Below, piece after piece: positions 1 to 64,000 of a DNA stretch of 64,000 nucleotides (positions are counted from its first letter, which is position 1; each line of letters opens with the position of its first letter). The notes beneath the pieces were generated by a model. It made no database searches, had not been told where the DNA came from, and saw only the letters and a program-made list of their open reading frames with translations. Source of the stretch: Tateyamaria omphalii (lineage in GTDB: Bacteria; Pseudomonadota; Alphaproteobacteria; Rhodobacterales; Rhodobacteraceae); assembly GCF_014651375.1 (NCBI RefSeq), contig NZ_BMWT01000001.1, positions 62,001-126,000 on the forward strand, written 5' to 3'. A program made the position numbers and the translations under genes.

Positions 1-430
1 CATTGTTCCACCAGCGATGGGGATTGTCGCTGTTCGGATCATAGGCGGCACGGCCTGCCCAGTCCTCACGCAGGAAGATGACTGGTTCTTCGTAATGATG
101 GACCTCCAGAACGGCATCCATCACTTTTTCCAGAACCGCCAGATCGCGCTCGATGGAGATTTTCAACTCGACCATGGGGTAGGTCTCGGTCCCTCCGGCC
201 TCGAACCCCTCCACATGGGTTGTTGTTGTCGATCCGGGTTCAGGTTGCGCCGTCTCGGCTCCGACGGCCGAGATGCTGGCATTGCGTTGGTAGCGCCCGT
301 AACTCAGTGGATGCACAGCCATCACCGCATCCAGAATGCGATCCGTGTCTTCGGGCAGGGTCTGGATTTCAAGTGTCCATACGGGAACAAACATGCCGGA
401 TGCGGCCTTGTAATCGGTGAGTGCTGTCAT
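1..430 (-). CDS. NIF3-type PII/CutA-like domain protein (3' end outside window)
   Basis: I translated this frame directly from the minus strand. It starts with ATG at 428-430 (MTALTDYKAASGMFVPVWTL) and stays open to the window edge. It contains a segment of the type seen in the inserted PII/CutA-like domain of NIF3 (YqfO) proteins: YGRYQRNASISAVGAET followed about 45 residues later by VHHYEEPVIFL, equivalent to the usual HPYEEP motif. Here the domain seems to stand alone, without the dinuclear-metal NIF3 halves, as in small proteins often mislabelled structural toxin RtxA. It lies 12 bp downstream of dnaE2 on the same strand and is probably co-transcribed. The biochemical role is unknown. Confidence 0.6.
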   Translation of the reverse strand, partial: MTALTDYKAASGMFVPVWTLEIQTLPEDTDRILDAVMAVHPLSYGRYQRNASISAVGAETAQPEPGSTTTTHVEGFEAGGTETYPMVELKISIERDLAVLEKVMDAVLEVHHYEEPVIFLREDWAGRAAYDPNSDNPHRWWNN

Positions 431-442
431 TGTGGGGCTCCT

Positions 443-3415
443 TCAGTCCGGGTTGCCACGGGTGAAACTGATCTTGGACAGGTCGGGGGCGGCCTGCGTC
501 GTCGGCAATACCTCAACGCGGGCCGCGCCGGGCGTGAGGATATGGCGCAACAGGCCCACGGGATGCGCTCTTAGGGTCAGGCGCGTCGACACGTAATCTT
601 CCACCACCTCTTCGCCCAAGCTCATCTCGGGCAACAGGGCCGCAGGCTCATCTACAACCTCACCATCCAGATCCGTGGCGAATAGGGGCAAGGCGGATCC
701 GGGGACAATGGCCTTGGCCTCCCAAAGCGCCTCACGGCGGTTGATGCCTGCAGTGGCAAAGGCATCCGCCTCGGCCAACCGCACGATCACGGCAGGTCCC
801 AACCCCGCACGCCGCCACACGTCCCGCACCGAACGGTAGCCATTCCCGCGCGCCGCGGTCAGCCAGCTGGCGTCCTCCTCGCTCATCCCCTTGAGTTGCC
901 GAAACCCCAACCGCAGGGCCAAGCCCCCCCTGCCGTCCGGCTCCATCGTATTGTCCCAGAAACTCGCGTTCACACAGATGGGGCGCACCTCAACCCCGTG
1001 TTCGCGCGCATCCCGCACGATCTGGGCGGGCGCATAGAAGCCCATGGGCTGCGCGTTCAGAAGCGCACAGGCAAAGATGCCGGGATGGTGACACTTGATC
1101 CAGCTTGAGGCATAGACCAGCAGCGCGAAACTGGCTGCATGGCTTTCAGGAAAGCCGTAGCTGCCGAACCCCTCGATCTGACTGAAACACCGCTCGGCAA
1201 AGTCGTCATCATACCCGTTCTTGCGCATGCCATGCAGGAACAAAGCCCGGAATTCACTGACACTGCCATGTTTCTTGAAGGTGGCAAGCGACCGCCGCAG
1301 CCGGTCCGCCTGATCGGGGGTAAAGCCTGCCCCCACAATGGCGATCTGCATCGCCTGTTCCTGGAACAGTGGCACACCCAAGGTCTTGCCCAGCACCTGG
1401 CCGAGTTCATCCGATGGAAAGGACACCTCCTCCTCACCGTTCCGGCGCCGGATGTAAGGATGCACCATATCGCCTTGAATGGGGCCGGGGCGGATGATCG
1501 CCACCTCGATCACCAGATCATAGAAATTGCGCGGCCGCATCCGGGGCAGGAAGTTCATCTGCGCACGGCTTTCGACCTGGAACACCCCGATACTGTCGGC
1601 TTTGCACAGCATGTCGTATACGCGCGGGTCCTCTTTGGGCAGAGTCGCAAGGGTGTAGCTTTGTTGATGATGCATCTTCAGCAGATCAAAGGCCTTGCGA
1701 ATACAGGTCAGCATCCCAAGGCTCAGCACATCCACTTTCAGGATGCCAAGGCTGTCGATGTCATCCTTGTCCCAACAGATAACGGTGCGGCCCTCCATCG
1801 TGGCGTTTTCAATCGGCACCAACTCATCAAGCCGCCCCTCGGTGACGATGAACCCACCGACATGCTGGGACAGATGCCGGGGAAAGCCGTTGATCTCGTA
1901 GACCAGTTCGATGGTCTGCCGCAGGCGCCGGTCGCGGAAGTCGAGGCCGATCTCGGCCATGCGTTCCGCCTCCAACCCCTTGGTGGAAAAGAACCCCCAA
2001 AGCTGCGAGCTGAGGGCACTGATCGTATCCTCGGTCAGGCCCATGGCGCGGCCCACCTCGCGGATGGCACGCTTGCCCCGGTAATGCACGACTGTGGCGC
2101 ACAGGCCCGCGCGGTGGCGACCATAGCGCTCGTAGATGTGCTGGATGACCTCTTCGCGCCGCTCATGTTCGAAATCCACGTCGATATCGGGCGGTTCATC
2201 GCGGGCTTCAGACACGAAGCGCTCAAACACCATCGTGCCCATCTCGGGAGAAACGGAGGTGATGCCCATGCAGTAACACACCACCGAATTGGCGGCCGAG
2301 CCACGGCCCTGACACAGGATGCCACGGCTGCGCGCAAAGTGGACAATGTCGCGGACGGTCAGGAAATAGGGTTCGTATTTCAGTTTGGCGATCAGGGCGA
2401 GTTCATGGCGCAGAAGGGTCTTGGCCTTGTCTGGCGCCCCGCCGGGATAGCGCCATTTCAACCCCTCATAGGCCAGCCGATTCAGCCGTTGGCTGGGTGT
2501 TTCATTCCTGGTGATTTCCGACGGATACTCATAACGCAACTGGTCGAGTGAAAAGGTCAGGCTGTTCGCCAGTTGCCCTGCCCGATGCACAGCCTCTTCG
2601 TGGCCCACGAACAACCGCAGCATCTCGGCCTCGCTCCGAAGCCGCCCTTCCCCGTTGCTGAGGGCCGCACGGCCCAGCGCATCGACGCGGCACTTGAGAC
2701 GGATGGCACTGACCACATCCGCCAGCTTGCGCCGCGCGCCATGATGCATGCGGGGAGCAGCCGAGGCAAGGGTGGGCAACCCCAACATCCGCGCCTGATC
2801 CGCTAGCCGATCAAAGCGGACCGTGTCGCGCCCATCATAGCGCGGGGTCATCAGCACCTGGATGTTTCCAGCAAAGCGGCGCGTCAGCCGTCGCGCCGTT
2901 TGCATCCAATCAACCGCGCCGCCCTGCACCGTCTGCGCCTCTGGCCACAGAAGCAGGTGCAGACCTTCGGCAAAGTCTTCGAGGTCGCTGAATTGAAGGT
3001 CACATTCTCCTTTTTCAGCACGCAGACGTCCCTTGGAAATGATCCGGCAAAGACTGCGCCAGCCCTGCCGGTTCACAGGCATGGCTGTGATCGGAGGGGC
3101 ATCGCTGAACATCAACCGGGTTGCCGGAATCAGGCGCGGCACCACCGTGATCGGTACGCTGGGCGGTGCAGGAACATGATCCGGCTTTGGTGGGCCGATC
3201 AAACCGTGGAGGGTGTCAAAATCCCGCCGCTCTTTCACACTGCGCGCAATGGCTTTGGCCTGCGTATGCGCCCGCACGATCCCGGCAACCGAATTGTCAT
3301 CTGCAATAGCAATCGCCTCCATCCCCAGCAGGGCGGCACGATTCACGTACTCCTCGGGGTGGGACGCCCCGGTGAGGAAGGTGAAATTCGATGTGATCGA
3401 CAGTTCGCAGAACAT
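443..3415 (-). CDS. dnaE2: Error-prone DNA polymerase DnaE2, C-terminally short
   Basis: This is a C-family polymerase alpha subunit of the damage-inducible translesion type. The N-terminal PHP domain starts MFCELSITSNFTFLTGASHP. The polymerase core keeps the catalytic acids: PDIDVDF near residue 407 and LKVDVLSLG near 557. The helix-hairpin-helix region follows (residues about 840-900). The protein is 990 aa, whereas DnaE2 proteins I know are usually about 1,050-1,130 aa. It ends shortly after LRAHPVGLLRHILTPG, so the C-terminal OB-fold region seems to be absent. The usual partners imuA and imuB are not upstream; the next gene upstream is a divergent DUF1203 gene. The family assignment is certain; the functional state is uncertain. 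Confidence 0.93.
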   Translation of the reverse strand: MFCELSITSNFTFLTGASHPEEYVNRAALLGMEAIAIADDNSVAGIVRAHTQAKAIARSVKERRDFDTLHGLIGPPKPDHVPAPPSVPITVVPRLIPATRLMFSDAPPITAMPVNRQGWRSLCRIISKGRLRAEKGECDLQFSDLEDFAEGLHLLLWPEAQTVQGGAVDWMQTARRLTRRFAGNIQVLMTPRYDGRDTVRFDRLADQARMLGLPTLASAAPRMHHGARRKLADVVSAIRLKCRVDALGRAALSNGEGRLRSEAEMLRLFVGHEEAVHRAGQLANSLTFSLDQLRYEYPSEITRNETPSQRLNRLAYEGLKWRYPGGAPDKAKTLLRHELALIAKLKYEPYFLTVRDIVHFARSRGILCQGRGSAANSVVCYCMGITSVSPEMGTMVFERFVSEARDEPPDIDVDFEHERREEVIQHIYERYGRHRAGLCATVVHYRGKRAIREVGRAMGLTEDTISALSSQLWGFFSTKGLEAERMAEIGLDFRDRRLRQTIELVYEINGFPRHLSQHVGGFIVTEGRLDELVPIENATMEGRTVICWDKDDIDSLGILKVDVLSLGMLTCIRKAFDLLKMHHQQSYTLATLPKEDPRVYDMLCKADSIGVFQVESRAQMNFLPRMRPRNFYDLVIEVAIIRPGPIQGDMVHPYIRRRNGEEEVSFPSDELGQVLGKTLGVPLFQEQAMQIAIVGAGFTPDQADRLRRSLATFKKHGSVSEFRALFLHGMRKNGYDDDFAERCFSQIEGFGSYGFPESHAASFALLVYASSWIKCHHPGIFACALLNAQPMGFYAPAQIVRDAREHGVEVRPICVNASFWDNTMEPDGRGGLALRLGFRQLKGMSEEDASWLTAARGNGYRSVRDVWRRAGLGPAVIVRLAEADAFATAGINRREALWEAKAIVPGSALPLFATDLDGEVVDEPAALLPEMSLGEEVVEDYVSTRLTLRAHPVGLLRHILTPGAARVEVLPTTQAAPDLSKISFTRGNPD

Positions 3416-3463
3416 GAGAATGGCAGATTCGATTACAGCAGGGGGACAGTATATTCACTTTTT

Positions 3464-3477
3464 GTTCTCATTTGAAC
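3464..3477. promoter_or_regulatory. Palindrome GTTC-N6-GAAC upstream of dnaE2
   Basis: GTTC (3464-3467) and GAAC (3474-3477) form an inverted repeat about 50 bp before the dnaE2 start, in the DUF1203/dnaE2 divergent region. It recalls SOS operators, but the typical alphaproteobacterial LexA box is a direct repeat GTTC-N7-GTTC, so orientation and spacing do not match. The site is only a candidate operator. Confidence 0.25.
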
Positions 3478-3487
3478 GGTTGGTTTT

Positions 3488-3520
3488 GGGGCTCTGCCCC
3501 GTCCTACGGACTCCCCGGGG
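3488..3520. repeat. GC-rich tandem hairpin intergenic element
   Basis: Three small hairpins follow directly: GGGGC-TCT-GCCCC (3488-3500), GTCC-TAC-GGAC (3501-3511) and CCCCGGGG (3513-3520), with the T-rich stretch 3521-3524 after them. Elements of this style (GGGGCTCTGCCCC next to CTCCCCGGGG) are common between genes in Roseobacter-group genomes. It may act as a terminator or be a REP-like repeat; there is only one copy of this form in the window. Confidence 0.45.
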
Positions 3521-3613
3521 TTTTAAAAACGGGGAAAGGATCATCGCCATTGCGCAGCATTCGGGTCGCGTGGTGCGGGCAGGCAAAGCAGGATCGACAA
3601 AAGGAGACTTCGC

Positions 3614-4081
3614 ATGCCCAGATTCAATGCACTGCCCACCGGCCTCGTCCAAAGCTATCGCGCTGGCGGACCGGATGCTTTTGGCAATCCACCCGAACGC
3701 AAAATCTCAGACGGTGCAGGCAACCCCTGCCGCCACTGCCTGCGCAACATCCCCGCGGGGTCAGAGATGCTGGTCCTCGCTCACAAACCCTTTGATGGCG
3801 CCCACCCCTATGCAGAGGTTGGACCCATCTTTCTATGTGCAGACGAATGTACCCGTGGTGGAGGTACTGATCTGCCGGACATACTCACCACTTCACCGGA
3901 CTACCTGATCAAAGGGTATTCAGCGGACGACCGCATCGTCTATGGAACCGGAGCGATCACACCAACGCCCGAAATTCAGGCCCGCGTTACCGCGATCTTT
4001 GCAGACCCGAACGTCACCTATATCCATGTGCGATCTGCCCGCAACAATTGTTACCAGGCCCGCATTGATCGCGATGCGTAA
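3614..4081 (+). CDS. DUF1203 domain-containing protein
   Basis: This is a 155-aa soluble protein starting MPRFNALPTGLVQSYRAGG. The pattern matches the DUF1203 family as I remember it: a CRHCL motif at about residues 39-43, AGSEMLVLAHKPF, PIFLCADEC and a C-terminal YIHVRSARNNCYQARI. An AGGAG-like ribosome binding site (3602-3606) precedes the ATG. It is divergent from dnaE2 and is followed on the same strand by a small zinc-finger gene. No enzymatic function is known to me. The conserved cysteines could bind a metal, which is inference. Confidence 0.8.
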   Translation: MPRFNALPTGLVQSYRAGGPDAFGNPPERKISDGAGNPCRHCLRNIPAGSEMLVLAHKPFDGAHPYAEVGPIFLCADECTRGGGTDLPDILTTSPDYLIKGYSADDRIVYGTGAITPTPEIQARVTAIFADPNVTYIHVRSARNNCYQARIDRDA

Positions 4082-4149
4082 CCCCTTGTGCGGTCTGCCG
4101 CCTTGGCTCATAAACACGGGCGCACGCGCCCCAGCCAAGGATAGCCAAC

Positions 4150-4344
4150 ATGCCCATCGACGCGCCCGAAACCAAGACGGTCCACACCCACCGCGTGGCC
4201 TGTGACGGGGGCGAAGGGCCATTGGGACATCCCCGGGTCTGGCTGCAGATTCCCGAAGATACGGGATGGGTCGAATGCCCCTATTGCGACTGTAAATACG
4301 TTTATGCCGACAAAGCAGACAGCCAAGCGGTCAGTCGTCAATGA
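4150..4344 (+). CDS. Zinc-finger domain protein (zf-CHCC, NDUFS6-like)
   Basis: This 64-aa protein begins [20 protein letters not shown]. It carries the pattern C-x7-H-x13-C-x2-C (Cys in VACDG, His in LGHPRVWL, then [12 protein letters not shown]), as in the CHCC zinc finger of the mitochondrial complex I accessory subunit NDUFS6 and its alphaproteobacterial relatives. AAGGA lies upstream of the ATG. The gene overlaps the convergent chemoreceptor-like gene by 14 bp. A role in complex I assembly is known for the eukaryotic family and only inferred here. Confidence 0.8.
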
Positions 4345-5080
4345 CCTGATGGATCAGCGCATCGACCTGGGCTTGCACACGCGCATTGGCCTGCTCAATC
4401 TTTTCTGAAAGCTCGCGAATTTCCGTTGCGATAACGGCAAAGCCGCGCCCCTGTTCCCCAACATGCGCCGCTTCGATCGATGCGTTGATGGCAATGAGGC
4501 CGACGTTCCGCGAAATTTCACTAATCTCGCGCAGAGCAGTGCGGGCATCAGTCCCCGTCTGGCTTGCAGTTGCGCGCCGCACGATCCGGTCGCTGTGCAA
4601 GTGTTCACTCAACCGATTGACCAATTTCGCAAAGTGTTCGTTGAACGCACCAGCAGCGAAGCGGGTCACATCGCGCAAGTGATCCGCTGTGCAGGTTTTC
4701 GCGGCAAAGGCATTGGCCAGTTCGGAAACGGCCGCCACAAATCGATCCATTTGTTCGATGCTCTCGGGCATATCAGCCACGGTGTTCCGCAACCATGCCA
4801 ACGCAACGGGATCAATGCCGGGCTCGACCTCACCACCAGACAAAAGGCGCACGCCAGCATGCGCGCCCGGCATGGCACGGCCTATGCCTGCAATACATGC
4901 CTCACGATCGCGCAGATCATCAAACAACAACCCCGCAGCACAGTACAAAGTGGCCCGCGCACAATGGGATCGGATCATATCCACGGCACGCAACAACTCG
5001 ATACGGGCGGCAATACCAGTCGCCCCCGACTGCTGCCCCAGAACATCCGTGATATCGGCCAAACGGTTCATCGCTGTCAT
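4331..5080 (-). CDS. Short soluble chemoreceptor-like (MCP signalling domain) protein
   Basis: The C-terminal 80 residues resemble the tip of a methyl-accepting chemotaxis signalling hairpin: [20 protein letters not shown] followed by [20 protein letters not shown]. No transmembrane segment or HAMP domain is visible, and the N-terminal 150 residues (cysteine- and histidine-containing helices) match nothing I recognise. I chose the start [13 protein letters not shown] at 5080. The frame is open to 5191 with other starts at 5149 and 5191, none with a strong ribosome binding site, and longer forms would overlap the polA start region. The hairpin ends soon after the tip, so the returning helix is short. 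It is possibly a cytoplasmic sensor or a decayed receptor. Confidence 0.6.
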
Positions 5081-5184
5081 ATCCGACTTGTGGCAAATCC
5101 GGGTTAACAAACCGCTTGTGCTTTCACCTATTCCGGAATCGTGGCACATCACCTGAACAGCAAGAAACCAAGGGGGCGATGAAC

Positions 5185-7971
5185 ATGGCATTTGGTAAAG
5201 GGTGTCACCTGCATCTGATCGATGGCTCGGCTTTCATCTTCCGCGCCTACCACGCGCTTCCGCCCCTTACCCGCAAATCTGATGGCCTGCCCATCGGCGC
5301 CGTCAGCGGGTTTTGCAACATGCTCTACAAGTATGTCGAAGGGAACCACGGCCCCGACGCCCCCACCCACGTGGCCGTCATCTTTGACAAGGGCAGCCAC
5401 ACCTTTCGCAACGACATGTACGACCTGTACAAGGCCAACCGCGAAGCGATGCCAGAGGACCTGAGGCCGCAGATTCCGCTGACCCGCCAGGCGACCGAAG
5501 CCTTCAATATCGCCTGCAAGGAGAAAGAGGGGTACGAGGCCGATGACATCATCGCTACCCTCGCCGTGCAGGCGCGCGCTGCCGGGGGCCGCTGCACCAT
5601 CATCAGTTCGGACAAGGACCTGATGCAGCTTGTGGGCGACGGGGTCGAAATGCTGGACGCCATGAAGAACGCCCGCATCGACCGCGACGGCGTGTTCGAG
5701 AAGTTCGGCGTCTACCCCGACCGCGTGGTGGACGTGCAGGCGCTTGCCGGAGACTCCGTCGACAACGTGCCCGGCGCACCAGGCATTGGCGTCAAAACGG
5801 CCGCCCTCCTGATCAACGAATATGGCGATCTCGACGCGCTGCTTGAACGCGCCGAAGAGATCAAGCAACCCAAGCGTCGCCAGACACTGATCGACCACGC
5901 CGACCAGATCCGCCTGTCGCGAGACCTTGTGAGGCTCGACGAAAAGACGCCCCTCGACTTCACGCTCGATGACCTCGAAGTGCAGGACCCGAAACCGGAC
6001 CAGCTTATGCCGTTCCTTGCGGAAATGGAGTTCCGCACCCTCACCAAACGCATCGCCGACCAACTTGGCGTCGAAGCGCCCGAGATCAAGGAACCGGCAC
6101 CTGCGGTCCAGGATGCGCCCGAAGCGCCCAGCTTTGACGATGCAACTTACGAGCACGTGCAGAACGCCGACCAGCTGCAAACCTGGATCGACCTGATCTA
6201 TGAACGCGGCTGGGTCGCGGTCGACACCGAAACCACCGGGCTCAATGAAATGATTGCGGATCTGGTGGGCATCTCACTTGCCGTGAACCCGGGGCACGCC
6301 TGTTACATCCCGCTGACGCATAAACAGGGGGGCGATGACCTCTTTGGCTCCGACGATCTGGCCGAGGGACAGATGCCCTTCGAACAGGCGCTTGAGATGT
6401 TGAAACCGGTGCTTGAGGACGACAGCATCCTCAAGGTCGGCCAGAACATGAAATACGACGCCAAGATATTCGCGCGTCTGAACATCCATGTGGCCCCCAT
6501 CGACGACACGATGCTGTTGTCCTACGCCCTGCATGGCGGGTTGCACAATCACGGTATGGATACGCTGTCCGAGCGCTATCTCGGCCACACGCCCATTCCA
6601 ATCAAGCCGCTACTGGGGTCCGGCAAATCGGCCAAGACCTTTGATCAGGTCCCGCTCGAAGACGCCGTGAAATACGCGGCCGAAGACGCCGACATCACCC
6701 TGCGGCTCTGGCAACTCCTCAAACCGCAACTGCATCGGTCACAAGTCACCAAGGTCTACGAAACGCTCGAACGGCCCATGGTGCACACATTGGCCGGTAT
6801 GGAACGGTCGGGCATCAAGGTCGACCGCGACACGCTTTCGCGCATGTCCAACGCCTTCGCCCAGAAAATGGCGGGGCTCGAGGATGAAATCTACGAACTT
6901 GCCGGGCGCAAGTTCAACGTGGGTTCGCCCAAACAGCTTGGCGAGATCCTGTTCGACGAGATGGGCATCGAAGGCGGTAAGAAGGGCAAGACCGGGGCCT
7001 ATGCAACGGGTGCCGACGTGCTCGAAGACCTCGCTACGATGCACGAACTGCCCGCCCGCGTGCTCGACTGGCGGCAATTGTCGAAACTGAAATCCACCTA
7101 CACCGATGCACTGCAGGACCACATCAACGCGGACACGGGCCGGGTGCACACCTCCTACTCCATCGCCGGTGCCTCCACCGGGCGGCTGGCCTCAACCGAC
7201 CCCAACCTGCAAAACATCCCCATCCGGACCGAGGAAGGGCGTCGTATCCGCGAGGCTTTCGTGTCCGAACCCGGCAAGACCCTCGTCGCGCTGGACTACA
7301 GCCAGATCGAGCTGCGCATCCTCGCGCATATCGCGGACATTCCCAGCCTGAAGCAGGCTTTTGCCGATGGGCTGGATATTCACGCCATGACAGCGTCCGA
7401 AATGTTCGACGTACCCTTGGACGAGATGACACCCGAAGTGCGGCGCCGCGCCAAGGCGATCAACTTTGGCGTTATCTACGGCATCTCGGGCTTCGGCCTC
7501 GCCCGCAATCTGCGCATCCCGCGGTCCGAAGCACAGGGCTTCATCGACCGTTATTTCGAACGCTTCCCCGGCATCCGCACCTACATGGACAACACCAAGG
7601 CGTTCGCCAAGGAACACGGATACGTTCAGACGCTCTTCGGTCGCAAAATCCACACGCCGGAAATCGCCTCCAAAGGCCCACGCGCAGGCTTCGCTGCCCG
7701 CGCCGCGATCAACGCCCCGATCCAAGGGACCGCCGCCGACGTCATCCGCCGCGCCATGATCCGCATGCCCGACGCGATCAAGGACCTGCCCGCCGCCATG
7801 CTGCTGCAAGTCCACGACGAACTGCTGTTCGAAGTGGAGGACAGCGCCGTCGACGACCTGATTGGCGTGGCCAAAGGCGTGATGGAAAACGCAAATGACC
7901 CCGTCGTGCATCTCGACGTAAAGTTGACCGTGGATGCAGGACAGGGGCAAAACTGGGCCGAAGCGCACTGA
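5185..7971 (+). CDS. polA: DNA polymerase I
   Basis: This is a full-length three-domain Pol I of about 928 aa. The 5'-3' exonuclease/FEN domain starts [20 protein letters not shown] and includes [18 protein letters not shown]. The 3'-5' exonuclease domain has an intact acidic motif in [10 protein letters not shown] (about residue 345). The polymerase domain has [14 protein letters not shown], the O-helix [14 protein letters not shown], and the C-terminal [12 protein letters not shown]. Two in-frame ATGs exist at 5179 and 5185. The AGGGGG ribosome binding site (5171-5176) is 2 nt from the first and 8 nt from the second, so 5185 is preferred. The enzyme acts in Okazaki fragment processing and repair synthesis. 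Confidence 0.97.
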
Positions 7972-7987
7972 CGGAAAGGAGCCTGAC

Positions 7988-8410
7988 ATGACCATGATGC
8001 CTGCACAGGACGACCTGACCTTCCGCGACCTCTTCGAAACGGGGCGCGTCGCGCCGGATGACTTCAACCACCGCGCCCACCTGCGACTCGCTTACGTCTA
8101 CCTCTGCGAAGGACCGGTCGATGCCGCCATGCTCCGGATGCGCGCAGCGCTCCACGCGTTCCTGAAACGCAACGGCGTCCCTGCGGAGAAGTACCACGAA
8201 ACCCTTACCCGTTCGTGGCTGATGGCGGTCGCCTATTTCATGGACAAGGCAACGCCAGCCACCTCTTTCGACAGCTTCCTGAAACAGGATGACCGCCTGC
8301 TCGACACGCAGATCATGCTGACGCACTACCACAAGGATACCCTGTTCTCCGACGCAGCGCGCGCCGCCTTCGTGGCACCTGACTTGCAGGCAATCCCGCC
8401 TGCCGCATGA
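7988..8410 (+). CDS. Conserved protein of unknown function (FxHRAHLR motif)
   Basis: This is a 140-aa helical soluble protein beginning MTMMPAQDDLTF. A GGAAAGGAG ribosome binding site precedes the ATG at 7988, and the gene lies 16 bp after polA. It has the conserved-looking block DFNHRAHLRLAYVYL and, further on, KYHETLTRSWLMAVAYF. I have seen this pattern in uncharacterised bacterial proteins but can name no domain. His and Tyr residues in both blocks could form a site, which is speculative. It is probably co-transcribed with polA. Confidence 0.7.
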   Translation: MTMMPAQDDLTFRDLFETGRVAPDDFNHRAHLRLAYVYLCEGPVDAAMLRMRAALHAFLKRNGVPAEKYHETLTRSWLMAVAYFMDKATPATSFDSFLKQDDRLLDTQIMLTHYHKDTLFSDAARAAFVAPDLQAIPPAA

Positions 8411-8472
8411 ACCGGGAAACAATGGAATCGGAGCACGGTCGCATTAACTGATATCACTGCAGCAATTATGCA

Positions 8473-8727
8473 ATGCAAACTTGGAATTTAGAAAAGAAGC
8501 TGGAAAGCGAAGACGGCCGACGGAACGTCGAAATGTGCGTCAGCTCGGACGGTAAACTCTTTCGCTACTACGAACATCTATGGATTCCCGTGGGAGAGGA
8601 AGAACTGCTATACTATTCCGACGGCGGCTACTGGATATGCGAGCAGATGTCTGGCTACTTTTCCAATTTGGAAGAGTGCGAACGTGGCGCACGTGCCGAT
8701 ATCAGGTGGCTCGCGGGCGCTTCATAG
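8473..8727 (+). CDS. Small hypothetical protein
   Basis: This 84-aa frame begins MQTWNLEKKLESEDGRRNVE and is rich in aromatic residues (YYEHLWIPVGEEELLYYSD, GGYWICEQMSGYFS), which gives it the look of a real small globular protein rather than a shadow. Base composition is lower in GC than the neighbours. No clear Shine-Dalgarno sequence is seen. It sits between the polA pair and a YjbR gene on the same strand. Function is unknown. Confidence 0.45.
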   Translation: MQTWNLEKKLESEDGRRNVEMCVSSDGKLFRYYEHLWIPVGEEELLYYSDGGYWICEQMSGYFSNLEECERGARADIRWLAGAS

Positions 8728-8755
8728 ACCAAAACCCGGGGATGAATTGCATCCA

Positions 8756-9109
8756 ATGATCCACACTTGGGAAGACCTCAAAACTCTTGGCCTGTCATTG
8801 GGTTTACCCAAAGTCGAAGTCGCAACAAGCTGGGGCAACGAAAACCTCAAGGCGCACGGCAAATTGTGGACATGGTGGTCGCCCTACGTGGATGCCGCCA
8901 TCTTCAAGGGCAGCATCGACGAACGCGAGATGCTAATGCAAGCCGACCCCGACACATTCGTTCTGCACCCTCACTACGCCAAACACGGCTGCATCCTTGT
9001 CGCAGCCGGTCGGATCGATCCGGATTGGGCCAAAGCACGCCTGCACAGCACGTGGCGCGACATGGCACCAAAACGGTTCCTGAAGGAATGGGACGCCCAG
9101 CGCGGGTGA
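8756..9109 (+). CDS. MmcQ/YjbR family protein
   Basis: The 117-aa protein starts MIHTWEDLKTLGLSLGLPKV. It shows the family signature: a substrate/DNA-facing CyaY-like fold with VATSWGNENLKAHGKLW, then ADPDTFVLHPHYAKHGCILV and a C-terminal WRDMAPKRFLKEW. The open frame extends upstream to 8684, but the region before 8756 overlaps the preceding gene and does not fit the family. Family members are called DNA-binding because of structural resemblance to double-wing proteins; the actual role is not established. Confidence 0.85.
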   Translation: MIHTWEDLKTLGLSLGLPKVEVATSWGNENLKAHGKLWTWWSPYVDAAIFKGSIDEREMLMQADPDTFVLHPHYAKHGCILVAAGRIDPDWAKARLHSTWRDMAPKRFLKEWDAQRG

Positions 9110-9121
9110 TTGCGAAACGCC

Positions 9122-9958
9122 TCAAGCCTCATCGTGGCTTGCTATCGCAATCTGCGATGGCAAGGGCAGCTTTTGCATGTCTGCATTGTCGAACCCATCC
9201 GTCAGCAAATCCACGACCTCATCGCGCTCAAGCTGCGCTGACATTTCGCGCAATTGCTGGATCAACGTCAGACGTTTGGCAAACACGTCCATCTGGATGC
9301 TGGCCACTTCGGCATTGTTCTTGCGCGCCTCGGCAAACAGCTTGGCCGTTTCGGCCTCAAGCTTGCCAATTTCTGCACTGATTTGGGCATTGCGTTTCGC
9401 AGGGGCATCCAACACCGCCTTGACCCGACCAATCGCAGCCTCTGTTACGGTTTTCAGCTCGTCCGACACGCTTGTGCCCGTCGGCATTTCCAATGCGAGC
9501 AATGCCTCCATCTGCTGGTACAGCCCCTCTTGTAACCGGTGTCGGTATGTTCTGGCAGCCGGGCCATTGAGCACCCGTTCGTTTGGCAGGGTGCCCCGAC
9601 GATAGGCCACGAAGGTGTCGATGACAGCACGAGCAATGCGCGCCGCCCGCTCTCCGGACATACGCATGGCCAGCATCGCGAACCCATGCTCGGTATAGGC
9701 CCATGGAATGCTCCTCCGCCCCCCATGCGCCGTTGAAATCGCAAATTGCGACTTCAAGTCTGACCATTCCTCGCGTGTCAGCTGAAACGCATAATGTTCT
9801 GGGAAAAGAAGCTGGTTGCGGGACCGCAGCTCGTTCACATGCCCGGTCTTGCGATCAAAAAAAGCAGCAATGTCAGCATCCAGGATCACGCGCTCGCCGC
9901 GGATCTGAAACAGGCTCCCCGGTGCATCGGCCAACATCACTTCCTGCTTGTCCGACAT
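9122..9958 (-). CDS. ORF6N domain (antirepressor-like) protein
   Basis: This is a 278-aa protein starting MSDKQEVMLADAPGSLFQIR. Residues about 15-120 have the ORF6N/KilA-N-like pattern of phage antirepressors: RGERVILDADIAAFFDRKTG, VNELRSRNQ, FPEHYAFQLT and YTEHGFAMLAMRM. The C-terminal half is a long charged helical or coiled-coil region (ISAEIGKLEAETAKLFAEAR). An upstream TTG at 10001-10003 would add 15 residues. No other phage gene is near, so it is a solitary, possibly domesticated, gene. DNA binding is inferred from the family. Confidence 0.85.
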   Translation of the reverse strand: MSDKQEVMLADAPGSLFQIRGERVILDADIAAFFDRKTGHVNELRSRNQLLFPEHYAFQLTREEWSDLKSQFAISTAHGGRRSIPWAYTEHGFAMLAMRMSGERAARIARAVIDTFVAYRRGTLPNERVLNGPAARTYRHRLQEGLYQQMEALLALEMPTGTSVSDELKTVTEAAIGRVKAVLDAPAKRNAQISAEIGKLEAETAKLFAEARKNNAEVASIQMDVFAKRLTLIQQLREMSAQLERDEVVDLLTDGFDNADMQKLPLPSQIAIASHDEA

Positions 9959-10299
9959 CTGCTTTGCCCCCAGTTTTGCGCCAGTGTTTCCCGAGTACCC
10001 CAAACACCCGCAAAACGGGAGACCCCGTTTTTAGGACAATCGGCGGCTGCACTATGAACGCAGCATGCAAGGGCCGAGCACGACCTACAGACAGCCCTCC
10101 CCCTACACCGCGCACATCAACGTCCTCCTTGTCTGAGACCCGGAAAACCGCGCCCCGTCGCGCACCATGGTGCGTTTTTGGCGGTTAACATGCGGTACCA
10201 GACCGCGCGCAGACCCAAGCATCTGAAATCGTGCGAAAATCGCAAAGGCATTAAAATCATGCAAACGGACCGAACAGCTTGTCCCCGCGGGGACAAACC
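9959..10299. other. Intergenic region with two strong palindromes
   Basis: No gene is supported here. Two structures are visible. AAAACGGG (10012-10019) and CCCGTTTT (10024-10031) flank a 4-nt loop and are followed by T, a possible bidirectional terminator or repeat. An 18-bp perfect palindrome, TTGTCCCCGCGGGGACAA (10279-10296), lies directly behind the stop of the DUF2798 gene and could form a transcript-ending hairpin on the minus strand, although no T-tract follows. Confidence 0.4.
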
Positions 10300-10527
10300 C
10301 TAGTCCGGGCGCGTCACTGACGCCACAAGCCTACGCGCGATCGGCGCGACCACCAGCACAATCGGAAAGGCAACGGCCCAACTGGGCAGCCATGCGCCAA
10401 TCCACTGCCCAACGAATCCCGCAACAGCACCAACGGCCAGGAACGTCGAAATTCCGGAGACCAGGAATGACATCATGCCACTCAGAACAAAGCCAAAAGC
10501 AATATGCGCATAGCGGGCTGGGATCAT
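10300..10527 (-). CDS. DUF2798 domain membrane protein
   Basis: This 75-aa protein starts MIPARYAHIAFGFVLSGMMS and is made of two predicted transmembrane helices (about residues 8-33 and 45-66) with FLVSGISTF between them, the layout of DUF2798 proteins. AAGGAG lies just upstream of the start (10535-10540). It sits between the ORF6N gene and a hydroxypyruvate isomerase-like gene, all on minus. It is an inner-membrane protein of unknown role. Confidence 0.8.
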   Translation of the reverse strand: MIPARYAHIAFGFVLSGMMSFLVSGISTFLAVGAVAGFVGQWIGAWLPSWAVAFPIVLVVAPIARRLVASVTRPD

Positions 10528-10606
10528 GACGGGGCTCCTTCTTCATCGCTCGGCGGCAAAGTGTTGTTCAAATCATCGGAACGCAATTCCACACCGGCGC
10601 ACAGGG

Positions 10607-11359
10607 TCAGCGCATCCATCCCAGTGTCTTGTCTGTGCGCCCATCCGTACGGTACTCTGCACTAACCCAGCCGTCATACCCGCCGGCGTCGATCGCATCG
10701 AACAGGGCCGGGAAATCAATACATCCCTTTCCCGGGGCAACCCGCCCGGGCGCATCCCCGATCTGGATATGCTGAATAAGGGGCTGCATCGCCTCGAAAG
10801 CGCCCAGCGCGTCGCCAGTGATCTGCTGGGCGTGATAGCTGTCAAACTGCAGACCGACATTTGACGCGCCCACAGCGTCGATCACTTCGGCAGCAAGTGC
10901 AAAGCTGTTCAGGAAATAGCCGGGATGACTTTCACCACACAGCGGCTCGAGCGTCATCGTGAGGTCGTCCGGCAACGTGGCTGCAGCCCGTTTTAGATTG
11001 CCGATCAGCGTTGTTTTGGCCGCATCTCCCGCGCCATCGCCGGTGATCACGTGAATAACAGACGCCCCAAGCACCTGCGCGTACCGCACGGCCCGACGCA
11101 TGTCATAGTCGAACCGTCTCTCGCCACCGGGGACAGCCGCAAATCCACGCGCGCCGCCCGTGTAATTTGGCCCAGGCGCATTCAGCAACACCATCTGCAA
11201 CCCGTTGCGGTGCAACGCTGCAAAGGTGGCTGGCGCGGGGACATCATAGGGTTGCTGCACTTCAACGGCGGCAAACCCGGCCTCGGCCGCTGCATCGAAC
11301 CGATCAAGGTAGGGCAACTCCGCCCACAGATATGTCAGGTTGGCAGCAAACCGTGGCAT
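10607..11359 (-). CDS. hyi: Hydroxypyruvate isomerase family (TIM barrel) protein
   Basis: The 250-aa protein starts MPRFAANLTYLWAELPYLDRF and follows the Hyi/OtnI pattern. It has FAAVEVQQPYD, then LLNAPGPNYTGGARGFAAVP, a metal-ligand Glu in MTLEPLCGESHPGYFL, LQFDSYHAQQITGD, HIQIGDAPGRVAPGKG, and the final Glu in WVSAEYRTDGRTD. Hydroxypyruvate isomerases interconvert hydroxypyruvate and tartronate semialdehyde; OtnI acts on oxo-tetronates. No glyoxylate-carboligase neighbours are present, so the exact substrate is open. Confidence 0.85.
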   Translation of the reverse strand: MPRFAANLTYLWAELPYLDRFDAAAEAGFAAVEVQQPYDVPAPATFAALHRNGLQMVLLNAPGPNYTGGARGFAAVPGGERRFDYDMRRAVRYAQVLGASVIHVITGDGAGDAAKTTLIGNLKRAAATLPDDLTMTLEPLCGESHPGYFLNSFALAAEVIDAVGASNVGLQFDSYHAQQITGDALGAFEAMQPLIQHIQIGDAPGRVAPGKGCIDFPALFDAIDAGGYDGWVSAEYRTDGRTDKTLGWMR

Positions 11360-11401
11360 ATCGCGGAACCTAGCGCGCAGTTACGGGGCATTCCAGCGCG
11401 A

Positions 11402-12103
11402 TCAAAAGCGTTCGACCCAAGGGCGCAGGCTCAACTCGTTTGACCATGTCGACCGGTGTTGGTCGATCAACTGCATATAGGCCGTCGCGATCGCGTCCGG
11501 GTCCAGCATCTTGTCTGTCCCGTCATCCGTCCGTTCGGAGCGCGCCGTATTGGAAATTCCACCATCGATGTTGACCCAAGCCACATGAATCCCCTTGGGG
11601 TGCAACTCGCGCGCCATGGATTGGGCAAGGCCCCTTTGTGCGAACTTACCCATGGCAAAAGGTGCCGACTGGGCAAAGCCTTTGACACCGGCCGAAGCGC
11701 CCGTGAACAGAATGGTTCCGCGTTTGCCGTCCTGCTCATCCTGATCCTGCATGATACGCGCAGCGGCTTGCCCCATCAGGAAAGACCCGAAGGCGGTGAT
11801 CTCGACGGCGCGACGCACCTCCTCGGGATCAAGCCCCACGATGGGCCCGCGCTGACGGGAGGATGGATTGTAGACGGCAACACGGAGCGGGCTCTTTACC
11901 GAGTCAAAGAGGGCGTTCACCTGTTCAGGGTTACTGCCGTCAATGGCCACGGTGCGGGCATTGGTTTCCGATGCAAGCGCGGCCAGCTTTTCCGTGTTGC
12001 GCGCACCCAGAACCAGATCGTGGCCTCGCGCGTGAAGTTTGCGTGCAACCGATGCGGACAAACCGCTGCCCGCGCCAATGATAACTGCTGTGCCCTGGCT
12101 CAT
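11402..12103 (-). CDS. SDR family protein with Phe in place of the catalytic Tyr
   Basis: The 233-aa Rossmann protein starts MSQGTAVIIGAGSGLSASVA; GAGSGLSAS is the dinucleotide-binding Gly motif. The start at 12103 has GGAG nearby (12109-12112 on the opposite strand); the open frame to 12217 upstream runs through hairpin repeats and is unlikely to be coding. The classical SDR catalytic set Ser-Tyr-Lys appears as S136, F149 and K153 (PFAMGK), so the usual acid/base Tyr is missing. It may still bind NAD(P)H. It belongs to a group of SDR-like oxidoreductases annotated only generally. Activity is uncertain. Confidence 0.8.
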   Translation of the reverse strand: MSQGTAVIIGAGSGLSASVARKLHARGHDLVLGARNTEKLAALASETNARTVAIDGSNPEQVNALFDSVKSPLRVAVYNPSSRQRGPIVGLDPEEVRRAVEITAFGSFLMGQAAARIMQDQDEQDGKRGTILFTGASAGVKGFAQSAPFAMGKFAQRGLAQSMARELHPKGIHVAWVNIDGGISNTARSERTDDGTDKMLDPDAIATAYMQLIDQHRSTWSNELSLRPWVERF

Positions 12104-12130
12104 CGTCTTGCTCCTGCTGTTAAAGGATGT

Positions 12131-12298
12131 GGCGGACGACACGTCCGCCTTACGTGCAAATGATGGCGCGGATTGGTGCGGTCGGCCATTGAGCCCTTCT
12201 GCACACTGATTGTGCATGTCGTAAGGCGGAGGTCACCTCCGCCTTACAGGTGGTTGGTCTGCGCGCTGGAAAACAGTAAGGCGCAGGTGTCCTGCGCC
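12131..12298. repeat. Cluster of three related hairpin repeats
   Basis: Three hairpins share the form GTAAGGCGnAgg...TCCGCCTTAC. Unit 1 is GGCGGACG-aca-CGTCCGCC (12131-12149) followed by TTAC. Unit 2 is a perfect 27-nt palindrome, arms GTAAGGCGGAGGT (12221-12233) and ACCTCCGCCTTAC (12235-12247). Unit 3 is GTAAGGCGCAGG (12276-12287) with CCTGCGCC (12291-12298). They lie between the SDR and DUF1285 genes and look like REP-type elements; unit 3 is only a few bases past the DUF1285 stop and could also serve as terminator. Confidence 0.6.
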
Positions 12299-12305
12299 CC
12301 GCCCG

Positions 12306-12893
12306 TCAGGGCAACTCGTTCGACGGAATGATCCCGAAGAATTGGCCTTGCGACCACACCCCGAACCATCCATCGTGATGGCTGCCAAGGTCAACCAGAC
12401 GATAAAAACTCTTGCGGTCGATCAACGCCTCAAGATCCGCCCGGATCAGGATGTAAGGCGACGGCTCGCCTGTCTCCGGGTCGCGTTCAACGCGGATCGG
12501 ATGATCCGCACCCGCCACAGCCACATCATCCACATGCGTCACAAAGGTCAGCACCTGCAGCTCGCCAGTTCCATCAGCCTCGAAATCGATGGCGACAAAA
12601 GGGGCGTCATCGACGGTGATTCCCACCTTTTCGACCGGTGTAACCAGGAAATATTTTCCCTCCTCGCGCTTCAGAATGGACGAGAACAGTTTGACTAGGC
12701 CGGGCCGCCCGATCGGCGTGCCTTGGTAAAACCACGTCCCGTCCCGCGCGATCCGCATATCGAGGTCGCCGCAGAACGGAGGATTCCACAGATGTACCGG
12801 CGGCAATCCGCGTGTTTTTGCAGCAGTGATCGATGCCACAAGGCCATCTGCATCCGGTGTCACGGTTTTTTGTCCGCTCATATGTTTTGCCAT
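12306..12893 (-). CDS. DUF1285 domain-containing protein
   Basis: The 195-aa soluble protein starts MAKHMSGQKTVTPDADGLVA. It has the DUF1285 pattern: PPVHLWNPPFCGDLDMRIARD, then DGTWFYQGTPIGRPGLVKLF and SILKREEGKYFLVTPVEKVG. The family is widespread in proteobacteria with no assigned reaction. GAGA precedes the ATG at 12893; a second ATG at 12881 has no ribosome binding site. It is divergent from the moxR operon, 57 bp apart, so the promoters probably share this short gap. Confidence 0.85.
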   Translation of the reverse strand: MAKHMSGQKTVTPDADGLVASITAAKTRGLPPVHLWNPPFCGDLDMRIARDGTWFYQGTPIGRPGLVKLFSSILKREEGKYFLVTPVEKVGITVDDAPFVAIDFEADGTGELQVLTFVTHVDDVAVAGADHPIRVERDPETGEPSPYILIRADLEALIDRKSFYRLVDLGSHHDGWFGVWSQGQFFGIIPSNELP

Positions 12894-12950
12894 TCTCAAT
12901 TGAGGGAATAGGTTGGTACAGAAATATATATCCCGAATGGAAGAGATGTC

Positions 12951-13958
12951 ATGACCGAAGCAGAGGACCTTGTTGCCGAAATCGAGACGCTGGGCAGCAA
13001 ACTGGCAGAGGCCAAGGCCTCGATCACCAAGCGCTTCATCGGGCAGGAGCGGGTCGTGGACCTGACCTTGACCGCGCTGCTGTGCGGAGGCCACGGCCTG
13101 CTGATCGGTCTGCCCGGCCTGGGCAAGACACGTCTGGTCGAGACGCTCAGCACAGTCATGGGGCTCGATGGCAACCGCATCCAGTTCACGCCGGACCTGA
13201 TGCCAGCAGACATTCTGGGATCGGAAGTTCTGGACACGGCCGAGGACGGGACACGTGCCTTCCGCTTTGTACCAGGCCCAGTGTTCTGCCAGCTTTTAAT
13301 GGCGGACGAGATCAACCGTGCCTCTCCCCGCACCCAATCTGCGCTGCTGCAAGCCATGCAGGAAAAGACGGTGACGGTGGCCGGACAGGATCGCCCCTTG
13401 GGGACACCGTTCCACGTCTTGGCAACGCAAAACCCGATCGAGCAGGAGGGCACCTATCCGTTGCCCGAGGCCCAGTTGGACCGCTTCCTTGTCCAGATCG
13501 ATGTGCTCTATCCCGACCGTGAAACCGAGAAGGACATCCTGATCGCAACCACCGGGACCGAGGACGCGCAATCAACCGCCGTTTTCACGGGCGAGGAATT
13601 GCTGGCAGCCCAAACCTTGTTGCGCCGGATGCCTGTGGGCGACAGCGTGGTCGAGATGATCCTTGATCTGGTGCGCGCCTTCCGGCCAAATGAGGCAGAC
13701 GCCTCGGACAAGGTCCGCGAGACGGTCGCCTGGGGCCCCGGCCCCCGTGCTGCCCAAGCCCTGATGCTGGCCGTGCGCGCCCGCGCGTTGTTGCAGGGTC
13801 GTCTGGCCCCGTCGGCTGAAGACGTCATCGACATGGCCCGCCCTGTTCTGATCCACCGGATGGCCCTGAACTTTGCCGCCCGTGCCCGTGGCGACAGCCT
13901 GTCTGACCTGATCGAAGAGACCGCCGCCGGTCTCAGCCGCAAGGAAGCCGCCGCGTGA
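12951..13958 (+). CDS. MoxR family AAA+ ATPase
   Basis: The 335-aa protein starts MTEAEDLVAEIETLGSKLAE. Walker A is seen as GLPGLGKTRLV (about residue 56), Walker B as LLMADEINRASPRTQSALLQ, and sensor 1 in VLATQNPIEQEGTYPLPEAQ, all typical of MoxR/RavA-like AAA_3 ATPases. It overlaps the following DUF58 gene by 4 bp and heads a four-gene operon. MoxR ATPases with DUF58 and BatA-type proteins are thought to act as chaperones for envelope or metal-enzyme maturation; the client here is unknown. Confidence 0.93.
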   Translation: MTEAEDLVAEIETLGSKLAEAKASITKRFIGQERVVDLTLTALLCGGHGLLIGLPGLGKTRLVETLSTVMGLDGNRIQFTPDLMPADILGSEVLDTAEDGTRAFRFVPGPVFCQLLMADEINRASPRTQSALLQAMQEKTVTVAGQDRPLGTPFHVLATQNPIEQEGTYPLPEAQLDRFLVQIDVLYPDRETEKDILIATTGTEDAQSTAVFTGEELLAAQTLLRRMPVGDSVVEMILDLVRAFRPNEADASDKVRETVAWGPGPRAAQALMLAVRARALLQGRLAPSAEDVIDMARPVLIHRMALNFAARARGDSLSDLIEETAAGLSRKEAAA

Positions 13959-14836
13959 TCACCCCCCTCGCCCTGCGCGAAAAGGCCGAAACCCAAGCGG
14001 CCCGCCTGCCTGCGCTGTTGGCACGGGCAGAGCAGCTTGCGGGTGCCGTCCTGCTGGGTGAGCATGGCCGACGTCGTGCGGGGATGGGGGACGATTTCTG
14101 GCAATACCGGCCAGCCCAGATTGGCGACAGTCGCCGTTTGATTGACCACCGCCGCAGCGCCATGGGCGACGTGCAGTTCGTGCGCGAGCGTGAGTGGCAG
14201 ATTGCCCAATCAGTTATGCTGTGGGTCGATCAGGGCGCGGCCATGCGCTTTGCATCAACCAACGATCTACCAACCAAGGCCGAGCGCGCCCGTGTTCTGG
14301 GCTTGGCCACCGCGATCCTTCTGATCCGTGGCGGAGAGCGCGTAGGCCTGACCGGCACCCGACTGCCCCCCCGCCGGGGCAATGCACAGGTCCTGCGGTT
14401 AGCAGAGATGTTCACCGAGGACGCGGAGCATGACTACGAACCGCCCGAGCATCGCGCCATGATCCCACATGCGCGGGCCGTGTTCATCTCGGATTTCATG
14501 GGCAATATCGATGATGTGAAAACGGCCCTCACCAAGGCCGCCGACCGTGGCGTGCGTGGGGTATTGCTGCATGTCCTCGATCCCGCCGAGGAAGCCTTTC
14601 CCTTTCGGGGACGCACCATCTTTGAAAGCGTGGGCGGGACACTGGAACATGAGACACTCAAGGCGTCTGAACTGAAAGACCGGTATCTAGAGCGTCTCGC
14701 CGAACGGAAAGCCGAATTGCAGCATCTGTGTTCCGTCGCGGGCTGGCAATACGGCCTGCATCACACCGACCATACAGCACAATCCGGCCTGTTGTGGCTG
14801 TGGCGCGCGCTGGATGGCGGGCGGGCGCGAACATGA
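13955..14836 (+). CDS. DUF58 domain-containing protein
   Basis: The 293-aa protein has the family hallmark RRAGMGDDFWQYRPAQIGDS followed by RLIDHRRSAMGDVQFVRERE near residues 30-75 and a vWA-like fold after it (SVMLWVDQGAAMRF as the MIDAS-like strand). It is translationally coupled to moxR upstream (overlap 4 bp) and to the DUF4159 gene downstream (overlap at 14833-14836). DUF58 proteins accompany MoxR ATPases throughout bacteria; function is not known in detail. Confidence 0.92.
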   Translation: MITPLALREKAETQAARLPALLARAEQLAGAVLLGEHGRRRAGMGDDFWQYRPAQIGDSRRLIDHRRSAMGDVQFVREREWQIAQSVMLWVDQGAAMRFASTNDLPTKAERARVLGLATAILLIRGGERVGLTGTRLPPRRGNAQVLRLAEMFTEDAEHDYEPPEHRAMIPHARAVFISDFMGNIDDVKTALTKAADRGVRGVLLHVLDPAEEAFPFRGRTIFESVGGTLEHETLKASELKDRYLERLAERKAELQHLCSVAGWQYGLHHTDHTAQSGLLWLWRALDGGRART

Positions 14837-17598
14837 TGGTGTTTGGCCCCATCGGCTTTGCGGCCCCCTGGTTGCTCGTGGCCCTGATCGCACTGCCGAT
14901 CCTGTGGTTGATTTTGCGCGCGATCCCACCGGCCCCGATCCGCCAACGCTTTCCCGGCGTGGCGCTGCTGCTGGGTCTGCAAGATGACGAATCCGTATCC
15001 GACCGCACCCCGTGGTGGCTGCTGCTGATCCGGATGCTGGCCGTGGCCGCAATGATCATCGGCCTTGCCGGGCCGGTGCTGAACCCCGAGGATGACGGGA
15101 CGGCTGGCGATGGTCCCCTGCTGGTCGCCATCGACGGCAGTTGGGCTGGGGCTGCACGCTGGCCGCGGCTTGTTGAGGCGCTGGATGCCGAGTTGCGCCG
15201 TGCGGGTGCAAACGGGCGGCAGGTGGCGCTACTGGACCTTGCCGATCCTGAACAACCCGTTTTCCGGGCTGCGAATGCGCTGTCAGCAACGCTGCCGGGT
15301 CTGGCACCATCGCCGTGGCAGCCCGCGGATGCGGCGGACATCGTTGCCGTCCTGCCCGAAGGCAGTTTTGAAACCGTTTGGTTCAGCGATGCGCTCGACT
15401 ATCCGGCGCGTACTGATCTGCTGTCGGCCTTGCAGGCAAGGGGGCCCGTGCGGGTGGTCCAAAGCGCGACTGCCATCACTGCATTGACGCCCGCCACATA
15501 TGCGGACGGTCTGGTGGAGGTCACTGCCGTGCGAGCCGACGATGGCCCTGAACGCACGGTGAGCATTCTGGCGCAGGGCCGTGATCCTGCGGGGAACGCG
15601 ACCATTTTGGCCCGCGCCAATGCCGTTTTCGACACTGGGGCCACCACGGCAACAGCGTCTTTGTCCCTTCCTGCCGAGTTGCGCGCGCGCGTCACCCGTT
15701 TCGAGATTGCCAATGCCCGCTCTGCTGGCGCCGTCACGTTGGTCGATGACAGCCTGCGCCGCCGCGAGATTGCCCTGATCGCAGGCCGCGAGGGGCGCGA
15801 GGGGTTGGAGCTGTTGTCGCCTCTGCACTACCTCGAACGCGCGCTTGCGCCGAATGCGGACCTGCTGCGGGGTGCGTTGACGGATGTGCTGCCTGCAAAT
15901 CCAGATGTGATTGTGTTGGCCGATGTGGCCACCCTGTCTGATGGCGAAACCGAAGCGATTTTGGACTGGGTGGATCAAGGCGGTTTGCTTTTGCGCTTTG
16001 CGGGTCCGCGCGTGGCCGCCAGCGATATCAGCCGCAGCGAACAGGATCCGCTGATGCCGGTGCGCCTGCGCGCCGGGGGCCGCAGCGTCGGCGGAGCCAT
16101 GAGCTGGGGCTCCCCCAAGACACTGGCTCCGTTTCGCGAAAACTCGCCCTTCTTTGGCCTGTCTGTCCCCGAAGACGTCGCCATCACCGCGCAGGTCATG
16201 GCCCAGCCCGACCCGACACTGGCAGAAAGCGTGATTGCGGAGTTGAGCGATGGGACACCCCTTGTGACGCGCAAGCGTGAGGGTCAGGGGCAGATTGTTC
16301 TGTTCCACGTCACGGCGAATGCCGAGTGGTCGTCCCTGCCGCTGTCGGGTCTGTTTGTTGAAATGCTTGAACGTCTGGCGGTCTCTGCCACAACGTCGTC
16401 GCCCGAGGCAGGCGATCTGGAGGGCACGATCTGGACGCCGGAGGTGGTTATGGATGGATTTGGCGCGCTACGCGATGCGGGTGCTATGCCTGGGGTGCCG
16501 GGGCCTGCGCTGGTCAGCGACCCAACGGGGCCAAACCTGCTGCCCGGTGTCTATGTCTCCGGCGATCGAGCCTTGGCCCGCAACGTGCTGACCACTGATG
16601 CCACATTGCAGACGGCCACATGGCCCGCCGACGTGCCTGTGTCCGGCCTGACTGCCGCACCTGAACGCCCGCTGGGTGGGATGCTGCTGGCTGCGGCCAT
16701 CGGGCTTTTGCTGCTGGATGTATTGGCCTCCCTCGCCTTGTCGGGGCGTCTGACCGGCCGGGTGCGCGCGACGGCGGCGGCCCTGATCGGGGCCGCGATG
16801 TTGGTTGGTTTCACCGCGCCCGGCGCGCAGGCCCAAAACGAACCAGCAGATGAGGTTGCTGCCGCAGCCGAGGTTGTGCTGGCCCATGTTGTCACCGGCA
16901 ACCGCGAGGTGGACGAGGTGGCGCAGGCGGGTCTGCGCGGCTTGTCGGACACGTTGTTCTTCCGCACATCCGTGGAACCGGCCACCCCTTTTGCCGTTGA
17001 TCTGGAAACGGACGAGCTGGCCTTTTTCCCGATCCTCTATTGGCCGATCACACCCGACCAGCCACGCCCCTCGCAGGAAGCCTATGTCAAGCTGAACGAC
17101 TACCTGCGGTCTGGCGGTCTGATCCTGTTCGACACCCGTGATGGCGATGTTGCGGGCTTTGGTGCCTCAACGCCAAATGGACGCAAGTTGCAGGATCTGG
17201 CGGCCCCTCTCGACATCCCCGCACTTGAGCCCGTGCCGCGGGATCATGTGCTGACCCGCACCTTTTACCTGCTGCAGGATTTCCCCGGTCGCCACCAGAA
17301 TGGCGAGGTCTGGGTCGAGGCCGCCCCACCCGGTGCCGAGCAGGTCGAGGGCATGCCGTTTCGCAATCTCAATGACGGCGTGACGCCAGTGGTCATCGGC
17401 GGCAATGACTGGGCGTCGGCTTGGGCCGTGACATCCAGCGGGCAGGCGATGCTGCCCGTGGGCCGTGGCTTTGGCGGTGAACGCCAGCGAGAGTTGGCGT
17501 ACCGTTTTGGCGTGAACCTGGTCATGCATGTGCTGACCGGCAATTATAAAAGCGATCAGGTCCACGTGCCTGCGTTGCTGGATCGGTTGGGCCAATGA
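14833..17598 (+). CDS. BatA/DUF4159 domain membrane protein
   Basis: This is a 921-aa protein from MMVFGPIGFAAPWLLVALIA. The N-terminus resembles the BatA domain: two transmembrane helices (residues about 5-27 and 55-77). A vWA-like/amidotransferase-like middle, another helix near 620-640 and a short hydrophobic stretch ending TAPGAQAQN follow. The C-terminal 210 residues fit DUF4159 (LAFFPILYWPITPDQPRPS, SGGLILFDTRDGD, FGVNLVMHVLTGNYKSDQVH). The start overlaps the DUF58 stop; the next gene overlaps by 4 bp. It is an inner-membrane protein, with its large domains probably periplasmic. Confidence 0.9.
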   Translation: MMVFGPIGFAAPWLLVALIALPILWLILRAIPPAPIRQRFPGVALLLGLQDDESVSDRTPWWLLLIRMLAVAAMIIGLAGPVLNPEDDGTAGDGPLLVAIDGSWAGAARWPRLVEALDAELRRAGANGRQVALLDLADPEQPVFRAANALSATLPGLAPSPWQPADAADIVAVLPEGSFETVWFSDALDYPARTDLLSALQARGPVRVVQSATAITALTPATYADGLVEVTAVRADDGPERTVSILAQGRDPAGNATILARANAVFDTGATTATASLSLPAELRARVTRFEIANARSAGAVTLVDDSLRRREIALIAGREGREGLELLSPLHYLERALAPNADLLRGALTDVLPANPDVIVLADVATLSDGETEAILDWVDQGGLLLRFAGPRVAASDISRSEQDPLMPVRLRAGGRSVGGAMSWGSPKTLAPFRENSPFFGLSVPEDVAITAQVMAQPDPTLAESVIAELSDGTPLVTRKREGQGQIVLFHVTANAEWSSLPLSGLFVEMLERLAVSATTSSPEAGDLEGTIWTPEVVMDGFGALRDAGAMPGVPGPALVSDPTGPNLLPGVYVSGDRALARNVLTTDATLQTATWPADVPVSGLTAAPERPLGGMLLAAAIGLLLLDVLASLALSGRLTGRVRATAAALIGAAMLVGFTAPGAQAQNEPADEVAAAAEVVLAHVVTGNREVDEVAQAGLRGLSDTLFFRTSVEPATPFAVDLETDELAFFPILYWPITPDQPRPSQEAYVKLNDYLRSGGLILFDTRDGDVAGFGASTPNGRKLQDLAAPLDIPALEPVPRDHVLTRTFYLLQDFPGRHQNGEVWVEAAPPGAEQVEGMPFRNLNDGVTPVVIGGNDWASAWAVTSSGQAMLPVGRGFGGERQRELAYRFGVNLVMHVLTGNYKSDQVHVPALLDRLGQ

Positions 17599-19637
17599 CC
17601 GGAACCGTCTTGTTTGATCCGCTGCTGCCCTGGCCCGTGCTGGCTGTCGTCGCCGCCTTGGCAATCGCCGGGGTCGCGCTGGCCCTGATACGCGGCCTGA
17701 ACGGTTGGGCTTTACGTGGCATGGCGGCCATTGTGGTGCTTGCCGCCTTGGCCGGGCCATCACTGCAACAGGAAGACCGGGCGCCGCTGTCCGATATTGT
17801 CATTGTGGCCGAGGATGAGAGTGCCAGCCAGAAGCTGCGGGACCGGCCCGATCAAACAACCTCTGCCGCCGATGCAATCGAAGCCGCCCTATCGGCCCGC
17901 GAGGGCACCGAGGTCCGCCGCGTTACCGTTCCGGACGGAGAGGAAGACGCAGGGACCCGTCTGATGACCGCCTTGTCGGACGCGCTGGCCGAAGAGCCGC
18001 GTGCCCGTGTTGCGGGCCTGATTGCCCTCAGCGATGGGCAAGTGCATGACGCCGATTTGCCCCTTGATCTGCCCGCGCCATTGCACCTGCTGTTGACGGG
18101 GCGCGAGACGGATTGGGACCGCCGCTTGCTGGTCAAGAACGCCCCGGCCTTTGCCATCATCGGTGAGCCGGTCACGCTGACCCTGCGGATCGAGGATATG
18201 GGTGCTGTTCCCCCTGATGTCGGTCTTGCCCCGCTTGATATTTCTGTCGACGGTGCGCCCCCGCAACGCTTCAACGTGCGGACCGGTGAAGATTTCGAAC
18301 TGCCCATCAGCCTGCCCCATGGCGGGCGCAACGTGATCCAGTTTACTGTCCCCGAAGCAGACGGAGAGCTGACAGACCGCAACAACACCGCCCTGATCCA
18401 GATCAACGGTGTGCGCGACCGTCTGCGGGTCTTGCTGGTGTCGGGTGAACCCCATGCCGGGGGGCGCACATGGCGCAACCTGCTGAAGTCCGACAGTTCG
18501 GTCGATCTGGTGCACTTCACCATTCTACGCCCACCCGAGAAGCAGGATGGGGTGCCGGTTGGAGAGCTGTCCCTGATCGCCTTCCCGACCCGCGAGTTGT
18601 TTCTGGAGAAGATCGACGATTTCGATCTTATCATCTTTGACCGCTACAAGCGGCGGGGCATCCTGCCCGCGCTCTATCTGGACAACGTGGCCCGCTACAT
18701 CCGCGACGGTGGGGCCGTGCTGGTTGCGGCGGGACCAGACTTTGCCAGCGCCGACAGCCTATATCGTTCGCCCCTTGGGTCGGTGATGCCGGCCCAACCC
18801 TCGGCCCGTGTGCTGGAGGAAGCCTTTCGCCCGCAAGTGTCCGAGCTGGGGCAAAAGCACCCTGTGACCACTGGCCTGCCTGCCGCTGGCGATTGGGGTC
18901 GCTGGCTGCGTCAGATCGATGTTGCCGCCGAGTCCGGCAGCGTGGTGATGGAAGGTGTGGATGGGCGACCACTGTTGATCCTTGATCGGGTGGATGAGGG
19001 CCGCGTGGCACTGCTTGCATCAGATCACGCGTGGCTGTGGAACCGAGGATATGAGGGCGGCGGGCCGCAACTGGAATTGCTGCGCCGTCTGGCCCATTGG
19101 ATGATGAAAGAACCCGAGCTTGAGGAGGAGGCGCTGACCGCCACCGCCACAGGCCAATCCATGCGGATCGAGCGGCGTACCCTGTCTGATACCGTGCCGC
19201 CGGTGACCATCACCGACCCGTCGGGCAACGTTGTGGAACTTGAGATGACCGAGGTCAGTCCCGGTCGCTTCGAGACCCGGTACGAGGGGCCGGATATAGG
19301 TCTTTATCGGCTTGAGAATGGCGATGCGCAGACCGTCATTGGGCTGGGACCTGCTGCGCCCAAAGAGTTTGAAGCCACGATTGCGACGGCTGACTTGCTT
19401 GGACCGCGCGTGGAAGGCACACGCGGCGGCGTGCTGCGCCTGGAAGACGGAATGCCGCGCATTCGCACCGTGCGCGAAGGGCGGCCTGCTGCCGGGCGTG
19501 GATGGATCGGGATCACGCCGCGTGACGCTTATGAAACGCAGGATGTCCGCCAGATGGGCCTCTTGCCCCCGTGGCTGGTTCTGCTGCTGGCCTCTGGCTT
19601 TATCATCGGCGCGTGGCTGCGCGAGGGGCGGCGTTAG
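17595..19637 (+). CDS. Membrane protein, BatB-like/glutamine amidotransferase-like, last gene of the moxR operon
   Basis: The 680-aa protein starts MTGTVLFDPLLPWPVLAVVA. It has two N-terminal transmembrane helices, a large extracytoplasmic part with the strand LRVLLVSGEPHAGGRTWRNL, a class I glutamine amidotransferase-like block (FDLIIFDRYKRRGILPALYL, YIRDGGAVLVAAGPDF) without an obvious catalytic Cys, and a C-terminal helix (PPWLVLLLASGFIIGAWL). It overlaps the DUF4159 gene by 4 bp. It is convergent with pbpC, with stop codons overlapping at 19634-19637. Its role is inferred only from the moxR context. Confidence 0.8.
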   Translation: MTGTVLFDPLLPWPVLAVVAALAIAGVALALIRGLNGWALRGMAAIVVLAALAGPSLQQEDRAPLSDIVIVAEDESASQKLRDRPDQTTSAADAIEAALSAREGTEVRRVTVPDGEEDAGTRLMTALSDALAEEPRARVAGLIALSDGQVHDADLPLDLPAPLHLLLTGRETDWDRRLLVKNAPAFAIIGEPVTLTLRIEDMGAVPPDVGLAPLDISVDGAPPQRFNVRTGEDFELPISLPHGGRNVIQFTVPEADGELTDRNNTALIQINGVRDRLRVLLVSGEPHAGGRTWRNLLKSDSSVDLVHFTILRPPEKQDGVPVGELSLIAFPTRELFLEKIDDFDLIIFDRYKRRGILPALYLDNVARYIRDGGAVLVAAGPDFASADSLYRSPLGSVMPAQPSARVLEEAFRPQVSELGQKHPVTTGLPAAGDWGRWLRQIDVAAESGSVVMEGVDGRPLLILDRVDEGRVALLASDHAWLWNRGYEGGGPQLELLRRLAHWMMKEPELEEEALTATATGQSMRIERRTLSDTVPPVTITDPSGNVVELEMTEVSPGRFETRYEGPDIGLYRLENGDAQTVIGLGPAAPKEFEATIATADLLGPRVEGTRGGVLRLEDGMPRIRTVREGRPAAGRGWIGITPRDAYETQDVRQMGLLPPWLVLLLASGFIIGAWLREGRR

Positions 19638-21589
19638 GGTCGGACCTCGACCGCGGCGCGGGTTGAACGGCCCGAGGCGTCAATCACTGCTATATCCGAG
19701 AAGCCTGTGTCGAGTGCGCCGATGGCGATCTGCCGATCCCGCGCCCCGGTCGCCACAACGGCCCCATTGACCAGAACGGTCAAGGGCAAGGCGCCGCCCG
19801 CCACCTTTATGACCGCCTCTCGCTGCGCCAGCCGCGCACCTTCCGGGGGAAAGACCATTTCCGGTCCGTTGCCTGTGTCCATCCACGCGCCAAAACGCTG
19901 TAGAGGCACGGGCAGGTCTGCGGTTGCCAGAAGCAATGTGTCCGACGGCGGCGGTGGGGCGGGCGCAAGCTGTGGCTTCAAGCGCCCGAACGCTTCGAAC
20001 AGGATGGGGGCGGCATGTGCACCGCCGAAAGCACCGGGCACGGGCGTACCGTCCGGTCGGCCCATCCACACGCCGATCACGTGCCGTCCGTCGAACCCGA
20101 TGGCCCACGCGTCACGGTGCCCATAAGAGGTGCCCGTCTTGTAGGCCAGCCCGGATGGCGCACCGGGCGGTGGCGCGATCCCCCGCAGGATATCACCAAC
20201 CTGCCATGCAGCGCGCGGTGCGATCAGTGTGTTTGTGCGACCCGAGGCAAGGTGGCCGTAGACTGTCACCAGATCGTCGAGGCTGAGGCCCACACCACCA
20301 AGCGCAACGGCAAGCCCTGCCTGTCCGCCCGGCAGCTTCGGCTTGGCCCCAAGCGCCCGCAGCGCAGCCATCAGCCGTTCCGGTCCAAGCGCTTCGGTGA
20401 GGGCGACCGGCGGGATGTTGAGCGACAGGGTCAATGCCTGCCGGGCCGTGACATCGCCCCGGAAAACGCCATCGAAATTCTGCGGCGCGTAGCGGCCAAA
20501 GCGCGTGGGTCGGTCGGCGAAGACTGTTTCGGGATGCGCAAGCCCCCGGTCAAAGGCCAGCGCGTAGATCAACGGCTTCAGGGTGGAGCCGGGGCTGCGC
20601 TTGGCCCGCGTCATGTCGATGAACCCCGGCGTGCCGTCTTTGTCGGCGTAATGCGGGGCACCCACGCGTGCCAGAACCTCGCCGCTTTCATGGTCCATCA
20701 CCATCAGCGCCAGAGAGACACCGCGCGCCTGACCCGCCGCGTGCAGGCGGACAAGGTTGGACATGCTCTTTTGCACCTGCGTCGACAGGGTTGTGTCGAA
20801 CCTTTGGGTATCGAGGTTAGCGGTGCGCAAGGCATCTGCATGGTGAGGGGCCAAGCGGGGCAAGGCACGGGCCTGTGTCGGGACACCTGTATGCGACGGG
20901 TCCGCCCCAACGCGGGCAAGCACCCGGTCTCGAGCCGATTGCGCTCTATCCGGGTGGCGGTCCGGGCGCCGTGCCTCCGGCGCTTGCGGCAGCGCCACAA
21001 GCAGGGCCGCTTCCGCTTCGGTCAGACGTGTGGGTTCTTTACCGAACCATGTGAATGTGGCGCTGCGGACCCCTTCGATACGTCCACCATAGGGGGCGTG
21101 TTGCAGGTAGAGATGCAGGATATCATCCTTGCTGAGACGTCGTTCCAGCGCCCAGGCCACCCGCATCTGCCGCAGCTTGCCCTTGATCGATCCGGTGCCC
21201 GAGTTTTCGAGCAGACGGGCCACCTGCATTGTCAGTGTTGATCCGCCAGAGACAACACGTCCTGACCACACTGCCTGCCCCACGGCGCGTGCTATTGCAC
21301 GCCCGTCTACACCGTTGTGGGTGCGGAACCTCTTGTCCTCATAGGCGATGAGCATGTCGGTCAACCGTGGGTCAACGCCACCGCGTGGGACCTCCAGCCG
21401 GATCCGCCCATCTTCGACCGCAAAGGCGCGCATCAGGTGACCGTGCCTGTCGCGCATCTCTACTGATGTCTCGGCCAGCGTTGTGGGCAGCACTGTCCTG
21501 TCCACCCACGCATCCCACGCGTCATGCAGGCTGGCCGCGACCAGCATGGCGCCCGCGAGGGCGAACAGGGGGCGGTGCGGCCGCTTCAC
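19634..21589 (-). CDS. pbpC: Penicillin-binding protein 1C
   Basis: The 651-aa bifunctional enzyme has an N-terminal signal anchor (LFALAGAMLVAASLHDAWDA). The glycosyltransferase (GT51) domain contains IAYEDKRFRTHNGVDGRAIA and SGRVVSGGSTLTMQVARLL. The transpeptidase domain has SxxK as SPGSTLKPL, SLN in LTLSLNIPPVAL, and KTG as AYKTGTSYGHRDAW. A C-terminal beta domain typical of PBP1C follows. It overlaps the alpha-2-macroglobulin gene by 4 bp, the common pbpC/yfhM pairing. It polymerises and cross-links peptidoglycan in the periplasm; E. coli PBP1C is regarded as a minor or repair enzyme. Confidence 0.95.
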   Translation of the reverse strand: MKRPHRPLFALAGAMLVAASLHDAWDAWVDRTVLPTTLAETSVEMRDRHGHLMRAFAVEDGRIRLEVPRGGVDPRLTDMLIAYEDKRFRTHNGVDGRAIARAVGQAVWSGRVVSGGSTLTMQVARLLENSGTGSIKGKLRQMRVAWALERRLSKDDILHLYLQHAPYGGRIEGVRSATFTWFGKEPTRLTEAEAALLVALPQAPEARRPDRHPDRAQSARDRVLARVGADPSHTGVPTQARALPRLAPHHADALRTANLDTQRFDTTLSTQVQKSMSNLVRLHAAGQARGVSLALMVMDHESGEVLARVGAPHYADKDGTPGFIDMTRAKRSPGSTLKPLIYALAFDRGLAHPETVFADRPTRFGRYAPQNFDGVFRGDVTARQALTLSLNIPPVALTEALGPERLMAALRALGAKPKLPGGQAGLAVALGGVGLSLDDLVTVYGHLASGRTNTLIAPRAAWQVGDILRGIAPPPGAPSGLAYKTGTSYGHRDAWAIGFDGRHVIGVWMGRPDGTPVPGAFGGAHAAPILFEAFGRLKPQLAPAPPPPSDTLLLATADLPVPLQRFGAWMDTGNGPEMVFPPEGARLAQREAVIKVAGGALPLTVLVNGAVVATGARDRQIAIGALDTGFSDIAVIDASGRSTRAAVEVRP

Positions 21590-24500
21590 TCGGTCACAAC
21601 CGTGCGGCCTGTGCCCGTCACCGCACGGTATTCAGCGCGGTACATATCCTCAACCAACGCTGCGGGGTGATGGAAGTCGCCGGGACTTACAGCCCGGGCG
21701 ATATAGGCAAGGCGGAACGTCTCTGACCCGGTGTGGTTCACCGCGGCAAGGAAGCGATCAGAGCGGAATTCGGCATGTTCGGTGGTGGCAGTCTCCAGCC
21801 ATTCAAGGCCCGCCACGTCGCCCGACCTGATCAGGTTGGGGTTGTCAATCTCGATCCCCGCTGGCAGAGGATCATCCACCATCAGCCGCGCACCGACTTT
21901 TTCAAACGGTGTTACCGTCAGCACGATCACCCGCCGTTCGCCGATAGTCCAAGGTCCTTCGGCAACGCGCCCTTCAAGCGTGAATGCATCGCGTGTGATG
22001 CTGTAGCCGTAGCCTCCCGCCTCGGGTGGGGTAATCGGCACGCCGTAGGTGGTGAGTGTCACATCCTGCGGCTGGCCCGAGACGTTCCGGATGATCGATA
22101 CCGTGTCGCCCAGCGCACGGCTTTGAACCACGGGGCCGGACACCGCTGTGTCATCCACCGAAAGCACTGGCGCGCCTGCCCCATCGCGCAATGCCTGCGC
22201 CGCCATGAGCAGTTGAGCCGCTTCCTGGGTGGAGTACCCACCACGGCCCGCTGTCACTGTTGCAGCAAGGCGCGATTGGTCGACACGGGTGCTGCCTGCC
22301 TCTGCCGCCAGATGCAGCAGCCCCGCCGCGTCGCGCAAAGATGTGCCGTAGTCGGCGCGCCATAAGCCAGTGTCCGTGTTGTTCCGCAGCGCCAGATCCT
22401 GCGCCAGACCAAAGAGCCGGTCAGCACGGGTCTGTTCACCGTAGCTGGCAAGCGCCGCGCCCAATTGTGCACGGGCGAGCAGGGTCGAGAACGCCTCGGC
22501 CTTGGTATCGGCATAGTAGCGCAGATCACCAATCGATGCCGATCCGGCGCGGGCCAGCACCATGAGGGCGTAAGCGATGTCTTCGCCGCCCGTATCGAAA
22601 TCGGGTGCGTAGTTGATCCGGTTGCGCAGGTTGTCGAGGGCGAGCCGCAAGGCACGCTCTGGCACCGCGTGCCCCTGATCACTTGCCCGGAGGAGAAAGT
22701 CGGTGACATAGGCATCCAACCAGAAATCCCCCGACTGCGCCCGCCAGAGGCCGAAGGCCCCGTTGCTGGCCTGTCGGGTCAGAACACGATTGATGGCCGT
22801 TGTGATCCGCTGATCGACGTCCGCCAGACCCGCCGCTTGCGCCGTGCGCGACAGATAGAGCAGCGGAAGCGCCGCCGACGTGACCTGTTCCGTGCAGCCG
22901 TAGGGATAACGGTCAAGCTGCCCGATCAACCCGGGCATATCGAACCGGGCGAGCGGTCCGGCGGCAAGCGTTGCCCGCGCGCTGTCCGGTCGAAGATTGG
23001 CAAAGACATTGTCGTCAAAGGTCAGCGCCTCACCCGCTGCCAATTCCAGACGCTGGGTGACGGCGATGGTTGGGTCGTTGGCCCGAACGCCAAGCGTGAG
23101 TGACTTTGTCAGGACCGTGCCATCAGGTGTGGTCAGCGCCAGATCGATGCTGTGATCTCCGATCCCTTGCGCGGTGAGCGGCAGAGAGACGCGAACGGTG
23201 CCGCTCTCGGTCAGGTCAATTGTTGATGGCGCAGCGCCAACCGAAACGCCACCGCCTGACACTTCCAAAGGCATCGCACCGGACGTGCCCGCCGCATGCA
23301 CAAATTCAAACTGCACGCGGCTTTGGTCGCCGGGCGCAAGAAAGCGTGGCATAGCCGCCGAGATCACAACCGGGTCGCGGGCGATGACGTCGGAAGAGGC
23401 TTGTCCAACCCCGTTATTCGACCATGCCACGGCCATCAGCCGGATCGTGCCATTGAAGTTGGGGCGCGGGATCGTCACTCGGGCCATACCATTGCTGTCG
23501 ACTGGGACTGGACCGGAGAAGGCCGCCATGACCGCCTCGGTCGGGGGTGGGCTTTGCCGCTGCATGCTGCTGCCTGCATCCCCGCCGGAGCGGACCGTGC
23601 CAAGCGCGCCGCTTCGGCCATCGATCAGGCGACCGTAGACATCGCGCAGGTCAACGCCAAGGCGACGCTGGCCGAAATAGTGCCCTTGGGGGTCCGGTGC
23701 TTCGAAACCCGTCAGGTTCAGGATGCCGACATCCACGGCCGCAAGGGTGACGAAACCATCCGCACCTTCAAGACCATCCACACGCACCGCTACCTCGGTT
23801 TGTCCTTCTTGGCCCTCAACCTCTTCCGGAGCGTCGATGGACACCGACAATGCTTTGTCCTCGGGATCAATGGAGGCATGAGAGAGCCCCAGCACGCGGG
23901 CCGGGCCGGAATCGCCGGAGAGGCCCGTGCGCAGGACCGAAGCGGTGACATAGGCGCCCGTTCCCCAGTCTTCGGTCACCTCGAGCGGGATCACCGTCTC
24001 ACCCGCTTGCACGGGGATGCCCTGCCGCGAGATCACGCTGCCGGAAAGTACAGACACAAGCGCCACGCCGTCGTGGGGCGGTACGATCCGCAATTGCGCG
24101 GTATCGCCAACCCGGTAGGTCTCGGCATCGAGCGACAGGGTCAGGCGATCCGGGGTCGCACTGCTGTCTGCGGCACCGTACCAGCCGGATGCAAAGGAAA
24201 CCGAGCTGGCGGTATAGGCCCCTTGAGTGCTTTCGACGACCAGCTCGTAATCGCCCCATTCGGTGGGTGTACTGACCTGCACGGGTGCATCGCCAAGGAC
24301 CGCGGTGTCTTGAGCCACGCGGATGCGCCGGGTGATCGGCTCCCAATTCCAATTGCCGTTCAGCTGGTACCACTGGTATCGCGTTTCGACCCTGTTGACT
24401 GTCCATTGCACCGGCAGGTTGGCGGGTGCCCCCACTGCAATCACTTCGAAATCAGCGCTGCCCCCCTCGGGCAAGACATCATCAAAGGCGGGCTTGATCC

Positions 24501-26973
24501 CGATCACCGGGCCATTCGGCGCGATGGGGCGAGTCAGGCTGCGTTCAACCGGGCGACCGCCGCTGTCGGACACGCGGACTGTTGCCACGGCTTCGAGCAA
24601 AACATCATCCGCTACAACCTCAGGCCAAGGCAAGGACAGGTAGGATTTGCCGGCCGGGTCTGTGCGCCCACCCTGCACGTAGCGACGTTGTGGAGAGAAA
24701 GCCGCGTCATGTCGGCCAAAGAGATATCCGGGATACCCTTCAAGCCCGGTGCGCTGCCGCACCTGAATATCGCCTTCGACAGCCAAATCCGCACCGGGCG
24801 CACCGAAGAGGTATTGCGCGTCCACATCCACGATTGCGGGTCTATCAAGGCTGAGCGGTGCGTCGGCGGCAGTCAGTGTCACGTCGATGCGGTCTGGGAT
24901 GAAATCCTCGACCAGCACGGTTTGGGTGGCGAGGGCGGGTGCCTTCAGATCGCCCTTCACCTCGATCCGCCACGTCCCGCGTGGCACCGTCGTGCCCAAC
25001 GGCAGCGACACGACATGGCCGCCGCTTCGCCCCTGCGCACTGACTGTCCGGCTGTATTCGACACCATCCGGGCGGCTGAGAATGACGGTCAGGGGCAAGC
25101 CATCAATGGCACGCGCTTTGTCATCACGTGCCAGCGCCGTCAGATGAATAGTGGCGCCGGGGCGATAGGCGCCGCGATCCGTTGTCACAAACAGATCGAT
25201 GGGCGGCGCTGGCGGGCGACCCTCAACCCCGCGGTCGGACAGGTCAAAGGCCGGATCCGTGAGCGGCAGGAATACGAAATCATTCGCTGTTTCGACCTGC
25301 AGCATTGCCGGTCGTGTGGAACCTGTTCCACGGGTCAGGCCAGCATCGAATTTGGCGAAGCCATCTGCATCCGTTTGCACCTCACCCAGAACGGCATTGG
25401 CCTGAGAAATCAGTCGCACCGTTGCCCCGTCCACAGGACCGGCATTGCTGAGCGCGCGGACCGAAGCCGTCAGCCCATCATTCCCCTGCCACGTGCTTAG
25501 CCCCAGATCGGACAGCACGAACCACTGCGTTGCCGCCACAACATCATAACCATCACGCCCCTGTTCGCGCGCGGACAGGACGTAGACGCCCGGAGGCTGG
25601 CCGCCCAGCGCCTCGTCCAGAGGGAGACGCGTGCGCATTTCGGTGTTCAGGTCGTTTTGTACCTGCCCCGTACCGCGCCAGATCTCTTGCGCGATGTCCG
25701 TATTGAACTGATCAGCCTGCCATCGTGACAGGGGCCGACCAAAGAAGTCCCGGCGCATGGATTGGACAAGGTTGCGGTCACTGACACGGCTGAGTACCAG
25801 ATCAACCTCGTTCACATTCACCGTCTCGATGGGGATGCTCGCCCCGGCCCCGCGTGCCAACACGTAGCCCCGCCCCGGAAAGCGGACCACCGGTGTGCGG
25901 TCACGGACATAAAGGTTCAGCGACACTTCCTTGGCCAGCACCTCACCGCTTTCGGCGGGCAGACCAGAGCGGAAAGTCACGTTGTAACGTTCGCCATGCT
26001 GAACCCCATCGATGCAAAGGTCGCGTCCGTCTGCGGCCACAACGAGACCCGGCGTCGCCATGCGCACAAACGGCTCATAGTCCACACCACTCTGGACCAA
26101 CGGTTCAGAGAACGTGGCGCAGATGCGGGGGGCCGCACTGTCATTGTCCACCTGATGTTCGACAACACGGAAACCGTATTTTGCGATGGCTTCGTCCAGC
26201 GCCCTGGCCACATCGTCGCGCGGCTGGATGTTCTGGGCCAAACGCAATGCTCGGATCGAGTCGCGTCCCCGCCCATTCAATTCCAAGGCATCTGCAAGCG
26301 TTTGAAGGGCGTTAACCTGGCCACCGGGGGTGTCAGAACGCAAATAGCCGTTCAAGGCAGCAGGCACAGCGGCTTGCCGGGCGCTGCGACGCCGACTTGC
26401 CGCGACGTCATCGCCCTGACGCAGAGCAATGTAAGCGTATCGTGTCCACAGGTCTGGCGCGTCTGTCAGCGCGACAGCCATTCCAGTCCATCGCAGGGCT
26501 GCCCCCCTATCGCCACGGTCCCAGGCAGCGCGGGACGCCGTCATCAAGGGATCCAGCACCCGCCCCGATTGGGCAAAACGCAAACTAACGTCGGAGGCCA
26601 ATCCGCGCGCCTCGTCCAAATCGGCTTGCGATACATCCAACGCAGCGGCCCGGCGCGCCGCTGCTGCTTTCAGATCGTCAGAGGCGCCAAACCGTATGGC
26701 TGACCGAGCGCCGGAATACGGTTGTTCGTCATCTATCCGAGCCTTTGGGAAACAAGCACTTGATCGGTCGTTAAAAGTGAAGCCAATACATGCATCATCC
26801 GCGCTGCAGGCCCGCGCGCAGGCATCAAAGGTTGTATCGAACAGCGATGCGCGATCTGCACCAAGGTAGTCGACATCCTGGGTCACGATGTACCGATCAT
26901 CCGGTATCGCACCCTGCCCCCACGCCGCCGCTGCCCAAGTTAGTGCAATCAGTCCAATCAACGCGTGGCGCAT
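21586..26973 (-). CDS. yfhM: Bacterial alpha-2-macroglobulin (with PAN/Apple domain)
   Basis: The 1,795-aa periplasmic protein has a Sec signal (MRHALIGLIALTWAAAAWGQ), with no lipobox apparent. Next comes a PAN/Apple-like domain (residues about 30-95: CARACSADDACIGFTF, with paired cysteines), then MG domains including the MG2/bait region. The thioester motif YGCTEQ is intact near residue 1,375, followed by the alpha-helical thioester barrel (ALMVLARAGSASIGDLRYYA). The protein family traps proteases that breach the envelope and works with PBP1C repairing the wall, a standing hypothesis. Because the thioester is present, this is the reactive (yfhM) rather than the inactive (magD) class. Confidence 0.94.
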   Translation of the reverse strand: MRHALIGLIALTWAAAAWGQGAIPDDRYIVTQDVDYLGADRASLFDTTFDACARACSADDACIGFTFNDRSSACFPKARIDDEQPYSGARSAIRFGASDDLKAAAARRAAALDVSQADLDEARGLASDVSLRFAQSGRVLDPLMTASRAAWDRGDRGAALRWTGMAVALTDAPDLWTRYAYIALRQGDDVAASRRRSARQAAVPAALNGYLRSDTPGGQVNALQTLADALELNGRGRDSIRALRLAQNIQPRDDVARALDEAIAKYGFRVVEHQVDNDSAAPRICATFSEPLVQSGVDYEPFVRMATPGLVVAADGRDLCIDGVQHGERYNVTFRSGLPAESGEVLAKEVSLNLYVRDRTPVVRFPGRGYVLARGAGASIPIETVNVNEVDLVLSRVSDRNLVQSMRRDFFGRPLSRWQADQFNTDIAQEIWRGTGQVQNDLNTEMRTRLPLDEALGGQPPGVYVLSAREQGRDGYDVVAATQWFVLSDLGLSTWQGNDGLTASVRALSNAGPVDGATVRLISQANAVLGEVQTDADGFAKFDAGLTRGTGSTRPAMLQVETANDFVFLPLTDPAFDLSDRGVEGRPPAPPIDLFVTTDRGAYRPGATIHLTALARDDKARAIDGLPLTVILSRPDGVEYSRTVSAQGRSGGHVVSLPLGTTVPRGTWRIEVKGDLKAPALATQTVLVEDFIPDRIDVTLTAADAPLSLDRPAIVDVDAQYLFGAPGADLAVEGDIQVRQRTGLEGYPGYLFGRHDAAFSPQRRYVQGGRTDPAGKSYLSLPWPEVVADDVLLEAVATVRVSDSGGRPVERSLTRPIAPNGPVIGIKPAFDDVLPEGGSADFEVIAVGAPANLPVQWTVNRVETRYQWYQLNGNWNWEPITRRIRVAQDTAVLGDAPVQVSTPTEWGDYELVVESTQGAYTASSVSFASGWYGAADSSATPDRLTLSLDAETYRVGDTAQLRIVPPHDGVALVSVLSGSVISRQGIPVQAGETVIPLEVTEDWGTGAYVTASVLRTGLSGDSGPARVLGLSHASIDPEDKALSVSIDAPEEVEGQEGQTEVAVRVDGLEGADGFVTLAAVDVGILNLTGFEAPDPQGHYFGQRRLGVDLRDVYGRLIDGRSGALGTVRSGGDAGSSMQRQSPPPTEAVMAAFSGPVPVDSNGMARVTIPRPNFNGTIRLMAVAWSNNGVGQASSDVIARDPVVISAAMPRFLAPGDQSRVQFEFVHAAGTSGAMPLEVSGGGVSVGAAPSTIDLTESGTVRVSLPLTAQGIGDHSIDLALTTPDGTVLTKSLTLGVRANDPTIAVTQRLELAAGEALTFDDNVFANLRPDSARATLAAGPLARFDMPGLIGQLDRYPYGCTEQVTSAALPLLYLSRTAQAAGLADVDQRITTAINRVLTRQASNGAFGLWRAQSGDFWLDAYVTDFLLRASDQGHAVPERALRLALDNLRNRINYAPDFDTGGEDIAYALMVLARAGSASIGDLRYYADTKAEAFSTLLARAQLGAALASYGEQTRADRLFGLAQDLALRNNTDTGLWRADYGTSLRDAAGLLHLAAEAGSTRVDQSRLAATVTAGRGGYSTQEAAQLLMAAQALRDGAGAPVLSVDDTAVSGPVVQSRALGDTVSIIRNVSGQPQDVTLTTYGVPITPPEAGGYGYSITRDAFTLEGRVAEGPWTIGERRVIVLTVTPFEKVGARLMVDDPLPAGIEIDNPNLIRSGDVAGLEWLETATTEHAEFRSDRFLAAVNHTGSETFRLAYIARAVSPGDFHHPAALVEDMYRAEYRAVTGTGRTVVTE

Positions 26974-27118
26974 GATGCCGCTCCCGAAATCAATTTAAGA
27001 ATGCCCTCAGTCTGACACGCACCGTGTAAGCGGCGCAACGGCTCACCCATCCGGTTAAGCGGTTCTTCACCGTCCGCATGACATATCATCTGGAATTCTT
27101 GTATGGTGGAGGACCGGT

Positions 27119-29299
27119 ATGAGTCTGGCAAACAAACTGGCAGAAGAGCGGCGCGGCCGCCTTGCAGCGGAGCGTTTGCTCGAGCTGAAGGAAGCCGAAT
27201 TGTCAGCCGCCAATCGCAAACTGGGCAAACACGCGGCCGCCTTGCAGGGAGAGATCGTCGAGACCCGGGCCGAGGTGGCAACGGTCAAGACAGAGAATGA
27301 GCGGGTCAAAACCGAACTGGGGCAAGCCAATCAGAAAGTCGAGATTGCCGAACGCCGCCTCTGGCATTCCGTGCAAACGATCACAGATGGCTTCGCGTTT
27401 TTTAACTCCGACAACCAGATGATCGCCGCCAATGCCAGCTACCTTGCCATCTTTGACAACATCGAAACGATTCAGCCCGGCGTGAATTATGTCACCATTC
27501 TACAGGTGATGACTGACGAAGGTATCGTGAATACGGAAGGGATGGAGGCCCAAGCCTGGCGGCAGAAGATGCTAAACCGATGGATGCAACCCCAACCTGA
27601 CCCGGTCACCGTCCGGCTGTGGAACAATCAATACATCAAACTGGTCGATCGGCGTGGGCAGGCTGGCGACATCGTTTCGCTTGGCCTGAACATCACCGAA
27701 TCCGTGCGCTACCAGCAGGAACTCAAAGCTGCGCGCGCCGAGGCCGAGGCCGCTAGTCGAGCAAAGTCGGCATTTCTTGCCAATATGAGCCATGAAATCC
27801 GAACGCCCATGAACGGTGTTGTGGGCATGGCAGAACTGTTGGGGGATACCGGGCTAAGCGAAGAACAACAGCTATATGTCGACACGATCAAGAATTCAGG
27901 CGAGGCGCTGCTGGTTATCATCAACGACGTACTCGACTACTCAAAGATCGAGGCGCAAAAGCTGCAATTGCATCTTGAGCCTTTCGATCTTGAACGCAGT
28001 ATTCACGAGATCATCATGCTGCTTCAGCCCTCGGCACGTGACAAGGGTCTGACCCTTCTGCTGGACTACGATCTGTTTCTTCCAACTATGTATGTGGGTG
28101 ATCCGGGACGTATCCGGCAGGTGCTGACCAACCTGATGGGCAATGCCGTCAAGTTCACCAGTCAGGGGCACGTGTTGGTGCGCGTGACGGGTGTGCCTGA
28201 CCTTGAAGCGGGTCATGCAGATGTGACCATCGTGATCGAGGATACGGGCATCGGTATTCCCGAAGACAAGATCGACCACATTTTTGGCGAATTCAATCAG
28301 GTCGAAAACGAACGCAATCGCCAGTTTGACGGCACCGGGCTGGGCCTTGCCATCTCTCAACGGCTTGTATCGCTGATGGAGGGTGAGGTTTGGGTCAGCA
28401 GTGAAGAGGGGATCGGATCGGTCTTTGGGTTCCGCATCCCGCTCAAGCTGAGTGAGGCAAAGCTGCCGGAACATCCACCCGTGCCCGAAGGTTTGCGACG
28501 CGTCATGGTCGTTGATGATATTGAGGCGAACCGGACAATTCTTCAACGTCAGTTAGAGCAGCTGGGTCTGGGAGTCGTGTCTTGCGCCTCCGGTGAAGAG
28601 GCGCTTAAGCAGTTGGCCAACGTCGACCTGATCCTAACGGACCACAACATGCCGGATATGGACGGGCTTGAGTTGGCCGAAGCCGTGCGCACAACGGGAT
28701 CAAACACCCCCATGCTCTTGCTGAGTTCAAACCCGAGCTTTGCCACCAACGACCCTGGCGCTAAGCATCTGCACGCCATCATGCAGAAACCCGTGCCCCG
28801 GGCCGACCTGTTTGCACGACTTGAAAGCGTGGGGCCTGTGATTGGCGCCAGTGGCGTGGCCCCTGTCCCAGCCAAAACGCGGCGCATGGTTGTGCTCGCA
28901 GCAGAGGACAACAAGACCAACCAACTTGTCTTTGGCAAAATGGTCAAGGATGCCGATATTGACCTGCATTTTGCGAACAACGGGATCGAAGCGGTCGAGA
29001 TGTTCGATAAGGTATCACCGGATCTGATCTTTATGGACATTTCAATGCCCAAGATGGACGGCAAGGAGGCGACCAAAACGATCCGTGCAAAGGAGAAAGA
29101 GACCGGGGGTCACGTGCCGATCGTCGCGCTCACCGCGCATGCGATGGATGGTGATGACAAAGGCATACTTGAAGCGGGGCTGGACCACTATCTGACCAAG
29201 CCCTTACGCAAACCGGAGATTCACGGCATGTTGCACGATATGTGCCCTGACGGCGTCACTCCGCCCTTTGGTGAGGTGCCCAAGGAAGGTGCGGCCTAG
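27119..29299 (+). CDS. Hybrid sensor histidine kinase with two receiver domains
   Basis: The 726-aa protein starts MSLANKLAEERRGRLAAERL after GGAGG. Order: coiled coil (1-80), PAS-like domain (85-200), HisKA with the phospho-accepting His in MSHEIRTPMNGVVGMAELL (about 225), HATPase_c (330-445: VLTNLMGNAVKFT, IEDTGIGIPEDKI, GTGLGLAIS), receiver 1 (about 460-575, Asp in ILTDHNMPDMDG near 507) and receiver 2 (about 596-715, Asp in IFMDISMPKMDG near 639). No transmembrane helix is seen, so it is probably cytoplasmic. No cognate regulator is adjacent. It is convergent with yaaA (4-bp overlap). Confidence 0.93.
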   Translation: MSLANKLAEERRGRLAAERLLELKEAELSAANRKLGKHAAALQGEIVETRAEVATVKTENERVKTELGQANQKVEIAERRLWHSVQTITDGFAFFNSDNQMIAANASYLAIFDNIETIQPGVNYVTILQVMTDEGIVNTEGMEAQAWRQKMLNRWMQPQPDPVTVRLWNNQYIKLVDRRGQAGDIVSLGLNITESVRYQQELKAARAEAEAASRAKSAFLANMSHEIRTPMNGVVGMAELLGDTGLSEEQQLYVDTIKNSGEALLVIINDVLDYSKIEAQKLQLHLEPFDLERSIHEIIMLLQPSARDKGLTLLLDYDLFLPTMYVGDPGRIRQVLTNLMGNAVKFTSQGHVLVRVTGVPDLEAGHADVTIVIEDTGIGIPEDKIDHIFGEFNQVENERNRQFDGTGLGLAISQRLVSLMEGEVWVSSEEGIGSVFGFRIPLKLSEAKLPEHPPVPEGLRRVMVVDDIEANRTILQRQLEQLGLGVVSCASGEEALKQLANVDLILTDHNMPDMDGLELAEAVRTTGSNTPMLLLSSNPSFATNDPGAKHLHAIMQKPVPRADLFARLESVGPVIGASGVAPVPAKTRRMVVLAAEDNKTNQLVFGKMVKDADIDLHFANNGIEAVEMFDKVSPDLIFMDISMPKMDGKEATKTIRAKEKETGGHVPIVALTAHAMDGDDKGILEAGLDHYLTKPLRKPEIHGMLHDMCPDGVTPPFGEVPKEGAA

Positions 29300-30069
29300 C
29301 TTTTGGGATAGGGCCGGACGAATACCGGTTTGGCGTCTGTCGACAGGTCCGGTTTGTATGCGTAGCCATCCGTGTTGAAACTGCGCACTCCATTCAGATC
29401 CGTGATCCTGTTCTGGATGATGTGCCGCGCCATGGCGCCCCGCGCACGCTTGGCAAAGAAGCTGACGATCTTTGGCCCTTGACCCTTGTCTTCCATGAAC
29501 GCAGGCGTAACCAATTGCATCTTCAGCGCTTTTTCGGGCACAGCGCCAAAGTATTCCTGACTGGCACAGTTCACCAGACAGTCGGTGCCTGTCTGTTCGG
29601 CCTGGGCGTTCAGGGCCTTTGCCAGATCGGTCCGCCAGTAGTCGTAAAGCGATGCACCTCGGCGCGTCTTCAGACGGCTGCCCATCTCGAGACGGTAGGG
29701 CTGGATCGCATCCAGCGGACGCAACACTCCATAGAGCCCGGACAGGATGCGCAAATGATCCTGCGCATAGGCTGTGTCGTCCGCCGACAGGGTCGCTGCG
29801 TCCAAACCTTGATAGGTGTCGCCAGCGAAGGCGAGCATCGCCGGGCGCGTCGTTTCCGCCCGCGGATCGTCTGCAAAGGCTTGGAACCGGTCACGGTTCA
29901 GGCGCGCCAGCTCATCGCTGAGGTCCATCAGGGACTTGAGTTTACCCAATGTCAGATTGCGCGTCGTGCGTGCCAAGCGCACAGCATCGTCCTGCATGGC
30001 CGGAGCCGTCATCTGCACGTCCCGCTCTGCCCAGTCCAACCGTTTGGCCGGAGAAATCACAACCAGCAT
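29296..30069 (-). CDS. yaaA: Peroxide stress protein YaaA
   Basis: The 257-aa protein starts MLVVISPAKRLDWAERDVQM and keeps the conserved blocks LSGLYGVLRPLDAIQPYRLE, EMGSRLKTRRGASLYDYWR, NCASQEYFGAV and KIVSFFAKRARGAMARHIIQ (family formerly DUF328/UPF0246). In E. coli, YaaA lowers intracellular free iron during hydrogen peroxide stress and binds DNA. The length is as expected. It lies 30 bp downstream of recQ on the same strand, so it may be co-transcribed with it. Confidence 0.94.
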   Translation of the reverse strand: MLVVISPAKRLDWAERDVQMTAPAMQDDAVRLARTTRNLTLGKLKSLMDLSDELARLNRDRFQAFADDPRAETTRPAMLAFAGDTYQGLDAATLSADDTAYAQDHLRILSGLYGVLRPLDAIQPYRLEMGSRLKTRRGASLYDYWRTDLAKALNAQAEQTGTDCLVNCASQEYFGAVPEKALKMQLVTPAFMEDKGQGPKIVSFFAKRARGAMARHIIQNRITDLNGVRSFNTDGYAYKPDLSTDAKPVFVRPYPKS

Positions 30070-30099
30070 CTCTGCCCCCTCATCCTTGCTTTCGCTGAT

Positions 30100-32142
30100 C
30101 TAGCCCGCGGCCCGCAGCACGTCCAGAAATGCAGGGCCAAAACGTTCTGCCTTGCGATCGCCCAACAGACGTTCCAGCCCGGCATCATCATCAGGACGCA
30201 ACTGCGCCACCTTGGCCAACTGAGACGCAGAACAGCTCAGCGGCTTGTCCGTACCATCACTGCCACGCGCCAATTCTGCCTGCACCGCCAGCAATTGGTC
30301 AAAGATCGTGCCCGCATTGTGCCCTGCCAGTTTGCGGCGTGACGGGTGCACGGCCTCGGCCTCTCCGTTGATCACCTCAAGGAAGGCCGACCCGAATTTC
30401 TCCAACTTCTTGGCCCCGACCCCGTTGACCTGTGCCATCTGGTCCAGATTTGCGGGGCGTCGTTCCGCCATTTCGATCAGCGTGCGGTCAGGGAAGATGA
30501 CGTAGGCGGGCACTTTGGCTGCCTCGGCCAGCGCGCGGCGCTTGGCTTTGAGCGCCGACAAGAGCGGAGCATCTTCCTCGGACACCATTGATTTCACCGC
30601 CGGGCGACGGGTCGCTGCAGCTTTGATCGTATCCTTGCGCAGCGTGATCTGCGCCTCGTTCCGCAGGATCGGTAGCGCCGCATCCGTCATACGCAGCGCG
30701 CCGTAGCGTTCCGGATCAGGACGTACGAGGTCATGGCCCATCATCTGCCGGAACACCGCTTGCCATTGCGGCTTGGAATACTCTTTGCCGACGCCGTAGG
30801 TCGGCAGGCTGTCATGGCCGCGTTGGCGGATCTTGTCGGTCTCAATCCCCAACAGAATGTCGATCAAATGTCCGGCACCAAACCACTCGTCGGTACGCAA
30901 CATTGCCGACAGCGCTTTCCGCACCGCGGTGGTGCCATCGAAGACCTCAGCCGGCTGGTCGCACAGATCACATTTGCCACACGTGACCTCAGCCTCGCCA
31001 AAATAGCCAAGAAGCGTCTTGCGCCGGCATTCCAATGCTTCGGCCAATCCGAGCAGCGCATTCAGGCGGGCATGATCTGCCATACGGCGTTCGGGTGGTG
31101 CCAGCCCTTCGTCGATCTGGGACCGGCGCAGCTTGATGTCGTCAGGGCCAAACAGTGTCAGCGTCTCTGCAGGTGCACCGTCCCGACCCGCACGTCCGAT
31201 TTCCTGATAGTACGCTTCGATGGATTTCGGCAGATCAGCGTGCGCCACCCAGCGGATGTCGGGCTTGTCCACGCCCATGCCAAAGGCGACGGTGGCAGCT
31301 ACGATCAAACCGTCTTCTTGCTGGAACCGGCGCTCAGCAATGCGGCGATCATCAGCCTCCATCCCACCATGATAGTGGATCGCGGCATGACCCGCTTCGC
31401 GCAGCGCCTGTGCCAGGGTTTCGGTCTTGGCGCGCGTGCCGCAATAGACAATCCCAGACTGGCCCTTGCGAGCGGCGGCAAAGTTCAGGATTTGCGCGCG
31501 GGGTCCATTCTTGGCTGCAAAGGCCAAGTGGATGTTGGGCCGGTCAAAGCCGCGCAGGAAGGTGCGTGGCTGCACCCCGTCGAACAGCTTTTCGACAATC
31601 TCGACTTGCGTTTCGGCGTCCGCTGTGGCCGTGAATGCAGCAAGTGGCACGTCCAAGGCGCGCCGCAGCTCACCAATGCGCAGGTAGTCTGGGCGAAAGT
31701 CATGCCCCCATTGGCTGACACAATGCGCTTCGTCCACGGCAATCAGGCTGACCCCGATCCGGCGCAGCATGCCAATGGACGACCCGGCGGCCAATCTTTC
31801 GGGCGCAATGTAGAGCAGTTTCAACGCGCGGCGCTCCAACGCCTCCCACACTGCGTCCGTCTCTTCCGGCGTGTTTCCGGATGTCAGGGCACCGGCCTGC
31901 ACACCTGCTTCCTGCAGGGCGCGCACTTGGTCGCGCATCAGGGCGATGAGCGGTGATATGACAACCGTTACACCACTCCGCATCAAAGCAGGCAATTGAA
32001 AGCAAAGGGATTTACCGCCACCGGTTGGCATGATGGCCAAGGCGTTTTCGCCCGCTGCCACAGCCTCGACAATCTCTTCCTGCCCGGGGCGGAAGCCGTC
32101 GAACCCAAACACATCCCCTAGCAGCGTGGCAGCGCTGGCCAT
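30100..32142 (-). CDS. recQ: ATP-dependent DNA helicase RecQ
   Basis: The 680-aa SF2 helicase has the Q-motif region (FGFDGFRPGQEEIVEAVAAG), Walker A MPTGGGKSLCFQLPAL, DEAH box LIAVDEAHCVSQWGHDFRPD, and motif VI QEIGRAGRDG. The RQC domain has the zinc cysteines in ECRRKTLLGYFGEAEVTCGK followed by CDLC. The C-terminal HRDC domain lies at residues about 515-595, with a further helical tail. It unwinds recombination and repair intermediates in the RecF pathway. All key residues appear intact. Confidence 0.96.
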   Translation of the reverse strand: MASAATLLGDVFGFDGFRPGQEEIVEAVAAGENALAIMPTGGGKSLCFQLPALMRSGVTVVISPLIALMRDQVRALQEAGVQAGALTSGNTPEETDAVWEALERRALKLLYIAPERLAAGSSIGMLRRIGVSLIAVDEAHCVSQWGHDFRPDYLRIGELRRALDVPLAAFTATADAETQVEIVEKLFDGVQPRTFLRGFDRPNIHLAFAAKNGPRAQILNFAAARKGQSGIVYCGTRAKTETLAQALREAGHAAIHYHGGMEADDRRIAERRFQQEDGLIVAATVAFGMGVDKPDIRWVAHADLPKSIEAYYQEIGRAGRDGAPAETLTLFGPDDIKLRRSQIDEGLAPPERRMADHARLNALLGLAEALECRRKTLLGYFGEAEVTCGKCDLCDQPAEVFDGTTAVRKALSAMLRTDEWFGAGHLIDILLGIETDKIRQRGHDSLPTYGVGKEYSKPQWQAVFRQMMGHDLVRPDPERYGALRMTDAALPILRNEAQITLRKDTIKAAATRRPAVKSMVSEEDAPLLSALKAKRRALAEAAKVPAYVIFPDRTLIEMAERRPANLDQMAQVNGVGAKKLEKFGSAFLEVINGEAEAVHPSRRKLAGHNAGTIFDQLLAVQAELARGSDGTDKPLSCSASQLAKVAQLRPDDDAGLERLLGDRKAERFGPAFLDVLRAAG

Positions 32143-32221
32143 GTCCGAAACCCTGTCAAATTTTATGTAGTCTGCTCGTTGTCTACAGACTCACATTTTA
32201 ACGGGCCGTGAACAAGAGGGA

Positions 32222-32512
32222 TCAGACAAGGCCGAAGGCAGCAGGCAGAATAAAGGAGCGGATTGCGATCAGCGCAACAAAAGCCACCAGTGGCGCAAGA
32301 TCGAGCGGATGCGTGTCAGGCATGACGCGTCGGATGGGTTGGTAAATCGGTTCAAGCAGCCGGTTCAGCCCGGTCCAGACCTGCCCAACGATCGGCTGGT
32401 GCAGGTTCAGCACCTGGAAGTTGATCAGCCAGCTCATTATGATGTGGATGATCATAATCCAGTAGACGACCCCGAGGATCAGTTGCAGCGTGCCGTAAAT
32501 CGCGAAAAGCAT
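32222..32512 (-). CDS. YggT family membrane protein
   Basis: The 96-aa protein starts MLFAIYGTLQLILGVVYWIM with two transmembrane helices and the family features NLHQPIVGQVWTGLNRLLEP and IRRVMPDTHPLDLAPLVAFV. The frame is open to 32602 but upstream residues do not fit the family. YggT proteins are small inner-membrane proteins implicated loosely in osmotic tolerance and cell-division site function. It is divergent from the thioesterase gene. Confidence 0.9.
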   Translation of the reverse strand: MLFAIYGTLQLILGVVYWIMIIHIIMSWLINFQVLNLHQPIVGQVWTGLNRLLEPIYQPIRRVMPDTHPLDLAPLVAFVALIAIRSFILPAAFGLV

Positions 32513-32634
32513 GAAAGCGTCCTTGTTCTTTGCCCCAGACCTAAGCCGCTGGCCGAAGTGGCGCAAGGTCACGTCGTCGCACCCATTGATGTTTCGCTGC
32601 AACGCCGCAACTAGGACGGCAAGGAGTTACACCC

Positions 32635-33201
32635 ATGTTTCCATTCGTTCGCCTTGCAAAAGAGATGGTCAAAGCCCGCCGCCAGCAGCCGCTGGGGTTG
32701 ACCGATCTGCATGTCACGCAGCACCGGGTGTGGCCCTGGGACCTTGATGGCTTCATGGAGCTGAACAATGGCCGCGCCCTGACGCTGTACGATCTGGGTC
32801 GCCTTGGCCTTGGCCAGCGTGCAGGCCTGATTGATGTGCTGAAGGCCAATCGCTGGGGACTGACCATGGCGGGGTCATCCGTGCGCTACCGCCGCCGCCT
32901 GCATGCCTTCCAGAAGTTCGAGATGCGCAGCCGCGCCGTCTGCTGGGATGACAAGTTCACTTATCTGGAACAATCCATGTGGAAGCCAGATGGCGAATGC
33001 GCCAGCCACGTGCTCTACCGTTCGGCCGTCACGGACATGAACGGGATCGTGCCGCCGCAGAGGGTGCTGGAGGCGATGAACCAGGATCCAACCTCTCCCC
33101 CCATTCCCAGCTGGATCGCGGCCTGGATCAAGGCCGAAGCACAGCGCCCGTGGCCACCGATGCAGGACGCGGAAGAGCCCAAGCTGCAATCAGTGGCGTA
33201 A
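32635..33201 (+). CDS. Acyl-CoA thioesterase-like (4HBT hotdog) protein
   Basis: The 188-aa protein starts MFPFVRLAKEMVKARRQQPL. It has the hotdog pattern VTQHRVWPWDLDGFMELNNG (the aspartate and following N-rich loop corresponding to the 4HBT active site) and a long central helix. Proteins of this form are annotated as thioesterase-like or PaaI/FcbC-type in Rhodobacterales. AAGGAG lies 8 nt upstream of the ATG. The substrate is unknown. Confidence 0.8.
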   Translation: MFPFVRLAKEMVKARRQQPLGLTDLHVTQHRVWPWDLDGFMELNNGRALTLYDLGRLGLGQRAGLIDVLKANRWGLTMAGSSVRYRRRLHAFQKFEMRSRAVCWDDKFTYLEQSMWKPDGECASHVLYRSAVTDMNGIVPPQRVLEAMNQDPTSPPIPSWIAAWIKAEAQRPWPPMQDAEEPKLQSVA

Positions 33202-33270
33202 AACCTTACCTTGCCACGACGCCCCCGGCCTGCTTTGGTCGCGTTAACAAAAAGACGAGGGATGCGGGGC

Positions 33271-34635
33271 ATGGCGGAAATTGGGCTGAAAAAGCGCATT
33301 TGGGGTTGGTTTTTCTTTGATTGGGCCAGCCAGCCCTATCACACCGTTCTTTTGACCTTCATCTTTGGACCGTTCTTTGTGTCGCTCGCCAGTGACAGCT
33401 TCATGGCGCAAGGGATGGATACGGAACTGGCCAAGGCCGAAGCCCAATCGATGTGGTCCTTCACCCTGACGATCACGGGACTGCTCATTGGTTTTGGCGC
33501 ACCATTGTTGGGGGCGATGGCGGATACTGGTGGGCGGCGTATTCCTTGGGTCATTGGCTTTTCCCTGATGCTGGTGGCGGGGTCAGGTAGCCTTTGGTTC
33601 ACCGCTCCGGACGGCAGCAATCTGACCTGGATGCTGATGGCTTTCGCCTTCGGTTTCATCGGAGCAGAGTTTGCGCTGATTTTCATCAATGCGCAGTTGC
33701 CGACGTTGGGTACGCATGAAGAGGTTGGGAAAATCTCTGGCTCCGGGTTCAGCTTTGGATATGCAGGCGGGGTGCTGTCGCTGTTCTTGTTGCTTTTGAT
33801 CTTTGTCGAACAGCCCAACGGCAAAACGCTGATCGGACTTGATCCACTGTTCGGGCTTCTTGATCCGGCGGAACGTGAAGGCACGCGCATCACCGGCCCT
33901 TTTGTTGCTGTATGGTTTGCGCTGTTCATGATCCCCTATTTCATGTGGGTGCGTGATGTGCAGCCAACCGGTTCGCGGACGTCTGTAGCAGCCGCCTTGT
34001 CCCGATTGTGGGGCACGGTGCGCGCGTTGCCTGCCAAACGCAGCCTCTTCAGCTACCTTGGGTCGTCGATGCTGTATCGCGATGCGCTGAATGGACTTTA
34101 CAGTTTCGGAGGCACTTTCGCGCTTCTGGTTCTGGATTTCAGTGTCGTGCAAGTCGGCGTGTTTGGCATCATCGCTGCGATCGGAGCGTCAGTCTTCAGC
34201 TATCTGGGCGGCATTGCGGACAAACGCTTCGGGCCCAAACCGGTTGTCATCGTCTCGATCTGGGTACTGATGGGGGTTTGCTTCATGCTGGTAAACCTGT
34301 CCCGTGACCGAATGTTCGGCTTTGACCTCGCCGAAGGCTCTCTTGTGCCCGACATCGTCTTCTACATCTGTGGCGTCCTGATCGGAGGCATGGGCGGCGT
34401 GATCCAATCTGCGAGCCGGACACTGATGGTGCGACATTGCGACCCCGTCGCAGCAACCGAGAGCTTTGGGCTTTATGGTCTGAGTGGTCGGGCCACGGCA
34501 TTCATGGCACCATTCCTGATCGGCGTCGCAACCACCGTGACCGGAAACACCCAACTTGGTGTATCGCCGCTGCTCTTTCTCTTCCTTTTGGGGTTGATCA
34601 TGTTACGCTGGGTCAACCCCAAAGGTGAGGTTTGA
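33271..34635 (+). CDS. MFS transporter, UMF1 (Atg22-like) family
   Basis: The 454-aa protein starts MAEIGLKKRIWGWFFFDWAS. The FFFDWASQPYHTVLLTFIFGP opening (quoted in part) and about 12 transmembrane helices match UMF1-type MFS proteins related to yeast vacuolar Atg22. ATGs exist at 33262 and 33271. The GAGGG ribosome binding site abuts the first and is about 10 nt from the second, so 33271 is chosen. It is an inner-membrane exporter or permease, perhaps of amino acids by analogy with Atg22. Its stop overlaps the start region of mepA, which suggests coupling. Confidence 0.9.
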   Translation: MAEIGLKKRIWGWFFFDWASQPYHTVLLTFIFGPFFVSLASDSFMAQGMDTELAKAEAQSMWSFTLTITGLLIGFGAPLLGAMADTGGRRIPWVIGFSLMLVAGSGSLWFTAPDGSNLTWMLMAFAFGFIGAEFALIFINAQLPTLGTHEEVGKISGSGFSFGYAGGVLSLFLLLLIFVEQPNGKTLIGLDPLFGLLDPAEREGTRITGPFVAVWFALFMIPYFMWVRDVQPTGSRTSVAAALSRLWGTVRALPAKRSLFSYLGSSMLYRDALNGLYSFGGTFALLVLDFSVVQVGVFGIIAAIGASVFSYLGGIADKRFGPKPVVIVSIWVLMGVCFMLVNLSRDRMFGFDLAEGSLVPDIVFYICGVLIGGMGGVIQSASRTLMVRHCDPVAATESFGLYGLSGRATAFMAPFLIGVATTVTGNTQLGVSPLLFLFLLGLIMLRWVNPKGEV

Positions 34636-34637
34636 CT

Positions 34638-35558
34638 GTGCGCTCTGTTCGACGTTCCTTTGCCCTGATCACGGCCCTCCTGCTTTGTGCCTGCACAAGC
34701 GGTGCCGGCACAGACATTGATGGCACGCCCACCCCGGACGTGGACCCGGCCACGTTGCAAAACATCGCCAAGGGGCAGTTTGGCGGCAAGCGTCGCGCCT
34801 CGGCGCAGACGGCGGCAGCGTTTGGCGGGTATTCGCGGGGCTGTCTGGCAGGTGGCATACAGCTGGCTGAAACTGGTCCGACTTGGCAGGCCATGCGCCT
34901 GTCTCGCAACCGGAATTGGGGTCACCCCGAACTGGTGGACTATGTGCAGGACCTCAGCCGCAAGGCTGCTGCCCAGCCGGGTTGGTCAGGCCTTTATGTT
35001 GGAGACATGAGCCAGCCGCGGGGCGGACCGATGCTGACAGGCCACCGCAGCCACCAGATCGGCCTTGATGCTGACATCTGGATGTTGCCGGCCCGCAATC
35101 TGACACTGTCTGCCGCCGAACGCGAAAACATAAGTTCGATCTCAACCCGCCGAGCGTCTGGCGCTTACATCAATTCCAACTGGACCAGAGCCCATCACGA
35201 GATCATCAAGGCCGCAGCAAGCGACAGTCGTACGGCGCGCATTTTTGTGTTCCCCGGCGCCAAGGTCCAGATGTGCAAAGACGAAAAAGGCGACCGCAGC
35301 TGGTTGCGCAAGGTGCGCCCATGGTGGGGGCATCACTATCACTTCCATGTTCGCCTGAACTGTCCCCGTGGTGCGCGGGGTTGTGTGGATCAAGCCGCGC
35401 CTCCCCCCGGTGATGGATGCGCAGATGCGCAGCAATGGGTGAACAACATCCTGAACCCGCCGCCCCCCGATCCGAATGCCCCCAAACCCAGACCGCGCCG
35501 CGAATTGCGTGTAGGAGACTTGCCGCAACAATGCTCTGGCGTTCTGGCCTCGCGCTGA
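34638..35558 (+). CDS. mepA: Penicillin-insensitive murein endopeptidase, lipoprotein-like signal
   Basis: The 306-aa protein starts at GTG 34638 (VRSVRRSFALITALLLCACT, lipobox LLCAC). The AAGGTGAGG ribosome binding site is 7 nt before this GTG; a TTG at 34632 is too close to it. The LAS-peptidase zinc motif is present: HRSHQIGLDADIW (H and D ligands) and the C-terminal GHHYHFHVRL. Extra conserved cysteines occur. MepA cleaves DD- and LD-cross-links of peptidoglycan. A proline-rich tail (PPPPDPNAPKPRPRRE) is unusual. It overlaps the following gene by 28 bp. Confidence 0.93.
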   Translation: MRSVRRSFALITALLLCACTSGAGTDIDGTPTPDVDPATLQNIAKGQFGGKRRASAQTAAAFGGYSRGCLAGGIQLAETGPTWQAMRLSRNRNWGHPELVDYVQDLSRKAAAQPGWSGLYVGDMSQPRGGPMLTGHRSHQIGLDADIWMLPARNLTLSAAERENISSISTRRASGAYINSNWTRAHHEIIKAAASDSRTARIFVFPGAKVQMCKDEKGDRSWLRKVRPWWGHHYHFHVRLNCPRGARGCVDQAAPPPGDGCADAQQWVNNILNPPPPDPNAPKPRPRRELRVGDLPQQCSGVLASR

Positions 35559-36364
35559 TCCTGTCGGCAACAGCTGCGCTTGCCGACCCGCTCACCTTCA
35601 TCCAAAGCTGGACGCTTACATCGGACCGGAGCGATTTTGGCGGCCTGTCCGCAATTGAAATGTCAGGTCCAAACTCAGCGATCGTTCTGTCGGATCGAGG
35701 CATGGCTTTTGCATTGACGTTGGACCGTTCCATCCGCAACGTCACGATTGCCCCCACCAACCAACCCTATCCCAACCGTGACAGCGAAGGATTGGCTCGC
35801 GCCGGTGACACGCTGTATTTCAGCTACGAAGGACCAGCGGTCATTGCCGCACAGGATGGCACACGGATCCCAGCCCACCCGGATTTCGCCCTATATCACC
35901 CAAACGGATCATTGGAAGCGCTAGCGGCAGATGAAGACGGCACGCTCTATACTCTGCCGGAACGGTCCGGTGATCTGGCGCGCCCGTTCCCCATCTACCG
36001 ATTTCGAAAGGGCACTTGGGACATCGTTGCGACACTGCCGCGGGATGGGCCATTTCTGCCTGCAGGTGCCGATATCGGGCCGGACGGGCAGCTCTATATT
36101 CTTGAGCGTACATTCACTCCCCTTGGGTTCCGCAACCGGATACGCCGCATGAACCCCAATGAGCCGAACACACCAGCCGAAACACTTCTGACCACGGGCG
36201 CAGGACAGCATGACAATCTGGAAGGGCTCACAATCTGGACATCCGACAGCGGCGCAACCTGCCTGGCAATGGTGTCGGATGACAATTTCATATCGGTCCA
36301 ACGCACGGAACTGGTAGAATACGCCCTGACGGAAACGCTTGCGAACGGCGCAACCTGCGACTAA
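35531..36364 (+). CDS. Esterase-like activity of phytase family protein (secreted)
   Basis: The 277-aa protein starts MLWRSGLALILSATAALADP, a clear Sec signal with cleavage after ALA. The remainder has the beta-propeller-like repeats of the phytase-like esterase domain: FGGLSAIEMSGPNSAIVLSD, RDSEGLARAGDTLYFSYEG, PAGADIGPDGQLYILER and HDNLEGLTIW. It is a periplasmic protein; the substrate is not known. It overlaps mepA by 28 bp and was probably transcribed with it. Confidence 0.87.
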   Translation: MLWRSGLALILSATAALADPLTFIQSWTLTSDRSDFGGLSAIEMSGPNSAIVLSDRGMAFALTLDRSIRNVTIAPTNQPYPNRDSEGLARAGDTLYFSYEGPAVIAAQDGTRIPAHPDFALYHPNGSLEALAADEDGTLYTLPERSGDLARPFPIYRFRKGTWDIVATLPRDGPFLPAGADIGPDGQLYILERTFTPLGFRNRIRRMNPNEPNTPAETLLTTGAGQHDNLEGLTIWTSDSGATCLAMVSDDNFISVQRTELVEYALTETLANGATCD

Positions 36365-36427
36365 GAGGCGCCGTCCGGCATGTCGCCGGGCCAAGTCGCC
36401 GCTACCTTGCTAAAACGGGCACCAGAT

Positions 36428-37060
36428 ATGACACGCGTACACCTTCCCGGCATCATTGCCATGGCCATCATCGTTGTGGCCTCGAACATCCTTGTTCAGT
36501 TCTTGTTTGGAAACTGGCTGACATGGGGGGCGTTTACGTACCCGCTGGCTTTCCTGGTGACAGATATCATGAACCGGGTGTACGGCGCCGGCCCGGCCCG
36601 CACAGTTGTATTCGTGGGCTTCATCGTTGGCGTATTCTGCTCGCTTATCGGCACCCAGATCATGTTGCAGGGCGACGGGTTCACCTATCCTGCCGTGACT
36701 TTCCGCATCGCCATCGGCTCTGGCCTGGCGTTCCTGACCGCGCAATTGCTTGATGTCGGTGTCTTTTCCGCCCTCCGCAAAGGGGTCTGGTGGAAAGCGC
36801 CACTGGCTTCGACGATCATCGGAAGCTCGGTTGACACAGCCATCTTCTTCACCATCGCGTTCTCGGCCAGCCTGACATGGCTTGAGCCCGCAAATGATGT
36901 GTCCTGGGCAGGCGAAATCCTGCCCCTGCTGGGCGCAGGTCCCGAAGCGCCGCTTTGGGTGTCACTCGCCGTGGCAGACTGGATGGTGAAACTGTCGCTT
37001 GCGCTTATTGCATTGGCACCTTTCCGGTGGGTCACCGCGCGCGCGACCTCCGCCAGCTAA
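36428..37060 (+). CDS. Queuosine precursor transporter (YhhQ/QPTR family)
   Basis: The 210-aa integral membrane protein starts MTRVHLPGIIAMAIIVVASN. It has six or so transmembrane helices and the conserved TYPLAFLVTDIMNRVYGAGP segment of the QPTR family (COG1738), which takes up queuine, preQ0 or preQ1 for tRNA modification. No preQ1 riboswitch was recognised in the 60 bp upstream. The DTAIFFTIAF segment near the C-terminus also fits the family. It sits upstream of the arfB leader. Confidence 0.9.
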   Translation: MTRVHLPGIIAMAIIVVASNILVQFLFGNWLTWGAFTYPLAFLVTDIMNRVYGAGPARTVVFVGFIVGVFCSLIGTQIMLQGDGFTYPAVTFRIAIGSGLAFLTAQLLDVGVFSALRKGVWWKAPLASTIIGSSVDTAIFFTIAFSASLTWLEPANDVSWAGEILPLLGAGPEAPLWVSLAVADWMVKLSLALIALAPFRWVTARATSAS

Positions 37061-37128
37061 ATCTGTTGACTTTTACAGACGCTGTGCCACGATCACCTTG
37101 AGTTCAACATTTGAAAGGAGGTGATCCA

Positions 37129-37185
37129 GTGTCGAGAAAGGTATTGGAGAGAGGTGTCGGAACAGCTTGGGAGGTCTCCTGCTAA
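37129..37185 (+). CDS. 18-codon leader ORF with maximal Shine-Dalgarno sequence
   Basis: The frame GTG...TAA encodes MSRKVLERGVGTAWEVSC. Its ribosome binding site is part of GAAAGGAGGTGATCCAG (37113-37129), a 17-nt perfect complement of the 16S rRNA 3' tail as known for alphaproteobacteria; GGAGG is 7 nt before the GTG. Such a site is strong evidence that the ORF is translated. No family is recognised. It may be a leader peptide for arfB or an independent small protein. Confidence 0.55.
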   Translation: MSRKVLERGVGTAWEVSC

Positions 37186-37259
37186 GGCAGTCCTTCGCGG
37201 TGCAGACCGCCAAGTTGGTCGGTTGATCTAACCGGCACAACCTCCGAAACATTTCGAGA

Positions 37260-37287
37260 AGGGCCGCTGATCTAGCGGCCCTTTTTC
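37260..37287 (+). terminator. Intrinsic terminator between leader ORF and arfB
   Basis: AGGGCCGCT (37260-37268), loop GATCT and AGCGGCCCT (37274-37282) form a perfect 9-bp stem followed by TTTTTC. It lies 28 bp before the arfB start and so would block read-through into arfB unless antiterminated or unless arfB has its own promoter. Confidence 0.85.
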
Positions 37288-37315
37288 GTGCGAGCTAGTC
37301 GAGGTATGCAGGGCC

Positions 37316-37732
37316 ATGCTGCGGATAAACGACGATATCACTATCCAGGACTGGGAACTGAGCGAGCAATTCGTGCGTGCCTCTGGGCCCGGCGGACAGA
37401 ATGTGAACAAGGTGGCCACAGCGGTTGAGTTGCGTTTCGAAGCAGCACGATCACCCTCTTTGCCCGGGCCGGTCAAGACGCGGCTGAAGCGATTGGCAGG
37501 ACGGCGTTGGACGACCGGGGGAGCGCTGATCATTCAGTGCGATGAAACGCGCAGTCAGGCCAGAAATCGGGACATTGCCCGGCAGAGACTGGTGGATCTG
37601 ATCCGGAAAGCGCTGGTGGCGCCCCAAAAAAGGATCGAGACGCGGCCGACTTTGGGATCCAAAAAACGCAGGCTGAAGGCCAAGAAAATGCGGGGAGAAG
37701 TGAAGGCCTTGCGGGGCCGCATTGAGGAGTGA
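37316..37732 (+). CDS. arfB: Ribosome rescue hydrolase ArfB (YaeJ)
   Basis: The 138-aa protein starts MLRINDDITIQDWELSEQFV. It contains the catalytic GGQ motif in RASGPGGQNVNKVATAVELR (about residues 24-30) and the basic C-terminal tail (KKRRLKAKKMRGEVKALRGR) that enters the empty mRNA channel of stalled ribosomes. ArfB hydrolyses peptidyl-tRNA on non-stop ribosomes. The length is typical. The short distance to the terminator and the ribosome-sensing type leader upstream make its regulation interesting. Confidence 0.94.
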   Translation: MLRINDDITIQDWELSEQFVRASGPGGQNVNKVATAVELRFEAARSPSLPGPVKTRLKRLAGRRWTTGGALIIQCDETRSQARNRDIARQRLVDLIRKALVAPQKRIETRPTLGSKKRRLKAKKMRGEVKALRGRIEE

Positions 37733-38293
37733 TGGGCCTCGGAGAAGTCAGCCGTCCCATGGTGGAACAGATTTCGGAGCACGAGAGTTCAATGAGCTAC
37801 CAAGTCGGGCCTGCCCTTTTTTGGGGTGTAGGGGACATATCTTCGTAGTCTTGGGAAATTTCCGACTTTGGACTCGACAACAAAAATGCCGCAAAGCGCA
37901 GAAAGCCGACTTTGCAAAATTGCAAAGTTGTCCGCTCCGGCACTCGACCGGATAGGAGCCTTTCGTCATTATTGTCGGCTTCGACGGAAACGATTTTCAT
38001 ACAGACCGCGGCAGGCGTGTCCCCCAATACATGCGTCCCAAAAATTCAGTTTGACGTAAGGTTCAAAGAGGATGTCATAAAGGGAACGCAAATGAAAATA
38101 GCAGCGCAGATAGGATTATATCAATCAGTTAGAACTACCAAAGTCCAATTCAACTCGAGCGCGCAGTTTGAAAACGATCTTTGTATTTGATGCCGGTGTG
38201 CGCAGGGTCGATAGATAGTGATATCAAGCACGTAACGAATCCACGAGGCAACCCATAGAAGCGTGATGCTCGCTTCGTCGACAGGTATTTGAC
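37733..38293. other. Long intergenic region at the start of the accessory island
   Basis: GC content falls from here. A near-perfect palindrome with arms ACTTTGCAA (37909-37917) and TTGCAAAGT (37920-37928) is visible and could be an operator or a relic of a mobile-element end. A 32-codon frame at 38092-38190 (MKIAAQIGLYQSVRTTKVQF...) has AGGGA upstream but no recognisable homology. Nothing else is supported. Confidence 0.4.
38092..38190 (+). CDS. Possible small ORF, unknown
   Basis: The 32-codon frame starts MKIAAQIGLYQSVRTTKVQF and ends FENDLCI. AGGGA lies 8 nt before the ATG. It has no predicted transmembrane segment and no known family. Support is limited to the ribosome binding site and the otherwise empty region. 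Confidence 0.2.
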   Translation: MKIAAQIGLYQSVRTTKVQFNSSAQFENDLCI

Positions 38294-39610
38294 ATGGCAA
38301 ACAACACCTACAAAATTAGAAGGCTAGACGATCGCGCTCTCTTTGATCTCATGAATGATGCCAAAGCGGCAGTTGAGGCAGCGGATCCTGCAGACCAAGC
38401 AAACGTAAAAGTTTCGTGCGAGCTGACCTTTACAGGGCACAATCTGATTGGACATCTGAACTTCAGTGATCAACCGCCAAAGGCGGGGCGATATGCGATA
38501 CAAATTGCGACACTCACGCTGCAAAGCAAGAACACAGAGGCAATACGCTTCTTAATACAAAAGGGCAGTGACGGTGAATATGATGACTTCCAGCTCCCGC
38601 AAAACGCGCATGGCCCACGTTCTGCGGAGTGGAAAACCGGGGGGAATCGTGCAGCATTCCTCGCTGCCCACGATACCCTAACCACCGCGCTTGCGCCGAC
38701 TGAAGCCGATCCCGACACCCCCACTGGCCAACTGACGAACTTTGCACAGAACATAGATGTATCTGTCAGAGGGTTTGCACAGAGTCTTGAAAGCACACTG
38801 CACACACTTGCAGAGCAACGAATTGTAGAGCAGGAACACAACAAGGAAGAACGAGAGCGTTTGCGGCTCGAGATGGAACAGCAGCGCGCGCTGATTCTCA
38901 AACAGGCCAATAAAGAGATTGCTACTCGCCAACAGCAACTCGAGGATCGCAAGCAAGAGCTCGACACACGAGAAAGCGAACTTCTGCTAAAGAGCCACAA
39001 AGATGCGCGACGTCAAGCGTTTGAAACCCTGCTGCAAAATCTCCAAGACCTATCGAGACGCCCTAAAGCATCCGCTGATGCGTTTCGGTCTCGCATTATG
39101 ATCTTCTTGGCGATGATAGGTAGCGGGGTAGCCGCTGGCTGGTTTGCTTTGTCATCTATGACACCAGATGATCTTCCAAATTCAGCTACAGAATTTCAAA
39201 CCTGGGTAACTATACTAAAACCAATCGGGCTGTCTTTGCTCTCCTTGGGGGCCTTCGCTGCTGCCATTCAATGGTTGCGCCATTTTTACACCCAAGACCT
39301 TCGTTTTGCGGAGGAAAATGAAAGATTTGGCCATGATATGGCCCGTGCATCTTGGGTCATGGAAGCGTATCTCGAAATGACACAGGAACATGGTATCAAA
39401 AATGTTCCGAAAGAGTGGATGCGTAATGCCACTGAAGGTCTTTTCCAGAGAGGTGGAGCGACGCAGAACGTGGATGAAGCCGCTCAGGCGTTCGCTGCTT
39501 TGTTAGGGATGGCTGGGTCAGTAAAGGCCGGGCCCAACGGATTTGAGGCTCAAGTCGGGAAAAGAAACTTGAGCAAGATGTCAAAAGTTGTTCACGGGGG
39601 TGATGACTAA
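38294..39610 (+). CDS. Coiled-coil membrane protein of unknown function
   Basis: The 438-aa protein starts MANNTYKIRRLDDRALFDLM. Residues 1-135 form a globular N-terminal region. Residues about 165-245 are a long charged coiled coil (EERERLRLEMEQQRALILKQ). Two transmembrane helices follow (267-288 IMIFLAMIGSGVAAGWFALS; 304-328 TWVTILKPIGLSLLSLGAFA). The C-terminal 100 residues look cytoplasmic, with the WVMEAYLEMTQEHGIKNVPK segment. Base composition is AT-richer than core genes. No family is recognised. The architecture resembles sensors or effectors found in defence islands, but nothing in the sequence proves this. Confidence 0.75.
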   Translation: MANNTYKIRRLDDRALFDLMNDAKAAVEAADPADQANVKVSCELTFTGHNLIGHLNFSDQPPKAGRYAIQIATLTLQSKNTEAIRFLIQKGSDGEYDDFQLPQNAHGPRSAEWKTGGNRAAFLAAHDTLTTALAPTEADPDTPTGQLTNFAQNIDVSVRGFAQSLESTLHTLAEQRIVEQEHNKEERERLRLEMEQQRALILKQANKEIATRQQQLEDRKQELDTRESELLLKSHKDARRQAFETLLQNLQDLSRRPKASADAFRSRIMIFLAMIGSGVAAGWFALSSMTPDDLPNSATEFQTWVTILKPIGLSLLSLGAFAAAIQWLRHFYTQDLRFAEENERFGHDMARASWVMEAYLEMTQEHGIKNVPKEWMRNATEGLFQRGGATQNVDEAAQAFAALLGMAGSVKAGPNGFEAQVGKRNLSKMSKVVHGGDD

Positions 39611-39782
39611 GCATTTTGCGCACGTTTTAAAATGAAGGACAGACCAACTCCATTCGATGGTCGGGCAGCAATGCCCGCTTCAGGACTTGGGCGACTTTGA
39701 TGCCAGATTCGGTAGACGTCAGCAGCGAGCTCATATTGGTCATGTCTCGCTGCGCGTTGAACGGAATTTATATGGGACGCTG

Positions 39783-40117
39783 CTAAGACGGGATTGCGTT
39801 AAAGTCGATCTTCTGAAAGCGGTCCCCTTGACTCTTCAGTACCGTCCAATCGAATTCATAAAGCTCTTCGTCGGTCCAATCATCTGGATATTTGATCCGG
39901 AACAAGGAGCCAATCGCAGCCTCCAGAGGGTGGTAATCATACCCAGAAACCGTGAGCGATGTGGAACCTGCGGAAAATTCTTGATCGCGAAACTGAGAGG
40001 TGACGAGAACAAGGAGGCCGGCAACGGCCATTACGAGGTTCTCAAGGTTAGCTTTCTTGAACTCATTGTGCCGGTCGTGCTTGCTTGCGTTGTAGGCTTG
40101 ATACCACGGGAGACTTA
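39783..40117 (-). pseudogene. 5'-truncated hypothetical gene cut by the IS element
   Basis: The minus-strand frame runs without interruption from the IS boundary: LPWYQAYNASKHDRHNEFKK, then ANLENLVMAVAGLLVLVTSQ and a C-terminal part with YDYHPLEAAIGSLFRIKYPD. The W-YxAYN-x2-KHDR pattern resembles a motif I have seen in uncharacterised proteins. The native start is missing because the IS begins at 40118. Translation from the internal ATG at 40031 (82 aa) is possible but would lose the conserved part. The function is unknown. Confidence 0.55.
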
Positions 40118-40949
40118 GGGTCAGGATGCATTGATTTCGGCTGCGCTGCGTGATTCACGAGCTGGAAAACGGAGCGGTGACATGAGCGACCTTTTCTGGC
40201 TGAACGACGAGCAGATGGCCAAGTTGGCCCCCTTTTTCCCTAAGTCGCACGGCAAGCCAAGGGTCGACGACAGGAGGGTTCTGAGCGGGATTATCTTCAT
40301 CAATCGCAATGGCTTGCGTTGGCGTGATGCTCCTGCCGCTTATGGTCCGCACAAAACGCTTTACAGCCGATGGAAGCGTTGGAGCGAGAAAGGCATTTTC
40401 GCTCGGATGATGGCCGGGTTGGCTGCGGAACACGGCGAGAAGCAGACCGTGATGATTGACGCGACATACCTGAAGGCACATCGAACGGCGACCAGTATGG
40501 CCGCCAAAAAAGGGGGCGCGGTCGCCTGATCGGTCGCACCAAGGGCGGTATGAACACCAAGCTACATGCCATCTGCGACAGCCTGGGACGACCGATCGAC
40601 CTGTTCGTCACCGCCGGACAGGTGAGCGATTATATCGGCGCACGGGCGCTGCTCAGTGGCCTGCCAAACGTCAAATGGCTGCTTGGGGATCGCGGTTATG
40701 ACGCTGACTGGTTCAGAGAAGCCTTGCAGGACAAGGGAATACGAGCCTGTATCCCCGGGCGAAGGCAACGAAAGACGCCGGTCAAAAACGACAAGCGCCG
40801 CTATAAGCGGCGAAACCGCATTGAGATCATGTTTGGCAGGCTCAAAGATTGGAGGCGTGTGGCGACCCGCTATGACCGATGTCCAAAGGTCTTCCTATCG
40901 GCCATCGCTCTCGCCGCTGTCGTCATCTATTGGTTATGAATCCTGACCC
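40118..40949 (+). mobile_element. IS5-family insertion sequence (IS427-type), 832 bp
   Basis: The terminal inverted repeats are GGGTCAGGAT at 40118-40127 and its complement ATCCTGACCC at 40940-40949, with further partial matching inward. TA flanks both ends (40116-40117 and 40950-40951), the usual target of this group. It carries one transposase in two frames. The element appears complete. The sequences on both sides are fragments of unrelated genes, so it marks a rearrangement junction. Confidence 0.88.
40182..40939 (+). CDS. IS5-family transposase, two ORFs joined by -1 frameshift
   Basis: ORF A (40182-40529) starts MSDLFWLNDEQMAKLAPFFP and has the DUF4096-type N-terminus and first catalytic Asp (MIDATYLKAHRTA). 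ORF B (to 40939) continues in the -1 frame as RGRGRLIGRTKGGMNTKLHA, with the second Asp (LLGDRGYDADWF) and the Glu (RRNRIEIMFGRLKDW). The shift site is the run A6G5 at 40507-40517, the normal programmed frameshift of this IS group. All DDE residues are present, so the transposase is probably active. Confidence 0.9.
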
Positions 40950-40951
40950 TA

Positions 40952-41420
40952 GCACCACGACAGTATCTGCCAGAGCGCGAACTACATTCAGGTCATGACC
41001 AATCATGATCAGACCTCGCCCCGCAGCCTGGATCAGCTTGAACAGGTCAATCACGCGGGATCTGTTCTGCGCATCCGAGCCCTTGGTCGGCTCGTCGGTG
41101 ACGACAAAGGACGCACGTGCGGCAAGCGCCATCGCAATCATGACCCGTTGCTGCATGCCTCCTGACACCTGGCCCGGATGCTTGTCCAGATCTGCCGCAG
41201 ACAGCCCGGATCAAGCCGCCATCTGAAGATCTCGGCAACCTGCTTGCCAACCGACATCGTTGGATCCGGCGCAATCGCTGGTTCTTGCAGCAGCACAAAA
41301 ACATGGTCTTTCCATAGCGGATTAGCCTTCTTATGGCCATCGAGATAGATGTCACCGGTCACAGTCAGACCGGGCATTGGCACCCCAGACAAGGCCGCAG
41401 CAAAAAGTGATTTACCAGTG
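40952..41420 (-). pseudogene. Fragment of peptide-type ABC transporter ATPase
   Basis: Minus-strand reading shows part of a Walker A region (TTGKSLFAAALSG), then the Q-loop (VFVLLQEPAIAPDP), the signature SGGMQQRVMIAMALAARASF, Walker B (FVVTDEPTKGSD), and the H-loop (LIMIGHDLNVVRALAD), as in DppD/DppF/OppD subunits. There is a frameshift near 41140-41215 between the two halves. The N-terminus is degraded and the C-terminus ends exactly at the IS right end. It is non-functional. Confidence 0.85.
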
Positions 41421-41550
41421 GTCGGGGTAACTCTCTGTCTTTCCGATCTATTCCAGAATTCGCGCGAGAAAAAAATATAGCCTATGGCTTCGTGGCCGGC
41501 AAAAATTCGCGCATAGGTAGTATTAATCATGGAGTTCACAAAAATTCATG

Positions 41551-41600
41551 TTAGCTAATTTGGATGACGCAGACTGAACCTGCGTCAACGACACAGCTAA
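41551..41600. promoter_or_regulatory. Nested inverted repeat upstream of the biosynthetic cluster
   Basis: The inner arms TGACGCAG (41565-41572) and CTGCGTCA (41580-41587) are perfect over 8 bp with a 7-nt loop. The outer arms TTAGCT (41551-41556) and AGCTAA (41595-41600) are perfect over 6 bp and nearly symmetrical around them. No T-tract follows. It may be an operator for a regulator of the cluster, a terminator for the decayed ABC gene, or a relic of an element end. Confidence 0.4.
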
Positions 41601-41601
41601 T

Positions 41602-41649
41602 CGGAAATACAGTCAGGCGGAAACAAAGTTACGCGGAAACGAAGCGATC
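41602..41649 (+). repeat. Three 16-bp direct repeats before the cluster's first gene
   Basis: CGGAAA begins at 41602, 41618 and 41634, an exact 16-bp period. Each unit reads CGGAAA-nnn-AG-nn-A-nn, and a degenerate fourth unit (41586) shares part of the second half. They end 25 bp before the TDO start codon. Evenly spaced direct repeats just upstream of a biosynthetic operon suggest regulator binding sites, as seen with SARP-like or iteron-binding proteins; this is inference. Confidence 0.45.
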
Positions 41650-41673
41650 TACGGACTGAGGGTGTGCTCTTCA

Positions 41674-42384
41674 ATGAACGATCCATATGGACCAGTTTTG
41701 CCAGGATCCGGGAAAAACGACTATGAAACATACATGTCGACGGATCAGCTCCTGGCCCTTCAAAAAGGTCCGGATGACTGGGTGTCCAAAGATGAGCTTC
41801 TCTTCCAGGTCACGCATCAATCTACCGAGCTTTGGCTGAAGTTAGCTCATTCTGAATGCGAAGAAGCACTTGCCCTGATGGCTCAGGACGACACCAATGG
41901 TGCCAGCGCATGCCTCCGGCGCTCGACCCAGTGTATTCGCCTCATCCGATACCAGCTCGACATCTTGTCCGAACTGACACCTTGGGACTTTCTGCGACTG
42001 CGTCCGGTTCTTGGGAACGGATCTGGATTTGAGTCACCGGGCTGGCGCAGCATCCGTCAGGTTGGAGCAGCTTTGTCCGACCAGCTAGACGCCTATGTCA
42101 GGCGCAGGGGAATTGACATGGCTCAGACCTATGTGAGTGGTCAGCACGGGTCTGAATATCGTCTGTTCGAAGACCTCATCGACTGGGACGAGAGCGTGTC
42201 TTTGTGGCGCGCCCGGCACTACAAACTGGCTGAGCGCATAATCGGCCAGTTCACCGTCGGCACCAAGGGCACGCCCGTTTCGGCCCTTAAGGATATGCCA
42301 GATACCAAGTTCTTCCTTCAGCTGTGGCGGGTGCGATCCGAACTCGCAGCAATGAGTGGCACCCAGCAAGTAGACCACGCATGA
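41674..42384 (+). CDS. Tryptophan 2,3-dioxygenase family protein
   Basis: The 236-aa protein starts MNDPYGPVLPGSGKNDYETY (ATG 41674; a GTG at 41662 lies inside the GAGGG ribosome binding site). It has the TDO pattern: YMSTDQLLALQ, distal His48 in DELLFQVTHQSTELWLKL, substrate loop GNGSGFESPGW, and proximal heme ligand His182 in WRARHYKLAERIIG, followed by GTKGTPVSALKD. It is shorter than typical bacterial TDO (about 270-290 aa) but complete in motifs. It is expected to open the indole ring of tryptophan to N-formylkynurenine. It is the first gene of the cluster and overlaps the next gene by 4 bp. Confidence 0.88.
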   Translation: MNDPYGPVLPGSGKNDYETYMSTDQLLALQKGPDDWVSKDELLFQVTHQSTELWLKLAHSECEEALALMAQDDTNGASACLRRSTQCIRLIRYQLDILSELTPWDFLRLRPVLGNGSGFESPGWRSIRQVGAALSDQLDAYVRRRGIDMAQTYVSGQHGSEYRLFEDLIDWDESVSLWRARHYKLAERIIGQFTVGTKGTPVSALKDMPDTKFFLQLWRVRSELAAMSGTQQVDHA

Positions 42385-43553
42385 CACAGACGATCGAAGC
42401 CACTCGGAGCGCATTTCCACATATGGATCAGATGGTCTATCTGGCCACTTGCAGCTTGGCGCCACGATCATCCAACGTGGATGCCGCGGTCGCGGAGATG
42501 CTAGGCGCCATGTCACGGCCAGCTTTGGCATGGGCCCGTTTTGAGCAAGAAATAGACGATCTGCGCGAAGAGATTTCCAAGCTTATTAATGCCAAGCCAG
42601 AGCAAATCGCGTTCCTGCCCAATGCTTCCGTTTGCGCCTATCAGATATTGGAAGCGATGACCGATCTTCACCCGCTCGAGATCGTGTATTCGCACGACGA
42701 GTTTCCCTCCATCGCAAATGTTTGGACCGCAGAACAGGCACGAGGTGCCCGATCATATAGCATGGATGACGAAGGCCTTCAGGTATCGCTGGGTCGCCGC
42801 TCAGTTGACCCTGACCAAACGCACGCCACCTTAGTCTCTGTTCCAGCCGTCAGCTATCTGACCGGACGGCGTCCCAACCTGTCGAAAATCGCTACGACCG
42901 CCAGGGAGGCCGGTGCTGTACTCGCTATCGATGCCTACCAAGCGCTTGGCAGTGTTCCGATTGACGTCAATGCGTTGAACTGTGACTTTCTGTTCGCGGG
43001 AACAATGAAATATGCGCTTGGACTTCCGGGCCTTGCGTTCCTCTATGTTAAGGAACCGATGCGCTGGAGCGCTCCAGCACTGACTGGATGGTTCGGACGC
43101 CAAAACCCTTTCGACTTTGAGTCCACAAAATTGGACTATGCGTTGGACGCGCGTCGGTTTCAAACCGGCACCATCGCTGTTCCAAGCGTCTTTTCTGCCA
43201 AGGCCGGGCTAATGCTCCTCTCGGAGGTGACGCAGAAGGACCGCGCGGCGCACATTGCGAATATTGTGGACTACACGGCTCAAAAACTGCTGGTTCAAGG
43301 TGAACAACTTGTAGGCTATCAAAGCGCGGGATCTCATGGAGCCCATGTCGCCTTCTTGGATGCCGAGGCCGAAACTCTTGGCCAGCGTCTCGCAGAGCAA
43401 GGTATTATTACAAGCCCACGTGGAAACGCTGTGCGCGTTTCCTGCCATCAATACACAACAACTTCCGATATCGATGCCCTTTGCACATTCCTGCGGGGGT
43501 ACCGCACGCATCATGGGGGACAGAATGACAATAGCATTGCCAAATCTGCGTAA
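42381..43553 (+). CDS. Class V aminotransferase / kynureninase-like PLP enzyme
   Basis: The 390-aa fold-type I protein starts MTQTIEATRSAFPHMDQMVY. PLP residues are visible: Asp184 in LAIDAYQALGSVPIDVNALN and Lys210 in LFAGTMKYALGLPGLAFLYV. The AYQALGSVPID segment is like that of kynureninases (HAVGNVPLDL) and also of isopenicillin-epimerase-type class V enzymes. In this setting, with TDO and a formamidase-like protein, cleavage of kynurenine or a hydroxykynurenine is the obvious candidate reaction, not proven. It overlaps TDO by 4 bp and the next gene by 28 bp. Confidence 0.82.
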   Translation: MTQTIEATRSAFPHMDQMVYLATCSLAPRSSNVDAAVAEMLGAMSRPALAWARFEQEIDDLREEISKLINAKPEQIAFLPNASVCAYQILEAMTDLHPLEIVYSHDEFPSIANVWTAEQARGARSYSMDDEGLQVSLGRRSVDPDQTHATLVSVPAVSYLTGRRPNLSKIATTAREAGAVLAIDAYQALGSVPIDVNALNCDFLFAGTMKYALGLPGLAFLYVKEPMRWSAPALTGWFGRQNPFDFESTKLDYALDARRFQTGTIAVPSVFSAKAGLMLLSEVTQKDRAAHIANIVDYTAQKLLVQGEQLVGYQSAGSHGAHVAFLDAEAETLGQRLAEQGIITSPRGNAVRVSCHQYTTTSDIDALCTFLRGYRTHHGGQNDNSIAKSA

Positions 43554-44799
43554 AGACACGATTCTAAATCTGGATCGGGACGGAACTGAGAACTCAATCG
43601 TCCATCAACTGATCCTCTGTTTGAACCGGCCGTCCGCGACATCGCTGCCAGTGAGCGAGATCGTCAACACATTTCAGCGGCAGGGAAAGCACTTCGTTCC
43701 TAAGGAAGTGCTTTTGCTGCTATCGCGTATCCGCGACAAACTTTCAGAAAGCGATGACGGCACCGATGGATGGACGATCGCCTTTCTTGATGTCCTTTTG
43801 GACAAGGCCGATCAAACCTATGACTATCATTCCTATCTCGCGCTGAAAGTACTGTTCTGGGGCGACGAGCATCGGATTGATGAAACTGCTCTCGATGAGA
43901 ACATCCTGGCACTGCTCTTGGATCTCCTGGACTTTGAGACCGCTGCACCCAACCAGGCCGTGCGCTGGTTGGATCGGCTGCCCGCAGACGCTGAACTGTT
44001 AGACCTCCGGTGCCAACGGATCCTAAAGCTTGTTCAGCGTCCCGCAGAACGCTTGGGGATCTGGCCGAGCACAAAGGATCTGAGCGCTCCACAGCTTTCG
44101 CACCTGCTATTGGAACTATTCGACAGGCGCTGCCCTCCGACAACCAACGCCCGATTGCACCACACCATTCTACCCGTCGCAACGGTCCACGACGAGTATA
44201 TGTTCATTCGCGTCCTTCAGACGTTCGAAACAGTTTTCAGGTGGCTGGCGCGTGTTTTGCAACGGGTCATCGATCTGGACACCGACAACATAGATCTGTC
44301 CACACATTTGATGCGGCGGTGCTCTGTGCGTTTGAATGAAGTGCAATTCCTGCTGACACTGCTCAGCAGCATGCGCAAGGAAGCATTCGCCGATTTCCGC
44401 CGCTTCACTGAGGGTGCAAGCGCGATTCAATCCCACAGCTATAAGCTGATTGAGGCTCTTTGCCGAACGCCGGACCCGGACAGATTGAACTCAGCCGCGT
44501 TTCAGGCTGTTCCTGGATTGAAGCCAATCCTGAGTTCGCAGACATCCACCCTGGATCAGGTGCTGGAACGCATGAAGCATTCTATAGCGATCTCCGACAC
44601 CAAGTTCGAAGCCTTCAAGGACAGCGCAACCGAATTCGAGACAGCCGTGCTCAGATGGCGCAAATTTCACCATAAACTTGCAGTTTCCATGTTGGGCAAG
44701 ACGACGGGGACGGGATATACCGAAGGCGCGTCGTACCTCGACAAAGTCAAAGATGCGCCGCTTCTCCTGGCAACTACATCGCGTCGGGGAAGCGGATGA
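43525..44799 (+). CDS. Two-part protein with C-terminal TDO-like fold lacking the distal His
   Basis: This is a 424-aa protein starting MTIALPNLRKDTILNLDRDG; GGGGGA precedes the ATG, and another ATG lies at 43513. Residues 1-220 are helical with no family recognised. Residues about 222-412 align by eye with TDO: VHDEYMFIRVLQTFE matches DELLFQVTHQSTE, but the distal His becomes Leu231; AFADFRRFTEGASAIQSHSY matches the substrate loop; RWRKFHHKLAVSMLGKTTGT keeps the proximal His (His382); GASYLDK follows. It is probably a heme protein of the TDO superfamily with changed chemistry, as in PrnB-, MarE- or SfmD-like enzymes. The function is unknown. Confidence 0.65.
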   Translation: MTIALPNLRKDTILNLDRDGTENSIVHQLILCLNRPSATSLPVSEIVNTFQRQGKHFVPKEVLLLLSRIRDKLSESDDGTDGWTIAFLDVLLDKADQTYDYHSYLALKVLFWGDEHRIDETALDENILALLLDLLDFETAAPNQAVRWLDRLPADAELLDLRCQRILKLVQRPAERLGIWPSTKDLSAPQLSHLLLELFDRRCPPTTNARLHHTILPVATVHDEYMFIRVLQTFETVFRWLARVLQRVIDLDTDNIDLSTHLMRRCSVRLNEVQFLLTLLSSMRKEAFADFRRFTEGASAIQSHSYKLIEALCRTPDPDRLNSAAFQAVPGLKPILSSQTSTLDQVLERMKHSIAISDTKFEAFKDSATEFETAVLRWRKFHHKLAVSMLGKTTGTGYTEGASYLDKVKDAPLLLATTSRRGSG

Positions 44800-46472
44800 T
44801 GCACACCCCAAAACCCGACGCACGCGTTGCCATTGTCGGAGCGGGTCCCGTTGGTTTGACCCTCGCGGCGCTGCTTTCAAAGTCCGGTATCTCGACCTCG
44901 CTCTATGACAAGGCACCTCACCTTCTGCGCAAAGGTTCCAAGGCCTGCCTGATACAGGGTGACAGTCTTGAAGTTCTCGACAAGATCGGATGCGCCGCTC
45001 AGATCGCGGAAGAAGGTATCGCCTGGCGCAATGGCCACGTCTTTCTCAATGATATCGAGTTGATGCCGCACACATTTCCCGAGCGGCCTGGGTTCTCCCA
45101 ATTCGTCAACATCTCGCAATATCGGATCGAACAAGAACTGCTGCGGCATCTGGAACAAGACCCGCTTTGTACCTTGTATTGGGATCATGAGGTTGTCGGC
45201 CTGCATCAGACCTCATCCGGCGTGACGCTGGATCTGCGCAATGAAGATCAATCCTTCGCTGCCGAGTATCTTTATGTCGTCGCCTGCGATGGCGTATACA
45301 GCACTGTTCGCGACCTCATGGGGCTGGAATTCCCCGGCTACACGCATCAAAATCCCTTTTTGATCACCGATATCCGCGCCTGCCTCCCCATGCGCAAGGA
45401 GCGGCACTTCTATTTCAATCCTGCGTTCCATCGGGGCCATCAAATGGTCATGCATCCGCAGCCCGACAACATCTGGCGGATCGACTGGCAGCTTGAAAAA
45501 GGTGCAGATATCGCGGCAGAACGCGAAAATGGCGGTCTGGATAAGCGCATCCGCAAAGTCATCGGTGACGTTCCATACAACATCGAATGGATCAGCACCT
45601 ACCAGTTCAATCAGAAAGTCATGGACCGTTTCGTTGCCGGGCGGGTGCTGTTTGCCGGGGATGCGGCACATGCTCTGCCGCCCTACGGGTCTCGTGGCAT
45701 GAACAGTGGAATCCAAGACGCCGACAACTTGGCATGGAAGCTTTCCAGGGTCCTGAACGGAACGTCTGATCCAGGGATTTTGTCCATTTACAGTGACGAG
45801 CGACGGGCCGCAGCGGTTGAAAACGTGCGGCTCACAGAGGCGACAATGCGCTTCATCGCACCGGCCGACCTTCGAAGCAAAGCCATTCGCCACAGCGTTC
45901 TGTTTCTCGCGCGCCTCTTTCCTGCGGCGCGCAAATGGATCGATCATGGAAAGATGTCGGAACCATTTACCTATACGTCATCAGAAATGATCGGGCCTAA
46001 GGATTTTTGCCCTATCGTTGGACACTTCCTGCCAGATCTACCGGTTTTTCTGGAGAATAAACGGAGCCGACTGCGCAAACTCTTGGGCGATGAGTTCACA
46101 TGCCTAATCTTTCCCGAGCAGTCTTCAATTCCGTTGATCCGTGACGTGCGTGCGCCTCTTGGCAAAGAAAGTGATGTGCGTTTTGTCATCGTCCATCGAC
46201 GCGGGGATACGCATCCGCAGGAACCGGCCTCATCGTATGAACAAGCAGATCGGATCGCGAACTATGATGACATTGTCGGCGCGCAGAAATTCGTGTCGAA
46301 AGGGGCATGCTTTTTTATCATTCGCCCTGATGGCTACATCGCGAGTTATCACGCAATTTCAGAGCTTTCGCGTCTGAAGCATCACCTGTGTCGGGCTTCC
46401 ATGAGGATCGAAACGCCTGCGCCGCATGCACGTCCGGTGCGTGCGAACACCGATATGGAAGAGGTTGTGTAA
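44796..46472 (+). CDS. FAD-dependent aromatic hydroxylase (PHBH fold)
   Basis: The 558-aa protein starts MMHTPKPDARVAIVGAGPVG. It has the GxGxxG motif VGAGPVGLTLAALLSKSG, the DG motif VVACDGVYSTVRDLMG, and the GD motif VLFAGDAAHALPPYGSRGMN. The C-terminal 170 residues resemble the thioredoxin-like domain of phenol and MhpA-type hydroxylases. It is expected to use NAD(P)H and oxygen to hydroxylate an aromatic ring; kynurenine or anthranilate-type substrates are plausible from the neighbours. The GSRG in place of the common G-Q-G-x-N loop is slightly unusual. It overlaps the preceding gene by 4 bp. Confidence 0.88.
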   Translation: MMHTPKPDARVAIVGAGPVGLTLAALLSKSGISTSLYDKAPHLLRKGSKACLIQGDSLEVLDKIGCAAQIAEEGIAWRNGHVFLNDIELMPHTFPERPGFSQFVNISQYRIEQELLRHLEQDPLCTLYWDHEVVGLHQTSSGVTLDLRNEDQSFAAEYLYVVACDGVYSTVRDLMGLEFPGYTHQNPFLITDIRACLPMRKERHFYFNPAFHRGHQMVMHPQPDNIWRIDWQLEKGADIAAERENGGLDKRIRKVIGDVPYNIEWISTYQFNQKVMDRFVAGRVLFAGDAAHALPPYGSRGMNSGIQDADNLAWKLSRVLNGTSDPGILSIYSDERRAAAVENVRLTEATMRFIAPADLRSKAIRHSVLFLARLFPAARKWIDHGKMSEPFTYTSSEMIGPKDFCPIVGHFLPDLPVFLENKRSRLRKLLGDEFTCLIFPEQSSIPLIRDVRAPLGKESDVRFVIVHRRGDTHPQEPASSYEQADRIANYDDIVGAQKFVSKGACFFIIRPDGYIASYHAISELSRLKHHLCRASMRIETPAPHARPVRANTDMEEVV

Positions 46473-46473
46473 C

Positions 46474-47451
46474 ATGAGCACTGTATCCAATGACGCACCG
46501 GAACTGGCATGGCTCAACGGCAAGATCATCTCTTGGGACGCATGTGTGATCCACGCGCGCTCGCAAGCTGCTTTTTGGGGCGCGAATGTTTTTGAGGGCG
46601 TTCGCGCCTATTGGAACCCCGATCACGAGCAGTTGTATCTCTACCGGCTGGATGACCATCTGCGTCGGCTGCGCGCGTCCATGAAATGTCTGAATATGCC
46701 TGTGACCTATGACGACGCGGAGCTGCGTGGCGCGGTCCTTGCACTCCTGCGAGAGAGTAACACGCGACAGGACACGCATATCGTCTTCGTGACCGGTTTC
46801 AATTTCGGAACCAACTTCGACTCGCTCGGATATACCGAAGATACGCTGACCCATATCACTGCGTTGCCCATGCCGCGCTCCCCCCGATACGAGAGCGGTG
46901 TTAGCGTCGCGGTTTCCTCCTGGCGACGCATCAGTGATGAGACATCGCCGCCCCGGATCAAAACGGGTGCCAATTATCACAACAGTCGCCTGGCTCAGCA
47001 CGAAGCGGTCCGCAACGGTCACGATACGGCCCTTTTTCTGAACCAACGTGGAACACTTGCCGAAGCACCGGGATGCTGCGTTGCGGTAGTTCTCGGTAAT
47101 GAAATCGTGACGCCCCCTGGAACAAGCGGAGTCTTGGAAGGGATCACCTTAGATACGATGGGGCGCTTGGCCTCAGAACGTTTGGGTCTGACTTTTCAGC
47201 GGCGCGAAATTGATCGAACAGAGCTTTATCTGGCGGACGAGGCGATGCTCTGCGGAACGCTCGCCGAGTTACAACCGATAATTCGTGTGGATGGGGTCGA
47301 CATCGGTACCGGCAAACCGGGTCCAATCCTGCGCGAACTTCAGCAGCTCTATGATCAGGAAGTTCGCACGGGGGGCCAGTCAACGCCGGTTTACCCAGCA
47401 ACGGAGACGCATGTTGAGGACAAACCTTTGACGCTGGAAGCAGGACAATGA
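46474..47451 (+). CDS. Class IV aminotransferase (BCAT/DAAT/ADCL family)
   Basis: The 325-aa fold-type IV PLP enzyme starts MSTVSNDAPELAWLNGKIIS. It has AAFWGANVFEGVRAYWNPDH near the N-terminus (branched-chain aminotransferase-like), Lys163 in SPPRIKTGANYHNSRLAQHE and the Glu in LAEAPGCCVAVVLGNEIVTP. The usual SEG...N motif is changed to AEAPGCC. It may transaminate a 2-oxo acid or act as a lyase. It lies 1 bp after the flavin hydroxylase stop and overlaps the next gene by 4 bp. Confidence 0.87.
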   Translation: MSTVSNDAPELAWLNGKIISWDACVIHARSQAAFWGANVFEGVRAYWNPDHEQLYLYRLDDHLRRLRASMKCLNMPVTYDDAELRGAVLALLRESNTRQDTHIVFVTGFNFGTNFDSLGYTEDTLTHITALPMPRSPRYESGVSVAVSSWRRISDETSPPRIKTGANYHNSRLAQHEAVRNGHDTALFLNQRGTLAEAPGCCVAVVLGNEIVTPPGTSGVLEGITLDTMGRLASERLGLTFQRREIDRTELYLADEAMLCGTLAELQPIIRVDGVDIGTGKPGPILRELQQLYDQEVRTGGQSTPVYPATETHVEDKPLTLEAGQ

Positions 47452-48218
47452 CGTTCGGTGAGAAAGTCACGACAATTGATCTGACGGCGCCCTTGTCCGA
47501 AGCCACACCGGTTATTCGGCTGCCTGACGCATTTAACCAAGCTTGGCCGTTTTCGCGGCAGTTGATCAGCAAGTACGACGCAAAGGGAGAGGCTTATTGG
47601 TACAACATCTCATTATCGGAGCACACCGGAACGCATATTGACGCTCCGATACATTGGAAATCGGGGGAAACAGGTTCGGATGTTGCATCAATTCCGCTTG
47701 AGCACCTGATCGCGCCAGCCGTTGTGCTTGATACAAGCGCAGAGGTCGCTCAATCTCCTGACTTTCTGCTGACCATTGAACACGTGATGTCATGGTGCGA
47801 TGCGAACGGGCCGCTCCCGGACGGTGGGTGGCTCCTTTATCGTACTGGTTGGGACGAGCGGGACCAGGACAGCGACAGCTTTCTGAACAACGGGCATACG
47901 CCAGGTATCGAAGCCGACTGCGCGAAATGGTTGGCGTGCGACACTGGTTTGATCGGCATTGGCGTGGAAACCGTGGGGACAGATGCCGGAAAGGCAGCCG
48001 GGCAGACGCCGCCGTTCCCAGTACACTGGTATTTTCTTGGAGCCGGAAAATACGGCATTACTCAACTCAAGAACCTCTCAAGGCTCCCGGCCACCGGTTT
48101 TCAGATCGTGGTTGCGCCTTTGCCGATTGTTGGTGGTACCGGCAGTCCTTGCCGCGTTTTCGCGCGTCTCCCCGATGTCAGAGGCGACACGCACGAAGGG
48201 GGCGCGCCAAAACCATAA
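47448..48218 (+). CDS. Cyclase family protein, kynurenine formamidase-like
   Basis: The 256-aa protein starts MTFGEKVTTIDLTAPLSEAT. It carries the metal-binding motif SEHTGTHIDAPIHW (His59, His63, Asp65) and the later LIGIGVETVGTDAG, as in bacterial KynB and related cyclase-family hydrolases. KynB hydrolyses N-formylkynurenine to kynurenine, which would follow the TDO step encoded six genes upstream in the same operon. Sequence distance from standard KynB (about 210 aa) leaves room for another amide substrate. Confidence 0.85.
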   Translation: MTFGEKVTTIDLTAPLSEATPVIRLPDAFNQAWPFSRQLISKYDAKGEAYWYNISLSEHTGTHIDAPIHWKSGETGSDVASIPLEHLIAPAVVLDTSAEVAQSPDFLLTIEHVMSWCDANGPLPDGGWLLYRTGWDERDQDSDSFLNNGHTPGIEADCAKWLACDTGLIGIGVETVGTDAGKAAGQTPPFPVHWYFLGAGKYGITQLKNLSRLPATGFQIVVAPLPIVGGTGSPCRVFARLPDVRGDTHEGGAPKP

Positions 48219-48313
48219 ATTCATAGGCTCACCAATCGAATTTCATCACCCCTCTCTCCTTCTGGAGAACGGTCAAAGTATCACGGAAACTCCCGCAAAA
48301 GAGGCACAGTCAT

Positions 48314-49426
48314 ATGAAAATTGAAGCTGTTATTCGAAAAGGGGTCGTTCAAACGGAGCGGCGAAAGTTTCGAGAGAAGCTTGCGCAGCGACCATCTTAT
48401 CTGCGCCTCGACCTGAATGAAAACCTGATCGACATTCCGAGTTCGGCATTCGATGAATTCCTCCAAGGCCTCACGCCCGAGATGTTGTCCGCCTATCCGG
48501 AGCTGAGCCGCGTTTACAAGGCCGTTTCAAAGTTCTTCGATATCGGCGAGGACATGATTGTACTGACCAACGGGTCGGATTTGGCCGTCAAAACCCTATT
48601 CGATTCCTGCATCGATGCCGGCGATCATATCCTCGTACACGACCCCTTCTACTTGATGTATGCACGGTACTCGGAATTCTTCGAAGCAGATCTCGAAACA
48701 GTTCCAGTGCTTGACAACTGGAAGCCGGACCTTTCCGAAATGTCCCGGCGGCTGCGGCCCAATACAAAAATGGTCATTCTTGAAACGCCGAGTGGAAACC
48801 TCGGCTCATCCGCCGATTTCGACGACATTGCACATCTGGCGCAAGAGTTGGAGTTGCGCAACGTTCTGCTGGTAATTGATGAAGCCTACTTGTTCGTAGA
48901 GAGCGGTGACAGCCGTTTCCTTGACCTGCAAAAAAGGCACAAAAACATTGTCATATTGCGCACTTTTTCAAAGGTGTTTGGGCTGGCAGGCGCGCGGATC
49001 GGGGCCGTCATTGCGAGCCCGGAACTGACGCAGCAGTTTTACAAGGTGCGCCCGCTTTATGAAATCAGTGCTTTGGCGGCTCATGCGGTCGAATGGCGTT
49101 TGGGTCAGCCACAGCTCTTGTCGGCGTACCAAAAGACGATGCGGGAGTCGAAAGAGTGGCTGAAAGCGCGGCTCGAAGAGTTGCGCATCCCCTGTCGCGA
49201 TGGCGCCGGGAATTTCGTCGTCATTTATGTGCCAGATGGCGATCGGGGTCCGTTTTTCGATCTGGCGAAAGAGAAAGGCGTCCTCATCGGAAAGCCGTTT
49301 TACCAACCGCAATTGCGCGGGTGGTGGAGAGTGACGGTTGGGTCGCTTCCTCAATGCAAGACCTTCATCAATGCCTTGTCGGACTCGGTTGCCTCGCCGG
49401 ACCCGGCCACGGCGAACGAAATCTGA
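48314..49426 (+). CDS. HisC-like class I/II aminotransferase
   Basis: The 370-aa PLP enzyme starts MKIEAVIRKGVVQTERRKFR after AGAGG. It has LRLDLNENLIDIP, Asp189 and Tyr192 in VIDEAYLFVESGDS, and Lys220 in LRTFSKVFGLAGARIGAVIA, the pattern of histidinol-phosphate aminotransferase-like enzymes and threonine-phosphate decarboxylase relatives. It is not near his genes; in this cluster it probably forms or modifies an unusual amino acid. A 95-bp gap precedes it, the largest but one within the cluster, so an internal promoter is possible. Confidence 0.88.
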   Translation: MKIEAVIRKGVVQTERRKFREKLAQRPSYLRLDLNENLIDIPSSAFDEFLQGLTPEMLSAYPELSRVYKAVSKFFDIGEDMIVLTNGSDLAVKTLFDSCIDAGDHILVHDPFYLMYARYSEFFEADLETVPVLDNWKPDLSEMSRRLRPNTKMVILETPSGNLGSSADFDDIAHLAQELELRNVLLVIDEAYLFVESGDSRFLDLQKRHKNIVILRTFSKVFGLAGARIGAVIASPELTQQFYKVRPLYEISALAAHAVEWRLGQPQLLSAYQKTMRESKEWLKARLEELRIPCRDGAGNFVVIYVPDGDRGPFFDLAKEKGVLIGKPFYQPQLRGWWRVTVGSLPQCKTFINALSDSVASPDPATANEI

Positions 49427-49442
49427 AATCAGGAGACCTCTA

Positions 49443-49907
49443 ATGACACATGCCCCATTGTCGAAACCCGTCGGCATCAATCATATTTCCATTGAAGTCG
49501 GTGATGTTGCGGAAGCCGTGACGTTCTACAGCAGCATCTTCCAGATCGAAGTGGTCTACGAAGACAAAGCCGGGATTCCGCGCGACGAAATGGCCTCTGT
49601 CGAGCTTGGGGATCAGTTCATGGTCTTCACCCGAAGCAACCGAAGCAATCGGGACGTCGACCGTCATTTTGGTCTCGTTGTGGACGACAAAGAACGGGTC
49701 CGCGAACGACTTCATGAGCTCAAAATCGATCTTCTGCCTCTGGACACGTTGACCTTCCTCGATCCTTGGGGGAATCGCGCGGAAATCGTTTCGTATCAGA
49801 ACATCACATTCACAAAGCTTCCCGGGGTGCTCAGGCAGATGGGCTTGGATGGCATTGAAAAGAACGAAAAGGCCAAGGTCAACATGGCCAAAAAAGGGTT
49901 CGTTTAA
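49443..49907 (+). CDS. VOC (glyoxalase/dioxygenase) superfamily protein
   Basis: The 154-aa protein starts MTHAPLSKPVGINHISIEVG. It has two beta-alpha-beta-beta-beta repeats; candidate metal ligands are His in INHISIEV, His in DVDRHFGLVVDD and Glu in NRAEIVSYQ. VOC proteins include isomerases, dioxygenases and antibiotic-binding resistance proteins, so it could be a tailoring enzyme or a self-protection protein. AGGAG lies about 8 nt upstream, 16 bp after the aminotransferase. Confidence 0.83.
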   Translation: MTHAPLSKPVGINHISIEVGDVAEAVTFYSSIFQIEVVYEDKAGIPRDEMASVELGDQFMVFTRSNRSNRDVDRHFGLVVDDKERVRERLHELKIDLLPLDTLTFLDPWGNRAEIVSYQNITFTKLPGVLRQMGLDGIEKNEKAKVNMAKKGFV

Positions 49908-49966
49908 GGCCCACGGCTCATCGTTTGTGCCGAGAGATGCACACCAATCCAGAACCGGAGTGTGAG

Positions 49967-51250
49967 ATGACAAAGACGCTTGCCATAATTCATCCGTCGT
50001 ACGACATACCGTTCATTTTCGAGGTCGCCGCGCGCGATGGGTACAAGCTCGTGTCGATCCTACCAGAGCATGGTCTTGAGACCTGTCAATATGAGGCCGT
50101 CATTGGGTCTGCGATATTACCAATCTACGAGGACCCCGAGACTGCCCTATTAGAGTTTGAAGCTCTACATACCAAATGGCAGTTCGATGGGATCTGGCCA
50201 ATCAAAGAACACAGCATGGTCTGGGCCAGCACACTCGCAAAGAGGCTCGGCATGCCCGGCATATCTCCGGAGGCCTCAGTGGCTGCGCGCGATAAGACAA
50301 CAATGCGAAGCCGGTTCGAACGAGCAGGGATGCGGGTGCCACGCAATGTCACGGTATTACCAGACGATAGTAGCTCGGTCTGCGCCAATCTCACCTTCCC
50401 AGTCGTGGTCAAGCCCGCATCTGGATATAACAGTTCTGGTGTCCAATTGGCTTATTGCGAGGCAGAGCTCGACCCTGCCATCTGCCATGTGCGCGAGTTG
50501 AACCGCCAGATCTATGACGAGCATTCTTGGAGCACAATGGGAACCTTTTCCAAAGTCATTGTTGAGGAATTTATTGATGGCCCCGAATATGTGGTGGAGA
50601 CCTTTGCCGTTGACGGAGACGTCAGGGCGCTGAATTGTGGCTATAAGGGAGATCCAAAGGGTCCTTATTTCGAAGAGACCATTTACCTTTGCCCCAGTGG
50701 GGCAGGTACTGAACTCGAGGCCAAAATGAAGGCCGAGGCCATAAACGGAACCAAGGCGCTTGGTCTTAACAACGGGCCTGCCCATTGCGAGATGCGGCTG
50801 GATGCCAATAACGAGCCGGTTCTTCTTGAAATTGGCGCGCGCCTTGGCGGCGCGGGCTGCGCTCATTTCAATGTCGAAGCCTCCTCGGGCGTGGATTTGG
50901 CAGGGTTACAAATGCACCAGGTCGCCGGCACACTGACCTCTGCCCATTGGCCGCCCCCCGAACAGGGTCTTGGCAAGGCCGCGAGCAGTTGGATCATGCC
51001 CTTGGGAGGATCTGGATATCTGGAGAGTGTGACCGGTCTGGACGACGTGAAGCGCCATCCCGATTTCCGCCACGCGCTGGAATTTGCGCGGTTTGGTGAA
51101 TTCTACCGACCGTATCCGGATTTTGATGGCTACATCTACATCATATTTGGCCAACACGATGGACCCGAGCAGGGTTATGCGTTCTTTGACTTTCTCGACG
51201 CGACACTTAAGGCCCAGTGGCGATCCGTTGATGTCGGCTCTGTCGCATGA
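49967..51250 (+). CDS. ATP-grasp ligase 1
   Basis: The 427-aa protein starts MTKTLAIIHPSYDIPFIFEV; GGAG lies before the ATG at 49967. The ATP-grasp fold is shown by FPVVVKPASGYNSSGVQLAY (ATP-binding Lys and flexible loop), IVEEFIDGPEYVVETFAV, and the metal-binding C-terminal CEMRLDANNEPVLLEIGARL followed by GGAG. ATP-grasp enzymes of this size join a carboxylate to an amine via an acyl-phosphate (for example BacD-type amino-acid ligases). It is followed with a 4-bp overlap by a second, distinct ATP-grasp gene. Confidence 0.9.
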   Translation: MTKTLAIIHPSYDIPFIFEVAARDGYKLVSILPEHGLETCQYEAVIGSAILPIYEDPETALLEFEALHTKWQFDGIWPIKEHSMVWASTLAKRLGMPGISPEASVAARDKTTMRSRFERAGMRVPRNVTVLPDDSSSVCANLTFPVVVKPASGYNSSGVQLAYCEAELDPAICHVRELNRQIYDEHSWSTMGTFSKVIVEEFIDGPEYVVETFAVDGDVRALNCGYKGDPKGPYFEETIYLCPSGAGTELEAKMKAEAINGTKALGLNNGPAHCEMRLDANNEPVLLEIGARLGGAGCAHFNVEASSGVDLAGLQMHQVAGTLTSAHWPPPEQGLGKAASSWIMPLGGSGYLESVTGLDDVKRHPDFRHALEFARFGEFYRPYPDFDGYIYIIFGQHDGPEQGYAFFDFLDATLKAQWRSVDVGSVA

Positions 51251-52461
51251 CCGCGCCGCTGCTTCTGTTGGGTAAAACCTTAGATGCCCCCGACCAAGCA
51301 CAGCGTATTGAAGCATCTGGACAGCCGGTGTTTCTGGTAACGCGCAGGGCGCGCTTTGATGCGCGGTACGATCTGGGAGTCAATCAGGTTCTGATTACCG
51401 AGCTCGAAACAGATGCCCTGGCGGAGGTGCTGGATAGCATTCATGAGGCATCCCCTTTTTCAGGCGTCTTGTCTCTGACGCAGCCATTCCTGGACCTCGC
51501 ATGTCAACTAGGGCGGCGTTGGAGCCTGCCGCATCTCAATCCCAAGGCGGTCGCGCTCTTGCCCGACAAGACCGCGATGCGCCTTCGGCTCAGCGAACAT
51601 GATGAACTGTCTGTTCCTCATCGGCTTTGCCGCAATGTGGAAGACATCCTAAACTTCCATGCCAGTTTGGGACGCCCCGTGATCGTCAAACCGGCGAAGG
51701 GAAATGGCAGCATCGGTGTTACGTTTGTTGATAGTGAAAACCGGGCGAAACAGGCAATGGCTCGCATTGAAGCCGTGGGCGACATGGCACTTGCCGAACT
51801 CTGGCTCGGCGGGCGAGAATTTAGTGTCGAAACATTCTCTTTGAACAAACGTCACCATCTATTTGCGATCACAGAAAAGATCGTGGACAAAAACTTCATT
51901 GAAACCGGACATCTTGTACCGGCCCGGCTGAGCACAGAGGAACAGGCGCGCATATGGCAGCAGGTACAGACCTTTCTGGATCACGTTTCGCTGACCGATG
52001 GACCTGGGCATACCGAAATCAAAGTGGATGGATCAAACGTCGCCGTGATCGAGTCACACAACCGCTTCGGCGGCGGTCAGATTACGAAGTTGATGCAACT
52101 TGCGCTTGGCATAGACACGACGCAAGTTGCCGCAAAATGGGCATGTGGCGAGGGTTTTGCCCCAACACCAAACACGCGTACTGCCGCCGCCGCCGTTCGC
52201 TTCATTACCCTGCCCCAGGGTCGCATTCGACAGATCAGCGCTCCGACCGAGGGCCAACTGGGTCCCGAAAGCGAAATGGTTGAACACACGTTCAAACTCG
52301 GTGTCGGCGATTTCGTGCCAGAGTTGGCAGGCAACATGCAACGCGCCGGTTACTTCATCGTAAAGGCACGAACGGCGGATGCCGCATTTGCAGAAGCAGA
52401 TCGACTTGAGTCGCTGTTCCGGATTGACGTGGAACCACGAGACGGCATGGTCAACGCATGA
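51247..52461 (+). CDS. ATP-grasp ligase 2
   Basis: The 404-aa protein starts MTAPLLLLGKTLDAPDQAQR. It has RPVIVKPAKGNGSIGVTFVD, ALAELWLGGREFSVETFSLN, and the C-terminal catalytic strand GPGHTEIKVDGSNVAVIESH followed by NRFGGGQI. It is clearly diverged from ligase 1, so the two probably make successive bonds with different substrates. It overlaps ligase 1 by 4 bp. A 127-bp gap follows. Confidence 0.9.
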   Translation: MTAPLLLLGKTLDAPDQAQRIEASGQPVFLVTRRARFDARYDLGVNQVLITELETDALAEVLDSIHEASPFSGVLSLTQPFLDLACQLGRRWSLPHLNPKAVALLPDKTAMRLRLSEHDELSVPHRLCRNVEDILNFHASLGRPVIVKPAKGNGSIGVTFVDSENRAKQAMARIEAVGDMALAELWLGGREFSVETFSLNKRHHLFAITEKIVDKNFIETGHLVPARLSTEEQARIWQQVQTFLDHVSLTDGPGHTEIKVDGSNVAVIESHNRFGGGQITKLMQLALGIDTTQVAAKWACGEGFAPTPNTRTAAAAVRFITLPQGRIRQISAPTEGQLGPESEMVEHTFKLGVGDFVPELAGNMQRAGYFIVKARTADAAFAEADRLESLFRIDVEPRDGMVNA

Positions 52462-52588
52462 ATTCAACCGCCGGCGTCATCCGAACCAAACATCGATTTC
52501 CTCTTCTGTGGGATCCTTTTTTCGAAATGCGGGCAACGGGCTGTTTGCAAATTGTGCTGTCTGGCTCTGGGCTAGGCCAAGGAACGCT

Positions 52589-53773
52589 ATGATTTTCATT
52601 TCAAGTGACTTTGAGGCCGGAAACATTCTTGTTTTGAGCGCAAGCAGCCCCGGTGATATTAGGGTGGAGATCGAGACGGACAGCAACGCCACATCCTACC
52701 AGTGGTTCTACTTTCGACTAGACGGTGCAGAAGGTGAACCCTGTCGGATATCGATCGAGAATGCGGGCGACGCCTATGCTGGCGGATGGGACGATTACCA
52801 AGCGGTCGCCTCTTATGATCAGAAGTCTTGGCGTCGGGTTCCCACGTGTTACGAAGACGGACGTCTGATCATTTCAATGACACCAGAGTGTGGTCAGGTT
52901 TTCATTGCTTTTTTTGCTCCCTACCCTTTGCAGCGAGAGGCGGCATTGTCAAAGCTGGTAACGGCCAGTGCAGATACCCAACGTGAAGTTCTGGGGCGGA
53001 GTGTAGATGGGGCAGATATCGAGCTTTTGAACCTGCAATCCAGGCGCGCTGACGCTTTAAAGTTTTGGATCACCGCGCGTCAGCATCCCGGCGAAACGAT
53101 GGGGTCGTGGTGGTTGGAAGGTCTAGTGCATCGATTGCTTGATGAGTTGGACGAGCAGGCCGTTCGTTTACGCGAGCTGGCTGACATCTTTATTATCCCA
53201 AATATGAACCCCGACGGCTGTTTGCGTGGAAATCTGCGCGCGAACGCTGCGGGTGAGGACTTGAACCTGGCTTGGCCAGAAGCAACTCTACTGCGCAGCC
53301 CAGAGGCCTATTATGTTCGCAATCGCTTGTTTCAGACAGGTGCCGATCTCGTTCTGGACGCGCATGGGACCGAAACGCTGTCGCATGTCTTTTTGGTGGG
53401 CCCGGAAGGGCCCGCGGGCCATCGCGACCCAATCCGCGGCATCGTCGACTCTTTTAAAGATGCGTTGAAACGTGCGAACCGAGATTTTCAAACGGAATTT
53501 GGGTACCCCACGCCGGATCCTCTGAAGGCGAACCTCAGCATCACAAGCAACTACTTAGGGGAGACGCTTGGCTGTCCTTGCGTGACTCTGGAAATGCCGT
53601 TCAAAGACTCCATGCACAACCCTGATCCCAATGAGGGTTGGTCACCTGCACGTTGCCAACAGTTGGGCCATGATACGGTTGCTGCTCTGCTGGACATCGC
53701 CCCAGAGCTAAAACGTGTGCGCGAGGCATGGTGCGCACCCCAAAACAAACAGAGTTACTGCGGGCAGCAATGA
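52589..53773 (+). CDS. M14 zinc carboxypeptidase, cytosolic (CCP/AGBL-like) type
   Basis: The 394-aa protein starts MIFISSDFEAGNILVLSASS with AAGGA before the ATG at 52589. The N-terminal beta domain typical of cytosolic carboxypeptidases is followed by the zinc site His166/Glu169 in ARQHPGETMGSWW, NMNPDGCLRGNLRANAAGED, His259 in VLDAHGTETLSHVF and the catalytic Glu in CVTLEMPF. No signal peptide is seen. It may trim a peptide precursor, remove a protecting residue, or inactivate the product inside the producer. It overlaps the exporter gene by 4 bp. Confidence 0.88.
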   Translation: MIFISSDFEAGNILVLSASSPGDIRVEIETDSNATSYQWFYFRLDGAEGEPCRISIENAGDAYAGGWDDYQAVASYDQKSWRRVPTCYEDGRLIISMTPECGQVFIAFFAPYPLQREAALSKLVTASADTQREVLGRSVDGADIELLNLQSRRADALKFWITARQHPGETMGSWWLEGLVHRLLDELDEQAVRLRELADIFIIPNMNPDGCLRGNLRANAAGEDLNLAWPEATLLRSPEAYYVRNRLFQTGADLVLDAHGTETLSHVFLVGPEGPAGHRDPIRGIVDSFKDALKRANRDFQTEFGYPTPDPLKANLSITSNYLGETLGCPCVTLEMPFKDSMHNPDPNEGWSPARCQQLGHDTVAALLDIAPELKRVREAWCAPQNKQSYCGQQ

Positions 53774-55194
53774 GTGATCAAAGCGTTTCAGACTCGGTAG
53801 CGTGGAGGGAAGTCATCGTCTCCCCTCAGGCCGGCGCACTGGCGGTCATCGCGATGGCGATATGGATGCATGCCGCCAATAGTCTGCTTGTCACCACACT
53901 CTTGCCTGCAATCGTTGCTGACATCGGCGGGCGCGCGCTGGTCGCGTGGAGCTTGGCGCTGTACGAAATGGGCACGATCATCACGGGTATCGCGGGCGGG
54001 CTAATGGCCATCCGCTTCGGGCTTCGGGCTCCGATGGCCGCGACAGCGCTCTTGTTCTTCGCAGGATGCATAACAAGCGCCAGTGCGCAGACTATGCCGG
54101 GGCTGCTGGTTGGCCGTTTTGTTCAGGGGCTTGGCGGCGGTGGTTTGGTTGCGCTCTGCTTTGTTGCTGTCACAGTCTTATTCCCGCGGCGCCTCGTTGC
54201 GCGTGCAACGGCCGTAATTTCAACAGTTTGGGGTGTGTCGGCGTTTCTTGGCGCGTTGATTGGTGGCCTGCTTGTTGAGTACGCAACCTGGCGAGTGGGT
54301 TTCGCAGCATTCGCAGTGCAGGCATTGATTGTGACGGCTGCCCTCATAATGAGCAAACAGTTCGGCGCTGCACCTACACAGACCGAAGAGCAAAGGTCTT
54401 TTCCGGCCGCGAGGCTCGCGTTTCTGGCGCTCGGCGTCGCTTCTATTGCTTACGCCGGCATTGAGGTTGCCTTGCTCCGCACCAGCGGGTTCGTCGTGCT
54501 GGGAATTCTATGTCTCGCCCTGGTTCTGGCGTTGGATCGCCGCGCGGGCACCAACCGCTTGCTCCCGAAGGCCCCGTTTAGTTTGGTTACGCCGCAGGGC
54601 GCGGCTTTGACGATGATGCTTTTCTTTGGCATGGCGACGGTTGCAATAACGGCGTACGGCCCAATCCTCATGACCGCCATCCATGGGGTGTCCGCTCTGA
54701 CGGCTGGTTACATCGTGGCGGGGCACTCTATCGGCTGGACCGCAGCGGCGTTTTTCGTATCAGGCGCAGCGGAGCGACATGATTCTAAATTGATTGCGTT
54801 TGGGCTCGCGCTCGCGACGCTTAGCATTTTCGGCTTCTTGTGGAGCGTGCCGAACGGGCCAGCGAGCTTGATCGCGGTTTTCACGATAATGGAAGGGTGT
54901 GGCTTTGGACTTGCCTTCACTTTCTTGCTGCGCAGGGTCATTTCGGTGATTGATCCGGCAGAGATCGAAAGAACGGCAAGTGCTATCCCGACGACGCAAC
55001 GATTTGGCTATGCTTTGGGCGTGGCATATATCGGGATCATTGCCAATATGGCAGGCTACCCCGTTGCGGAGACGCCTGAAGAAACAGCAGCCGCAGCCCG
55101 GATAATCTTTGCCAGTTGCCTTCCACTCGCCGGTATCGGCATCGTCGCGACGGTGATGCTCTTGACCCGAAAGCGCGCAGTGGCCTCAGACTGA
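53770..55194 (+). CDS. MFS exporter, drug:H+ antiporter type
   Basis: The 474-aa membrane protein starts MSDQSVSDSVAWREVIVSPQ; the ATG overlaps the carboxypeptidase stop. About 14 transmembrane helices are predicted by eye, with motif C-like segments (GRFVQGLGGGGLVALCFVAV; ISTVWGVSAFLGALIGGLLV), as in the DHA2/EmrB group. It is the last gene of the cluster, a natural place for product export and self-resistance. No terminator was recognised in the 80 bp behind it. Confidence 0.9.
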   Translation: MSDQSVSDSVAWREVIVSPQAGALAVIAMAIWMHAANSLLVTTLLPAIVADIGGRALVAWSLALYEMGTIITGIAGGLMAIRFGLRAPMAATALLFFAGCITSASAQTMPGLLVGRFVQGLGGGGLVALCFVAVTVLFPRRLVARATAVISTVWGVSAFLGALIGGLLVEYATWRVGFAAFAVQALIVTAALIMSKQFGAAPTQTEEQRSFPAARLAFLALGVASIAYAGIEVALLRTSGFVVLGILCLALVLALDRRAGTNRLLPKAPFSLVTPQGAALTMMLFFGMATVAITAYGPILMTAIHGVSALTAGYIVAGHSIGWTAAAFFVSGAAERHDSKLIAFGLALATLSIFGFLWSVPNGPASLIAVFTIMEGCGFGLAFTFLLRRVISVIDPAEIERTASAIPTTQRFGYALGVAYIGIIANMAGYPVAETPEETAAAARIIFASCLPLAGIGIVATVMLLTRKRAVASD

Positions 55195-55283
55195 GCCACG
55201 GCAGACCCAACACATTGCAGGACAGACACTTTTGCAGTGAATGATTGGGGCTGTCCCGTTTTTGTGCCGCGCCCGGTGCTCGT

Positions 55284-55590
55284 TTAGGCCAATTTCGTTT
55301 CGAAAGCGACGGGGCTTTTCCAGCCCGGTGCTGAGTGGCGGCGACGCGGATTGTAGAAGCCATTGATGTATTCGAAGATGAGCATCTCAGCCTTGCGTCG
55401 TGTCTCCCAGGGATGCCGCCAAATCAGTTCAGCCTTAATGGTTTTGAAGATCGTCTCGACGGTCGCGTTGTCATGGCAATTGCCCTCCCAGACATCGGCA
55501 CCTTGAACCCGTGCTGACGCTGGATTTTCTGGTAGTCATGAGGACAGTATTGCGACCCACGGTCCGCGTGATGGATGCAGCCCTTTGGCA
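55284..55590 (-). pseudogene. IS3-family transposase fragment
   Basis: Reading the minus strand gives IHHADRGSQYCPHDYQKIQR, then after a frameshift near 55485 the usual C-terminus (TVETIFKTIKAELIWRHPWE, IFEYINGFYNPRRRHS, VAFETKLA stop). This is the end of an IS3-family OrfB integrase. The N-terminal half and the IS ends are missing. Confidence 0.85.
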
Positions 55591-55646
55591 GTGACCGGAA
55601 GGGGTCTGTTCCGGCTGGGGGCAGAATGACACCTTAAGGCCGGATG

Positions 55647-56036
55647 TCATCGATTTTTCCACCTGTATTCGCCCGTGAGCAGGATATGTGCCCATCCAAG
55701 CGGTGAGATGTGCGAGAGAAGCTCCGGCGCACAGTCGAGACCTGCGCGTTTTCGGGCGGAGACTGCGTGGCCCAGGTGCTTGGTATTCCAATAGATAATG
55801 ATAGTGGCCAGCAGGTTAAGACCTGCCATGCGGTAGTGCTGGCCCTCAGAAGTTCTATCACGGATTTCGCCTTGGCGGCCAATGCGAAGGGCGTTTTTCA
55901 AGGCGTGGTACGCCTCGCCCTTATTCCGACCAACATTGGCACGGCGCTGCATATCGGCATTGAGCAGCCAGTCGATGATGAACAGCGTACGCTCTATGTG
56001 CCCGATTTCCCGGAGCGCCAGGGCAAGTTCATCGAA
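55647..56036 (-). pseudogene. Tn3-family transposase C-terminal fragment
   Basis: The minus-strand frame reads FDELALALREIGHIERTLFI, ADMQRRANVGRNKGEAYHAL, RQGEIRDRTSEGQHYRMAGL and LSHISPLGWAHILLTGEYRW, the conserved end of Tn3-type transposases. The 5' portion is replaced near 56040 by a transporter fragment, so this is a remnant rather than an active transposon. Confidence 0.88.
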
Positions 56037-56042
56037 GACGCA

Positions 56043-56333
56043 TGGACCATATACGCCTTCATGGCGTTGTACGCTTTGACAGACGCGTTTTCTCTGACAC
56101 TTGTCGGAACACTTTGGCCTGACATCTATGGCACGCGCTTTCTCGGTTCAATCAGAGGTATGGTTTCCGCGGTTTTCACACTTGCAACAGCGGTTGGACC
56201 AGGAGTGTTGGGTTACCTTATCGACGTAGGGATTGGACTTGATCAACAGCTCCTTTGGTCGGGTGTTTATTGCCTGCTCATGCTTCCGATCTTCATGACT
56301 ACAGCAAGACACCCATTAGCTCGAAAATTGTAA
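56043..56333 (+). pseudogene. MFS transporter C-terminal fragment
   Basis: The plus-strand frame TIYAFMALYALTDAFSLTLV then GTLWPDIYGTRFLGSIRGMV and GPGVLGYLIDVGIGLDQQLL covers the last four or so helices of an MFS protein. The upstream part is absent because the Tn3 fragment abuts it. It stands apart from the cluster exporter in sequence. Confidence 0.75.
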
Positions 56334-56791
56334 CTGAACTATTCTACACTCGCGATTATGTCGCAAAATCCACCCTGTATATCTCCGCCGCTGCGCAGCG
56401 TCGCGTACCGAGCAAATGCAGCGATTTCGAACATGCGAGCAGGCGCAGCATGAAAACTGGATGACTGCCTTGGGCTCCAGAGCAGACCTTGGGTTGTGTG
56501 CAAATCTGATCTAGCCTTGGGTCGACAAAAAGGAGCGTTGAACGTCGCCCGCGCAGGACAAATCGGGCTTTCGCTGCGCGGCGCGCTGAAGTCCGTTTTG
56601 TGTGGCGGTAGACGAGTAGGACAACGCCCTCAAATCAAGTCCTTTCACCGCGCGAGGAGCATCGAGATCAGGATCATAACTGTTCCTGCGATGACGGTGA
56701 CCGTGATGCTTTCTTTGAGAACAAACGCGCCGAACTATTTTGTCGGCAAAACCTCAAGTGGTTTAAATCAAATTTTTTTTGGGCACCATTT
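56334..56791. other. Decayed region between fragments and the TRAP genes
   Basis: No intact gene is supported. The only recognisable piece is a transporter C-terminus on minus at 56646-56735, described separately. The rest shows short frames only. An A/T-rich stretch occurs at 56740-56795, directly behind the TRAP permease stop. Confidence 0.5.
56646..56735 (-). pseudogene. EamA/DMT transporter C-terminal remnant
   Basis: The minus-strand frame FGAFVLKESITVTVIAGTVM then ILISMLLAR stop resembles the final helix of EamA (DMT) permeases, preceded in frame by a stop codon. Only about 30 residues are left. It adds to the set of truncated genes right of the cluster. Confidence 0.45.
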
Positions 56792-59077
56792 TTACTGCTG
56801 CTTTCCGCTTCGCAAATAGTGAACCACCACCAAAACGCAGGCCAACAAACCTCCGACCAACATCACCAAGGGCGCTTTCCAGAGTATGAGTATCGCTGCG
56901 AGAATCCGCAGTGGCATTTCCCACCCAAGAAGTGCCGCATGATCGTAACGGGCGAGAGCGGAGGCCAACAAGTATAGTGCCACTGAAAGGCGAAAAAGGA
57001 GTAGCGCGAGCGCCCCAAAATTGGTTTCGCCTGAATATCCTTCCATGAACACACGCCGTCCGGTTTCATCGGTTATCGTAACGGCCTCGGGGATCAGCAG
57101 CAATTCGGGATACCAGGCAAAGACGAAGGGGATCGTGAACATCACGATTCCGACTCGCACGGCGGAAAAGGCCGTGCGCATGGGCTCGGATCCTGTGATC
57201 GACGACGCGGCAAAGGCGGCGACGGCAACTGGCGGTGTAATGGCCGAGGCCACGGCAAAGTAGAAGACGAACATATTGGCGGTAAAAAAGCTGACACCGA
57301 GCTGCGCCAGAAGCGGCCCAAGCAGCAGGGCGACGTTCACATAAGCCGGAACGGTAGGCATCCCCATGCCCAGAAGGATTGCGCAGAACATGGCACAAAC
57401 CAGGGCAAGCATGAGATAAACGCCGCCAGAGATTTTAATCTCATATCCAAAAACGCGGATCGAAGTGACTCGTTCCAGCCACGTTGTCACCGCACGGGTT
57501 AGTTCACCCGTCAGGCCGCTTTCGTTCAAGAAAGCCGCGATGATCGACACCGCGAAGAGCAACAAGAATAAGCGCGAAATGAGGATGCCACCTTCACCAA
57601 GGGCTATCGCGATCTTGCGCGGGTGCGCGCGCGTTTTTGGATCCAGCAGCATAAGGGGTAGCAGTATCGCGACGGCCCACCATCCGGCCGAGACGGCGTC
57701 GCCGGTCGCATCGACGATGGTCTGGACCACGGCGTCGGGGAGAATAAAGGCGATCCAGCTTTCCCCGATCGCATCCTTGTTTCCCAAAAGCAAAATCAGG
57801 ATCACAAGTATGGGCAGGAAGATGATCCAGAGGTTCCGCCAATCCTGCCGCACCATGATCAAATCTTTAGGGATGGTCCGCATCGGCTCGACCCTTTCAC
57901 GGCGGGCCTGGAACATGACCGCCAGGAAGATCGAGAAGAAGAATGCGATCGCCGGAATGAAGGCTGCGGTGATCACCTTGGTGTAGGGCACAGCCGTCAA
58001 GGCGACCAAAACGAAGGCGGCAATGCCCATGACCGGTGGCATGATTTGCCCGCCCGAGGAGGCCGCCGCCTCAACCCCGCCTGCGAATTGCGGCGAAAAG
58101 CCATTGCGCCGCATCATCGGGATAGTGAGCCGACCAGTAGAGAGCACATTCGTGACCGGCCCACCGGTGATCGTGCCAAACATGGCCGAGGAGACAATCG
58201 CGGCATGCGCAGGGCCGCCGCGCAAGTTCCGCGTCAGGCGCACGGCGAGTTTGATCAGCGACGTGCCGCCCGCCGATGAACCGAACAGCGCGCCCAACAC
58301 AACGTAGGGGAAAACCTGGTTTATGATGATGTCCATGAACCGGCCCATAAACCCATCTGGCGTGATGAAGACATTCGTGGCCTTCTGGATTGCCGCGGCC
58401 AGTGCATCCCCTCCGTCCGCGCCCAGTTTGGTCAGGAGGAAATTGTTGTCGCTCAGGTCAAAGACCCAGATCATGGCCGTCGCAACTGTGTAGAGAACAA
58501 CGATGCTGGCGACGATCACCAGCGGCAGCCCCCATACCCGCACATTATAGAGGAAGAACAAAAAGATGATTGTAAACAGCAGCGGCAGAACCCAGATGTC
58601 CAGACGGGCCTGGCAGGCAGGCACCTCGGCGTCGAGGGTCATGCCGGGGATCAAATTGGTGGACCGCTCCATCGCTTCTTCGATCAAGCGCGACCGTTCG
58701 CCGGTGATCTGATCGATCAGGCAAACGGAATCGATTTCAATCCAGAAGCCCACTGCGCCTGCCAATGCTGCCAAAACCAGACCCCAATCCAGGGCTAGAC
58801 CCAACCAAGCGCGCTCCGGACGCGTCGTGCGCCATGTGCGGTAAAGGCTCCCGTCGAGTGCGACGATCACCATCATCAGGACGAAGATCGGCGGAAAGTA
58901 GAATTCAGTCGGAAAGCTGGAAATTCGAAAGAACCGGATGCCGGTGATCTCGCGCGCCCAATCCTGAAGTCCCGGGATTTCTGGCAAGGTGTTGAGCATT
59001 CCGACACACACAAGAACAAACGCAAGGAACAGCGCACTGCGCTGTCCCATTGGCTTCATGGTCTGTGCATCGGCCAT
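56792..59077 (-). CDS. TRAP transporter fused permease (TAXI type)
   Basis: This is a 761-aa fused small-plus-large permease starting MADAQTMKPMGQRSALFLAF (59077). The N-terminal DctQ-like part and the DctM-like part (GGPVTNVLSTGRLTIPMMRR, FAGGVEAAASSGGQIMPPVM, GMGMPTVPAYVNVALLLGPL) match 4TM/12TM fusions that pair with TAXI binding proteins. It drives sodium- or proton-coupled uptake. It lies 26 bp downstream of the TAXI gene on the same strand, so the two form an operon. Confidence 0.93.
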   Translation of the reverse strand: MADAQTMKPMGQRSALFLAFVLVCVGMLNTLPEIPGLQDWAREITGIRFFRISSFPTEFYFPPIFVLMMVIVALDGSLYRTWRTTRPERAWLGLALDWGLVLAALAGAVGFWIEIDSVCLIDQITGERSRLIEEAMERSTNLIPGMTLDAEVPACQARLDIWVLPLLFTIIFLFFLYNVRVWGLPLVIVASIVVLYTVATAMIWVFDLSDNNFLLTKLGADGGDALAAAIQKATNVFITPDGFMGRFMDIIINQVFPYVVLGALFGSSAGGTSLIKLAVRLTRNLRGGPAHAAIVSSAMFGTITGGPVTNVLSTGRLTIPMMRRNGFSPQFAGGVEAAASSGGQIMPPVMGIAAFVLVALTAVPYTKVITAAFIPAIAFFFSIFLAVMFQARRERVEPMRTIPKDLIMVRQDWRNLWIIFLPILVILILLLGNKDAIGESWIAFILPDAVVQTIVDATGDAVSAGWWAVAILLPLMLLDPKTRAHPRKIAIALGEGGILISRLFLLLFAVSIIAAFLNESGLTGELTRAVTTWLERVTSIRVFGYEIKISGGVYLMLALVCAMFCAILLGMGMPTVPAYVNVALLLGPLLAQLGVSFFTANMFVFYFAVASAITPPVAVAAFAASSITGSEPMRTAFSAVRVGIVMFTIPFVFAWYPELLLIPEAVTITDETGRRVFMEGYSGETNFGALALLLFRLSVALYLLASALARYDHAALLGWEMPLRILAAILILWKAPLVMLVGGLLACVLVVVHYLRSGKQQ

Positions 59078-59103
59078 TGTCTTACCGGCTGCGCGGCCGC
59101 CCC

Positions 59104-60159
59104 TTAGGGTCGGACGCAATCGGCGACGGTAAATCCGGCCTCCTCATAGGCACGGATTGCGCCGGGGTGCATCGGTACGGTCACGGGGCCGCACATGCCT
59201 TGGCTCACGCCGTCGATGTCACCGAAGCTAAGGAACAGGTAAGGGCCACGGGGGCTTCCGGTTGCAAAGCGCTCTTGCCCGGCGAGGTAGGCGGTAGTGA
59301 TCCTGTAGGCGAGTTCTTCGTCCATCGACGCCGGCACGATCTGTGCAAATGCGGTGGCGAAGCTGTCGAAGGTGTCGTCGTCGGTGACGATGGTGATGTC
59401 ATTGCCGGTATAAGCCGCCCGATACTCCTCGACCGGGATGGAATAGGGCGCATGACCCGGAGCGGCCATGATCTGCTGGCCCAATTCGCTGGCCAGAAGA
59501 TCTGACGGCATGTCGTAGATGGTCGTGGCACCGGCCGCCGCGATGGCGATCTGGCGTCCCGAGGGCAGACCTTCGGGGATCGTCCAGCCGTCTGCGCCGC
59601 CGCCGGTGATCGTCGATACGGTATCAGGCCAAGGCGACTGAATGCCTTCATAGCCTTCGCCATCTTTCAGCCCGGAGAGCAATTGCACCGCAGCCCGGCC
59701 CGAGGTCAAAGCCGCCCCGCGGGGCGGGCCGTTCCAGATACGCATGTCTTCCAACGTGCGAATGTCCGAGATTGCGCCGCTATCGTAGTGGCCAAAGATC
59801 TGCGCCGAGGCGGCGGTGAAAAACAGCGAGCGCAGGTTGCCTGCCAGTTCGGCCCCGCGTTCTTTCCCGAGACCGGAGTAAGGACCTACGCCGCGTGACA
59901 AAAGAAATGGGAGGATCAGGGGCGCGGGGGCCATATCCAGCTGCCCTTCTGCCACGGCCTGCACTGAATTGGTAAGTGTCGCCCCTTCCGTGATCTGCAT
60001 CGTAGCCACGCCGGCACCGTCAAGGACCGCCGCGAGGGTTGTATCGATGTAGTGCGGGGTCGAGCCCGGCGACGTTGTTTCTGCGGTAAGTGTCGCTTGT
60101 GCAAAACCGGCGGCTGGCAACGCGGCCAAAATCGCCCCGACAAGTGTATTTCTGATCAT
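59104..60159 (-). CDS. TAXI family TRAP solute-binding protein
   Basis: The 351-aa protein starts MIRNTLVGAILAALPAAGFA (Sec signal, cleavage after GFA) with GGGAGGA before the ATG. TAXI features include QATLTAETTSPGSTPHYIDT, a small-residue-rich N-lobe and GAISDIRTLEDMRIWNGPPR. It captures the substrate in the periplasm for the fused permease downstream. Co-orientation with a hydrolase across the divergent promoter suggests the ligand may be the hydrolase product or substrate (inference). Confidence 0.92.
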   Translation of the reverse strand: MIRNTLVGAILAALPAAGFAQATLTAETTSPGSTPHYIDTTLAAVLDGAGVATMQITEGATLTNSVQAVAEGQLDMAPAPLILPFLLSRGVGPYSGLGKERGAELAGNLRSLFFTAASAQIFGHYDSGAISDIRTLEDMRIWNGPPRGAALTSGRAAVQLLSGLKDGEGYEGIQSPWPDTVSTITGGGADGWTIPEGLPSGRQIAIAAAGATTIYDMPSDLLASELGQQIMAAPGHAPYSIPVEEYRAAYTGNDITIVTDDDTFDSFATAFAQIVPASMDEELAYRITTAYLAGQERFATGSPRGPYLFLSFGDIDGVSQGMCGPVTVPMHPGAIRAYEEAGFTVADCVRP

Positions 60160-60241
60160 GGCTTCCTCCCAATGCAGCGCCTTGGCGCAGGCAAATGGCC
60201 CACTTTTGCAGGCTTCCCTCATGCACCGTTACAAAAATTAT

Positions 60242-60253
60242 GTGACTTGTCAC
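60242..60253. promoter_or_regulatory. Palindrome GTGAC-TT-GTCAC between TAXI and MarR genes
   Basis: A perfect 12-bp inverted repeat lies 42 bp upstream of the MarR start and 82 bp upstream of the divergent TAXI start. Its size and place suit an operator for the adjacent MarR regulator controlling both directions. No other copy was noticed nearby. Confidence 0.45.
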
Positions 60254-60294
60254 GTAAATATTCTGCTGATCTTATCCTGCTTAAGGGAGACCAC

Positions 60295-60804
60295 ATGACA
60301 AACCAGATCAGAACCAGGCCAGACAAGGTGAAGGCCCGCCAGCTTGAACAGAACCGTAATCTCTTCGGTCGCTTGTCAGCGGCGGCCCTGGCCTCACGCG
60401 TTCAGGCACAACGCATGCTCAAATCTGCCGGAGAGCTGTCCATTACCGAATGGCGGGTCCTCTGGGATCTCGCTGAGGCCGGTCCGTTGACCGTGACCGA
60501 AATGGCCGCAATCCAGCATACCGATCATGCCCTCATCAGCCGCGCGATCCCGATGATGGTCCGCAAAGGATATGCAACGACCAGCGTCAGCCAGACCGAT
60601 CGCAGGCAGTCCCTAATTGAGTTGACAGACCAGGGGCGCGACGTCTTCAATCAGACTTCGGTCGTCATGTCAGCCCGCCGCGCGGCGTTATCCCGAACCT
60701 TTTCGGAAGACGATGTGGATACCTTCATTAAGCTCATCGACCGTTTCGAGGCCTTTGTCGAGGCACCTCTGCCCGAAAACCCAACTGCAGAGGCCGCGCC
60801 ATGA
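60295..60804 (+). CDS. MarR family transcriptional regulator
   Basis: The 169-aa protein starts MTNQIRTRPDKVKARQLEQN with AAGGGAGA upstream. The winged helix is clear: ELSITEWRVLWDLAEAGPLT, MAAIQHTDHALISRAIPMMV (recognition helix) and a wing with SQTDRRQSLIELTDQGRDVF. It overlaps the following hydrolase gene by 4 bp and is divergent from the TRAP genes, which it probably regulates in response to the transported or hydrolysed compound. Confidence 0.92.
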   Translation: MTNQIRTRPDKVKARQLEQNRNLFGRLSAAALASRVQAQRMLKSAGELSITEWRVLWDLAEAGPLTVTEMAAIQHTDHALISRAIPMMVRKGYATTSVSQTDRRQSLIELTDQGRDVFNQTSVVMSARRAALSRTFSEDDVDTFIKLIDRFEAFVEAPLPENPTAEAAP

Positions 60805-62447
60805 CCGTCCGACCCAATGTCCTTTGGATCATGGCTGACCAACTCAGGTTCGATTACCTCAGTTGCTATGGTCACCCGCACCTGCACACGCCGCATATCG
60901 ATGCGCTGGCCGCGCGCGGTGTGCGGTTTGATCGTGCGTATGTGCAATCGCCGGTCTGCGGACCTTCGCGGATGTCGGCCTATACCGGGCGATATGTGCG
61001 TAGTCATGGCTCGACCTGGAATGGCATGCCCCTACGCGTCGGTGAACCAACATTGGGCGATCACCTGCGCGAAGCCGGAGCGCACGCGGTGCTGGTGGGC
61101 AAGACGCATATGATCGCCGACCGTGAGGGGATGGCGTGGCTTGGTATCGATCCCGAAAGCGAGATCGGCGTGCGACGGTCCGAATGCGGGTTTGAGCCGT
61201 TTGAGCGCGACGATGGCCTTCACCCCGACAGCCCGCGCCAGCAATGGTCGGCCTATGACGATTACCTCGTCGCCCATGGTTACGAAAGTGACAATCCCTG
61301 GGAAGACTTCGCCAATTCCGGCCTCGATGACGATGGCGAATTGCTTTCGGCATGGCTTCTGAAGAACGCGCGCCTACCAGCCAATGTGCCGGAAGAGCAC
61401 TCCGAGACGGCTTATATGACCGACCGCGCCATGGACTTCATGCGAGACGCGCAGGTCGATGGCCAACCCTGGATGTGCCACCTGAGTTACATCAAGCCGC
61501 ATTGGCCCTACATCGTGCCCGCGCCCTATCACGACATGTATGACGAGACGCACATCGTTGAACCCGTCCGATCCGACACTGAACGTCAGACCGATCACCC
61601 CCTGATGCGCGCATATCTGGATGCCCGTGTGTGCCGGAGTTTCTCGCGCGATCACGTGCGGGAACACGTCATTCCGGCCTATATGGGGCTGATCAAACAA
61701 TTGGATGACAACCTGGGCCGATTGTTCGCCTGGATGGATGAGAATGGCCTGAGCGAAAATACCATCGTCGCCTTCACCTCGGATCATGGAGACTATATGG
61801 GCGATCATTGGATGGGCGACAAAGACTTCTATCATGAGATGGCGGTCAAGGTCCCGCTAATCATCAGTGATCCAAGACCGCGCGCAGACGCCACCCGAGG
61901 GACCGTATCAGATGCCTTGGTCGAGATGATCGACCTTGCCCCAACCTTCATGAAGGCCCTCGGATGCGAGGCGAAACCGTACGTGATCGAAGGCCGTGAT
62001 CTGACGCCAATCCTGTACGGAACCGACGGCTTTTCGCGGAAATATGTCATCAGCGAACATGATTACCACTGGTCCGAAATGGCGCGTGCGCTGGACGTGC
62101 CGCAAGAAGACGCGCACACGACCATGATATTCGACGGCCGCTGGAAATACATACGTTGCGAGGGGTTCGAACCGATCCTGTTCGATGTTGAGACGGACCC
62201 GAGCGAACTCGAGGACCTTGGCCAATCCGACCTTCCCGAACATGTAAGCGTTCGAAAACGGATGGAGGCTGCACTGCTTCACTGGGCGACGCGGCATCAT
62301 ACGCGGATCACGGCAACACCAGCCGTCCTCGCCCGCCAAAAACGGGCTGCGCATGATGGTATCCTGATCGGCTTTTGGGATGAAACTGAATATGAAGAGG
62401 CCACTGGCCAAGCGTTTACAACGCTAACGCCTATTGGAAAGACCTGA
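60801..62447 (+). CDS. Sulfatase-superfamily hydrolase, phosphonate monoester hydrolase-like
   Basis: This is a 548-aa alkaline-phosphatase-superfamily enzyme starting MTVRPNVLWIMADQLRFDYL. Metal ligands are in IMADQ (Asp12, Gln14-type). The formylglycine motif C-G-P-S-R at Cys53 and TSDHGDYMGDHW later are present. The segments APYHDMYDETHIVEPVRSD and HPLMRAYLD resemble the promiscuous PMH/arylsulfatases of Rhizobium and Burkholderia. No signal peptide is seen, so it is cytoplasmic. It needs Cys-to-formylglycine conversion by an FGE not found in the window. The substrate is open. Confidence 0.88.
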   Translation: MTVRPNVLWIMADQLRFDYLSCYGHPHLHTPHIDALAARGVRFDRAYVQSPVCGPSRMSAYTGRYVRSHGSTWNGMPLRVGEPTLGDHLREAGAHAVLVGKTHMIADREGMAWLGIDPESEIGVRRSECGFEPFERDDGLHPDSPRQQWSAYDDYLVAHGYESDNPWEDFANSGLDDDGELLSAWLLKNARLPANVPEEHSETAYMTDRAMDFMRDAQVDGQPWMCHLSYIKPHWPYIVPAPYHDMYDETHIVEPVRSDTERQTDHPLMRAYLDARVCRSFSRDHVREHVIPAYMGLIKQLDDNLGRLFAWMDENGLSENTIVAFTSDHGDYMGDHWMGDKDFYHEMAVKVPLIISDPRPRADATRGTVSDALVEMIDLAPTFMKALGCEAKPYVIEGRDLTPILYGTDGFSRKYVISEHDYHWSEMARALDVPQEDAHTTMIFDGRWKYIRCEGFEPILFDVETDPSELEDLGQSDLPEHVSVRKRMEAALLHWATRHHTRITATPAVLARQKRAAHDGILIGFWDETEYEEATGQAFTTLTPIGKT

Positions 62448-62840
62448 TTTTGTGCGGGTAATTTCTTGTCTTCACGCGTAATTTCTTGTCATCACGCGGC
62501 GGGTGCAGGCAACGTGCTCTGGTATCTTTCTTTCACAAAAGCTCCTTGCATCGGGAAATCTTTGAAACGACGTTGCGCTATGACCAAAATTTCGAGGATG
62601 ATATCTGTTCAACCACCTTGCCTCCAATCGCGCATTCTCCAAGAAGGCTCAGTACACCGCAAAATGGTGCCTGAATAAACGGCGGCAATGCGCCGTCCAC
62701 ACAGACGTCAGCGCGCGAGATTGGCTCGATGCTGCGATGCATCCGATGGCCATAAAGAGCCCAAAGTACCAAACTATTGCCGTGCAGCGAATGTCGGCTG
62801 TTGGTGGACAAGCCTCAGAATAAGGTTGTATAATGCAACT
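62448..62840. other. Intergenic region with a 20-bp tandem repeat
   Basis: Two adjacent copies of a 20-bp unit, GTAATTTCTTGTC(T/A)TCACGC, lie at 62458-62477 and 62478-62497 with one mismatch. The remainder has no supported gene. A minus-strand frame at 62578-62811 is open but matches nothing I know. The right end contains the promoter of the MarR-GNAT gene. Confidence 0.5.
62805..62840 (+). promoter_or_regulatory. Promoter and overlapping operator for the MarR-GNAT gene (leaderless mRNA predicted)
   Basis: TGGACA (62805-62810) and TATAAT (62829-62834) are separated by 18 bp. The ATG at 62841 is 6 bp after the -10, where transcription should start, and no Shine-Dalgarno sequence exists, so a leaderless transcript is predicted. 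GTTG (62825-62828) and CAAC (62836-62839) form an imperfect palindrome around the -10, matching 12 of 15 positions with its reverse complement, suitable for autorepression. Confidence 0.6.
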
Positions 62841-63797
62841 ATGACTCGACAACTTCTCACGTCCCGAATCGACAGAATGCGCGCTTCTGCGCGGCATATC
62901 GTGCGAGAGCTTGGCTTTATGCAAAAGGGCCTTGCAGGCACCGACCTGTCGCCGTCCGCCGTTCATACGATTGTCGAGCTGGGTTACGGCACGGTTAACA
63001 CAGCTAGCCACCTTGGGACGCTCCTGCATCTGGAAAAATCCAGCGTCAGCCGCCTTGTTCAAAAGCTCGAAAAAGATGGTTTGATCTCTACGGAACCAGA
63101 CCCGGCCGACAAGCGTTCTCGGATACTTTCATTGACGGATGACGGACGAGTGCTGCTTCGCGATGTTGAACGCTTTGGACGGCGACAGCTGCGATCTGCC
63201 CTCAGTGCTCTATCACAGGACGATGTTGCGCAGATCGGAACCGGACTGTCGCTCTTTGCCAAGTCGCTAAATGCACAAGACCATCCAGTAAAGACCGTGC
63301 TTCCCCAAATCGAGGTGCGAGAGGGTTACTGCACAGGGGTCATCGCCTCTGTCGCACACCTTCACGCTACCTATTATGCGCAGCACTACGATTTTGGGGC
63401 CGTGTTTGAACGTAAAGTAGCAACGGAAATGTCAGAGTTTATGGGACGGATCGGCAACCCAAAGAACACAACCTTCTCAGCGTATTTGGGGGATGAACTG
63501 GTTGGGTCTCTCTCACTTGACAGTGAAGATCTAGGTGAAGGTGTATCGCACTTGCGCTGGTTTATTGTTAGTCCACGTTCGCAGGGGGCGGGCATTGGAA
63601 ACCTGCTGCTTGGAAAAGCGACGGCCTTTGTTGACGATGGCGGCTTTGATCGCACGCACCTGTGGACTTTCCGAGGTCTCGACGCGGCGCGTCATCTCTA
63701 TGAAAAGCATGGATTCGCCCTGGCACATGAGACATCGGGCGAGCAATGGGGCACCCGAGTATTCGAGCAGGAATTCGTGAGGCATTGCACTGCCTGA
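62841..63797 (+). CDS. MarR-type HTH fused to GNAT acetyltransferase
   Basis: The 318-aa protein starts MTRQLLTSRIDRMRASARHI. The N-terminal 145 residues form a MarR winged helix (HLGTLLHLEKSSVSRLVQKL, DPADKRSRILSLTDDGRVLL). The C-terminal 150 residues form a GNAT fold with WFIVSPRSQGAGIGNLLLGK (acetyl-CoA loop R/Q-x-x-G-x-G) and ARHLYEKHGFALAHET. Such fusions are known in many bacteria. Ligand and acetylation target are unknown. The gene probably controls itself via the palindrome on its promoter. Confidence 0.88.
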   Translation: MTRQLLTSRIDRMRASARHIVRELGFMQKGLAGTDLSPSAVHTIVELGYGTVNTASHLGTLLHLEKSSVSRLVQKLEKDGLISTEPDPADKRSRILSLTDDGRVLLRDVERFGRRQLRSALSALSQDDVAQIGTGLSLFAKSLNAQDHPVKTVLPQIEVREGYCTGVIASVAHLHATYYAQHYDFGAVFERKVATEMSEFMGRIGNPKNTTFSAYLGDELVGSLSLDSEDLGEGVSHLRWFIVSPRSQGAGIGNLLLGKATAFVDDGGFDRTHLWTFRGLDAARHLYEKHGFALAHETSGEQWGTRVFEQEFVRHCTA

Positions 63798-64000
63798 AGT
63801 GGATCAACGCAGACTCTCGAAACACTACGCATAAGGGCGACAGGGTCCCGCGTGGTATCGTCGGTGTCAGAACCACAAAAGGTCGGGTCTACGGTGACAA
63901 CAGCCTAACAGTTCAGCCTCATTGTATGGGGAGCCCGACATTGCGTGTCGGATCACCTATTTGGTGAGACTGCCCTAACTAAGAATTCAACGGCTTAGCG
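63798..64000. other. Window end, no gene seen
   Basis: Two small hairpins lie in tandem: CCGACA-ttgcg-TGTCGG (63935-63951) and TCACC-tattt-GGTGA (63953-63967). No T-tract follows, so a terminator is possible but unproven. No open frame with recognisable product is present. Confidence 0.4.

Follow-up and report, generated by a model that had tools for sequence, protein, structure and literature searches.

The cluster and its borders

What a compact run of twelve genes in the genome of Tateyamaria omphalii makes, and from what, is the question raised by the stretch of DNA analysed here (64,000 nucleotides at its full length, termed the window). An earlier note had described the genes as lying in one direction with mostly tight junctions, and this is borne out: all twelve are present between positions 41,674 and 55,194 (Table 1), their frames are unbroken by internal stops (with starts re-set), and nine of the 11 junctions measure 29 bp or less. 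Five of these are 4-bp overlaps (g1/g2, g3/g4, g5/g6, g9/g10 and g11/g12), g2 and g3 overlap by 29 bp, and the other small gaps are 1, 16 and 29 bp, with wider gaps at g6/g7 (95 bp) and g10/g11 (127 bp). The gene families that had been assigned also stand for all genes except g6, whose label of 'formamidase-like cyclase' gives way to a closer kinship with isatin hydrolase. Promoter-like sites number 7 (7.5 in shuffled sequences) and terminator-like sites 6 (15.7 in shuffled sequences).

Table 1. Genes of the cluster and mobile-element remnants at its borders (positions in the window).
Feature	Position	Strand	Assignment and main matches
g1	41674..42384	+	Short TDO-superfamily protein, probable heme oxygenase, 236 aa, MarE-like architecture; Pfam PF03301 7.8e-27
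g2	42381..43553	+	Class V PLP enzyme, kynureninase/desulfurase-like; Pfam Aminotran_5 5.7e-30
g3	43525..44799	+	Long TDO-superfamily protein, 424 aa; PF03301 1e-11
g4	44796..46472	+	FAD aromatic hydroxylase; FAD_binding_3 1.1e-62; NCBIfam PRK08132 500.8 bits (cut-off 416)
g5	46474..47451	+	Class IV (branched-chain type) aminotransferase; Aminotran_4 1.1e-39; 6h65 2.4e-89
g6	47448..48218	+	Isatin-hydrolase-like cyclic amidohydrolase, GITQ signature; PF04199 8.4e-39
g7	48314..49426	+	HisC-like PLP aminotransferase; Aminotran_1_2 1.6e-40; hisC 206.9 bits (cut-off 276.55)
g8	49443..49907	+	VOC (glyoxalase fold) protein; PF00903 2.8e-6
g9	49937..51250	+	ATP-grasp ligase 1; ATP-grasp_4 2.6e-22
g10	51247..52461	+	ATP-grasp ligase 2 with LAL_C2 (L-amino acid ligase) domain; ATP-grasp_4 2.1e-17, LAL_C2 1.5e-9
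g11	52589..53773	+	M14 zinc carboxypeptidase, cytosolic-carboxypeptidase N-domain; PF18027 3.7e-33, PF00246 8.2e-14 (scores computed on a longer frame, from 52379)
g12	53770..55194	+	MFS exporter, drug-efflux type; MFS_1 9.5e-32; SdrM 95.7 bits, under the cut-off of 550
IS4/5-type transposase, left of cluster	40131..40939	+	Two frames; PF13340 5.5e-22, DDE_Tnp_1_2 1.8e-17
IS3 and Tn3 transposase remnants, right of cluster	55241..56012		Domain and DNA matches
Tn3 DDE domain (within the above)	55650..55952	-	2.5e-29

The remnants at the right border match, at the DNA level, IS3 and Tn3 transposase genes of Rhodobacteraceae plasmids. Of five plasmid records found in a separate comparison, three were taken in. 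None of the 19 congeners searched at 1e-30 has the g9 protein, and transposon remnants lie on both sides of the cluster. With g9 of Yersinia as query, no match at 1e-80 turned up in 397 further genomes of the phylum; one of 384 other genomes of the class gave a match for g9 at 1e-60 (34% identity, with one TGA inside). Among viral contigs, 46 candidate stretches were found and none was confirmed.

A proposed route from tryptophan

Our favoured reading, which we put forward tentatively and at somewhat below an even chance, is that an acquired cluster makes a small peptide for secretion, built on a non-protein arylglycine that derives from tryptophan; we infer its substrates, products and individual steps, and take the order of reactions from the gene content. 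In this scheme, g1 and g3 would add two oxygens to the indole of L-tryptophan, giving 3-hydroxy-2-oxindolyl-alanine (dioxindolylalanine), from which g2, by a retro-aldol reaction of the kynureninase type, would detach the side chain at the bond from C-beta to C-gamma, yielding alanine and isatin. The isatin lactam would then be opened by g6 to 2-aminophenylglyoxylate, the ring would be hydroxylated by the flavin enzyme g4, and the keto acid would be converted by the aminotransferase g5 to (hydroxy-)2-aminophenylglycine. A second building block might be made or trimmed by g7 and g8, peptide bonds would be formed by the ATP-grasp ligases g9 and g10, and the product may be trimmed or detoxified by the carboxypeptidase g11 and exported by g12; the roles proposed for g7, g8 and g11 are guesses. 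What the analysis shows are the protein families, the kept catalytic residues, the conserved linkage, the nesting of gene content and the link between g5 and ATP-grasp genes.

Distribution and nested gene content

Relatives of the cluster were collected as 83 loci chosen solely for a relative of g3 (80 of 95 relatives were kept in the search). The g1–g6 core occurs jointly in 16 of these, from three phyla, and Yersinia alsatica carries g1–g10 in order at 33–67% identity, so that the grouping is not due to chance. The linkage on which the earlier note had staked its reading is thus conserved, and the genes do not simply occur separately in relatives. Only partial sets were found: g11 went unmatched by tblastn (threshold 1e-8) throughout the 83 loci and g9 is almost absent from the related genomes searched, and the idea that the whole set had been copied more widely was therefore dropped.

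Gene content across the 83 loci is nested, with g3 alone in 23, g3 and g1 in 28, and the successive addition of g2 in seven, g6 in one, g4 in six and g5 in 16, leaving two odd loci; presence was called at identity thresholds set by eye after the Yersinia alsatica comparison. Nesting is violated twice, each time at a contig end, whereas 2000 shuffles give a mean of 62.9 violations and never fewer than 48; the loci are related by descent, and their counts are thus not independent. Such nesting is as expected of a linear pathway running in about this order. The placing of g6 before g4 comes from a single locus (L075), and exchanging the two brings no additional violations; the six loci that hold g4 but lack g5 form a single actinobacterial clade. 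An arylamine N-acetyltransferase gene lies next to the core in Lentzea and was considered as support for an aryl amine; being present in one of the six loci of its clade, it was discounted.

Two unlike TDO-superfamily proteins

By sequence, g1 and g3 are two unlike members of the TDO superfamily. Neither reaches the cut-off of the TDO equivalog TIGR03036 (131.6 bits for g1 and 52.5 for g3, cut-off 390.7). In alignment, g1 keeps H48, R110, which lines up with the Trp-carboxylate Arg, and the heme-ligand H182, and is about 51 residues shorter than XcTDO ahead of the heme ligand. The nearest fold to its predicted structure (modelled from alignment A5, 36 sequences) is MarE, the 2-oxindole-forming heme enzyme of maremycin biosynthesis, at Z 23.3, followed by XcTDO at Z 20.5, whilst sequence identity is 34% to TDO versus 22% to MarE. 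MarE, as far as it is described in the accessible part of the literature, shares the shortening before the heme ligand; g1 differs in being paired with a second TDO-type gene and in having GNGSG and GTKGT in place of the loops DATG and SLGGR, which mark MarE 2-oxindole-forming oxygenases in the available portion of the source (PMC11904535). The shortening of g1 and its nearest fold, alongside the kinship of g6 described below, are among the points in favour of the proposed dioxindole/isatin route.

In g3 the distal His is replaced by Leu231, and L231, R292 and H382 (the position of the heme-ligand His) are invariant in 65 sequences. Its model, built like the tree from alignment A4 (62 sequences; both A4 and A5 exclude loci whose gene calls were cut or odd, along with some of the near copies), has a pLDDT of 90 and fits the helical TDO fold at Z 16–18 to PrnB, TDO and IDO. 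The best values, 17.6 for PrnB, 17.3 for TDO and 16.7 for IDO1, belong to rows that all lie within 1.3 Z, so the fold search picks none of them. As a putative heme enzyme, g3 may be a partner protein and not an oxygenase. It has been considered that g1 and g3 form a single heteromeric enzyme which carries out a PrnB-like rearrangement of tryptophan to some other ring-altered unit, with g6 opening a lactam other than isatin. PrnB, of pyrrolnitrin biosynthesis, being nominally the nearest fold of g3 (if tied with TDO) speaks for this idea, as do the joint occurrence of g1 and g3 in 59 of the 83 loci and pocket motifs of g6 that depart from those of isatin hydrolase; however, identity to PrnB is just 10–13%, and 23 loci carry g3 without this type of g1, which leaves the idea unlikely. 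A hydrazine-forming heme family was also compared and set aside, as it is a different protein family with a ferredoxin partner in the accessible part of the preprint (PMC12154649).

Isatin-hydrolase kinship of g6 and proposed side-chain cleavage by g2

Judged by its sequence, g6 is kin to the isatin hydrolases (LaIHA, LaIHB and RsIHA) with a signature of its own. It matches the isatin hydrolase 5nmp at 3.6e-62 versus only 6e-6 for KynB, carries the isatin hydrolase metal motif HxG(T/A)HxDxPxH as HTGTHIDAPIH, and conserves the proton-transfer His and Asp (H193 and D179). The difference lies in the pocket: (V/A)xW replaces WxW/FxW, and G(L/I)TQ replaces GLQC/GLAS, each in 24 of 24 sequences. In the available part of the source, both motifs are held to mark isatin hydrolase activity (PMC6117287), so isatin may not be the substrate of g6. 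The PLP enzyme g2 keeps Lys211 and Arg353 (alignment A6), and its best solved relative is kynureninase (1qz9, 4.6e-14). SufS is its top NCBIfam model (72.6 of 475.1 bits), and a cysteine desulfurase was considered; in the alignment, the loop that leads up to the carboxylate-binding Arg, where such an enzyme would use a cysteine, was seen to have none, and this identity was rejected.

The first reading considered, and that of the earlier note, had TDO, cyclase and kynureninase-like enzyme map onto the kynurenine route: g1 or g3 would make N-formylkynurenine, g6 would deformylate it, and g2 would release (hydroxy)anthranilate for decoration and ligation. The TDO distal His, Arg and heme-ligand His kept in g1, TDO as the best sequence score of g1, the kinship of g2 with kynureninase, and a metal motif and family common to g6 and KynB all agree with this. 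Against it, all three proteins fall far below their equivalog cut-offs, g1 as given above, g2 with 46.1 bits to the kynureninase model TIGR01814 (cut-off 246.4) and g6 with 40.3 bits to the arylformamidase model TIGR03035 (cut-off 223.05). The kinship of g6 lies much nearer isatin hydrolase, and the KynB motif I(L/I)E is missing, with GITQ near that position. Moreover, seven of the 83 loci hold g1, g2 and g3 without g6, which is odd for a formamidase that must precede kynureninase. The route would also leave the second TDO-type protein and g5 without a role, and the host has an additional, longer TDO-family gene elsewhere in its genome (G000:C3, a 275 aa frame with a higher Pfam score). We regard the kynurenine route as improbable.

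Ligases, export and the nature of the product

Returning to the arylglycine peptide, its ligation step is suggested by the LAL_C2 domain of g10 (38.4 bits, above the cut-off of 29.4; g9 scores 16.5, below it). The g9 protein is 56% identical to that of Yersinia alsatica and 52% to that of Chitinimonas viridis. An ATP-grasp gene lies within the locus in 15 of the 16 loci with g5, in none of the seven with g6 and without g5, and in two of the 60 others; ligases thus occur where the aminotransferase does, the one complete g1–g6 locus with no ATP-grasp gene in reach being L054. Each of g7 and g8 is found in four of the 83 loci. That the cluster is biosynthetic and not catabolic, as had been proposed, is supported, and the amide ligases and exporter point, again as proposed, to a small amide or peptide that is secreted. 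As an alternative to an antimetabolite-type peptide, the cluster might make a siderophore, pigment or signal derived from tryptophan, with the ATP-grasp enzymes coupling an aryl acid to a single amino acid. The exporter g12 would fit this, and hydroxylated 2-aminoaryl acids could bind metal, but the twelve genes include no siderophore receptor or uptake family and the aminotransferase and ligase co-occur, so this is very improbable.

Bacilysin- and dapdiamide-type clusters offer the nearest plan for such a peptide: a few enzymes supply an unusual amino acid, which is coupled by an ATP-grasp ligase and exported by an MFS protein. The present cluster shares this plan, and its ligases match BacD (42.6 bits for g9 and 49.2 for g10) and, in the case of g9, DdaF (33.5 bits) weakly, far below the cut-offs of 850 and 840; the ligase of a Chloroflexota relative (L057) reaches 170 bits to BacD. 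It differs in having two ligases and an M14 peptidase, and in a precursor apparently derived from tryptophan via two TDO-type proteins. For the early steps, a parallel is found in the iad-type auxin degradation of Variovorax, where, in the accessible part of a preprint, indoleacetate is oxidised to dioxindole-3-acetate, which sheds its side chain before the C8H7NO2 ring is acted on by an enzyme with a kynurenine formamidase annotation, the authors suggesting a broad amidase (PMC12633357). That pathway is catabolic, starts from indoleacetate, uses a Rieske oxygenase and ends at anthranilate; the same portion of the preprint revises an older isatin route, and isatin itself is not shown there (PMC12633357). 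No described pathway with the present gene set turned up among the open-access matches listed, in line with the earlier note; a subscription paper could hold one.

Significance

Beyond this cluster, it is possible, though doubtful, that bacteria of three phyla use tryptophan for biosynthesis by a shared 'isatin route' that is so far undescribed. In it, an unlike TDO-superfamily pair, a PLP enzyme that removes the side chain and an amidohydrolase of a new type would yield 2-aminophenylglyoxylate or, with the transaminase, ortho-aminophenylglycines, for ATP-grasp peptides or, in other lineages, other products. If so, tryptophan would have a further fate in secondary metabolism, besides kynurenines and intact indoles, and a new heme-type enzyme pair would come with a testable division of labour. 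The nested relatives would serve as natural stopping points, each step being accessible from a strain that ends there, and g3 together with g6 would provide a sequence handle for small peptides that are missed by NRPS- and RiPP-based mining.

Gene content and organization of the cluster

The twelve plus-strand genes, g1 to g12 in window order, contain no internal stops. Six of their 11 junctions are overlaps of 4 to 29 bp and three are gaps of 1-29 bp, with two longer gaps of 95 bp ahead of g7 and 127 bp ahead of g11; the start of g11 was placed where it is because the family domain starts right at that point.

Features of the cluster and its flanks in the window
Feature	Position	Strand	Assignment
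Left-hand proteins, ten scanned	443-37060		ordinary set
Transposase, two frames (left flank)	40,131-40,939		IS4/5-type
Stretch between left transposase and g1	40950-41540		resembles decayed ABC-transporter ATPase
Cluster g1-g12	41,674-55,194	+
g1		+	Trp_dioxygenase
g2		+	Aminotran_5
g3		+	Trp_dioxygenase (C-terminal part of 424 aa)
g4		+	FAD_binding_3
g5		+	Aminotran_4
g6		+	Cyclase
g7		+	Aminotran_1_2
g8		+	Glyoxalase
g9		+	ATP-grasp_4
g10		+	ATP-grasp_4
g11	start 52589	+	Peptidase_M14 with its N-domain
g12		+	MFS_1
Frame with MFS-transporter-like end	55710-56333		overlaps Tn3 remnant
Tn3 transposase remnant adjoining IS3 remnant (right flank)
Assignments of g1-g12 are Pfam families.

The earlier note's description of the genes stands for all except g6, for which the name formamidase-like cyclase no longer fits: g6 matches isatin hydrolases at 3.6e-62, against 6e-6 to 3e-5 for kynurenine formamidases, and the metal and proton-transfer residues are retained. 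Isatin hydrolases are marked by WxW/FxW and GLQC/GLAS motifs, as described in PMC6117287, in place of which all 24 g6 sequences carry (V/A)xW and G(L/I)TQ. Because both marker motifs differ, g6 is, as judged by its sequence, kin to the isatin hydrolases but does not qualify as one of them; its substrate is possibly a hydroxylated or otherwise altered isatin. The g2 protein is a class V PLP enzyme in which Lys211 and Arg353 are invariant among 21 aligned sequences, and its best solved relative is kynureninase. Kynureninase performs retro-aldol cleavage of gamma-hydroxy substrates, a precedent for the proposed cut of dioxindolylalanine into isatin and alanine by g2.

The TDO-type pair

The g1 protein is shorter by about 51 residues in the region from the lid to the heme ligand, and it retains His48 on the distal side, Arg110 (28/36 relatives) and heme-ligand His182. 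MarE is the nearest structure to its model (pLDDT 87.6), at Z 23.3 and 2.7 A over 221 residues, followed by Xanthomonas TDO (Z 20.5, 2.4 A over 214 residues), whereas the g1 sequence is nearer TDO (34%) than MarE (22%) and Foldseek also puts TDO first. MarE, which yields 2-oxindoles, is described as having DATG and SLGGR loops (PMC11904535), and these are absent from g1. At eight loci (Micromonospora-type plus one Pseudonocardia) the TDO substrate-binding Arg of g1 is replaced (Gln 6, Lys 1, Ala 1 among 36 sequences), and the substrate there may therefore lack a free carboxylate. In g3, Leu231 stands in place of the distal His and does not vary across 65 sequences, and Arg292 and His382 are retained; PrnB, TDO and IDO resemble the g3 model (pLDDT 90.1) to much the same degree (Z 16-18), and the best E in a Foldseek search was 1.2e-3. 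The g1 and g3 proteins may work in turn or as a single heteromer.

Nested gene content among relatives

Of the 95 relatives that a profile built from five g3 proteins picked out of the genome collection, 80 were kept and compared together with three plasmid loci. Gene presence was scored by tblastn, with identity thresholds (30-55% by gene) picked by eye after a first comparison. The gene sets fit inside one another: of the 83 loci, 23 hold g3 alone, 28 add g1, seven g2, one g6 (L075), six g4 and 16 g5, which completes the core g1-g6. The odd sets are L058, whose contig ends within g4, and L073, where g1 lies close to the contig start and slightly below threshold. Two violations of nesting were observed, against a mean of 62.9 and a minimum of 48 in 2000 column shuffles. 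A more distant g2-like gene (25-29%) adjoins 18 of the 28 g3+g1 loci, all Micromonospora and kin, and nesting would survive counting it as g2. Placing g4 ahead of g6 fits equally well, because only L075 (g6, no g4) favours one order and the cut L058 the other.

Loci with the full core come from three phyla, Actinomycetota, Pseudomonadota and Chloroflexota. Yersinia alsatica carries g1-g10 ordered as in the window (42-67% for g1-g9, 33% for g10), in Chitinimonas viridis g3-g10 are followed by a third ATP-grasp gene and then by g1 and g2, and Photorhabdus noenieputensis and Cysteiniphilum marinum both combine g1-g6 with ATP-grasp genes, g7 and g8. Divergent neighbours of the Yersinia cluster (L019 3548-5275, minus strand) encode methylaspartate (glutamate) mutase E and a B12-binding subunit, which suggests 3-methylaspartate as a partner amino acid there; the mutase E chain occurs in 1/83 loci.

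A profile of eleven ATP-grasp proteins from the window and related loci, run on six frames of the 83 loci, found one to three such genes in 15/16 full-core loci (none in L054), in 0/7 loci with g6 but without g5, and in 2/60 others (L051, L058). The association with g5 (Fisher 3e-5) takes no account of relatedness, and in the g3 tree a single clade holds six of the seven loci that have g6 without g5; the association would be expected if the ligases couple an amino acid made by g5. Four of the six loci in that clade have a Rieske protein between g4 and g6.

Other settings were also seen. Nine actinobacterial loci have a further gene preceding an ATP-grasp gene and g1-g6; its 458-aa L023 member has no Pfam match. 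Four Streptomyces g1+g3 pairs lie close to very large NRPS-like genes, annotated in L011 as NRPS modules with a LysW-type aminoadipate kinase and argC. In seven Roseobacteraceae loci a TDO-like gene lies 1-7 kb beyond a g3-like gene, and six of the seven share peptide-ABC-transporter genes nearby; here the g3 family is put to a different use.

Origin and flanks

G+C is 55.3% in the cluster against 60.5% in the compared remainder of the window (1-38,000 and 56,792-64,000), and third-position G+C is 0.57-0.65 against 0.54-0.78 in 14 flanking frames. The right flank matches 12 plasmid records from Ruegeria, Roseovarius, Paracoccus and other Rhodobacteraceae, at 78-83% identity for the eight listed and 95-99% for one unlisted. 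The g9 ligase was found in 0/19 congeners, and g3 matched in 4/60 relatives (one at 37%, three weak). In the 62-row tree of g3 the window, on a long terminal branch (1.16), pairs with Yersinia alsatica (support 100/99) inside a five-row clade (100/99) whose other four rows are all Pseudomonadota; the seven Roseobacteraceae g3 genes, which have different gene surroundings, fall apart from it. From composition, flanking transposon remnants, the absence of g9 from congeners and the tree, the cluster is read as horizontally acquired by a Roseobacter-type host of the Rhodobacteraceae.

The region separating the left transposase from g1 matches ABC transporter genes in short DNA segments, and its minus-strand frames gave no match in a Pfam scan. 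The MFS-like end on the right scores 18.7 bits, below the family cut-off of 33.4. The left-hand proteins include a DnaE-like polymerase, a MoxR/BatA set, PbpC with alpha-2-macroglobulin, a hybrid histidine kinase, RecQ and an M74 endopeptidase; a DpdF match was rejected, the protein being RecQ.

Proposed route and novelty

A route was assembled from the nested gene order and the protein families. In it g1 and g3 would convert Trp to dioxindolylalanine, g2 would release isatin and alanine, g6 would open isatin to aminophenylglyoxylate, g4 would then hydroxylate the ring and g5 would form an arylglycine; g9 and g10 would make the peptide, g7 and g8 work on a second building block, g11 act in trimming or self-protection and g12 in export. 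A parallel is described for Variovorax auxin degradation (preprint PMC12633357): indoleacetate becomes dioxindole-3-acetate, the side chain is lost to give C8H7NO2, and the next enzyme, IadI, is annotated as a kynurenine formamidase; its product was not N-formylanthranilate. Isatin and isatinic acid had been assigned to that route in older work that the preprint cites; the preprint revises the initial steps and itself contains no demonstration of isatin.

As judged by titles and abstracts in the open-access literature, no published pathway with this gene set was found; among the matches listed, the nearest tryptophan-route cluster is that of mycemycin, whose products are given as dibenzoxazepinones (PMC5867642). 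The locus is probably a conserved and mobile cluster that draws on tryptophan for a peptide joined by ATP-grasp ligases, while the full isatin route is put forward tentatively. The cluster type, an odd amino acid with an ATP-grasp ligase and an exporter, is already known; the six-gene precursor pathway appears to be new.
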